Counted from the stretch's first letter, positions 1-36,092 are shown. The stretch: DNA of 36,092 nt from Elusimicrobiota bacterium (GCA_028718185.1 JAQUMH010000018.1:1-36092), one strand, 5' to 3'. A program made the numbers and translations. Notes: generated from the letters alone by a model not told the origin.

Positions 1-127
1 GCGTTAAATTTTCACACAAAGGAACAGCAGACCTTGCAGCACAAATTCAAAAAAAATATAATGTGGTTAAAGAAAAAGAGGATATATTAAATAAAGAAAT
101 AGCACCTCTTAAAAAACAAAGAGTATC
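1..127. repeat. Terminal direct repeat, left copy (circular contig overlap)
   Basis: Identical over 127 bases to 35966-36092. A gene reads through the join without interruption, so this is the overlap left when a circular molecule is assembled as a line, not a biological terminal repeat. The real circle is 36092-127 = 35,965 bp. A 127-base overlap equals a common largest k-mer length of short-read assemblers. Confidence 0.95.
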
Positions 128-185
128 CTTTGAAAAAGCACTGAAACAATTAAACGGAGAACTTAAACTGGCATCAGTTAAATAA
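1..185 (+). CDS. Small coiled-coil protein, 3' part (gene crosses the circle join)
   Basis: This is the C-terminal part of a 67-residue protein whose first codons lie at 35947-35965; bases 1-127 are the same DNA as 35966-36092. It reads in frame from base 3 to TAA at 183-185. The protein is Lys/Glu-rich with a heptad-like helical stretch after about residue 25 and no membrane segment. It sits just upstream of the relaxase gene, where small DNA-binding relaxosome accessory proteins often lie, but no known accessory family is recognisable. That role is only positional inference. Confidence 0.75.
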   Translation, partial: VKFSHKGTADLAAQIQKKYNVVKEKEDILNKEIAPLKKQRVSFEKALKQLNGELKLASVK

Positions 186-283
186 GATTTAGTATTGATA
201 AATAACATAAAATCAGCAGGTGTAGAATTGTAAAACACTATTTATAAAATACTCCTTATCTGTTTTTTTTAAAGCCTTTTAAA

Positions 284-320
284 GTATGCACCAAGACACA
301 ACTGTGTAGATGCCAAATAC
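284..320. other. Imperfect inverted repeat before the relaxase gene (oriT candidate)
   Basis: The 159-base gap between the small gene and the relaxase holds nested pairing arms: GTAT (284-287) with ATAC (317-320), GCA (288-290) with TGC (311-313), and ACACA (296-300) with TGTGT (303-307). In MobF plasmids oriT usually lies next to the relaxase gene and contains inverted repeats beside the nic site. I do not recognise a known nic sequence, so this is a position-based candidate only. A T-run at 262-270 precedes it. Confidence 0.3.
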
Positions 321-344
321 GCTATACAATGAAATGAACATAAT

Positions 345-3005
345 ATGCTAACAGCAATGAAATTAACAGGCAATCCTGAATCAATAGCCGCTTATCACAG
401 CGGGCAGGAAAACTATTACTTCAAGCAGGCAACAGAAGATGAAAAACAAATTATAAGAGCCGGCTTTCACCCTGAGCGAGAAGAATCGCTTGAGTATGTC
501 AAGGTTCATGGCAAGCTTTGTGAAGATATGGGGTTAGAGGCAGGTCAACAAATAAATGAAGCGACGTTTCGAAACCTATTGCACGGCAGAGACTCATCAG
601 GAAACCAACAAAGCAAGAAGCACAAAGTCACAGGAATTGACCTTACCTTTTCGGCCCCGAAGAGTGTTAGTATCGCTGGGCTTGTTTCAGACAAAGATCC
701 TTTAATAATTCAAGAACATGACCAAGCGGTCTTAGATACAATGAAGGAGATTGAAGAGAACCATAGTGTTGCCAGACCAACTTCACGAACAAGCTGGCAT
801 ACCGGAAAAATGATTTATGTAACAGCCCGTGATGGCTTCAGCCGAGAACACGACCCCCACCTGCATACCCACGTTGTAGTAATGAACTTAACAAAACATA
901 AAGATAAAATAATGGGGTTATGGAGCCGTGAAATACTAAACAGAGACTTCAATAAATTATGGGGTGCAGTTTATAGAACTAACCTTGCTAACCGGTTAAA
1001 AGCAAAGGGCTACAATATAACATATACCAAAAATGGCGAGTGGCGATTAGATAAAGTATCTTTAACTGCTGAAGTGGAATTTTCAACCCGCCGGAAACAG
1101 ATACTTGAAGCCGAAGCGAACGGAAAGTTAGATATGGATGCCTGGCGGAAGACCCGAAAAGAAAAAGAACCTACGGTAAATAAAGATGATATTATAACAA
1201 ACTGGCAACAGAGATTAGCCAGGACTAATAAGGAAAACGAAAATCAAAACAGGGAACAAGTAGGGAAAGAACGGACGGTCTGGGCCACAAAAGCTGAATG
1301 GTCCATAGAGGCATATCAAGAACGTAATGGATACAGAAACAACACAACAGACCTTGAAAAATGGCAACTGGCGATTCGCCGTGCCACAGAAAAAAGTGCT
1401 ACTGTTTCAAAACAGGCAGTTATAACCGAATATCTAACCGAACTCATGCGGGGTGGTCAGTTCGAAGACATAACTTACAAAGAGGCAACAAACAGACTAC
1501 AACATCAAGTCCAGATAGGGCATATCATACAACTTGAAGATGAAAGGTACACATCCTGGGAAATGATGAAAGCCGAAAGAGAATATATGAGCGAGACAGG
1601 GCTTAAGCTATCCAATTGGGAAAGATACACACCGGAGCAGACATCACAGATAATCGAAGGTCAACGTAAAGAAAAACTGAAAGCAGGGTTAAGAACATTA
1701 TCAGAACTTCAATCACTTGCAGTACAAAAGATGATTACATCAAACACACGCTTGACTATTGTTCAAGGTGACGCTGGAGCCGGCAAGACAACGGCATTGA
1801 AGACAACTGCCGATTTTTACAAAGAAAGGGGCATAGAAGTCATCGGCTTGGCAATGCAAGGAGTAGCCGCGAAGAACCTTAAAGAAGAAACAGGAATAAA
1901 ATCTACTACAGTTAGTTCATTTCTTTTACAAAAGGAACATAAAAAGAATAGGGTTATTGTTATTGACGAAGCAAGCATGCTTGACAGCCGGTCAGCTGCC
2001 CAATTATTTAAGATTGCTAATAAGAATAACGATAAAGTCATTTTAGTCGGTGACTGTAACCAATTAGAATCTATTTCTGCAGGTAAGGTATTTGAGCGGT
2101 TGGTAAACGATTCGGGACAAGCAGGAGATTTAATAAACTTAACTGAAAACTTTCGTCAAAGAGATAAAGAATTGAAGGAAGCTGTTGAAAATGCCCGTAC
2201 TGGACAGATGAGTAAAAGTTTGGATATTTTAGACATGAGGGGCGACATAGTGGAAGTTTCAGACAGTCAGGACAGACGGCAAAAGATTGCAGAGCTTTAT
2301 AATTCTGATACTCTTATAATAACAGGGACAACAGCGGCGAAAGACGAAATAAATCTCCGGATAAGGTTTGAATTAACGAGTCAGGGTAAATTAAACAACA
2401 GTGAAAGTAAATCTTATAAAATGGTGAGACGCGACAGCGATGGCATAGAGCATGAAAGAGAACTTAAATTAGCAAAAAACGACGTCATTACTTTTTGCAA
2501 AAATGACTATAAAGAATACGACATCCGGAACGGTGAAAGAGGAAAGATAATCGGATTGGATGAAAGATATCTCAAAATTGAATTAGAGGACAAAAGAAAA
2601 ATCACAATAGACACGGATAAATACAAAAACATTGATTATGGGTATGCCTTAACAACATACAAGGCACAAGGACAAACATATAATAGAGTTGTAGTTGAAT
2701 CGGACACTGCGGTCCCTACCCTAAACGACATGAGAAACCAATATGTAAACATTACCAGGGCGAGAGATGATATAAAAATATTCACAGATGATAAGGAGTA
2801 TTTGAAAGAACTTGCAGATATAAAAACCCATGCAAGAGACACATTAAGCGAGTCATATACCCTACAGGACACAATCGCTGCCGAAGAGCGACTATGGAAT
2901 AATATAAGGGCAAACTTATCTAAAGAGACAAAATATCAAGAACCAGCTGTTCAAAACCGAGCAGTAATTGAAAAACAACAGAACAGTAGAACACCAGAAC
3001 AATAG
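345..3005 (+). CDS. MobF-family conjugative relaxase-helicase (TrwC/TraA type)
   Basis: The 886-residue relaxase would nick oriT, stay bound to the transferred strand and unwind it. The N-terminus MLTAMKLTG fits the family, with candidate catalytic tyrosines at Y17 and Y24/Y25 (TrwC uses Y18 and Y26). The metal-binding histidine motif HDPHLHTH is at residues 169-176. The C-terminal half is a RecD/TraI-like helicase with Walker A GDAGAGKT (475-482), Walker B VIDEAS, a GDxxQL motif and a late 'YALTTYKAQGQT' motif. The length is close to TrwC (about 970), shorter than F TraI. No good Shine-Dalgarno sequence precedes the ATG, but the N-terminal match supports this start. The coupling protein and T4SS on the same circle complete the transfer system. 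Confidence 0.95.
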   Translation: MLTAMKLTGNPESIAAYHSGQENYYFKQATEDEKQIIRAGFHPEREESLEYVKVHGKLCEDMGLEAGQQINEATFRNLLHGRDSSGNQQSKKHKVTGIDLTFSAPKSVSIAGLVSDKDPLIIQEHDQAVLDTMKEIEENHSVARPTSRTSWHTGKMIYVTARDGFSREHDPHLHTHVVVMNLTKHKDKIMGLWSREILNRDFNKLWGAVYRTNLANRLKAKGYNITYTKNGEWRLDKVSLTAEVEFSTRRKQILEAEANGKLDMDAWRKTRKEKEPTVNKDDIITNWQQRLARTNKENENQNREQVGKERTVWATKAEWSIEAYQERNGYRNNTTDLEKWQLAIRRATEKSATVSKQAVITEYLTELMRGGQFEDITYKEATNRLQHQVQIGHIIQLEDERYTSWEMMKAEREYMSETGLKLSNWERYTPEQTSQIIEGQRKEKLKAGLRTLSELQSLAVQKMITSNTRLTIVQGDAGAGKTTALKTTADFYKERGIEVIGLAMQGVAAKNLKEETGIKSTTVSSFLLQKEHKKNRVIVIDEASMLDSRSAAQLFKIANKNNDKVILVGDCNQLESISAGKVFERLVNDSGQAGDLINLTENFRQRDKELKEAVENARTGQMSKSLDILDMRGDIVEVSDSQDRRQKIAELYNSDTLIITGTTAAKDEINLRIRFELTSQGKLNNSESKSYKMVRRDSDGIEHERELKLAKNDVITFCKNDYKEYDIRNGERGKIIGLDERYLKIELEDKRKITIDTDKYKNIDYGYALTTYKAQGQTYNRVVVESDTAVPTLNDMRNQYVNITRARDDIKIFTDDKEYLKELADIKTHARDTLSESYTLQDTIAAEERLWNNIRANLSKETKYQEPAVQNRAVIEKQQNSRTPEQ

Positions 3006-3018
3006 AATATAATATTTA

Positions 3019-3047
3019 TTGACTTGCACAGGTTTTTATGCTACAAT
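3019..3047 (+). promoter_or_regulatory. Promoter of the leader peptide / polyvalent protein operon
   Basis: TTGACT at 3019-3024 and TACAAT at 3042-3047 are separated by 17 bases, a near-consensus sigma-70 promoter just after the relaxase stop. The predicted transcript start near 3054 leaves only about 18 bases before the ATG at 3072, almost all of it the conserved box at 3059-3076. Confidence 0.7.
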
Positions 3048-3058
3048 AAATACATTAT

Positions 3059-3076
3059 AATCAAACGTGCGATGAA
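3059..3076 (+). promoter_or_regulatory. Conserved start-codon box (copy 1)
   Basis: AATCAAACGTGCGATGAA occurs here and, identical over 18 bases, at 10933-10950. In both places the ATG in the box opens a reading frame and no Shine-Dalgarno sequence precedes it. The first 14 bases recur at 29951-29964, and the exact complement of CAAACGTGCGA lies at 30024-30034. This suggests a translation-control site, possibly a target for RNA pairing. Confidence 0.5.
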
Positions 3077-3185
3077 AATATCATATCTTATAAAAACATA
3101 TTTAAAAACTCATATCACAAACCCACATAATATATTCTTTAAAGAATATGCTGCCTTTGTGTTTTTATCGAGGGAATATAAATAA
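3072..3185 (+). CDS. 37-residue leader peptide coupled to the polyvalent protein
   Basis: A 37-codon frame starts at the ATG inside the conserved box and ends at TAA 3183-3185, which overlaps the ATG of the 2028-residue gene by one base (TAATG). That is the classic layout for translational coupling, and the big gene has only a weak upstream ribosome site of its own (CGAGGG near 3169-3174). The peptide begins MKISYLIKTYLKTH and is basic and partly hydrophobic, with no known family. Its own coding sequence contains the palindrome and hairpin at 3116-3161, so ribosome movement here could change RNA folding. Expression is inferred, not shown. Confidence 0.5.
   Translation: MKISYLIKTYLKTHITNPHNIFFKEYAAFVFLSREYK
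3116..3161 (+). promoter_or_regulatory. Palindrome and hairpin inside the leader ORF
   Basis: ATATTCTTTAAAGAATAT at 3132-3149 is an 18-base perfect palindrome. It is enclosed by CACAAA (3116-3121) and TTTGTG (3156-3161), followed by GTTTTTAT. As RNA this could be a weak attenuator-like hairpin within the leader ORF; as DNA it could be a repressor site. The sequence does not decide between them. Confidence 0.4.
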
Positions 3186-6100
3186 TGTATAAATCGAAAT
3201 CCAGTATTCATCTTACTTTAAAAGAAACGGGTTTTGTACAATGCAATGCCACACATATCGCTAGCCCGGATGATGTGGGGATTCTTTTTTCTGAACTACG
3301 AAATACCGATAGAGAAAGACTTGTGACCCTATCTCTTGATAAAGAGAATAAAATACTTGGCACAGAGGTGGTTTCTATCGGAACCCTCAATTCTGCCCTT
3401 GTCCATCCTCGGGAAGTTTTTAAATCCCCCCTCTTTTTAAATGCCAAAAAGATTATCTTTGTTCATAACCATCCTTCCGGAGACCCGACTTTTTCAGAAG
3501 ATGATATTAAACTTACCAAACGACTGATGAAGGTTGGTGAGATGCTGGGAGTAGAGGTTCTCTATCATATTACCATAGGCGATAAAGAATGTATGTGTAT
3601 GGATAGTGCTGCTAATTTTTCTCATTTTCTTATCCCCCAAAAAGAATCTTTAGAGTTTAATAGGTTTCCCCAATTGGAAATCTCTGTTAATAAAATATCA
3701 AGTATTTTGTATGAAGGGCAAATAGAAAAACCTCAAGATGTTTATGATATTGTTAAACCTATTTTTAATAAAGATACTCCCATGGCTTTTGCTTTATTTC
3801 TTAATTCAAGAAATGAGATTATTTCCTTACAGGCATTGGGTGGTAGTGAAGATTCTATATCCAACACACATCTTCACAAAACGGCCATTCTTTCAAATGC
3901 AGCCAGTTTTATAGTATGCTCTAATTATGAATTATCTATTGATAAAATCAAAAATATGAAGAACGACGCAAATCTTACTGATATAGAGATGTTGGATTAT
4001 ATTAATATTTATAAAAAGGGTGAAGGCCTCGCATATAAGTCATATAAAAGTGGCGGTTATCATCCGCGAACGGAAGCGGTTGCCGAAAAACAAGTTAAAT
4101 ATCAATATGATATTTTTGAAGATTTTGACAAATACCAAAATAAAGAAGAAGTCGTTGAAAAAAAGACAGTAGAACAGAAAAATCAGCATCTTACTAATGA
4201 GCAAATTGAAGAACTAATAAAATTAAAAAATACATTTACTGAAGATGAGAAAAATATTCTTATGCAGTATACCGGTTCAGGCGGTCTTGAAAAACAGGGT
4301 GCGGAAGGCAGAGGATTGCTTGACGAATATTACACACCTATACCCGTTATAGAGAAAATATGGCAGATAATTGATAATTATGTAGATATGAAAGAACCGT
4401 TGAATATTCTTGAACCTTCAATAGGTAAGGGCGCATTTCTTTATGGTCGTGACTTTAATATGGATACAATTATTACGGGTTATGAAGTCAGTCCTATATC
4501 ATCTAAAATAGCACATGCGTTACTTACTGAAAACGATGGTTGTTCGGTAAAAATATTTAATGAACCTTTTGAATCTATCTTCATGGATGAAAGGGGTACT
4601 AAAATTCAGCATAAATTTACTAACAGCTATGACCTTGTCATCGGGAATCCGCCATATGGGGACCACAGAGGCAGGTATAAGGGTCTTGGTGAAGAACCCT
4701 CTATTCATGAATATGACCAATACTTCTTAAAGCGGTCGCTTGAGCTTGTAAAAGAAGACGGAATTGTAGTTTTTGTTATGCCGTCCGGATTTTTAAGGAA
4801 AAAGAATAATTATGCAAAAGAAGAAATTTCAAAATTAGGGTTTTTATTGGACGCTCACCGACTTCCAAATGCAATCTTTCCTACAACTGATATTGGTACT
4901 GATATCGTTATATTTAAGAAAAATTCTACAAAAGATATAGAAATAATAAAAAATCGTTTAGAATCTATAAATAATGATTCATATTTTGTCTCTAATCCTA
5001 ATAAAATTGTTGGTTTGGAAAAAGAAAGGAAAGGGCGTTTTGGTTTGGAAAAATATGTTGAAGGCAATATAAATGATATTTTGAATTATGAGACTGAAAA
5101 AGCAGATGAAGATAAACTTTTAAAATATATTGACAAAAAGGTCAAAATAGATACATTGGAAGTCTTAACACCAACAAAAACAACCACTGAACCTAAAGAA
5201 AAGAAAAAAATCGGGACTACGCTTATTATTAACCAAAAGCAAGATAAGATAATTCCTGTTAAAAATAATGATATTTCAAAAAAAGAATTAGAATTATGGT
5301 TACATACAACTGCCACCGGGGAAATTGATTCAAAATGGCTTAATTCACTAACAGACAGAAAAGATTATGATAAACAACTCAATTATTATAATGGTAAATA
5401 CTACAATGACTTTAATTATTGTCAAGGCAATATATATGAAAAATTAGACGAATTGGAAAGTGACACAAGTTCTTTGTCGGAGTCGGTTTATATAAGGCAA
5501 AAAGAAAAACTACTTACCGTATTGCCTAAGTCTGTTGAAATAGCTGATTTAAAATTATCTCCGATAGATGTATTAGCAAAAGAAATAGCGTTTTCTGATA
5601 ACCAAACATTAGAAGATAAGTTTAAACATTATTTAGAATTTTTGTCTGATGATGCTTTTCTCAATTCTTCTGAATGGGAAGTTTTACAGTATATTGAAAA
5701 TAGGCCTGTTCTTGGACGTGACCCTGTACGTAATGCTGATGTTCGCAGACGGCGACGAAGTGTTGCCAACCTATTATTTAACAAATATATTAAAGAGGAA
5801 CTAACAACAAAAGAACATGTTGTTTTACTGGAAGCATATAATAGATGCAGGAATGCTGTTGCTATGCCTGATTATAGTAAAGTCCCATTACTATCAAATG
5901 TATTTTCTACTTTTAAGAATAAGCCTTTAGAATTACGGAATTGTCAATATACTGGTGCGGGATTTTTGGTTAATAAAGGACTCGGCTGTCTTGCTCATGA
6001 GGTCGGTGCTGGCAAAACGCTTACAAGCATTATTGCAACTAATGAATTGTTATCTCGGGGTTGGATACAAAAACCGCTTTTTGCTGTGCCGAAAAATGTT

Positions 6101-9100
6101 TATCATAAATGGATAAAAGAAATATGCGAAACAATCCCAAATGCTAAAATTAATGACCTGTCTAACTTGGGTGCGAAATACAAAGGTGATATAACTAAAT
6201 TGAAAATTGAACCTGGCACTATTAGTATCATCACAGTAGAAGGGCTTAATAAATTAGGGTTTAAGCAAGATACTTACGAACAGATGACTTATAAATTACA
6301 AGATGTTATTTCTGGGATAAATTCAACAAAAAGACAATCAGCATCAGAAGGGGCTCGCACAGATACTCTTGTTGGTACTGCTATAAAAGGTACAACCAAT
6401 AAAGTATATTTTGAGGACTTGGGGTTTGACCATATAATACTTGACGAAGCGCATAGGTATAAAAATATATTTACCTCTGCAAAAATAGAAAAAGGGGAAG
6501 CTAATGAATACAGCAGTGTTCGTGGTGGTCGCTCAAGTGCACGTGGTATCAAAACTTATCTTGCTACACAGTACATTCTTAATAAATATAACAATAGAGG
6601 GGTTTTTCTTCTGACTGCCACACCATTTACTAACAGTCCTATGGAATATTATTCTATGCTTAGCCTTCTTGCCAAAAAACGAATGGAAGAAAGTGGACTT
6701 AAAAATGTCAATGTATTTATGACGGCATTCATGGATATGAAAACATCTTTTGTTATTAAAGCGGACAGAACTCTTCAACAAGAAGATATTATAGAAAGAT
6801 TCAAAAATGCACGACAATTAAGACGTTTGATAAACGAATATTATGATTTCAAAACAGGTGAAGAGCTTGGTATAATCAGGCCAGAAAAAGCACGAAAGCC
6901 GGTAGTTATTAGGCCGACTGAGCTACAGTCAAAGTATATGTTGCAAGCCGAAGAGTTGTTTGACGATAAAGATGCCGGCGGACCAATTGTCGCCATAACT
7001 GAGTTGCAGAATATCACGCTTAGCCCGTTTCTTTCCCGGTATTGTGAGAAACCGCCTGAAAGTTACAAGGAGTTTATCGAAGCAAGCCCAAAAATACATT
7101 TTGTAATAGAGGCGATAAAACAAGTCAAGAAAGATAAACAAAATACCGGACAAATTATCTATATGCCACGGGGCGTAGAATATCACACGTTGGTAAAAGA
7201 ATATCTTATTAAGGAAGTGGGATACAAGCCAGAAGAGGTGGAAATTATTTCAGGTATTCATAACAACAGTGATAATGCTATAGATGATATACGGGACAGG
7301 TTTAATGCTGGACAGATAAAGGTTCTAATCGGAAGCGACACTATAAAAGAAGGGATTGATTTGCAAGAAAATACTACTGATTTATACACGCTTCATTTAC
7401 CTTGGAATCCGCTTGACCTTGAACAGATGGAGGGCAGATTGTGGCGTTATGGTAATAAGTGGGCAAATGTAAGGAGCACTTTCCCGCTCATTGAAAATAG
7501 CGTTGACCCATTCATATTTCAGAAATTGGAAACTAAATTAAAACGAATACAGAACGTCAGGACAGACAATACAAACGAAAGTGATGTTAGTGAATTAGAT
7601 TTCAGTGAACTCAAGCTTGACCTTATAACTGACCCCGCGAGACGTTTTGCGGCTGAAAAAACACTTCTGTTGAATGAAGAAAACAACAAATTGCTTATTG
7701 CGCGATCTGAAATAGCTTTCTTAGAAAATATAACCGAGAAAGTAGATACTATTTTAGAAAAAATAGAAAGAGAAAAAGAATACATTGAGCATTATAAGAA
7801 TTATAGAACTTCCGATGCAGAATACTTAAAAAGTCAAATTAAATACCGTGAAAACAAAATTGAGAGGTATGAAGAAACTTTAAAAACACATAAAGAAAAA
7901 TTAAAAGGTATTGATAAAAAAGACGTTGCTCATAAAATAGTAAAATTAAAAGCAGAATTACAGGAACCGGAGAAAAAAATAGAAAGTATAGAAAAGGAAT
8001 ATGAGAGAAAAATTAAAAATGCAAAAAAAGAACAAGTAGAAGCGAAGATTATACCCAATGATTTTACAAATGAAATAAGAAAAATAGAAGAAGAAAATAA
8101 AACATTTTTCGTTTTAATGAAAGATAAATTAAGGGTAGTACAACAAAAGAAAGAAGGGGAAGTCGTAAAAGAAAACAATGCTGTTTATAAAAGTGAGAAT
8201 GTTTTAGACCGAAGAAAAATACTTAAATTTGACGATACTGGCATTCCCTACGAAAAAATTTTAGATAATGTTCCCGGTGTCCAAACAATAAGAGAAGAAC
8301 TAAAAAAATATAAAGAACAGAAAATACGGCCTATAATCATAGCAGGGGATTTATCTGGTCTGTACGAATTTAACAATAAGTATGGTCGCGAAATTGCTGA
8401 TGGTGCAGTGGAAAAAGCTCTTGAAGTATTTGTCAATGAGTTTTCCAAGACTGGCGCTACGGTTGGGTCTCCTTCCGGTGATGAAATGTGGGGAGTACTA
8501 CCAAGAGACGCAAAAGTAGAAGAAGTCACAGAGCAACTAACCGGAGTTTTAAAAAAGATGAATAATATGGGTTATCAAGCAAACGATGACGTAGTAGGGC
8601 TTAATGCAAAATTTTATATTGGCAGAAAAAGTTTTGGTGATGTAGAAAAGTATCTTAAAAATGACCCCAAAACCGGAGAAGAGCTTCCACCTGGGGTAAT
8701 AGTAGTAGAAGGTGAATTGTTAAATTCAAAAGAGGATGTTATTATAAAACCGCAAGGAGTATCAAATGAAAGGATTGTGAGGGAATCTGATAGAGTTAAC
8801 CATAGTGTAAATGTTGCGAATGACGAACGGCTTGCTGAAAAAAGACATGAATATGAAAATGAGATGACAGGAGATTTGGGAATTGAAAAAGCATCAAAAA
8901 TAAATCCAACGTATCTACATAAAATCATAATCAATAATGAATTTGTTTTGGAAGGCGTAAAAGGATTGGCTTGGGAATCTAAACAAATGAAACATAAAAT
9001 GGAACAGACAGAAAAATTATTGAATGAAATCAATAATATAACTCCGGAACAAAAAGTAGAAGTCGGAAAGATTCTTAACAGTAAAACAGGTAAATCTATT

Positions 9101-9271
9101 TTGAACAAATATTCTCTAAATCCTGAAGATTGTATTGTGGCTGCGAGATATTGTTCAAATAAAGAAAACAACAAAGAAGAAGTTTTAAAAAGTGTACCCG
9201 ATGAAGATAAAAGAGGAATTATTAGAAACATTCAAAACGAAAAAGAAAACTCAATGGGATTAGAAATATGA
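3185..9271 (+). CDS. Polyvalent protein: RadC/JAB - N6-adenine methylase - SNF2-like helicase - GGDEF-like domain
   Basis: This 2028-residue protein joins several activities. Residues 1-140 are a RadC-like JAB/MPN domain with HNHPSGDP at 94-101. A second, degenerate JAB-like segment follows at about 165-270. An adenine-N6 methylase has NPPYG at 488-492, preceded by an ILEPSIGKGAFL SAM-binding motif. An SNF2-type ATPase has GAGKT (941-945), DEAH (1087-1090), LLTATPFTN and a C-terminal QMEGRLWRYGN motif. A Lys/Glu-rich coiled coil covers about 1490-1660. At about 1710-1815 lies a GGDEF-like domain, with DLSGLYEFNNKYGREIAD (1722-1739) and SGDEM (1764-1768). Similar methylase-helicase giants in phages and conjugative elements are known as polyvalent proteins, thought to enter recipients with the DNA and counter host defences. 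The GGDEF-like part is unusual; cyclase activity is unproven. Start coupled to the leader ORF. Confidence 0.9.
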   Translation: MYKSKSSIHLTLKETGFVQCNATHIASPDDVGILFSELRNTDRERLVTLSLDKENKILGTEVVSIGTLNSALVHPREVFKSPLFLNAKKIIFVHNHPSGDPTFSEDDIKLTKRLMKVGEMLGVEVLYHITIGDKECMCMDSAANFSHFLIPQKESLEFNRFPQLEISVNKISSILYEGQIEKPQDVYDIVKPIFNKDTPMAFALFLNSRNEIISLQALGGSEDSISNTHLHKTAILSNAASFIVCSNYELSIDKIKNMKNDANLTDIEMLDYINIYKKGEGLAYKSYKSGGYHPRTEAVAEKQVKYQYDIFEDFDKYQNKEEVVEKKTVEQKNQHLTNEQIEELIKLKNTFTEDEKNILMQYTGSGGLEKQGAEGRGLLDEYYTPIPVIEKIWQIIDNYVDMKEPLNILEPSIGKGAFLYGRDFNMDTIITGYEVSPISSKIAHALLTENDGCSVKIFNEPFESIFMDERGTKIQHKFTNSYDLVIGNPPYGDHRGRYKGLGEEPSIHEYDQYFLKRSLELVKEDGIVVFVMPSGFLRKKNNYAKEEISKLGFLLDAHRLPNAIFPTTDIGTDIVIFKKNSTKDIEIIKNRLESINNDSYFVSNPNKIVGLEKERKGRFGLEKYVEGNINDILNYETEKADEDKLLKYIDKKVKIDTLEVLTPTKTTTEPKEKKKIGTTLIINQKQDKIIPVKNNDISKKELELWLHTTATGEIDSKWLNSLTDRKDYDKQLNYYNGKYYNDFNYCQGNIYEKLDELESDTSSLSESVYIRQKEKLLTVLPKSVEIADLKLSPIDVLAKEIAFSDNQTLEDKFKHYLEFLSDDAFLNSSEWEVLQYIENRPVLGRDPVRNADVRRRRRSVANLLFNKYIKEELTTKEHVVLLEAYNRCRNAVAMPDYSKVPLLSNVFSTFKNKPLELRNCQYTGAGFLVNKGLGCLAHEVGAGKTLTSIIATNELLSRGWIQKPLFAVPKNVYHKWIKEICETIPNAKINDLSNLGAKYKGDITKLKIEPGTISIITVEGLNKLGFKQDTYEQMTYKLQDVISGINSTKRQSASEGARTDTLVGTAIKGTTNKVYFEDLGFDHIILDEAHRYKNIFTSAKIEKGEANEYSSVRGGRSSARGIKTYLATQYILNKYNNRGVFLLTATPFTNSPMEYYSMLSLLAKKRMEESGLKNVNVFMTAFMDMKTSFVIKADRTLQQEDIIERFKNARQLRRLINEYYDFKTGEELGIIRPEKARKPVVIRPTELQSKYMLQAEELFDDKDAGGPIVAITELQNITLSPFLSRYCEKPPESYKEFIEASPKIHFVIEAIKQVKKDKQNTGQIIYMPRGVEYHTLVKEYLIKEVGYKPEEVEIISGIHNNSDNAIDDIRDRFNAGQIKVLIGSDTIKEGIDLQENTTDLYTLHLPWNPLDLEQMEGRLWRYGNKWANVRSTFPLIENSVDPFIFQKLETKLKRIQNVRTDNTNESDVSELDFSELKLDLITDPARRFAAEKTLLLNEENNKLLIARSEIAFLENITEKVDTILEKIEREKEYIEHYKNYRTSDAEYLKSQIKYRENKIERYEETLKTHKEKLKGIDKKDVAHKIVKLKAELQEPEKKIESIEKEYERKIKNAKKEQVEAKIIPNDFTNEIRKIEEENKTFFVLMKDKLRVVQQKKEGEVVKENNAVYKSENVLDRRKILKFDDTGIPYEKILDNVPGVQTIREELKKYKEQKIRPIIIAGDLSGLYEFNNKYGREIADGAVEKALEVFVNEFSKTGATVGSPSGDEMWGVLPRDAKVEEVTEQLTGVLKKMNNMGYQANDDVVGLNAKFYIGRKSFGDVEKYLKNDPKTGEELPPGVIVVEGELLNSKEDVIIKPQGVSNERIVRESDRVNHSVNVANDERLAEKRHEYENEMTGDLGIEKASKINPTYLHKIIINNEFVLEGVKGLAWESKQMKHKMEQTEKLLNEINNITPEQKVEVGKILNSKTGKSILNKYSLNPEDCIVAARYCSNKENNKEEVLKSVPDEDKRGIIRNIQNEKENSMGLEI

Positions 9272-9459
9272 AAAAAGGTAAATGTGTTTCTAAGTTTAGA
9301 TTTAAGATAGAGGACAAAATCACAAACAGGGATATAACAGGGAATGATAGATATTATATAATTAAATATATCGGGAGTAACTGGTTGATTCTTATAGGCA
9401 ATAAAACAAACAAAGAATATGCCGTAGAAAAATGGTATAAGTGGAAATTATATAAATAA
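9268..9459 (+). CDS. Small basic hypothetical protein
   Basis: The 63-residue frame starts with an ATG overlapping the stop of the polyvalent gene by four bases (ATGA), so it is probably translationally coupled to it. The protein is basic and rich in Lys, Tyr and Trp, with probable beta strands (RYYIIKYIG, NWLILIG) and no membrane segment. I recognise no family. Co-translation suggests a role with the polyvalent protein. Confidence 0.65.
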   Translation: MKKGKCVSKFRFKIEDKITNRDITGNDRYYIIKYIGSNWLILIGNKTNKEYAVEKWYKWKLYK

Positions 9460-9579
9460 TCTGGGGTAATATACCGATGTTCTATTATAGTAGAATAAAA
9501 AGCAAAACAAGGGTTCCAGTGACGGAATAAAAGGTATAAGTCGCTACCTAAAAAGAAAAATATTTAAAAAGTAAAAAAA

Positions 9580-9612
9580 GCACTTGACAAGCAAGTGCAT
9601 ATATATTATAAT
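9580..9612 (+). promoter_or_regulatory. Consensus promoter with operator-like inverted repeat
   Basis: TTGACA (9584-9589) and TATAAT (9607-9612) are perfect consensus with 17-base spacing. The 7-base inverted repeat GCACTTG (9580-9586) / CAAGTGC (9592-9598) covers the -35 box and is a likely operator. The XRE-S24 regulator two genes downstream (9999) is the obvious candidate binder. The gap before it (9460-9579) holds no gene; it contains TTATAGTAGAATAAAA at 9485-9500, related to the motifs at 20692 and 28092, and an A-rich stretch that could act as an UP element. Confidence 0.8.
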
Positions 9613-9655
9613 AATAGTGGGAACAGAAAAAGATTAAAAGGTGAGGAGGTATCAA

Positions 9656-9997
9656 ATGAAAAAAGCACCGGATAAATCAATAGACGAAATATTAGAAGAT
9701 ATGGACGTGCGGAAAAAAGAGATGGAAGAACAGGATTTAAGAGATGAACTGGACAGAAGGGAACTACGGAAAGAAGGGAAATTGCCAAATCCGGGGAAAG
9801 AAAAAACGGATGAGAAAAAAGAAAAAAAAGTAATAATTCTTGGTGAAGAAATTAAAAAAGAAGATATGCCCAAATTGTATGAATGGGGCAGAACCAATCC
9901 AGACACATTAGAGAGAAATATTAAAGGGATGATGGAAAAGCAAGGTTTTAAGAATCCTGGCAGCGCAATGGCTATATTAGAAAGTGATTTAAAATAA
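9656..9997 (+). CDS. Charged hypothetical protein
   Basis: 113 residues from the ATG at 9656, chosen over an in-frame GTG at 9641 because AGGAGGT lies at 9644-9650 with good spacing. The protein is dominated by Glu, Lys, Asp and Arg, with a long predicted helix over residues 5-45 and a KLPNPGKEK linker. The C-terminal third may fold as a small helical unit. No family is recognised. It is the first gene of the transcript from the strong promoter at 9584 and is followed one base later by the XRE-S24 regulator, so a role with that regulator is possible. Confidence 0.75.
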   Translation: MKKAPDKSIDEILEDMDVRKKEMEEQDLRDELDRRELRKEGKLPNPGKEKTDEKKEKKVIILGEEIKKEDMPKLYEWGRTNPDTLERNIKGMMEKQGFKNPGSAMAILESDLK

Positions 9998-9998
9998 G

Positions 9999-10601
9999 AT
10001 GAAAAAAACTTTAATCAGTGAAAGGATTCGTGAATTACGAAAGCAGAAAGGTCTAACGCAAAAACAACTTGCTCAAAAAGTTAATGTTGTACCTAAATAT
10101 ATCGCCCATATCGAATCCGGATTTAGTTCTCCTTCTAAAAAGCTATTAGAAATAATTTCCAAATTTTTCAATGTACCTCTTTCATACTTTTTAGAAGAAC
10201 ATATCTCAATCGACAAAGGAAATATTATAGCGCTTCCTATAATCAAAAAAATTAAACCTGGTGAACCAATAATATTAAAAGAAAATATCAAGGGCTATAT
10301 ATCATTACCTAAAGAAATCGCACAGGACGGCACATTCGTTTGGCAAGTCAACGATGATTCAAATATTGATGCAGGAATTAAAAAAGGGGATTCTATTATC
10401 GTCCGTCAGCAACCGACAATAAAAAAAGATGATTTTGCGCTGGCTTTAAAACCTCATGAAACTGAACCTCATATAATTGTTCCAAACGGTACAAATTCAA
10501 AAAAAATACAAAATGCCTTTATTATTCAAGAAAAAAGTACAGCATATGAACAAAAGATTATAATTTTAGGAAAAATTATTGGAAGATTTGGGGGTTTATA
10601 A
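9999..10601 (+). CDS. XRE-family repressor with LexA/S24-like C-terminal domain
   Basis: The 200-residue protein has an N-terminal helix-turn-helix (residues 5-62; GLTQKQLAQKVNVVPKYIAH) and an S24/LexA-fold C-terminus. The segment DDSNIDAGIKKGDSIIV aligns with the family's GDSM...I..GD motif and keeps the nucleophile-position serine. Where the family normally has its catalytic lysine, the region after DDFALALKPHETEPHI shows no clear equivalent, so self-cleavage may be lost. It probably controls its own promoter at 9584 through the inverted repeat there, as S24 repressors of mobile elements do. It lies one base after the preceding gene and two before the next. Confidence 0.85.
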   Translation: MKKTLISERIRELRKQKGLTQKQLAQKVNVVPKYIAHIESGFSSPSKKLLEIISKFFNVPLSYFLEEHISIDKGNIIALPIIKKIKPGEPIILKENIKGYISLPKEIAQDGTFVWQVNDDSNIDAGIKKGDSIIVRQQPTIKKDDFALALKPHETEPHIIVPNGTNSKKIQNAFIIQEKSTAYEQKIIILGKIIGRFGGL

Positions 10602-10603
10602 AA

Positions 10604-10891
10604 ATGGAACATAAATTAGAAGAAGAAAAAATATACACAGAGCATTATAAAAAGTGTGAAAGATATGCAATTCCCGAAGGATTGCCATTAAGAAAAGCCT
10701 GGGCTGAATTTGAGAAACAGTATTTAATGAAAGCATTAGAGAATAATAATTGGCATAAAATAAATACAGCAAAAGAATTAGGCATTCATAGAAATTCTTT
10801 AACATATAGAATTAAGATATTAAATTTACATCAGTTAATTAAAAAAGCAAAACAAGGGTTTTCTTCTAAAAAGAGGTGGGTAAAACAATAA
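10604..10891 (+). CDS. Fis-type helix-turn-helix protein
   Basis: 95 residues. Residues 35-75 (EFEKQYLMKALENNNWHK followed by AKELGIHRNSLTYRIKIL) match the HTH_8/Fis C-terminal DNA-binding helix set found in Fis and NtrC-type activators. There is no AAA+ domain, so it is a stand-alone DNA-binding protein. It starts two bases after the XRE-S24 stop and shares its operon, so the pair may form a regulatory switch. The targets cannot be read from sequence. Confidence 0.8.
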   Translation: MEHKLEEEKIYTEHYKKCERYAIPEGLPLRKAWAEFEKQYLMKALENNNWHKINTAKELGIHRNSLTYRIKILNLHQLIKKAKQGFSSKKRWVKQ

Positions 10892-10932
10892 TCAATATAA
10901 AAGAGAACAAGATAAACTAATTAATACCAATA

Positions 10933-10950
10933 AATCAAACGTGCGATGAA
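10933..10950 (+). promoter_or_regulatory. Conserved start-codon box (copy 2)
   Basis: AATCAAACGTGCGATGAA, identical to 3059-3076. The ATG within it (10946) opens a 61-codon frame. As at copy 1, there is no Shine-Dalgarno sequence and the complement of CAAACGTGCGA exists at 30024-30034. Confidence 0.5.
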
Positions 10951-11131
10951 TAAATGTTTTTGGACTTTCTGTATTACGTCGTTTTCAGTATATGATGCCT
11001 GTTTTAAATGTAGTGGCTATAAAAAAGATTGTTTTTATTATATTCAAAGTAGAAAGATAAATGGTTTAGCGGTAATGAATATAAAAAGAAAAGGAAAAGA
11101 TAGGGTAATAAGACTTAGTATAGAATACTAA
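10946..11131 (+). CDS. Small Cys/aromatic-rich protein starting in the conserved box
   Basis: 61 residues, starting MNKCFWTFCITSFSVYDACF. There are five cysteines in the first half and a basic tail (NIKRKGKDRVIRLSIEY). No family is recognised. The start codon lies inside the 18-base box shared with the leader ORF at 3072, which argues that this frame is translated and co-regulated. An alternative is that it is only a leader for the small membrane-protein gene at 11149, 17 bases downstream. Confidence 0.5.
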   Translation: MNKCFWTFCITSFSVYDACFKCSGYKKDCFYYIQSRKINGLAVMNIKRKGKDRVIRLSIEY

Positions 11132-11148
11132 GTAAGGAGAAAGAAATA

Positions 11149-11298
11149 ATGGGCATATTGCTTTTAGTTGCTGTGTTTGTTGTTGGATTAGTAATAGGTC
11201 TGTGGCTAGGCAGAGAAATAACATTTAACAGAATAATAGAGGCGGCATCAGGGGGTCACAAAAAAGCTTTTCGTATAATGAAAGCTATTCGGTTTTGA
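11149..11298 (+). CDS. Small single-span membrane protein
   Basis: 49 residues: MGILLLVAVFVVGLVIGLWL forms one membrane span, followed by a basic tail. TAAGGAG stands upstream at spacing typical of a ribosome site. No family is recognised. It is the first of four consecutive small membrane-protein genes (to 12421). Confidence 0.6.
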   Translation: MGILLLVAVFVVGLVIGLWLGREITFNRIIEAASGGHKKAFRIMKAIRF

Positions 11299-11363
11299 AA
11301 ATTGATACTGAAAAAGTAAAATAAAAAGTAATCCTTGATATTTTATTTTGTCAGGAGGCTATT

Positions 11364-11792
11364 GTGTACGGTTATATTCTATTTGTAATTTTAGGAATTG
11401 GTGTTTTTTTCTTAGTTGCAGGTATTTTTGGAATACGTACTTTTTTAGACCGTCTTTTGGGTCGTTATGGTGTTTATATATTTATATTTATTTTCTTGTC
11501 TGCTGTATTAGTTACATTATATACTGATGCCACCCGCGATGGTTTTTCATCTTGGAAAAAGCATGGTGTGGGTGAAGAAATGGTTAAAAGAAATCATGCG
11601 TTACTTTATGGAGTAAAGGGAGAAGATTTCACTATTCTAATGCGTACCAGCGGCGAATCGCTCAGTTATGATTATAGCAAATATGATTCTCTGGTGTTTG
11701 TGTTAGACCCTAAAGATAAAGATATTATTAATTCATTAAACTTAATAATATCTAAATGTAATAAACTAAAACTTGCATACGAGAAAAAATAG
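11364..11792 (+). CDS. Membrane protein, unknown
   Basis: 142 residues from GTG 11364, supported by AGGAGG at 11354-11359. Two hydrophobic spans cover roughly residues 3-25 and 35-53, followed by a soluble domain of about 85 residues that ends in a Lys-rich helix. It is not recognised as a known family. The upstream gap holds the inverted repeat AAAATAAAA (11318-11326) / TTTTATTTT (11341-11349). Confidence 0.7.
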   Translation: MYGYILFVILGIGVFFLVAGIFGIRTFLDRLLGRYGVYIFIFIFLSAVLVTLYTDATRDGFSSWKKHGVGEEMVKRNHALLYGVKGEDFTILMRTSGESLSYDYSKYDSLVFVLDPKDKDIINSLNLIISKCNKLKLAYEKK

Positions 11793-11800
11793 GTGGGTGT

Positions 11801-12001
11801 ATGAACTTTCCAAATTTGGTGGGACTAATAGATGTGGTGCTGGGAGTGATTATTTATAAATATGTCCACAATGTGTTATATAGCCTATTGTTGATAGCGT
11901 TATCATTAGCAGGTTCAGGAATAGCAGTAGTAGTTTATTTTAGAAACATAAAAAGAAAGTCAGGGTGTTATCCATGGGAACAAGACAATGCTTCTAAATA
12001 A
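11801..12001 (+). CDS. Small membrane protein
   Basis: 66 residues, starting eight bases after the preceding stop with GGTGGG upstream. Two hydrophobic spans (about residues 4-22 and 25-47) are followed by a basic tail. No family is recognised. Its position suggests translation with the 11364 gene. Confidence 0.6.
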   Translation: MNFPNLVGLIDVVLGVIIYKYVHNVLYSLLLIALSLAGSGIAVVVYFRNIKRKSGCYPWEQDNASK

Positions 12002-12073
12002 TATTTATGAATAACTTATATACTTCTAATCCGATGAAAAACGGTAAAATGGGGGTATTTGGGGGTGGGAATT

Positions 12074-12421
12074 GTGTTAAAAATTTTTATTGATAGTGTT
12101 ACTTTTGTTTCTTTAATGTTTTTTCCTGTGTTATTTTTATGGTCTACAATTTATCAACACAACGCTCGTATAAATAATAAATCATGTAGTATATTCTTTT
12201 CATATAAATATACATTGTTTTATGCTATTTTTTTTAATATTTGTACTACGTTAATTTTATTTTTTGTTCACTGGCCATTAAATAAATTAATACCTAACTT
12301 TTTACTTAATCTTTCTGCTTCGGTTTTATTATACTATTTAATGAAAACGAGTAACTGGGTAATACAAATAACAAATACTGTTAAATATCGCTTGCAAAAG
12401 AAAAAAAGAGGTGAATGTTGA
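12074..12421 (+). CDS. Membrane protein, unknown
   Basis: About 115 residues if read from GTG 12074; TTG 12059 and GTG 12065 are also in frame and the G-rich upstream run does not settle the choice. Three hydrophobic spans (around LKIFIDSVTFVSLMFFPVLF, then YAIFFNICTTLILFFV and LLNLSASVLLYYL) precede a basic C-terminus. The family is unknown. Its end overlaps a possible upstream GTG start of the recombinase gene. Confidence 0.55.
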   Translation: MLKIFIDSVTFVSLMFFPVLFLWSTIYQHNARINNKSCSIFFSYKYTLFYAIFFNICTTLILFFVHWPLNKLIPNFLLNLSASVLLYYLMKTSNWVIQITNTVKYRLQKKKRGEC

Positions 12422-12443
12422 AGTGCTGATTAGAAAAAATAAA

Positions 12444-13022
12444 ATGAAAACAACAGCAATTTACGTCAGAGTTTCTACGGTGGGTCAAGAGTTAAATAAT
12501 CAAATCAGGGATTTAACCGCCTATTCTCTTAAAAATAAATGGAGAATTTATAACACCTATTCAGATGTTGTAACCGGAAAAGAAACCCGCGAAGACAAAA
12601 GACCAGGTTTTAATAAACTCTTTAAAGATGCCCATAAAAATCTGTTTGATGTGGTTCTCTTTTGGGACTTGTCTCGTTTTTCAAGAGCCGGTACATTATA
12701 TACATTACAGAAATTACAAGAATTAAAAAACATAGGTATTGACTGGGTGTCATATCAAGAATCTTATTTTTCCTCATTAGGACAATTCAGCGACGTAGTA
12801 ATATCAATAATGTCAACTTTGGCTAAAATAGAACGAGAAAAAATATCCGAACGAACAAAATCCGGCATGAGGCGAGCAATCGCCGAAGGCAAAAAAATTG
12901 GCAGACCAAGATATTCGGATAAAATCCGAAAAGAAGCAAAACGGTTATTAAAGAGCGGTGTTGGAATACGAAAAACGTCCAGAATCCTTAAGGTCAGCCC
13001 AACATTCATAGCTGCTTTATAG
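12444..13022 (+). CDS. Serine recombinase (resolvase/invertase family)
   Basis: 192 residues from ATG 12444, which places the catalytic serine (AIYVRVST) at residue 11, close to Ser10 of gamma-delta resolvase. GTG 12411 would add 11 residues. The catalytic domain shows FWDLSRFSRAG and an EREKISERTKSGMRRA long helix. The C-terminal Hin-like helix-turn-helix reads GRPRYSDKIRKEAKRLL...TSRILKVSP. Resolvases on plasmids resolve multimers or cointegrates at a res site; no res site with clear subsites was identified here. Confidence 0.9.
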   Translation: MKTTAIYVRVSTVGQELNNQIRDLTAYSLKNKWRIYNTYSDVVTGKETREDKRPGFNKLFKDAHKNLFDVVLFWDLSRFSRAGTLYTLQKLQELKNIGIDWVSYQESYFSSLGQFSDVVISIMSTLAKIEREKISERTKSGMRRAIAEGKKIGRPRYSDKIRKEAKRLLKSGVGIRKTSRILKVSPTFIAAL

Positions 13023-13036
13023 TACAGAGATTAAAT

Positions 13037-13204
13037 ATGGAAATTAAATTTATAGAACAACAAGTCCCTTCTGATAAAACAGAGAAAACCATAAAAGATG
13101 TTTTCCGGATGGCCGAACAAATAATGTTTAACTATTATATTATGGTATTAAAGAAGGATATTCGTAAAATTAAAAACATATATAAAATATCATTAACAAA
13201 ATGA
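13037..13204 (+). CDS. Small hypothetical protein before the nucleotidyltransferase gene
   Basis: 55 codons from ATG 13037. Its TGA (13202-13204) overlaps the ATG of the next gene (ATGA), suggesting coupling. The protein is basic and helical (KTEKTIKDVFRMAEQIMFNY) with no recognised family. The coupled layout resembles a toxin-antitoxin or NTase-partner pair, but the sequence does not match a HEPN partner. Confidence 0.5.
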   Translation: MEIKFIEQQVPSDKTEKTIKDVFRMAEQIMFNYYIMVLKKDIRKIKNIYKISLTK

Positions 13205-13689
13205 CAAATATACCTTATACTACTGAATATTTAAGATTTCTCGAGATACTTGGCAAAAACAAAGTGGATTACTTAATCATTGGTGCATATGCAACAATGA
13301 TACATAGTAAAGAACCCCGTGCGACCAAAGATATGGATACGTGGATTCGGCAAACCGAAGAAAACACCATAAAGTTAAGTGCTGCGCTAAAAGAATTTAC
13401 CGGAGAAACGATTCCGCCGGAAACAATGATGAGAAAGAACCAAAAGATAGAAATAAAAAGCGAAGCATTTAAAATTGAAGTATGGACATCTCAGGAGATA
13501 ATTACTTTTGAACAGGCTTGGGAAAAGAAAAAAACAGAACCAGTTGAGGGTTTTACGGTTGACGTTATATCAAAAGAAGATTTAATAAGATTAAAAAAAC
13601 ATTTTGACAGACCGCAAGACAGGATGGATGTGGCTTTACTTGAATCAAAAGACATGCAAAAAAAGAAAGGGTTAGATTTTTCGCTGTAA
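13201..13689 (+). CDS. Nucleotidyltransferase-fold protein (AbiEii/DUF6036-like)
   Basis: 162 residues. YLIIGAYATMIHS followed by RATKDMDTWI matches the G-[GS]...R.T.D.D signature of minimal nucleotidyltransferase-fold proteins related to AbiEii and DUF6036. The first motif has Gly-Ala rather than Gly-Gly/Ser, and the expected third acidic residue appears as Glu in FKIEVWT, so activity may be altered. Such genes are often toxin or defence components on mobile DNA. It is coupled to the 55-residue ORF. No second domain is present. Confidence 0.7.
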   Translation: MTNIPYTTEYLRFLEILGKNKVDYLIIGAYATMIHSKEPRATKDMDTWIRQTEENTIKLSAALKEFTGETIPPETMMRKNQKIEIKSEAFKIEVWTSQEIITFEQAWEKKKTEPVEGFTVDVISKEDLIRLKKHFDRPQDRMDVALLESKDMQKKKGLDFSL

Positions 13690-13690
13690 G

Positions 13691-13740
13691 AAAAAGGGGT
13701 GTCTAAAAAGCCGGTCCCCTTTCAGACGACACCCAAAAAT
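13691..13740. repeat. Hairpin after the nucleotidyltransferase gene
   Basis: GGGTGTC (13697-13703) pairs with GACACCC (13728-13734), with further nested pairing between the GTCT and AGAC next to the arms. On the + strand no T-run follows, but on the - strand the stem is followed by CTTTTTCTT, so it would terminate transcription only from the right. With no - strand genes, it may instead be the remnant of a small mobile repeat. The rest of the gap to 13807 holds no gene beyond an 11-codon frame at 13771. Confidence 0.55.
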
Positions 13741-13807
13741 CTATTTTAGTGTAAATTAAAGGGTCGTTTTATGAACATGTTTGTACCGTTAAAGAAAAAA
13801 CTATAAA

Positions 13808-14509
13808 ATGAAAAAAATACTTATAATAGTTTTGATATCTTTAGTCATTTTGTTAATATGTGGTTTTTATAAATATAATAAATATAGGAATTTTGTATAT
13901 TGGGGCAATAGAGGTCTTAAAGAAACTAATGCTACAAAACAGATTGAGTGTTTTACTAACGCAATAAGAAGATGGCAGAATTCAGATGGCTATAATAATA
14001 AGGCGGTAGCCTATTATAACTTAGGTAATGGTTATTTTGCACAAGGGGAATATGAGAAAGCAATTGTTTTCTATGGCAAAACGATAGAGCTTAATCCTGG
14101 GCTTACTGCTGCCTATTATAACAGAGGACTTGCATATACCAAGAAAGGTGACTACGCCAGATCTATTATAGACTATAATAAAACGATAGAGCTTAATCCA
14201 AAACATGTAGGAGCATATTATAATAGAGGACTTTTTTATTTTGAGAAAAGTGATTATAAAAAAGCAATGTCGAATTTCATAAAGGCACAAGAAATAAATT
14301 CTAAATTATGGAATGTATTAATAGGAATAGCTTTTGTAAATATGAAGCAAACTAACTTCGTTAAAGCAAAATATTATTTTAAACAAGCAAAGGAATTGCA
14401 GTCATTATTAAATAACACCTCAGGATTATTTGAATTAGAAAAAAGAGGATATTTTTATACCAGTAAACAAAAAGATACAATCAAGGATTTGCGGTATTTA
14501 AAAGATTAA
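13808..14509 (+). CDS. Membrane-anchored TPR protein
   Basis: 233 residues. An N-terminal hydrophobic segment (ILIIVLISLVILLICGFY) anchors or exports it. TPR motifs run from about residue 60 to 195 (AYYNLGNGYFAQGEYEKAI, AYYNRGLAYTKKGDYARSI, AYYNRGLFYFEKSDYKKAM and a weaker fourth). TPRs mediate protein contacts. One base separates its stop from the adhesin ATG, so it is the first gene of the adhesin-PorV-T4SS run and may help assemble or export the adhesin. The upstream gap shows no clear promoter. Confidence 0.8.
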   Translation: MKKILIIVLISLVILLICGFYKYNKYRNFVYWGNRGLKETNATKQIECFTNAIRRWQNSDGYNNKAVAYYNLGNGYFAQGEYEKAIVFYGKTIELNPGLTAAYYNRGLAYTKKGDYARSIIDYNKTIELNPKHVGAYYNRGLFYFEKSDYKKAMSNFIKAQEINSKLWNVLIGIAFVNMKQTNFVKAKYYFKQAKELQSLLNNTSGLFELEKRGYFYTSKQKDTIKDLRYLKD

Positions 14510-14510
14510 A

Positions 14511-17500
14511 ATGAAAAAACCTTTTTTACTTTTTTTATATGTTTTTCTCTGGCCGATTACATTGTGTGCTATCGGCACTCAAATTTTTTCAGATAATATG
14601 GATAGCTTTCCTTCGGGATGGACAGTATATAACACTGGTGGTGGGGTAAGTTTTGACATATATACATCAACATATGTGAGTGCGTCTAGTTGTGCTTATG
14701 AGACAAATTATGGTAACAATTATGCAACAAATTATATGGAAAAAAGTATAAATTTAGCGGGTTATGATGATGCAAAAATAAAAAACAATGCGATCTGGAA
14801 TACGGCCGGTTGGTCAGGAAGCTCCCCTGCATATGGAAATTTTACATTAGAATATTATGATTCTTCATGGCATGTATTGTGGTCTACTGGAACCGATGGG
14901 AATTCTTATGCTCCGGCTAATTGGGTACATCAGGAAATAAGTGGAATACCCTCTTCTGCTATAAAATTTAGATTTCGTCATTATACGTATGATGGTTCCG
15001 CTCATGTTTATGGTGGGGTCGATGATGTTGTTCTTGTTGGAGAACATAAACCTGTTTTATCTTGGTCTGGTAATCCAGGATATGAAACAGGTGGAATAAG
15101 TTCAAATATCGGGACTTCAACAAATACTTATATATATGAGATAAAATATACCGATGCTGATAACGACGCTTCTTCAAGTGGATATCCGAGGGTTATAATA
15201 TCGTCGGGTAGTTACACGGTTAAAGTAATTACGATGAATTATGTCTCTGGAGCATATAATACCGGAGCGATTTATTCCACTTCTACGTTGCTTAGTCCGT
15301 GTAGTTATTATGAATACACTTTTCAGGCTACAGATGGTTGGTTGTCTGCTACTGACCTTTCAAGTACTGGTCCAAATGTACAAAGTAGTATTGCTGGTTA
15401 TGTCCTAGACCCTTTAGGTAATGGTATGCAAAACGTCATGGTCGCTCAAGATTTCGGAACCGGAACATCAATAAATACTATTGGTTCAGGATATTATTAC
15501 TTTTGCTTAACAAACGGACAAAGCTACACCGTCACCCCATCAAGTTTTGCTTATTACTCATTTACACCGAGTAACAGGACATATACTAATTTACAGGCAA
15601 ATCAAACTAACCAAAACTATACAAGAGTAAATAATTCAGCAAGTGCGGCATTATCTTGGACAGGAGAATCGGGGTATGAAACAGACGGATTAAATTTAGT
15701 TCTTGGTTCTACAAATACTGTATTTACTTATAGAATTAAATATACCGACCCTGATAACGACCTGCCTAAAACGGGAAACCCGGAATTGTATATAAAAAAA
15801 GGTGGAACAAATATTGCAGGAAGCCCTTTTATTATGAATCAAGTTGATTCTAACGATGTAAACTGTATTGATGGAAAATTGTATACTTACTCGACATTGC
15901 TATCTACGGGGGCAAATTATACTTATTCTTTCCAAGCATATGATATATGGAATACATCATCAACTTCACCATCAGAAGTAGATGCACCTGATGTGAGTAA
16001 TCAGCCGGTCCTTACTTGGACAGGTGAAGCAGGATATGAAAGTGATGGTGTGAGTCCGGATATTAACATTTCAACGGTAGCTTGTATTTATAGAGTTAAA
16101 TATACTGACCCCGATAATGACGCTCCTGCGAATGGCTATCCAAAGGTGCATATTAAGAAAGGCGGGGCTGAAATTTCTAATAGTCCTTTTTCAATGTCTT
16201 ATATGGCGGGAAATTATAATACCGGAGCGTATTATTCATATTCGATATCTCTCTCAACTGGCATTAATTATACTTACTATTTTGAAGCGAATGATATTTG
16301 GAACGCATCGGCAAATATAATATCTAATTCCGGGCCGCAAATAAGAACATATGCTAGGGGATATATAAAGGATACCAACAATAATCCAATGGGGAATGTT
16401 AAATTAGATTTATCGGGTTCTGAAACATCTACGCAATACACAAACACCTCTGGATACTATGAATTTTTAATTACAACTATGAGTTATGTTATTACGCCGT
16501 CAAGTTTTGCGTATTACTCGTTCAGTCCAGCAAATAGAGTATACACGAACACACAAACACACCAAGAAAATCAGGATTTTGCAAGGACGACTGCTGCTCC
16601 GGTTTTGTCCTGGACAGGAGAAGCGGGATACGAAGCAGACGGAGTAAGCCCGGATATTGGTACTTCTACTACAGCATTTACGTTTAATATAAAATACGCT
16701 GATTCGGATATAGACGCTCCTGCTGTTGGATATCCAAGGGTTATAATATCATCGGGTAGTTATACGGTTAAGGTAATAACAATGAATTATGTTTCCGGAG
16801 CATATAATACCGGAGCGATTTATTCTACGTCTACCTTGTTAAATACCTGTACTTATTATAATTACACTTATCAGGCAAAGGATGTTTACAACACTTCTGC
16901 AAGTGATTTATTGAAAAGCGGCCCGAGATTAAAAACGTGGGTTAGGGGTTATGTAAGAGACTCGGCCAATATTTTAATGCCCAATGTTAAAATAACACTT
17001 TCTGGCGATGAGTCTGGAATTACTTATACTGATATAGGTGGATATTACGAATTGTTGATTACAACAATGAGTTATACGGTTACGCCTTCAAGTTTTGCTT
17101 ATTATTCTTTTAGTCCAGCAAATAGAGTATACACAAATACACAGACACACCAAGAGAACCAGGACTACGCAAGAACAACTGCTGCTCCGGTTTTGTCCTG
17201 GACAGGTGACGCAGGATATGAAAGTGATGGCATAGAACCAGATATAAGTACATATACCGCTGTAATTGATTACAGAGTTAAATATACTGATTCTGACAAT
17301 GATTCCCCGGCGGTTGGATATCCGAGAGTTATAATATCATCAGGCAATTACACAGTTAAGGTAATAACAATGAATTATGTTTCCGGAGCATATAATACCG
17401 GAGCGATTTATTCTACGTCTACATTACTTAGTCCGTGCAGTTATTATGAATACACTTTTCAGGCAAAAGACATTTTTTCAACAGAAGCAACTGCAATAAC

Positions 17501-18749
17501 AGGGCTTGGTCCTGATACTCAGATTTCAATAAAAGGCTATTGTTTTTACCCGTCAGGAAGTGGTATGAAAGACGTTTCCGTTGTTTTGTCTGATGGGGTC
17601 AATACACAAACGGCTATAACTTCTTCTGTGGGTTATTACCAATTTACAGGACTAACTCCAGGATTTAATTACACTATAACACCTTCAAGTTTTGCGTATT
17701 ATTCTTTTACGCCAAGTAACAGGGTACATACAAATCTATATTCAGTGTTAACAAATCAAAATTTCACAAGAAATAATACATTGCCGACGTTATCTTGGAC
17801 AAACGAAGAACATTATTCTGCGTCTGGGGTTTACCCAACTATAGGTACACCAATTGTTGATAATTTTTCATTCAGAATAATGTACACTGATACGGAAAAC
17901 GATGCTCCTGAGTATGGGTATTGTTTATTACATATTTCTAAAAACGGAACAGAGATATCTAATAGCCCATTTACAATGAGCCAAGCTTCTTCTGAATATC
18001 TTAATGGGAAAGTGTGTTCGCATGTTATGTCTTTTCCAGTAGGCAGTAATAATTACTCATATTATTTTGTTGTCTTGGATTTATGGAGTGGGCAAACAAT
18101 AACAACACCGTCAAGAACCCTTTGTGTTTCTACCCCACCCACAATACCAAAAAACAAATCGGGTGACGCTATTGACGGTATGACCGTGGCGTCTTCGTTG
18201 GTTACTCTTAGGTGGTCTGCCTCTGATGATGATAATGATTCAATTACTTACAGGTTATATCTCAGCAGTCCTCAGATAGAAGGCAATTATAACCTTTCAA
18301 TAAAAAAATCTCTACAATATTCGTCCAGTATCTATGAAGGAACACAAAATTCATGTGTGTTAAGAAATCTTGTAGCTGGCAGAACATATTTTTGGAATGT
18401 TGATGCTGTTGATTCCTTTGGAGTGGTTACTCAAAGTCCTGTGTGGAGTTTTAAAACACTTGATATGTCTTCTAACAAGACATTTAATTACCCTAACCCA
18501 TTTAACCCAAACAAAGAACAGACTCGGATAGTGTTTAAAGTTAACAGTCCTCAAATAGTGAAACTAAGGCTCTATTCCGAATATGGTGATTTAATATATC
18601 AGAAAGATATCGATGCTGTAGCAGGAACAAATGAGTTTTACTACGACGGTAAAGATGATAAAGGTAATACTTTGTTTAATGGGTCATATATTTGTAGAAT
18701 AGAAAAAATCGAAGGGGCAAGTAAGTGTTATATTTTAGTGATAAAATGA
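14511..18749 (+). CDS. Large repeat-built surface protein with T9SS/FlgD-like sorting domain
   Basis: 1412 residues with a signal peptide (first ~20). Residues 25-178 form a jelly-roll-like module. Two module types then alternate: type A (starts LSWTGEAGYE, contains KYTDPDNDAP) at about 180, 379, 500, 695, 893 and 1090, and type B, a carboxypeptidase-regulatory-like fold ending PSSFAYYSFSPANR, at about 293, 614, 809 and 1006. A fibronectin III-like domain covers about 1208-1310. The last ~93 residues carry NYPNPFNP and end KCYILVIK, matching the FlgD-like/T9SS type A sorting domain. It is probably a surface adhesin. It overlaps the PorV-like gene (ATGA) and lies in the same run as the T4SS genes, which suggests a mating-contact role. 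Confidence 0.85.
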   Translation: MKKPFLLFLYVFLWPITLCAIGTQIFSDNMDSFPSGWTVYNTGGGVSFDIYTSTYVSASSCAYETNYGNNYATNYMEKSINLAGYDDAKIKNNAIWNTAGWSGSSPAYGNFTLEYYDSSWHVLWSTGTDGNSYAPANWVHQEISGIPSSAIKFRFRHYTYDGSAHVYGGVDDVVLVGEHKPVLSWSGNPGYETGGISSNIGTSTNTYIYEIKYTDADNDASSSGYPRVIISSGSYTVKVITMNYVSGAYNTGAIYSTSTLLSPCSYYEYTFQATDGWLSATDLSSTGPNVQSSIAGYVLDPLGNGMQNVMVAQDFGTGTSINTIGSGYYYFCLTNGQSYTVTPSSFAYYSFTPSNRTYTNLQANQTNQNYTRVNNSASAALSWTGESGYETDGLNLVLGSTNTVFTYRIKYTDPDNDLPKTGNPELYIKKGGTNIAGSPFIMNQVDSNDVNCIDGKLYTYSTLLSTGANYTYSFQAYDIWNTSSTSPSEVDAPDVSNQPVLTWTGEAGYESDGVSPDINISTVACIYRVKYTDPDNDAPANGYPKVHIKKGGAEISNSPFSMSYMAGNYNTGAYYSYSISLSTGINYTYYFEANDIWNASANIISNSGPQIRTYARGYIKDTNNNPMGNVKLDLSGSETSTQYTNTSGYYEFLITTMSYVITPSSFAYYSFSPANRVYTNTQTHQENQDFARTTAAPVLSWTGEAGYEADGVSPDIGTSTTAFTFNIKYADSDIDAPAVGYPRVIISSGSYTVKVITMNYVSGAYNTGAIYSTSTLLNTCTYYNYTYQAKDVYNTSASDLLKSGPRLKTWVRGYVRDSANILMPNVKITLSGDESGITYTDIGGYYELLITTMSYTVTPSSFAYYSFSPANRVYTNTQTHQENQDYARTTAAPVLSWTGDAGYESDGIEPDISTYTAVIDYRVKYTDSDNDSPAVGYPRVIISSGNYTVKVITMNYVSGAYNTGAIYSTSTLLSPCSYYEYTFQAKDIFSTEATAITGLGPDTQISIKGYCFYPSGSGMKDVSVVLSDGVNTQTAITSSVGYYQFTGLTPGFNYTITPSSFAYYSFTPSNRVHTNLYSVLTNQNFTRNNTLPTLSWTNEEHYSASGVYPTIGTPIVDNFSFRIMYTDTENDAPEYGYCLLHISKNGTEISNSPFTMSQASSEYLNGKVCSHVMSFPVGSNNYSYYFVVLDLWSGQTITTPSRTLCVSTPPTIPKNKSGDAIDGMTVASSLVTLRWSASDDDNDSITYRLYLSSPQIEGNYNLSIKKSLQYSSSIYEGTQNSCVLRNLVAGRTYFWNVDAVDSFGVVTQSPVWSFKTLDMSSNKTFNYPNPFNPNKEQTRIVFKVNSPQIVKLRLYSEYGDLIYQKDIDAVAGTNEFYYDGKDDKGNTLFNGSYICRIEKIEGASKCYILVIK
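15180..17470 (+). repeat. Near-identical coding repeats within the adhesin
   Basis: Segments beginning near 15180, 16729 and 17318, each about 150 bases, encode almost the same peptide (YPRVIISSG.YTVKVITMN and onward through YNTGAIYSTSTLL). The first and third differ at roughly 18 bases, nearly all third-codon positions, with one amino-acid change (Ser to Asn). A second repeated segment, PSSFAYYSFSPANRVYTN, recurs near 16500 and 17090. These are internal duplications kept constant at protein level. Confidence 0.85.
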
Positions 18750-20692
18750 AAAACATAGGGTACAAAACCATTAAGGCATTAAATAAAATGTCGATAATTG
18801 CATTTATGAGAGCCGTTTTACCTCTGATGGTTGTATTTTTCTGTTTTTCGTGTGTTCTTGAGAATTATTCTTTTGCTGCAACAGGATATAGAAGTAATTT
18901 TTTAAGCTATGGTCCTGGTGTTGCCGCTATGGCAATGGGTGATACTTTTACTGCTTACGGAAATGATATGTCGGTTATTTATTATAATCCTGCCCTGCTT
19001 GGCAAACTTGACGGCGAAGAAGTATCGGCAAATCATTGGTTTTTGTTTGATACCGCAAGGTATGATTTTGTTGGTTTTTCGTCTGCGGGAGACAACAGCG
19101 CTTTTGCTCTTGCAGGAACTCAATTTTATAGAGGAAACATTGAAGTTAGAACAAAGATAGATGATGTGGAAACCAAAACAGAAAATAACCAGATGGCGAT
19201 TTACGGTGCATACGCAGGATATATTAATAGTATAAAATTAAATTATGGTGGGTCTTTGAAATGGCTTAATTATAATATGAACACTGAAAACGGAACCGGA
19301 TTCGGTTTAGATATCGGGTTAGCAAAACAACTTCTCATGACCGGTAATCCAGTTGGAAGAAAAATCGTTATTAACTCGGGTGTTTTGTTTCAGAATCCGT
19401 TACAGGTGAGTATGAAAATGATTGATACAAAAGAAGATTTGCCGGTCGCAGTTAAGCTTGGGCTTTCCGGTAGCATGACTGTTTTTCCAAAATACAGTAA
19501 GATTAAAGATAAATTATCATATGACGATATTTTGATTGCAACAGATTTAACTTATTCTGATAAAAACCTGTTGTATTCCTTTGGTGTACAATACATGCTT
19601 TATGAATTCGCAATGTTTAGGCTTGGTTGGAAACAGGGTTTAACTGCAGGTTTGGGGTTCTTGTTGTCTGATTTTCAGCTTGATTATGCGTTTGTATCGA
19701 AAGATTTTACTAATTTTCACAAAATTGGTTTTAGTTACAGGTTTGGTAAAAAAGAAGATATTGAAACTAAAATTGCCCCCACGTTTACAGAAGAATTTCA
19801 AAAGGTATATCAACAGTCGTGCAGGATATATGATAGGTTTTTTAGAGAGGCAACAACATATGCCGAGTTGGAAAAATACGAAGAAGCAATTATATTACTT
19901 AAAAAGGCGATACCGCTCAAACCAGAAGATAATTCGCCCGCAAAACAATTATTGAACACTTGCGAACAGACAATCATTGCTAATAAAATGAACGTCTATA
20001 TTACAGAGGCGAGAAAAAATATAAGTAAAAATAATTTTGTAGAAGCGTATAAATCATACTTAAAAGCGTTCGATATAAACCCTGAAGACAAAAATATAAA
20101 AACATTTTTAGACGATATTTATGACCGTGTGTCGCAACCAGTGAAAAAAGCAGACCCAAATAAAATCATGATTGACAAAGTAATATATGAATATTCGCAG
20201 GGAATAGAAAACAATATCAATTCTATGCTTGAAAAAAATGATTTTAATAGAGCAGAGAAAGAATTTACAAAACTACACCTGTTAATACCTGAGTTAGAAC
20301 AAACAAAAACAGTTAAAAGAAAAATAAAAGACAGAAAGGACTTGTATGTATACAGCTTTGTAACAAAGGGTATAAAATGTCTTGGAGAAGATAAGCCGGA
20401 TGAAGCATATTTTAATTTTTCAGAAGCAGCAAAATTAAGTCCCGATGATACGGGTATAAAAGACCAAAAAGAGATAGCAAAAAAGAAATATCTTGCAAAG
20501 AAAAAATATTCAATAGAAGATAATGTATATTCAGATAAGCTGTATTGTCTAGCTGCTATTAACTTTGCTACGGATGAGACATCTTTGTCTACATATGAAG
20601 AATTGAAAAATTTCAATACTGTATATGAAAGCTTGCCTGTATTAGAAAATGCTTTACTTGACGCTAATTTAATACAGAGACAAAAGCCATAA
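18746..20692 (+). CDS. PorV/UPF0164-like outer-membrane barrel fused to TPR domain
   Basis: 648 residues from ATG 18746 (overlapping the adhesin stop; GTG 18725 is also in frame). A hydrophobic export signal ends near the cleavage-like SFAATG (about residue 50 region). Next comes the PorV/PorQ hallmark GPGVAAMAMGDTFTAYGNDMSVIYYNPALL and a beta-barrel to about residue 340. A helical C-terminal half holds TPR-like repeats (YEEAIILLKKAIPLKPED; FVEAYKSYLKAFDINPED). PorV proteins shuttle type IX secretion cargo to the cell surface. Immediate coupling to a gene with a T9SS-like sorting domain makes a cargo/shuttle pair likely. A plasmid-borne PorV with TPR fusion is unusual. Confidence 0.85.
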   Translation: MKNIGYKTIKALNKMSIIAFMRAVLPLMVVFFCFSCVLENYSFAATGYRSNFLSYGPGVAAMAMGDTFTAYGNDMSVIYYNPALLGKLDGEEVSANHWFLFDTARYDFVGFSSAGDNSAFALAGTQFYRGNIEVRTKIDDVETKTENNQMAIYGAYAGYINSIKLNYGGSLKWLNYNMNTENGTGFGLDIGLAKQLLMTGNPVGRKIVINSGVLFQNPLQVSMKMIDTKEDLPVAVKLGLSGSMTVFPKYSKIKDKLSYDDILIATDLTYSDKNLLYSFGVQYMLYEFAMFRLGWKQGLTAGLGFLLSDFQLDYAFVSKDFTNFHKIGFSYRFGKKEDIETKIAPTFTEEFQKVYQQSCRIYDRFFREATTYAELEKYEEAIILLKKAIPLKPEDNSPAKQLLNTCEQTIIANKMNVYITEARKNISKNNFVEAYKSYLKAFDINPEDKNIKTFLDDIYDRVSQPVKKADPNKIMIDKVIYEYSQGIENNINSMLEKNDFNRAEKEFTKLHLLIPELEQTKTVKRKIKDRKDLYVYSFVTKGIKCLGEDKPDEAYFNFSEAAKLSPDDTGIKDQKEIAKKKYLAKKKYSIEDNVYSDKLYCLAAINFATDETSLSTYEELKNFNTVYESLPVLENALLDANLIQRQKP

Positions 20693-20710
20693 TTACAGTA
20701 GAATGTAAAA
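20692..20710 (+). promoter_or_regulatory. Repeated intergenic motif before the pilin gene
   Basis: ATTACAGTAGAATGTAAA here matches ATTACAGTAGAACATAAA at 28092-28109 at 16 of 18 positions; a shorter relative (TTATAGTAGAATAAAA) is at 9485. Two of the copies lie directly upstream of conjugation genes (virB2-like and virD4-like). Function unknown: a regulator site or an mRNA processing site are both possible. Confidence 0.35.
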
Positions 20711-20719
20711 GGAGGTATT

Positions 20720-21016
20720 ATGAGTAAAAGAAGTGTTGTTGTTTGGTTGTTGGTTGTTGGTTTTGTTGTGGCGGTTGGACAGGGTTCTGCTTTTGCCTAT
20801 GGTGAACAGATTGAAAGTTCTCTTGGTAATCTTTTTAACTGGATAACGAAAGTTCTCGGTGGTGCGGCGGTGCTTGGTGGATTAATATTCACCGGAATAA
20901 GAGTTTCAATGCACGATGAAAATGCGTTCAAAACAGGACTCAAGGTTATCGGTGGAGGAATAATCATTTTTGCAGCAAAAAATATAGTTGACCTGCTACA
21001 GGCGATATTTAAATAA
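20720..21016 (+). CDS. virB2: VirB2/TrbC-like major pilin
   Basis: 98 residues with AAGGAGGT upstream. A long signal sequence ends near GSAFA-YGEQ. Two hydrophobic segments follow in the mature part (VLGGAAVLGGLIFTGI and VIGGGIIIFAAKNIVDLL), the standard VirB2/TrbC layout. The protein would form the conjugative pilus shaft. The following gene order VirB3-VirB4 confirms the assignment. Confidence 0.9.
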   Translation: MSKRSVVVWLLVVGFVVAVGQGSAFAYGEQIESSLGNLFNWITKVLGGAAVLGGLIFTGIRVSMHDENAFKTGLKVIGGGIIIFAAKNIVDLLQAIFK

Positions 21017-21018
21017 TT

Positions 21019-21309
21019 ATGAAACCAGTATACACTTATAAAGCATTGTCAAATACCATATTTTTCTTTGGTTTCCAGCCTATTGACGTGGGTATAATAC
21101 TGGTTTCCACTTTAATGGTATGGGGTGGTACAAATTCATATAAAATAGGTCTTGTTTGGCTTTGTTTGGTGTTTTTTCTCGGCAAAAAGTTGAAACATAG
21201 GTCTGGCGGGTCAGAAAAAGCTTTTTTGCTTTTTATGACCACACCTAACAAGTTGGGTGTAAGCACCAGAGATATCCCGGCTTATCGGAGTATAAAATGC
21301 CAAAAATAA
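21019..21309 (+). CDS. virB3: VirB3-like T4SS membrane protein
   Basis: 96 residues, starting two bases after the pilin stop. It has two closely spaced hydrophobic segments (IDVGIILVSTLMVWGG and IGLVWLCLVFFLG), then a basic tail (KKLKHRS). Small proteins of this shape between VirB2 and VirB4 are VirB3/TrbD, which sit with VirB4 in the inner membrane. Its end overlaps the VirB4 start by 13 bases. Confidence 0.85.
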   Translation: MKPVYTYKALSNTIFFFGFQPIDVGIILVSTLMVWGGTNSYKIGLVWLCLVFFLGKKLKHRSGGSEKAFLLFMTTPNKLGVSTRDIPAYRSIKCQK

Positions 21310-23768
21310 ATCCGACTACTATCAGAGATATATTCCAAACATCTAAACTCCCGTCCGTACACCAACTTCTTAACCTTTGGGCGGTAGAAGATGAAGCAAT
21401 AGTCGGGTTAGATCTACAAATGACATTTGCATACGAGATTATTCTGCCGGACTTAACTGTAAAATCAGATGAAGAATTAAAAGATTATTTTCAGATGATA
21501 AAAAATTGCTTACACTCTTTGCCTGATAATACGACATTGCAATTTCTTGTAAAAATTACAAAAGGTGCAGAAGAAAAAATAAAGGAATACCAAGACACCA
21601 CACACCCTGCAGACGATGTAGCTAAACTGATTGTTGATAATAAATTAGAGCATCTAAGAAGTGTTTTTACACAGACACGTAGATATTTTATGTTTTTGAC
21701 AACCACATCGACGAATAATGATACAAAAAAACTAAAAACACCTATGTTTTCTATAATCAACGATAACTTCAAAAAAATAACCCAAGGAATACATGATGTA
21801 AGAATTGAAAAACTGAAAGAAATATCTCGAAGTATTATTTCTTTGTTAAACGGAATAGGCATACCTACTATAATACTAGATGAAAAAGCAATAAGTGACC
21901 TTTTTTACAATCATTTGAATCCGGGCCGGGCTGAAACTCTCGGGCTTGGTAAAATAGATAAAGAGAAAACGCTACGCTCACAAATATGTTTCAATGCCTG
22001 CAAAAACGAATTTGACCATGTATATATCGACGGTTATTATTATCGGGCGGTAAATCTGCATATTCGTCCGGAGACAATAGATTTTTCTATGTTTTATAGA
22101 CTTATGTCATGTTTAAGTCCTGACTGCGATGTTTCTGTTGCCTTAAATACAAGCAATCAAGACGACCTTATTAAACAAGTTCAACTTACGGGAACGATTG
22201 CAAAAAACATCAATCAGCTAAGCGGTTTCAAAAAAAATTATGAAGCACAATCAAAATCAGATGAAGCCGACCAACTTATAGACGAGATAAAAACAACATT
22301 CCAAAAACTATTCAATTATTCATTTACCGTTGTTTTAAAAGAACGCACTCTTGAAAAACTCACTGCTAAAACAAATGCTTGTCTTCAACTTTTCCGACTG
22401 CTTGGGGAATCTGAGGGTATAATAGATGATATGAATCATCTATTGCTTTTTCTGTCTGTATTACCAAATCACAGCCACTTGAACTTCAAGAAACACGTCT
22501 TCCAGTCAGAAGCAGTATCGCAGATGATACCTACTTCGGCGTCCTGGACTGGAAGTAAAGAACCGAAAATCCTTTTCCAAACAGAAGACGACCAACTTTT
22601 GCCAATTAATCTTTTTGATCCCTTATTACCTGCAAAACACGGTCTTGTGTTAGGACAAACAGGTGGCGGCAAATCTTTTACCACAAATTTCCTTCTTACT
22701 AACTTTTTCATCGAATCTGAAAAAAATCATATAGTAATAATTGACGTGGGTGGCAGTTACAGAAAATTATGTAAACTGTTTGGCGGGCAGTATCTCGAAA
22801 TAGAACTTTCTGAAGAATTCGCCTTTAATCCTTTTCCGTCAAAAGAAATGGCCATTATCAAACGTAAAGATACAGAGGCTGGGATTGAAATAGAATTAGA
22901 TAATGATGTTGTGTCCTTTTTAACCAATTTGATACAAAAAATGTTGAAGCTTCCTAGTTTAGAAGGTAAAGAACAGAAAATATTTGAAAATGCTATAACA
23001 GAGACATATAAACACAGTAAAATGGACCCGCCATTATTAAATTCACTACATTATCAACTACTTAATTACAAGGGTGACGAATCTGATAAAAAAATTGCAA
23101 AAGAATACGGAAAAAATCTTGAATTTTGGACTACCGGCAGATACGGCCGTTTGTTAAATAGACCAAGTTCATTAAAAGCAGATGCAAGAATAGTCGTTTT
23201 TGATTTACAAAAACTTAATGAAGAGCCGGATCTCCAATCCGTCATATTCTTTTTAATCTCTTCTGTAATTGAAAATAAATTAAAAGATAAAACACTCAAA
23301 AAAATGATTGTTATTGATGAGGGCTGGAAATTTTTTAATGACGAGGTTGGGTCTCTTCTTATTCAAAATCTCTATCGCACAGCCAGAAAATTTAACGCCG
23401 GTATCCTTTCCATATCACAAAGCCCGGTAGATTTTCTTTCTACTAAAGCCGCAAATGCAATAATTTCCAACTCTTTTATAAAATATATTCTGCGGTTAAA
23501 GACAGGGTTTGACTTGCTTACACAGTTTGAGCTTAATCAGCAGGAAATAGAAAAAGTAAAAAATCTGCGCAGTGAAAGTGGTAAATATAAAGAAGTTTTC
23601 TTAAAATTTTCAGAACATAATCGGGTTATAAAAATCCATCCGTCAAAATTAGATTATTGGATATGTACAACTGACCCTAATGACACAATGACTGAAAATA
23701 TAATGCGTGAAAAACATCCTGACTGGTCTGATTGGCAAATAATAAAAGGACTGGCAGGAATAAAATAA
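21297..23768 (+). CDS. virB4: VirB4-family T4SS ATPase
   Basis: 823 residues. Walker A is GQTGGGKS at 453-460, and Walker B (MIVIDEGWKF) has its Asp-Glu at 674-675. The motif NAGILSISQSP is a typical late VirB4 motif. The N-terminal ~400 residues form the CagE/TrbE/VirB4 domain. The protein powers pilus assembly and substrate transfer. It is the only VirB-type ATPase seen apart from the coupling protein; no VirB11 gene is present on the circle. Confidence 0.95.
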   Translation: MPKINPTTIRDIFQTSKLPSVHQLLNLWAVEDEAIVGLDLQMTFAYEIILPDLTVKSDEELKDYFQMIKNCLHSLPDNTTLQFLVKITKGAEEKIKEYQDTTHPADDVAKLIVDNKLEHLRSVFTQTRRYFMFLTTTSTNNDTKKLKTPMFSIINDNFKKITQGIHDVRIEKLKEISRSIISLLNGIGIPTIILDEKAISDLFYNHLNPGRAETLGLGKIDKEKTLRSQICFNACKNEFDHVYIDGYYYRAVNLHIRPETIDFSMFYRLMSCLSPDCDVSVALNTSNQDDLIKQVQLTGTIAKNINQLSGFKKNYEAQSKSDEADQLIDEIKTTFQKLFNYSFTVVLKERTLEKLTAKTNACLQLFRLLGESEGIIDDMNHLLLFLSVLPNHSHLNFKKHVFQSEAVSQMIPTSASWTGSKEPKILFQTEDDQLLPINLFDPLLPAKHGLVLGQTGGGKSFTTNFLLTNFFIESEKNHIVIIDVGGSYRKLCKLFGGQYLEIELSEEFAFNPFPSKEMAIIKRKDTEAGIEIELDNDVVSFLTNLIQKMLKLPSLEGKEQKIFENAITETYKHSKMDPPLLNSLHYQLLNYKGDESDKKIAKEYGKNLEFWTTGRYGRLLNRPSSLKADARIVVFDLQKLNEEPDLQSVIFFLISSVIENKLKDKTLKKMIVIDEGWKFFNDEVGSLLIQNLYRTARKFNAGILSISQSPVDFLSTKAANAIISNSFIKYILRLKTGFDLLTQFELNQQEIEKVKNLRSESGKYKEVFLKFSEHNRVIKIHPSKLDYWICTTDPNDTMTENIMREKHPDWSDWQIIKGLAGIK

Positions 23769-23788
23769 GTAGAAAATGAGGTGAAATA

Positions 23789-24514
23789 ATGAAAAGATAT
23801 TTTGTTGTTCTTCTTTTGATGTTTATGGTTTGTTCAACAAATGCTTTTGCGGTGTTTGGTTTTACTGAGGATATTAATCACGCGTACGACGCGATATATC
23901 AAGCGTTTGTGAAAAATGAAATGGTAGTACAAACTAAAATTATGCTTCAAAATTATAACCAAAGTAAACAATATTATGAAGATGTAAAAAGTATGTCAGA
24001 ACATAAGGGCGGGATTGGTGGTTATTATGCGGAACAAATAAAAAATGATATTGACCGCGCAAATGCAAACACCTACAGCCGATTACAAAATTATATGAAC
24101 TCCGATCCTGATGACACCGCATATGTCAGAAAATGGGTTACGGGCGCAAATACATATCTTACAAATAAAACAGATTATTCAAAAGAAATAGATGCTATTG
24201 GAAAAAAAAGGGATGAAGATTTAAAAAAATTGACGGAAAAATCCAAAAAAACAAAAATGACTGATGAAGACCAAAATATATATAACAAAGAAAGAGATTT
24301 GCTTCTTCTGAGGTATCTTTCAGGAATTGACAAGGGCATTAAGTCGCTCCTAGAGGAAAGAACAGAACAGAAACAACAAGATGCGGCAAGACAGCTGGAA
24401 TGGCTTAGAAACGAGGAAAATTCAGCTAAAAACATAAAAGCCAACAATGCCCAACTTTACAACCAGCGACCTAAAAAAGATGTCTACCAAATACTGAAGG
24501 AGGTACCTAAATAA
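23789..24514 (+). CDS. VirB5/TrbJ-like exported protein
   Basis: 241 residues with a clear signal peptide (cleavage near TNAFA) and a long, charged, helical body (YSKEIDAIGKKRDEDLKKL; RDLLLLRYLSGIDKGIKSLL). Length, export, helical content and position directly after VirB4 fit the VirB5/TrbJ minor pilin, which sits at the pilus tip or base. Sequence similarity alone is weak. Its stop overlaps the next start by one base (TAATG). Confidence 0.7.
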   Translation: MKRYFVVLLLMFMVCSTNAFAVFGFTEDINHAYDAIYQAFVKNEMVVQTKIMLQNYNQSKQYYEDVKSMSEHKGGIGGYYAEQIKNDIDRANANTYSRLQNYMNSDPDDTAYVRKWVTGANTYLTNKTDYSKEIDAIGKKRDEDLKKLTEKSKKTKMTDEDQNIYNKERDLLLLRYLSGIDKGIKSLLEERTEQKQQDAARQLEWLRNEENSAKNIKANNAQLYNQRPKKDVYQILKEVPK

Positions 24515-25497
24515 TGATATTTGCGCCCTATTGTGAAGTGTTAAGCATTCCGGAAGCTGTAATGCCAGCTTATCTGTGTATTAAAACAATCGCATATATT
24601 CTTTTCCCGCTTATGTTCGCTTTGCATGTGCTGGATAAGTTAACCGGTGCTATTCATTCGCCTGGTGGTGACAATGAAATCAACTGGTATAAGACCATAT
24701 TCAGGGCAATCCTTGTTTTTGTCGCTCTTGCATGGTATAGACATATATTTATGAAAATTCTTGCATTGTGTGAAGCGATAGGAATGTCTTTGTGTGACAT
24801 GAGTAAATTTTCTTCACTCATAGACTTTATTACAACACAAAGTTATTCTTATATCAAGGGTACCGTTGGAGATAGTGCAACAGGAAAAGTTCTCGGTGGA
24901 ATAAACGCCACTTTGGCTATACTACAACCGAAAATTCTTATTTTAAGTATACTCTATATCCTTGTCGGCATTATTGAAAGTATTTTCTTGTCTGTTCGCT
25001 ACTTATTGCTTGCAATTTTATATGTTTTTGGTCCTTTTGCTATTGTTTTAAACCTTTTCAGATACACAAAGGTAATACTAAAGGGGTGGCTTGTTGCCGT
25101 TTTCCAAATTTCTGCTTGGATTATAATACTTCGTATATTGCAGGCAACAATGGTTTCGTTACAAATTGAGAACTGGGCTTACCAACAAGGACAAACTATG
25201 AAAGATATGTTGCCATGGATAACAGTTTGTCTTATATATGTCGCCCTTGTAGTATTGGTTCCTATGATTACCGCTAAAATAATATCAGGTGAAAATTTAG
25301 GCGAGATTGGAAGTCTGGCTATAGGTGCAGCAACAATGCTCGTTACCAGATATAGTGCTCCCGCAATTAAAACAGGAAATACTGCAGTAAAAGGAATTTC
25401 AAAAACATACAGTAATGTAAAAGACCGGGTTTCTGGTTGGAGAGGCAGAGGGTCGTCTTCCAAAGATACTGAACATAAAGAACAGCCTAGGAGGTAA
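24514..25497 (+). CDS. virB6: VirB6/TrbL-like polytopic membrane protein
   Basis: 327 residues with about six hydrophobic segments (starting near IAYILFPLMFALHVL and ending near ITVCLIYVALVVLVPMI), then a basic, Ser/Gly-rich tail (VSGWRGRGSSSKDT). AAGGAGG precedes the coupled ATG. VirB6/TrbL proteins form part of the inner-membrane channel. Order and topology support this call. Confidence 0.85.
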   Translation: MIFAPYCEVLSIPEAVMPAYLCIKTIAYILFPLMFALHVLDKLTGAIHSPGGDNEINWYKTIFRAILVFVALAWYRHIFMKILALCEAIGMSLCDMSKFSSLIDFITTQSYSYIKGTVGDSATGKVLGGINATLAILQPKILILSILYILVGIIESIFLSVRYLLLAILYVFGPFAIVLNLFRYTKVILKGWLVAVFQISAWIIILRILQATMVSLQIENWAYQQGQTMKDMLPWITVCLIYVALVVLVPMITAKIISGENLGEIGSLAIGAATMLVTRYSAPAIKTGNTAVKGISKTYSNVKDRVSGWRGRGSSSKDTEHKEQPRR

Positions 25498-25498
25498 C

Positions 25499-26155
25499 AT
25501 GTTAGGCAAAAAAGAGAGCAATGGCACAAAAACAGTAGAACAGAAACCAAGTAAATACTTCGAGATATTTGGTGATACAATAAATCAGCTTAATTTTTTA
25601 AAAAAGTGTTGTTTTTTTCTTATAATGCTTGCTATATTCGAGTCTATTATTATTGTAAAGAGCATAAACAAATTGCCTTTAGTGTTACACGTTGATTCGA
25701 TTGGCAATGCTCAGGTAGTAAAATATGACAAGTCAATTCTTGCAGTAAGTCCGATTGAGGTTTCTAACTTCACTCAATATTTTATCCAGTATTTCTCAGC
25801 ATACGATTTTCACGCTTATGACGATAACTTTACGAGGGCTTTCAAAATGATGACAGAAGAATGTCAGCGTAAGCTCAATGATTATTTGACGATAAATAAT
25901 GTTGTTGATAACATAAAAAGTAATCAGTTAAAAACCACACTTAAAATTAGTAATATTACTACAATTAACGATTCTAAGGATTGGATAGATTTAAAGGTTA
26001 AAGGAACAAGAGAAGTCCGGTCTTATCAAAACACTGATTTTAATAGAGAGGAAATTTTTGAAGCAGAAATGTCAATTAAAAAAGTTAAAAGAACCGAAAA
26101 TACACCTTGGGGGTTATTGGTAGACGCTTGGAGCGAGACCCTTTTTAAAAAATGA
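25499..26155 (+). CDS. virB8: VirB8/TrbF-like T4SS protein
   Basis: 218 residues with AGGAGGT upstream. A cytoplasmic N-terminus, one membrane span (CCFFLIMLAIFESIIIV) and a ~170-residue periplasmic domain match VirB8/TrbF. The periplasmic part has the expected helix then strand pattern (FTRAFKMMTEECQRKL, then TLKISNITTI and WIDLKVKGTREV). VirB8 nucleates the T4SS core. Its TGA overlaps the next ATG. Confidence 0.8.
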   Translation: MLGKKESNGTKTVEQKPSKYFEIFGDTINQLNFLKKCCFFLIMLAIFESIIIVKSINKLPLVLHVDSIGNAQVVKYDKSILAVSPIEVSNFTQYFIQYFSAYDFHAYDDNFTRAFKMMTEECQRKLNDYLTINNVVDNIKSNQLKTTLKISNITTINDSKDWIDLKVKGTREVRSYQNTDFNREEIFEAEMSIKKVKRTENTPWGLLVDAWSETLFKK

Positions 26156-26940
26156 AAAACTTAATCCTTTATAGTACTATTTTTTTAGTTTTACTCCTTG
26201 TTTTCTTCGTTGACTGGGGGAACCATAGCCCGTATCCACCCATACCAGCCGGGCTTCTTTACAGTTCATATATAAGCAGTAAAACAATTGTATCGGAACA
26301 GGTTACTGATACCATACTTTACAAAGCAAAGCATGTCGACGCCGGGTTACCGACACTTCTAATATACAGCGAACTTAATATTCCAAATAATTTTATTGGA
26401 AAAAAGGTAGATAAGAAAAACTCTGATTATGTTGTTTCTCTTCCTACAACAAAACAAAAATCCTTTATCAATCCTTCACAAAAAGAAACTGCTTCAAAAA
26501 CAATAACAAAAACTGTTACACCAACAGCGCCCGTAGACTACACAGTAGAAAAACAGGAAACCGAATTAGTTTTTAACTTCAATACCTTAAATAATATTAT
26601 CAAAAAAGCCGATAAAACATATTTCTTTTCAGGAAAGGAAAATACGATAAACGATGTCACTGTCCGCATTTATTCTACTACACCATGGCAAGAAAAAAAC
26701 ATAGTTAAGTTTAAAGTAATAAACTCACAGCAAAAATACTTTTTTATAGCGAATGTATCACTTTATGAACAACAACAACTTATAGCGGCTGAAATATACA
26801 ATGAACCTTTAGTAGCACCAGAAAAAACTGGTGAGTTTATAGTTCTACTTCCAATCCAGAAACAAAAACAAATAACATTAAAACTCACAGAAAGTGGCGA
26901 TAAAGGACGAGTATTTTCTATTGCTTTTGATATACCTTAA
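26152..26940 (+). CDS. Envelope protein in the T4SS cluster (VirB9-position, unassigned)
   Basis: 262 residues. A hydrophobic N-terminus (LILYSTIFLVLLLVFFV) is followed by PPIPAGLL and a Thr/Lys-rich linker (about 95-130). A beta-rich C-terminal domain follows (TVRIYSTTPW, FIANVSLYEQQQLIAAEIY). It occupies the slot where VirB9/TrbG is expected, between VirB8 and a VirB10-like gene, but I cannot match VirB9 motifs. The IPAG segment also resembles the start of the VirB10 barrel domain, so VirB10 may be split across this and the next gene. Confidence 0.6.
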   Translation: MKNLILYSTIFLVLLLVFFVDWGNHSPYPPIPAGLLYSSYISSKTIVSEQVTDTILYKAKHVDAGLPTLLIYSELNIPNNFIGKKVDKKNSDYVVSLPTTKQKSFINPSQKETASKTITKTVTPTAPVDYTVEKQETELVFNFNTLNNIIKKADKTYFFSGKENTINDVTVRIYSTTPWQEKNIVKFKVINSQQKYFFIANVSLYEQQQLIAAEIYNEPLVAPEKTGEFIVLLPIQKQKQITLKLTESGDKGRVFSIAFDIP

Positions 26941-26950
26941 AGGAGGAATT

Positions 26951-27547
26951 ATGAAAAAAATGCTTTTGGTTTTATCCATTGTTTGCTGTAGTAATCTATT
27001 TTGTGCTGACTGGAATGGTCCAACAGAAAAACACGAAACAAAAATGCGATATTTTATGCACACTGGCTTTACTTTTGATGCAGTCCTAAAAACTGCTATA
27101 TTTTCTTTTAATACAATTTCACCAGTAATCGCCCAAACAGAATATGATATCAGTTTTCTTGGGAAAGTGATAATCCCAAAATACACAAAACTTATCGGCT
27201 CGTGTAATATTGAAAAATCTGTGGATAGGGTTAATGTCGTATTTCATACAATTGTCTTTCCTGATGGTCAGGAAATCAAATTTATGGGTCTTGCCTTACA
27301 TACAGACGGCTCTGGCGGAATCCCTGGCAAGGTTAATAAACAGAAAGCACGTCTGCCAGCAAAAATACTTCTTTCGGCAGCTGCAACAGGGGCAAGTGTT
27401 GCCTCTGGAAACGATATTCCGGCACAAATGATAAAGGGCATTGCGGATGACACACAGCAAGAAATGGCAGGTAAGCAGGACTATTCCATAACTATAAAGA
27501 AAGATATAGCTATACAAATATATGTCGTTGACAGATTAGAATATTAA
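26951..27547 (+). CDS. VirB10/TrbI-like protein, short exported form
   Basis: 198 residues from ATG 26951, chosen because AGGAGGAATT directly precedes it; an upstream in-frame ATG at 26894 lies inside the previous gene. A signal peptide (to about NLFCA) is followed by a VirB10-type barrel domain: FLGKVIIPKYTKLIGS, then RVNVVFHTIVFPDGQEI and DGSGGIPGKVN. Typical VirB10 is about 400 residues, with a cytoplasmic end, a membrane span and a proline-rich stalk; all three are missing here. It therefore could not link inner and outer membranes alone. It may work with the preceding protein. Confidence 0.75.
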   Translation: MKKMLLVLSIVCCSNLFCADWNGPTEKHETKMRYFMHTGFTFDAVLKTAIFSFNTISPVIAQTEYDISFLGKVIIPKYTKLIGSCNIEKSVDRVNVVFHTIVFPDGQEIKFMGLALHTDGSGGIPGKVNKQKARLPAKILLSAAATGASVASGNDIPAQMIKGIADDTQQEMAGKQDYSITIKKDIAIQIYVVDRLEY

Positions 27548-27562
27548 AAGGAGAGTAATCTA

Positions 27563-28087
27563 ATGAGAACTAACAAAGAAGAACATATAATGTTAGATTA
27601 TATTAAAGTGAATTTTCCTCAAGTGTATGATAAAGCAGAAAGTCATATTATCAGTTCAGCTAAAAAGGAAAAGGAAGCTGAGCGAAAAGTGGGCATGTTA
27701 ATGGTGGTAAAATCCGTCTACGACAAAAGTTATGTAGCAAAGATTACGGGTTTAGACCCAAAACACTTAGTAAAACGAGAATTCATGGAAACTGAGCGGG
27801 AGTGGTCAAAAACGGAAAAGGGACAATTTTGCATGTATATAAAAGATGAAACAAAATTAAATGTAGGTGATGTTATTTCGTTGAAACTTACAAGAAGGGG
27901 AGAGATAAAAGACGACATAAAAGAAAAATATTATAAAGTAATAAAACCCGTGTCAGAAGCAAACAACGAATTACACAATATTATTAAAAAAATATCTCGA
28001 AAAGAAGTATTGTCATTATATTCACCAACAAATGTAAAAGAGATTCAATCAAAGAAAAAAGATGTTTCTGCAGGACTGGAAATATAG
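27563..28087 (+). CDS. Hypothetical protein with tail shared with the polyvalent protein
   Basis: 174 residues, AAGGAG upstream, no signal or span. The middle is beta-rich (AERKVGMLMVVKSVYDKSYVA; LNVGDVISLKLTRRGEI), possibly an OB- or SH3-like fold. No family is recognised. Its last 14 residues (IQSKKKDVSAGLEI) resemble the polyvalent protein's end (IQNEKENSMGLEI), and the gene lies directly before the coupling protein. A shared T4SS recruitment signal is one possible reason. It may therefore be a translocated or coupling-associated factor. Confidence 0.65.
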   Translation: MRTNKEEHIMLDYIKVNFPQVYDKAESHIISSAKKEKEAERKVGMLMVVKSVYDKSYVAKITGLDPKHLVKREFMETEREWSKTEKGQFCMYIKDETKLNVGDVISLKLTRRGEIKDDIKEKYYKVIKPVSEANNELHNIIKKISRKEVLSLYSPTNVKEIQSKKKDVSAGLEI

Positions 28088-28091
28088 TTTT

Positions 28092-28109
28092 ATTACAGTA
28101 GAACATAAA
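28092..28109 (+). promoter_or_regulatory. Repeated intergenic motif before the coupling-protein gene
   Basis: ATTACAGTAGAACATAAA, second copy of the motif at 20692-20710 (16 of 18 bases equal). It fills the 21-base gap before the coupling-protein ATG, which lacks a Shine-Dalgarno sequence. Confidence 0.35.
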
Positions 28110-29752
28110 TGATAAAAATAATTGTTTATTATACTTCGTTGCCTGATATTGCAAAATTTATGATTTTGATTTTATCGGCTTTTTTTGTTTATCATTTCTT
28201 TGTTTTTTATTTATGGAAACCACCAAAGAAAAAACTGTTCTTCTGGCAATTTGCTGTCTATTTTTCAATCTTAATACTTGGTTTTTATATCCTCAAAAAC
28301 TTTTATTACACATCATACAAAACCGTATTTGAAACAATTTACATGGAACGGATAATAAATATGTTTTGGAAACCATTTCTAAATGATACCATTTATGCAC
28401 CCTTATTGGTTGTAGTTACCGTTATTTTCAAAACGTTTTTCCTATATAAACTAAATCCTAAAACATTAAAACACGGTCCTGTTTTTATACCCACAGGAGA
28501 TACTAACGGCATTAAGGTTGGAAATTTTAGTAGAGATGTATTGCCGGAACATATAAGGGAATTTGCCAAACACTCAACAAAGCCACTTATATTACCATTT
28601 AATCGTTTATCAAGAGGAGTAACAATACTTGGTGACATGGGAAGCGGTAAATCCCGCTTAATGAAAGCGATTCATGATGGCATACGGGAAAAATATCCAA
28701 AGATACCAATTCTAATACACGACCCAAAGGGTGAGTGGCTACGAACACTATATAATCCGGATACGGACATAATATTTGCACCGTATGACACCCGTTCTAT
28801 TGGTTGGAAAATGTGGGAAGATTTCAAAATTCATCCTGAATTAAAATATTCTGTCATATCTACTGCAGTAGAGTCACACCACAGCGGAAACACAACTGAT
28901 AGGTTCTGGTCCGACAGTGCTATAGTATTACTAAAAGACGCTGCTACTTTTGATACTATTGACGAAACAAAAATGTGGTTGATAAAAAAAAGGGAAAAGG
29001 CTGGAGATGATAAAGCATTCCAGGGTAAATATGCCACTGCCTTAATCGGCTTTAGGGATATAGTCACAATAGAATTATTGGCACAAAATACACCTGGTGG
29101 AAAAAGAATCGATGACCTTTTACAACACCCGGGAAGAATTTTTTTACTCAACAATGCGACGAGTAGTGCAGAACAACACGGTTCTCTTGCCCTTATGCTC
29201 TCTGCTTTTTTGTTACGAGCAATATCTCTCCCAGATGTAAGTGAAGACGAACTCAGGGCTGCCGTATTTATAGATGAGGCGTTGACTTTTCATTTGCCGG
29301 CAGATATAGAACGCTCGGTATATAATCAAAGCCGTTCTAAGGGATTAAGTATAATTGCCAGCGGGCAGAGATTGCCAGATAAAACACATGGGGAGCAAGG
29401 TGCATGGGCGAATCAGGCGGCACACATATTTGGTATGAGAACATCAAGTATGGAAACTCGAACATCGCTGTCTCAACGCCTAGGCAACATGATGTATGAT
29501 GAAAAGCAAGAATCAGTAAGTCAGGGAGAAAATAATTCAAGTAAAACAAGCAGTGACATACAACGACAACATGCTGCACTTGCTCCAGAAGATTTTGGGA
29601 AATTGAAAAACAGAGAATTTATCCTTTTCCATGAAAATGGCGTAGCACCGGGAAGGGTTATTGAAGTACCGATGAATCAAATTGACAGCATACAAACATC
29701 TTGCTATAATAAACGAAACGATGTCGCAGAATTCATGAGGGAATTAGAATGA
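28109..29752 (+). CDS. VirD4/TraD-type coupling protein
   Basis: 547 residues. N-terminal membrane spans (IAKFMILILSAFFVYHFFVF, then FFWQFAVYFSILILGFYIL and a third near residue 95-110) precede the ATPase. Walker A is GDMGSGKS (175-182) and Walker B AAVFIDEA has its Asp at 389. The ending of the ATPase domain (SIIASGQRLPDKT, then AHIFGMRTSS) fits the TrwB/TraD group that works with MobF relaxases. It recruits the relaxase-DNA complex to the T4SS. Its stop overlaps the next ATG by four bases (ATGA). Confidence 0.93.
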   Translation: MIKIIVYYTSLPDIAKFMILILSAFFVYHFFVFYLWKPPKKKLFFWQFAVYFSILILGFYILKNFYYTSYKTVFETIYMERIINMFWKPFLNDTIYAPLLVVVTVIFKTFFLYKLNPKTLKHGPVFIPTGDTNGIKVGNFSRDVLPEHIREFAKHSTKPLILPFNRLSRGVTILGDMGSGKSRLMKAIHDGIREKYPKIPILIHDPKGEWLRTLYNPDTDIIFAPYDTRSIGWKMWEDFKIHPELKYSVISTAVESHHSGNTTDRFWSDSAIVLLKDAATFDTIDETKMWLIKKREKAGDDKAFQGKYATALIGFRDIVTIELLAQNTPGGKRIDDLLQHPGRIFLLNNATSSAEQHGSLALMLSAFLLRAISLPDVSEDELRAAVFIDEALTFHLPADIERSVYNQSRSKGLSIIASGQRLPDKTHGEQGAWANQAAHIFGMRTSSMETRTSLSQRLGNMMYDEKQESVSQGENNSSKTSSDIQRQHAALAPEDFGKLKNREFILFHENGVAPGRVIEVPMNQIDSIQTSCYNKRNDVAEFMRELE

Positions 29753-29925
29753 AAAATGAATTGTATGGAGAAAATTTAAAAGCAGCCAGAGAAAAAAAAG
29801 GCTGGTCTAGGGAAGATCTTGCAAGTAAAATGGGAGTGTCGTACTCTACGGTTTTGCGATGGGAAACCAGTAAACACAAGCCGATGAAATTCCTACAAAA
29901 CGTCCTTGAAAAGCTTTTAAGATAA
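29749..29925 (+). CDS. Mini XRE-type helix-turn-helix protein
   Basis: 58 residues, coupled to the coupling-protein gene by ATGA overlap. Nearly the whole protein is one helix-turn-helix: LKAAREKKGWSREDLASKMG followed by VSYSTVLRWETSKHKP. No second domain exists, so it probably dimerises weakly or acts as a small repressor or antirepressor of the transfer genes. It is short but has a strong family pattern. Confidence 0.8.
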   Translation: MKNELYGENLKAAREKKGWSREDLASKMGVSYSTVLRWETSKHKPMKFLQNVLEKLLR

Positions 29926-29950
29926 AGAATTGAGACCAAAATATTATATG

Positions 29951-30062
29951 AATCAAACGTGCGAAAGAAAAGAAGTATTAAAAAACCTGTTAATTTGCCC
30001 CTGGCAAAGTAGCGGTCTTTCGTTCGCACGTTTGGCCCGCGTTTTTTGTTGGGGGCAAATTT
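29951..30062 (+). ncRNA. Structured RNA element A, with box, anti-box and crossing stems
   Basis: CAAACGTGCGAA (29954-29965) is complementary to TTCGCACGTTTG (30023-30034). A second pair, AATTTGCCCC (29992-30001) with GGGGCAAATT (30052-30061), crosses the first, giving a pseudoknot or two alternative folds. The 3' arm of the second stem contains the G-run 9-18 bases before the nuclease ATG, so that stem would hide the likely ribosome site. A T-run (30041-30046) lies between. No separate promoter is evident, so it is probably a leader in the coupling-protein to nuclease transcript. Element B at 34127 has the same plan. Confidence 0.5.
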
Positions 30063-30070
30063 AATCAACA

Positions 30071-30571
30071 ATGAATAAACTCATACTGCCCCTATTGTTA
30101 TTTACTGCATCGCTCCACGCTCAAAACTTGTCAATAACGGCAAAGGTTCTTTACATCATAGATGGTGACACAATAAAGATAGAATACAATAAAAAGCCCA
30201 CCAGCGTGCGTTTAATAGGCATAGACACGCCCGAAAGCAAAAACAACGCAAAAGCACGCCGAGACGCACAGCGAACCGGCAAAGATGTAAGGACCATAAC
30301 GACGTTAGGCAAACAAGCATCAGACTATTTAAAAACCCTTGTAAAGAAAGGCGACATCATAAAAATAGTATTTGACGTACAAAAAACCGATCGTTACGGC
30401 CGACTTTTAGGTTACGTATATTTATCAGACAGCTCCACAATGCTAAACGAAACAATAATAAGGGCAGGTTATGCCAGCCCAATGACAATCCCGCCAGATG
30501 TGAAATATAAAGACCTATTTTTGAAAGCATATCAAGAAGCCCGAGAAAACAAGCGTGGTTTGTGGAAATAA
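30071..30571 (+). CDS. Exported thermonuclease (staphylococcal nuclease family)
   Basis: 166 residues with a signal peptide (LILPLLLFTASLHA). The SNase catalytic set is visible: IDGDTI (calcium-binding Asp), RLIGIDTPE (Arg, Asp, Glu) and DRYGRLLGYVY (second Arg), plus the family ending ENKRGLWK. It would cut DNA/RNA in the periplasm or outside. Related SNase-like nucleases occur on other conjugative plasmids. The ATG follows structured element A; one base separates its stop from the next ATG. Confidence 0.92.
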   Translation: MNKLILPLLLFTASLHAQNLSITAKVLYIIDGDTIKIEYNKKPTSVRLIGIDTPESKNNAKARRDAQRTGKDVRTITTLGKQASDYLKTLVKKGDIIKIVFDVQKTDRYGRLLGYVYLSDSSTMLNETIIRAGYASPMTIPPDVKYKDLFLKAYQEARENKRGLWK

Positions 30572-30572
30572 T

Positions 30573-30719
30573 ATGCGGATTACGAAATATAAGTCAGAAA
30601 TGAAAAATAGAGGTTTTTTACACAGTTTAACTCCCATTGGTAAGTTAGTTATCGGAGCTTTAGCTATTGCATTCATAGTTATCACATATTTTGTTTTTTT
30701 TAAAATAAATTATAAATAA
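30573..30719 (+). CDS. Small single-span membrane protein
   Basis: 48 residues: a basic N-terminus (MRITKYKSEMKNRG), one span (LVIGALAIAFIVITYFVFF) and a short basic tail. It starts one base after the nuclease stop. No family is recognised. A 13-codon frame follows at 30721, probably not a gene. Confidence 0.55.
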   Translation: MRITKYKSEMKNRGFLHSLTPIGKLVIGALAIAFIVITYFVFFKINYK

Positions 30720-30777
30720 AATGAGCTTATCAATTAAAGAATTAAAATCACTCTTTGAATAAACCGCTTAACACAAA

Positions 30778-30957
30778 ATGGCAAAAATTAAACTTGTACC
30801 ACCCATAACAATAGAAGAAGCACTACTCGCACAAATGTATTCACTTAACGCACTAATAAAAGTACTAATAAAAAAGAAATTAATCACAGAAACCGAGCTC
30901 TTTGAAGAAATAAAAAAAACCAGTCCTTCAGCCAAACTACCCCCCAACATCCATTAA
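30778..30957 (+). CDS. Small helical hypothetical protein
   Basis: 59 residues (MAKIKLVPPITIEEALLAQM...). The central segment ALIKVLIKKKLITETELFEEI is a predicted helix pair of the kind seen in small phage or plasmid proteins that end in 'LITEEEL'-type motifs, followed by a Pro-rich tail. No function is assigned. It is the last frame before the HigBA promoter. Confidence 0.55.
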   Translation: MAKIKLVPPITIEEALLAQMYSLNALIKVLIKKKLITETELFEEIKKTSPSAKLPPNIH

Positions 30958-31039
30958 AAGCATCCCCCTCTTCCAATCGTTGCAAACCACTTCAATATTA
31001 TACCAAAAAATAAATATTTTATAAAAACATAAAAAGTAC

Positions 31040-31068
31040 TTGACAATACAACATTTTTGTTGTATACT
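31040..31068 (+). promoter_or_regulatory. Promoter and operator of the toxin-antitoxin operon
   Basis: TTGACA (31040-31045) and TATACT (31063-31068) are 17 bases apart. The inverted repeat ATACAACA (31046-31053) / TGTTGTAT (31058-31065) fills the spacer, where a bound repressor would block polymerase. The HTH antitoxin at 31563 is the expected binder. In the leader, GTTTCA / TGAAAC arms (31091-31109) form a small hairpin before the ribosome site. Confidence 0.8.
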
Positions 31069-31128
31069 TTTATTGGAACAGAAAGCCCGTGTTTCACAGT
31101 TCTTTGAAACGGCAGTAAGGAGATTGGG

Positions 31129-31470
31129 ATGAACAAATTAATTCTCTATGTTCGACAAAACGGGAGATCGCCAACAGGAGATTTTCTCGAATTGTTGTCG
31201 CAAGAGGATAAAATAAGAGTACTCGCAAAATTCCACTTGCTAGAAGAAAAAGGACATTTATTAGTAAGACCTCATACGGACACTGCAAGAAACGGTATTA
31301 GGTACTTACGAATCAAAAAGTATAGAATATTTTACTTTTTTGATAAAAAAATAATTGTTATGGTAAATGGATACGAAAAAAAGAAAGATGCGTTAGATAA
31401 AAATGAGATACAGCGAGCAGAGATGTTGAGAACAGAATATCTTACTACTATCGTAAGTAGTAAGATATAA
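31129..31470 (+). CDS. higB: HigB/RelE-type toxin (Gp49-like mRNA interferase)
   Basis: 113 residues, AAGGAG upstream. Features of the Gp49/HigB family: RSPTGDFLELL, a central basic strand (NGIRYLRIKKYRIFYFF) and the ending VNGYEKKKDALDKNEIQRAE. Such toxins cut mRNA at the ribosome. The toxin precedes the antitoxin, as in HigBA systems. Together with the operator and the HTH partner this is a confident call. Confidence 0.88.
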   Translation: MNKLILYVRQNGRSPTGDFLELLSQEDKIRVLAKFHLLEEKGHLLVRPHTDTARNGIRYLRIKKYRIFYFFDKKIIVMVNGYEKKKDALDKNEIQRAEMLRTEYLTTIVSSKI

Positions 31471-31492
31471 AATTACAGAGTAGTCGCACCAT

Positions 31493-31542
31493 GATACGAT
31501 AAGAATTGAAATAGATACGAAAAGAATTCGTACGAGATACGA
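31493..31542. promoter_or_regulatory. Three phased GATACGA repeats between toxin and antitoxin
   Basis: GATACGA occurs at 31493, 31514 and 31536, that is 21 and 22 bases apart, about two helix turns each. TACGAA (31516-31521) and TTCGTA (31527-31532) form an inverted repeat over the middle copy. The 92-base gap between toxin and antitoxin is long for such operons. A regulator site or separate control of the antitoxin is plausible. Confidence 0.45.
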
Positions 31543-31562
31543 TATGAAATGAGGAAAAGAAT

Positions 31563-31865
31563 ATGAAAACCGATAAGACTAAAGGAAACCACATATCTCT
31601 AAAAGAGATAACAAGTCGAATAATAAAGACTGAAGAAGATAAAGAGTTGTTTAATAAAGAGCTTCGGGCTTTAAGATTATCAGTACAAATTGCCGAATTA
31701 AGAAAGAAACACGGGCTTTCTCAAAAACAATTTGCGTCCAGATTACATGTAAGGCAACAGTGTGTTTCTAGAATGGAAACAGAAAATGCTCTAAGTGTTT
31801 CTGTAAACACGCTTATTAAAATAGCAAAAGCACTGCATAAACATTTAGTAATAGATTTTAGGTAA
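31563..31865 (+). CDS. higA: HigA-type antitoxin (XRE HTH)
   Basis: 100 residues, GAGGAAAAG upstream. The C-terminal 60 residues are a Cro/C1 helix-turn-helix (LRKKHGLSQKQFASRL followed by VRQQCVSRMETENALSVSVN), ending HLVIDF, typical of HigA partners of Gp49 toxins. It neutralises the toxin and represses the operon. A terminator follows 22 bases after the stop. Confidence 0.88.
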   Translation: MKTDKTKGNHISLKEITSRIIKTEEDKELFNKELRALRLSVQIAELRKKHGLSQKQFASRLHVRQQCVSRMETENALSVSVNTLIKIAKALHKHLVIDFR

Positions 31866-31887
31866 CTGGATTTGAATAAAATTATTT

Positions 31888-31925
31888 AAAAAGAGCCTCT
31901 CTTAGTGAGTGGCTCTTTTTATTAT
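31888..31925 (+). terminator. Terminator of the toxin-antitoxin operon
   Basis: AAAAAGAGCC (31888-31897) pairs with GGCTCTTTTT (31911-31920), followed by more T. Because both flanks are A/T tracts it could work in both directions. Confidence 0.9.
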
Positions 31926-32014
31926 CTTTTTTTATTCTTAGAATATTGATGCGTAAAAACACGAGCCTATTTCTCACCAAATGAAATATAAGTATATAGT
32001 TATAATCCCACTCA

Positions 32015-32111
32015 TTGACAATCTTTTTATATTACCTATAATGGAGCTTGGGTATAAATCGCAGCCCGCGTTTATACTGCTGTGGGCAGGCGTGACACCG
32101 CCTGCTTTTTT
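32015..32111 (+). ncRNA. Probable small RNA with its own promoter and terminator
   Basis: TTGACA (32015-32020) and TATAAT (32037-32042), spacing 16, predict a start near 32049. The transcript would hold hairpin 1, GTATAAA (32052-32058) / TTTATAC (32071-32077), and hairpin 2, GCAGGCG (32086-32092) / CGCCTGC (32099-32105), followed by TTTTTT, an intrinsic terminator. GCCC in the loop of hairpin 1 (32064-32067) can pair with GGGC (32084-32087). No coding frame fits this ~63-base unit. Plasmid copy-number or stability RNAs look like this, but no class is recognised. Confidence 0.7.
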
Positions 32112-32182
32112 ATTTTCCCCACCACCCCCCGCCCGTGAGGGAGCGTCTCAACACCCTACATACTGCGTATAGTGTTGATACT

Positions 32183-32407
32183 TGCGAATTTTCAAAGCCC
32201 AAAACCATTCCGCTGTGCCATAAGAACAAAAGTCCACATAGACATTTTTAATTCGGCAGGATAGCAGGAGTGAAAAATGGAAGACAGGAAGACACGAGTG
32301 CTTCGCCTCGCCTTCGCTTTCTCATTTCCCCTCGCTTTCGCCAGGAAATAAAAATTACTATGTGTGTTCTTACTGCGTCGCTCCATATGGACTTTTCAAA
32401 TCCGCTT
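32183..32407. repeat. Imperfect inverted-repeat element (MITE-like)
   Basis: The left flank (about 32183-32260) and the reverse complement of the right flank (about 32345-32407) share GCG.ATTTT, AAGTCCA, TAAGAACA, ACATAG and ATTTTTA in the same order, with small gaps. The middle is richer in GC than its surroundings. The gap 31926-32513 holds this element, the small RNA, the hairpin TCAACAC/GTGTTGA near 32148-32178 and a stray box at 32456, but no credible gene. It may be a non-autonomous mobile repeat or a long RNA stem. Confidence 0.4.
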
Positions 32408-32455
32408 AAGACTATTATAAAAACAGAACAACTCCCCTCTCCTCTTCTCGTCGGT

Positions 32456-32470
32456 ACAAACCTTCGAGAC
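32456..32470 (+). promoter_or_regulatory. Second-family box (ACAAACCTTCGAGAC)
   Basis: ACAAACCTTCGA here matches 34127-34138 and 34270-34281, and its complement lies at 34220-34231. It stands 44 bases before the parA promoter with no start codon next to it. It could be a decoy or DNA site. Confidence 0.35.
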
Positions 32471-32513
32471 CCTTACCTCAATTTAAAAAAATACTTCAAT
32501 ACCTTTTTACCTC

Positions 32514-32592
32514 TTGACATTTTAACGCAAATACTTTATAATGTTATTACATTATGACGCTTTAATGTTTATACTTCATTACATCATAACGC
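32514..32592 (+). promoter_or_regulatory. parAB promoter with repeated partition sites
   Basis: TTGACA (32514-32519) and TATAAT (32537-32542) are consensus with 17-base spacing. The inverted repeat ATAATGT (32538-32544) / ACATTAT (32549-32555) covers the -10 box. ATTACATTATGACGC (32546-32560) and ATTACATCATAACGC (32578-32592) are 13/15 direct repeats. Related sites follow parB at 33778-33803. These are likely sites where the small ParB binds to repress the operon and act as a centromere. Confidence 0.75.
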
Positions 32593-32611
32593 ATAAGGAG
32601 GATTAACCCGA

Positions 32612-33382
32612 ATGTCAAAAATAATCGCACTAGCAAACCAGAAAGGCGGCTGCGCGAAAACGACAACCGCCGTAAACCTTGCCGGCGGACTTGCAATGAA
32701 AAACAAAAAGGTCTTATTGGTAGACATGGACCCGCAAGCAAACACAAGCTCAATCTTTACCGACACAGACACTCTTGAAAAAACCATCAACAATGTTCTG
32801 TTCGATAAACTTCCCATAAGGGAAGCAATACTACAAACCTCAATTCAAAATCTATTTCTCTTACCGTCAGACATAACCCTTTCCGGTGCCGACCTAAAGC
32901 TTTCTGAAGTACTGGGCAGAGAAAAAATCTTACAACGTTCAACCGCAGGCGCCTTTGCCGAATACGACTACGTAATAATTGACACCCCCCCTTCTCTTGG
33001 CTTGCTCACTGTAAACTCACTAACAACAGCGGAACACATAATCGTGCCTGTCTCAACCAGCTACTTTGCAATGAAAGGCGTCACACTGCTTGAAAATACA
33101 ATCGCACAAATAAAAGAAGGATTAGACCACTTCGAACTAGAAATAATGGGTGTCGTCTGCACAATGTACGACCCGGTAACAAACGTTTCCAAGTCGTCTC
33201 TTGAATCAATAAAAAACCACTTTGGCGATATTGTCTTTAAAACCGTAATAAACAAAAACATAAAACTCGAAGAAGCACATAGCGCCCACATGACGATTTT
33301 TCAGTATGACCCCTCGTCTACCGGTGCTGAAAATTATAAAAATCTATGTGAGGAGGTACTTAACTATGGGCACGCAAAGTAA
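32612..33382 (+). CDS. parA: ParA-type partition ATPase
   Basis: 256 residues, AAGGAGG upstream. The deviant Walker A KGGCAKTTT (11-19) with the signature lysine, DMDPQAN and YVIIDTPPSLG identify the ParA/Soj family. The N-terminal HTH of type Ia ParAs is absent, so it is type Ib, where the small ParB does the repression. ParA moves plasmid copies apart on the nucleoid. It overlaps parB by 17 bases. Confidence 0.95.
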   Translation: MSKIIALANQKGGCAKTTTAVNLAGGLAMKNKKVLLVDMDPQANTSSIFTDTDTLEKTINNVLFDKLPIREAILQTSIQNLFLLPSDITLSGADLKLSEVLGREKILQRSTAGAFAEYDYVIIDTPPSLGLLTVNSLTTAEHIIVPVSTSYFAMKGVTLLENTIAQIKEGLDHFELEIMGVVCTMYDPVTNVSKSSLESIKNHFGDIVFKTVINKNIKLEEAHSAHMTIFQYDPSSTGAENYKNLCEEVLNYGHAK

Positions 33383-33749
33383 AAAGACAGGACTGCAGTC
33401 AGACGCATTCGCAAAACCAGCACTGGAAGTACTAAGAAATACGGAAAAAGTTAATAAAGTAAAAACATCATTACCTTATGATGCAATTACGTCATTACCT
33501 CAATCGCCGGGACTGGGAAAAGAAAAAGAGGTGAAACAATCCGGTGGGGGAGATTCCAAAAACAAAATAATGAAGACGACTTGCTATCTTTCAAAGGATT
33601 CGTTTATCGCGTTAGACAAATTATCGCTTGACTTGAAAGTCAAGTATGACAAAAAGGTACCGAGGTCTTTTTTGATAGACCGGGCAATTGAGCTGCTTGA
33701 AAAAGACCTTAATATAAACAAAGAAAGCAGTATCCTGTTAAAGAAGTAA
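33366..33749 (+). CDS. Small ParB-type partition protein (ribbon-helix-helix)
   Basis: 127 residues from ATG 33366, preceded by AGGAGGT at 33351-33357; a longer in-frame start at 33306 lies deep in parA and lacks a site. The N-terminal 65 residues are flexible and Lys/Ser/Pro-rich. The C-terminal part (MKTTCYLSKDSFIALDKL, then SFLIDRAIELLEKDL) has the strand-helix-helix pattern of RHH centromere-binding proteins such as ParG. It should bind the CATTATGA repeats and stimulate ParA through its flexible arm. Confidence 0.8.
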   Translation: MGTQSKKTGLQSDAFAKPALEVLRNTEKVNKVKTSLPYDAITSLPQSPGLGKEKEVKQSGGGDSKNKIMKTTCYLSKDSFIALDKLSLDLKVKYDKKVPRSFLIDRAIELLEKDLNINKESSILLKK

Positions 33750-33777
33750 TAATGTATAAACCTTTTTACTTCTTTAC

Positions 33778-33803
33778 ATTATGATGTATTTACTTCATAA
33801 TGC
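33778..33803. repeat. Inverted repeat after parB (centromere-like)
   Basis: CATTATGA (33778-33785) and TCATAATG (33796-33803), 8-base perfect arms, share the core with the parA promoter repeats. Sites on both sides of parAB suggest a parS array. Confidence 0.55.
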
Positions 33804-33908
33804 CTTATATTCACCGACGAAAAGAGTATTCGGAGATAGTAGAGAAGCAGGGTTGTGGTTGTTATCCGGAACCTAAAAAGAAAAATATTTATAAAACAAA
33901 TAAAATAC

Positions 33909-34001
33909 TTGACATAAATTAAAAGAAATACTATAATAAACATATCAGTAAAAGTGGAATAGCTGCCACTTAAATAAAGCAACTATTTGTTCTTTATTTT
34001 T
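33909..34001 (+). ncRNA. Probable small RNA upstream of the origin
   Basis: TTGACA (33909-33914) and TATAAT (33932-33937) are consensus with 17-base spacing, behind an A-rich stretch. The RNA from about 33944 would contain AAGTGG (33952-33957) / CCACTT (33966-33971), then the terminator hairpin AAATAAAG (33972-33979) / CTTTATTT (33992-33999) with trailing T. About 58 bases, no coding frame. Its place between parB and the origin suits a copy-number or incompatibility RNA, but a partner sequence was not found. Confidence 0.6.
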
Positions 34002-34077
34002 CGAGATATTTAATGTTTATCGCGTCTATTTTTAAAATGATGGACGCTACAAATGTTTACCTTTAAGTAAAAAGTAC

Positions 34078-34257
34078 TTGTCAAGATTCTTATGCTGTAG
34101 TAATGTGTGTTAGATTTATGAAAGATACAAACCTTCGAAAGTCAAACGAGCTTTTTTATGCACTAAAAATGTTAGCGCTCGTTTTTTTATTTCCTGCTAT
34201 GTCCGAGCGGGCCTTTCTTTCGAAGGTTTGTGCTTGCGAGGCGTAGCAGGTTTTTTT
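34078..34257 (+). ncRNA. Structured RNA element B, with promoter, box, anti-box and two terminators
   Basis: TTGTCA (34078-34083) and TAATGT (34101-34106) give a moderate promoter. ACAAACCTTCGAAAG (34127-34141) is perfectly complementary, over 15 bases, to 34217-34231. Inside lies a terminator-like hairpin, AAACGAGC (34144-34151) / GCTCGTTT (34177-34184) plus T-run. A crossing stem, CCTGCTA (34193-34199) / TAGCAGG (34244-34250), is followed by TTTTTTT, a second terminator. The anti-box also fits the codons at 34270-34281 of the next small gene. The plan equals element A, with different box sequence. Confidence 0.6.
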
Positions 34258-34264
34258 ATTATTT

Positions 34265-34420
34265 ATGAAACAAACCTTCGAGAACGTTGTATTAGACATA
34301 ATAGAATTTGTAATGGTGCTTTTACTGTCTATTATTTTTCTGATTGTAATTTTTTCTTTATTGTTTTTTGTCTTAGAAAAATGCGGAATAATGAAATGGT
34401 TATTAAAATATTATATTTAA
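34265..34420 (+). CDS. 51-residue hydrophobic membrane peptide
   Basis: MKQTFENVVLDIIEF leads into one strong membrane span (about residues 16-37), then EKCGIMKWLLKYYI, a short cationic and aromatic tail. Size and shape recall type I toxin peptides, though no known family matches. There is no Shine-Dalgarno sequence; codons 2-6 carry the box ACAAACCTTCGA, complementary to the anti-box of element B just upstream. That arrangement suggests RNA-controlled expression. Confidence 0.55.
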   Translation: MKQTFENVVLDIIEFVMVLLLSIIFLIVIFSLLFFVLEKCGIMKWLLKYYI

Positions 34421-34432
34421 GAAATATTTTAC

Positions 34433-34462
34433 TTGACAAATGGTGGCTTGATGTGGTAAAGT
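34433..34462 (+). promoter_or_regulatory. Candidate rep promoter at the edge of the iterons
   Basis: TTGACA (34433-34438) with TAAAGT (34457-34462), spacing 18. The first iteron (34442) lies between the boxes, so Rep binding would also repress this promoter, the usual iteron-plasmid feedback. Confidence 0.5.
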
Positions 34463-34647
34463 GGTGGCATACCGTGGGAATGTTGGTGGCTTTAAGTGGG
34501 ATTCGTGGTGTCTTGGTGTGTAGTCTGGTGGTCTTGTGTGGGGTTTCTGGTGTCTTGGTGTGGAATGTTGGTGTCTTGGTGTGGGTTTCTGGTGTCTTGG
34601 TGTGGAATGTTGGTGTCTTGGTGTGGGTTTCTGGTGTCTTGGTGTGG
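34442..34647 (+). repeat. Ten 21-22-bp iterons (origin of replication)
   Basis: The core GGTGTCTTGGTGTGG is perfect at 34549, 34570, 34591, 34612 and 34633, exactly 21 bases apart. Variants continue the phase at 34528 and 34507. Three diverged units of form GGTGGCNNNNNNGTGG or close to it start at 34442, 34463 and 34485 (spacing 21-22). The strand is G/T-rich with hardly any C. Direct repeats of this length beside a rep gene are Rep-binding iterons. The AT-rich stretch just upstream (34401-34432) may be the melting region. No DnaA box of consensus form was seen. Confidence 0.88.
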
Positions 34648-34726
34648 AAAAATGATACATTTTACTCTCTTAAAGTATCTGCTGAATAGTCTTTTTATAG
34701 TATTAAATAGTATACAGTAGTTAAAT

Positions 34727-34744
34727 AAGCCCCGTAAGGGGCTT
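34727..34744. terminator. Hairpin between iterons and rep
   Basis: AAGCCCC (34727-34733) / GGGGCTT (34738-34744) with loop GTAA. On the + strand an A-run follows, so it would not terminate toward rep; on the - strand the sequence after it is T-rich. It may shield the origin or shape the rep leader. Confidence 0.5.
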
Positions 34745-34775
34745 AAAAAAACTTTTTAAATAGTTAAAAGAAAAA

Positions 34776-35900
34776 ATGACAAAGAAAAAAAAAGATAAAC
34801 CTGAAAACGAAATACAAAAAGTTATTAACAATAAAAAGGAATTAGTCCGAATGGACTTAAACCTTGAAAAATGGCCTTTATTTAGTACAGAAGAACATAA
34901 GGGGGTAAGAGTCCTAAAACGGGTAGATAGTGCAGGAAACAAGCAAGTAGTGACTATCTCACCCTATTTAAAAGGCGACAAGCAATATACACTTACAGCA
35001 CACAGAGAAGGTAAAATAATATACGCACTACTTAAGAAGTGGCAAGATTCCGGAAAACCCAGTGACAAGCCGGTCCATTTTAGCTTAAGACAAATAGCCG
35101 ATATCCTTAATATATCTTGGGGAAGAAGCACATATAACTTTATAAAGACAGGATTACTTAATCTAAGGGGCGTGTGTTTAACATTTGAATCCTCGTATAG
35201 ACCTAGTAAAGAAGCAGAAACATTAAAACTCACCGAACCAATGAATATTTTGATGCAATTAAGAATAATTGAAAAACAAAATGGTAAGGATGCAACTTCT
35301 CGGGTAATGTTCAGTGAATTTGCATTTCACAAATACATAACAGGAAGTATATTAAACAAGTTTATGAAACCCGTTAGATTAGATGTGCTAAAACAACTCA
35401 AAGGTGACACTGTAATAATCCTGTACCGCTGGCTTGACCTAGTCATGTCCGACAAAACCATGTTAGAATATACAATAGACGAGAACCTCGCCAAAGACCT
35501 CGGCCTTGAAGACATGCGAATAGACAGCTTCCTAAGAAGCATCAAAACAGCAGCCAAAAACCTTGAGGGCAAAGAACTCTCAACAGGAAAAATCACTTAT
35601 TGCAAAATAGAAGAACTGGACTCCGGCAAAGGCAAAAAGCTAGTAGTCCGAAAGGGGAAACAAGACATAGTATCTGAACAAATAACCACAATCGCCGTAA
35701 AAGAAGACAACGAAATAAAAGAACAATATTTAATGAACTATTACAACAGCCTTGAACCAGAAGAACAAAAAGAAATAGCTATAATAAAAACAAAATTTGT
35801 AAAAGATAAATACAGTGGTTATGATGTAAGACCGGCGCTGCTTGATGCCATAGCGGAATACCAGGCATCTAAAATAACAACAACAGAAAATAATACTTGA
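34776..35900 (+). CDS. Plasmid replication initiator
   Basis: 374 residues. A conserved initiator segment runs HFSLRQIADILNISWGRSTYNF (winged-helix recognition), with FKLxD-like parts later (VRLDVLKQLKGDTVIILYRWL; IDENLAKDLGLEDMR), resembling RPA/RepA-type initiators with two winged-helix domains. Adjacent iterons support the role. The ATG has no clear Shine-Dalgarno sequence. The TGA stop overlaps the -35 box of the next promoter. The exact Rep family is uncertain. Confidence 0.82.
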   Translation: MTKKKKDKPENEIQKVINNKKELVRMDLNLEKWPLFSTEEHKGVRVLKRVDSAGNKQVVTISPYLKGDKQYTLTAHREGKIIYALLKKWQDSGKPSDKPVHFSLRQIADILNISWGRSTYNFIKTGLLNLRGVCLTFESSYRPSKEAETLKLTEPMNILMQLRIIEKQNGKDATSRVMFSEFAFHKYITGSILNKFMKPVRLDVLKQLKGDTVIILYRWLDLVMSDKTMLEYTIDENLAKDLGLEDMRIDSFLRSIKTAAKNLEGKELSTGKITYCKIEELDSGKGKKLVVRKGKQDIVSEQITTIAVKEDNEIKEQYLMNYYNSLEPEEQKEIAIIKTKFVKDKYSGYDVRPALLDAIAEYQASKITTTENNT

Positions 35901-35930
35901 CAAAATAAAATGTTTTATTATAATAAAACA
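35897..35930 (+). promoter_or_regulatory. Promoter with 20-bp palindromic operator
   Basis: TTGACA (35897-35902) and TATAAT (35919-35924), spacing 16, are consensus. The perfect palindrome TGTTTTATTATAATAAAACA (35911-35930) covers the -10 box. It should control the small gene at 35947 and probably the relaxase behind it; the small protein itself may be the repressor. Confidence 0.85.
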
Positions 35931-35946
35931 AAGGGGGCTATAAAAA

Positions 35947-36092
35947 ATGGAAACCAATATCGCCGGCGTTAAATTTTCACACAAAGGAACAGCAGACCTT
36001 GCAGCACAAATTCAAAAAAAATATAATGTGGTTAAAGAAAAAGAGGATATATTAAATAAAGAAATAGCACCTCTTAAAAAACAAAGAGTATC
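35947..36092 (+). CDS. Small coiled-coil protein, 5' part (continues at base 1)
   Basis: The ATG at 35947 follows AAGGGGG by a short gap and opens a 67-residue frame that runs off the window end and continues at bases 1-185 after the circle join (base 35966 equals base 1). It begins METNIAGVKFSHKGTADLAA and then becomes a Lys/Glu helix. It is the first gene after the palindromic operator and precedes the relaxase. Confidence 0.75.
   Translation, partial: METNIAGVKFSHKGTADLAAQIQKKYNVVKEKEDILNKEIAPLKKQRV
35966..36092. repeat. Terminal direct repeat, right copy (circular contig overlap)
   Basis: Exact copy of bases 1-127; see the left copy. Count this DNA once when reading the plasmid as a circle. 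Confidence 0.95.

Follow-up and report, generated by a model that had tools for sequence, protein, structure and literature searches.

A type IX-like adhesin and PorV barrel pair in the conjugation gene cluster of Elusimicrobiota

In the plasmid described herein, a gene for a large repeat adhesin with a sorting-type C-terminal domain (CTD) and a gene for a PorV-like outer-membrane barrel lead directly into virB2, virB3 and virB4. This arrangement raises the question of whether a cargo protein and shuttle resembling those of the type IX secretion system (T9SS) have merely landed beside a type IV secretion system (T4SS) or belong to the mating machine, and, in the latter case, what they might do there.

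The plasmid and its adhesin/PorV gene run

The window, the whole stretch of 36,092 nucleotides analysed here, is a circular plasmid with a unit of 35,965 bases, as indicated by an identical terminal overlap of 127 bases. Its host is a 3.03-Mb Elusimicrobiota genome in 27 contigs, and among named organisms its VirB4 is closest to Elusimicrobiota. The genes include those for ParA, a TraD coupling protein and a MOBF relaxase as well as virB2-virB10, making this, by content, a conjugative plasmid, and the hallmark domains of a VirB/D4-type T4SS (TrwC relaxase, TraD coupling protein and TraC/VirB4 ATPase) are all present. The features are as follows.

345-3005, plus strand: MOBF (TrwC) relaxase-helicase (PF08751)
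13808-14509, plus strand: TPR protein, 233 aa (TPR families)
14511-18749, plus strand: repeat adhesin, 1412 aa (CarboxypepD_reg and SdrD_B in Pfam, sub-threshold FlgD_ig; PorU-model match at the CTD end)
18468-18746, plus strand: adhesin CTD, last 93 aa (alignment A3; AF2 tail model; fold match to latent PorU)
18746-20692, plus strand: PorV-TPR, 648 aa (NF033709; 6h3i_F profile match; AF2 and fold matches)
20720-21016, plus strand: virB2-type pilin, directly 3' of PorV-TPR (PF04956, TrbC/VirB2 pilin)
21019-21309, plus strand: virB3-like, by position and homologues between virB2 and virB4 (no Pfam match)
21297-23768, plus strand: virB4/TraC-type ATPase (TraG P-loop and TraC domains)
23789-24514, plus strand: virB5/TrbJ-like, by position and homologues (no Pfam match)
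24514-25497, plus strand: virB6-like membrane protein, by position and homologues (no Pfam match)
25499-26155, plus strand: virB8 (PF04335)
26152-26940, plus strand: virB9-slot protein (no Pfam match; CagX N-domain undetectable)
26951-27547, plus strand: short virB10 (PF03743; signal-peptide-like start and outer-membrane, O-layer, domain only)
28109-29752, plus strand: TraD-type coupling protein (PF10412, TIGR02759)

The window also encodes a 2028-aa protein (3185-9271) with an apparent RadC-like start followed by N6-adenine methyltransferase and helicase parts, which is common on such plasmids by impression only. A locus from another family (L057, G221:C137) has a relaxase 52% identical to that of the plasmid, a large methyltransferase-helicase 38% identical over part of its length, and an adhesin and PorV start in common with the plasmid, and represents a related plasmid backbone.

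The gene run is tightly spaced. A single base separates the TPR protein gene from the adhesin gene, the adhesin stop and the PorV-TPR start overlap as ATGA at 18746-18749, gaps of 27 bases and 2 bases follow before virB2 and virB3, respectively, and virB3 and virB4 overlap by 13 bases. All of these coordinates and spacings agree to the base with those of an earlier note on this DNA, and no terminator-like site was found between PorV and virB2 in the sequence, a result that concerns the DNA and not the transcripts themselves. The same note had counted the 233-aa TPR protein at 13808 as a member of the module. This protein adjoins the adhesin, but no homologue has been reported in related T4SS loci, and its candidacy as a conserved part was rejected.

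The adhesin combines a signal-peptide-like start (judged by eye), CarboxypepD_reg-type repeats and a T9SS-like CTD. Its C-terminus scored 22.9 bits against FlgD_ig, under the 27-bit cut-off, and the CTD sequence matched the CTD chain 8glj_D weakly (E 0.06). However variable the remainder, the CTD with a YPNPFNP motif (at approximately 18489-18509 in the plasmid) and a terminal Lys is conserved across the adhesins in alignment A3. The AF2 model of the tail (pLDDT 83.3) comprises a fibronectin-III-like domain and an Ig-like CTD; fn3 pairs make up most of its fold matches, and latent PorU of P. gingivalis ranks third. In related loci the adhesins range from 279 to 2203 aa and carry Kelch, fn3 or CarboxypepD-like repeats where scanned, so that passenger length and domains differ between loci and the CTD and PorV are kept.

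PorV-TPR starts at ATG 18746 (an alternative GTG at 18725 would give 655 aa) and consists of an outer-membrane PorV-type barrel (approximately 18896-19744) followed by C-terminal TPR helices (approximately 19784-20662). Against the PorV/PorQ family NF033709, with its cut-off of 90, the protein scored 88.1 bits and the genome match 90.4 bits (E 8e-25), and the profile match to PorV 6h3i_F reached E 1.5e-15. The AF2 model (pLDDT 85.5) shows a FadL-type barrel of 14 strands and a helical TPR part. In the PDB the model is closest to PorV, the fold being matched best by 8gl6_F (2.8e-13), which is PorV in the RemA-CTD-bound SprA complex, and by 6h3i_F (4.2e-11), from another SprA complex, with FadL-type channels next at 3e-5.

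Conservation and origin of the pair

A sample of 295 genomes of the phylum was searched with the plasmid PorV and then with VirB4. The PorV search returned full-length relatives with surroundings ordered as adhesin, PorV-TPR, virB2, virB3 and virB4. Related VirB4 proteins, defined at E <= 1e-60, were present in 21 of the 295 genomes, including that of the window, and every one of these 21 had a PorV gene with the T4SS genes, in 20 cases on one contig with the virB genes; in G125 PorV and the T4SS genes lie at the ends of two contigs that have 36 bases in common there and would join in the expected order. A CTD adhesin stands beside PorV at every locus with a long enough contig (weak in G052), usually in the order CTD adhesin, PorV, virB2, with the pair placed between virB8 and virB10 in G275 and probably G214, and with frame-broken copies in G292. 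The PorV and VirB4 tree distances are strongly correlated (Mantel r 0.89, a value that none of 5000 permutations reached), and the two trees agree in 10 of 18 splits.

The earlier note had proposed a search for pairs of PorV and sorting-domain proteins beside virB4, whose absence from all related plasmids was to count against a T9SS-like cargo/shuttle module; the pairing was recovered in all of these T4SS-bearing genomes, so that this test did not refute the module, although the TPR protein's membership falls away. The wider proposal of the note, a mating-aggregation device that borrows the T9SS of the host, is thereby supported in part, the aggregation role and the use of the host machinery being conjectural. 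These results also bear on the simplest alternative, namely that one of many host-type PorV/cargo pairs landed beside virB2 by chance. PorV is indeed dense in the host, with 53 PorV/PorQ-family matches (NF033709) in 3.03 Mb, but at this density the probability of meeting a PorV gene on the same strand in the 5 kb before virB4 is about 0.04 per locus, against a pairing found in 21/21. Because related genomes are non-independent, this figure and the Mantel values give the strength of association and not exact probabilities. In addition, the tree separates the plasmid PorV from those of the host. Chance neighbourhood is therefore refuted by the comparative data and was rejected, its probability being negligible. 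Taken together, the comparison of sequences gives good support to the view that the cargo and shuttle pair forms an integral part of the conjugation cluster in Elusimicrobiota.

A VirB4 profile scan of GTDB genomes yielded 79 loci, among which PorV with a CTD adhesin was found in the Elusimicrobiota loci with enough flank and in two others, L103 and L105. The former, from an unlabelled bacterium, has the same matches as a contig of G094, an Elusimicrobiota genome. The latter (PGXE01000008.1), labelled as a Thermoplasmata archaeon, carries a full PorV-positive T4SS with a PorV closest to an Elusimicrobiota one, and its contig is probably a mis-binned plasmid. With the models used, neither PorV nor a CTD adhesin was detected in the Omnitrophota, Bdellovibrionota-type, deltaproteobacterial or more distant T4SSs, and no PorV-family gene exceeded the cut-off in nine sister genomes. 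The sister T4SSs (Omnitrophota and Bdellovibrionota-type; L109, L110, L113-L125) resemble that of the plasmid in the order virB2-B3-B4-B6-B8-B9-B10, with VirB4 proteins 25-35% identical, but lack the adhesin and PorV and retain a CagX-type VirB9 and a full-length VirB10. Among PLSDB plasmids no PorV-TPR relatives were found and all VirB4 relatives were under 60% identity, and scans of IMG/VR with VirB4 and PorV gave nothing confirmed.

Two further observations were made at these loci. In L112, a complete chromosome (CP096137.1), a T4SS, adhesin and PorV are present with the adhesin, PorV and VirB4 frames split, representing either a decayed element or sequencing errors. Protein starts resembling NEI(N/R)Y(Q/T/N)G(R/K)L recur near adhesin/PorV pairs (L105:3732-4766, L045:6898-8226, L174:6110-6946 and L177:13354-14367), one of them with a phage tail collar domain.

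Regarding the origin of the pair, four label changes are needed on the PorV tree to account for the T4SS-linked PorVs, and a single T4SS PorV clade was accordingly rejected. The 20 PorVs sampled from the host chromosome fall outside the plasmid's part of the tree, and the tree gives no support to the plasmid gene as a recent host copy. The plasmid PorV cluster sits in a 26-row group (100/99) together with PorVs beside small CTD adhesins lacking a T4SS. Two of these T4SS-free pairs, from two other Elusimicrobiota families, each consist of a small CTD adhesin and a PorV-TPR and head Tad-pilus operons (L052:392-13998 and L176:6318-17691) encoding a lipoprotein, a secretin, a T2SSE-type ATPase and TadE/G-like proteins; the same kind of pair also occurs alone, on contigs without T4SS genes. 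The tree and the Tad-linked pairs suggest that the pair is a building block joined to at least two kinds of pilus machine and, since it is also found with Tad operons or free of any machine, that it is not specific to mating.

Such pairs, with Tad pili and alone, speak for the alternative that the plasmid pair displays a surface protein for some other plasmid interest, such as surface exclusion, or biofilm formation or substrate attachment by the host. Moreover, the passenger repeats are 40-50% identical to surface proteins encoded on the host chromosome (approximately 30-50% across the host chromosomal proteins compared). However, the fixed place in the T4SS cluster across the phylum and the co-inheritance with VirB4 fit mating better than general cargo, and we consider this alternative improbable.

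Type IX-like components in the host and the core of the T4SS

Display of the adhesin through a type IX-like route would depend on components of the host. The PorU sortase model matched 50 places in the host genome, essentially all at the CTD end and including the plasmid adhesin, which gives about 50 CTD proteins, and FlgD_ig matched 34 places. Of the 52 host PorV matches examined, 17 are preceded on the same strand by a CTD-type domain that ends no more than 500 bases away, and 28 by one no more than 2.5 kb away; thus, the host organism commonly places a cargo gene before a PorV gene. A 1726-aa host ORF matched SprA/Sov (E 6e-35; 119.8 bits against a cut-off of 200), and near this ORF lie a further PorV gene and the gene of an M6 peptidase whose sorting domain exceeds the TIGR04183 cut-off. 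SprA/Sov-like ORFs were present in all 21 T4SS-bearing genomes, with E values down to 1e-24 by stretch, all below the curated cut-off. The GldM/PorM motor protein was unmatched in the host genome, as it was in the controls.

The T4SS itself departs from the canonical outer-membrane core of a CagX-type VirB9 and an inner-membrane-spanning VirB10. In PorV-positive T4SSs (16 loci, one a duplicate) VirB10 is short, the outer-membrane domain being all that follows a signal-peptide-like start, whereas in 11 PorV-negative sister loci it has a cytosolic tail and a TM-like segment. Leaving aside the two Omnitrophota sequences from which the model was built, the VirB9 N-domain was detected in nine PorV-negative sisters and was undetectable in every PorV-positive locus (window 26152-27547 and the related L095-L112); the C-terminal part of the window's virB9-slot protein weakly matches, by profile, the C-domain of Omnitrophota VirB9. 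In the T4SS no bridge other than VirB10 is known to connect the inner- and outer-membrane parts (PMC12857230). With its inner-membrane segment missing, something else should bridge the membranes, and PorV-TPR may be one candidate.

These differences, together with the position of PorV directly before virB2 in most loci, could mean that PorV-TPR is (also) a structural outer-membrane subunit of the T4SS that compensates for the absence of the VirB10 bridge and of the ring of VirB9 N-domains; the adhesin would then extend the channel at the cell surface. Nevertheless, the short VirB10 and the loss of the VirB9 N-domain are confounded with phylum, amounting to one clade split, and CTD cargo always accompanies PorV where the flank is readable, as expected of a shuttle. 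Furthermore, the PorV proteins of G060 and G052 lack most of the TPR part, and the same PorV type exists without any T4SS. A structural role of this kind therefore seems unlikely. A broader proposal, that the VirB9 ring and VirB10 bridge were lost and PorV-TPR with its CTD adhesin was built in, so that type IV and type IX parts form one phylum-wide diderm mating apparatus, is somewhat less so, yet still doubtful.

A proposed dedicated cargo and shuttle for mating contact

The presence of the pair in every related mating machine sampled looks like a built-in grip on mating partners. Herein, we favour, with a probability of roughly 0.6, the reading that the conjugation machine has a T9SS-type cargo and shuttle of its own, namely the adhesin and PorV-TPR, which are built into it to display the adhesin for mating contact. 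First, the adhesin would reach the periplasm via its signal peptide. Second, its CTD would pass through the SprA/Sov-like translocon of the host. Third, the plasmid's own PorV-TPR would collect the adhesin and hold it on the cell surface, where the variable passenger repeats may attach to a partner cell or to a surface and make mating contacts more stable. We infer this export route, the PorV-CTD binding, the surface location and the mating role from the gene anatomy, the phylum-wide T4SS linkage, the co-inheritance with VirB4, the PorV and CTD sequences and predicted folds, and the SprA-like ORFs.

Several known systems resemble parts of this arrangement. In Bacteroidota, T9SS type B cargo with PorP/SprF (SprB-SprF and PG1035-PorP; PMC12618676, PMC9143113) likewise pairs an adhesin-like cargo bearing a CTD with a dedicated FadL-family barrel whose gene comes immediately after, and secretion of type B cargo in Flavobacterium needs the barrel encoded immediately downstream (PMC12618676). 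The outer-membrane barrel of such pairs collects or anchors its cargo, to which the plasmid pair may be likened; however, the plasmid encodes a PorV-type barrel extended by TPRs and a FlgD_ig/type A-like CTD, and does so inside an Elusimicrobiota conjugation operon. The PorV shuttle with type A cargo (the SprA-PorV-RemA CTD complex; 8gl6, 6h3i) is similar in predicted barrel fold and, with scores around the cut-off, in family, and the model of the adhesin tail has the PorU tail among its mostly fn3 fold matches, but Flavobacterium has one general PorV, whereas here there are 53 PorV matches, paired genes, a TPR fusion and a plasmid-borne copy.

On the conjugation side, Gram-positive bacteria use surface adhesins (PMC12857230). 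PrgB of pCF10, an LPxTG, sortase-anchored protein, is likewise a plasmid-borne adhesin encoded with conjugation genes and using a host surface-anchoring route (PMC12857230); the present pair differs in its diderm cell, its T9SS-like route instead of sortase and its dedicated barrel, and its mating role is presumed. TraN of F-type plasmids is comparable in that it too is encoded on the plasmid, lies in the outer membrane and is thought to act in mating contact (PMC12857230), but is unlike the plasmid pair in being without a CTD or T9SS route. A literature search, thin on subscription journals and without bioRxiv preprints, found nothing linking PorV or the T9SS with conjugation, and within the same limited coverage PorV in Elusimicrobiota was undescribed, with one unrelated match. 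Thus, the parts are known; what appears to be undescribed is that they are combined, and that every sampled T4SS of this VirB4 type from the phylum has them.

Diderm conjugation thereby gains a candidate mating adhesin that is dedicated and displayed, a counterpart to those that Gram-positive plasmids have anchored by sortase, and T9SS-type surface display, described almost entirely in Bacteroidota, would be tied to conjugation in a mostly uncultured phylum. The missing VirB10 bridge makes the connection of two membranes by such a channel a question in its own right. Moreover, the combination of a variable passenger with a fixed CTD makes the choice of mating partner testable.
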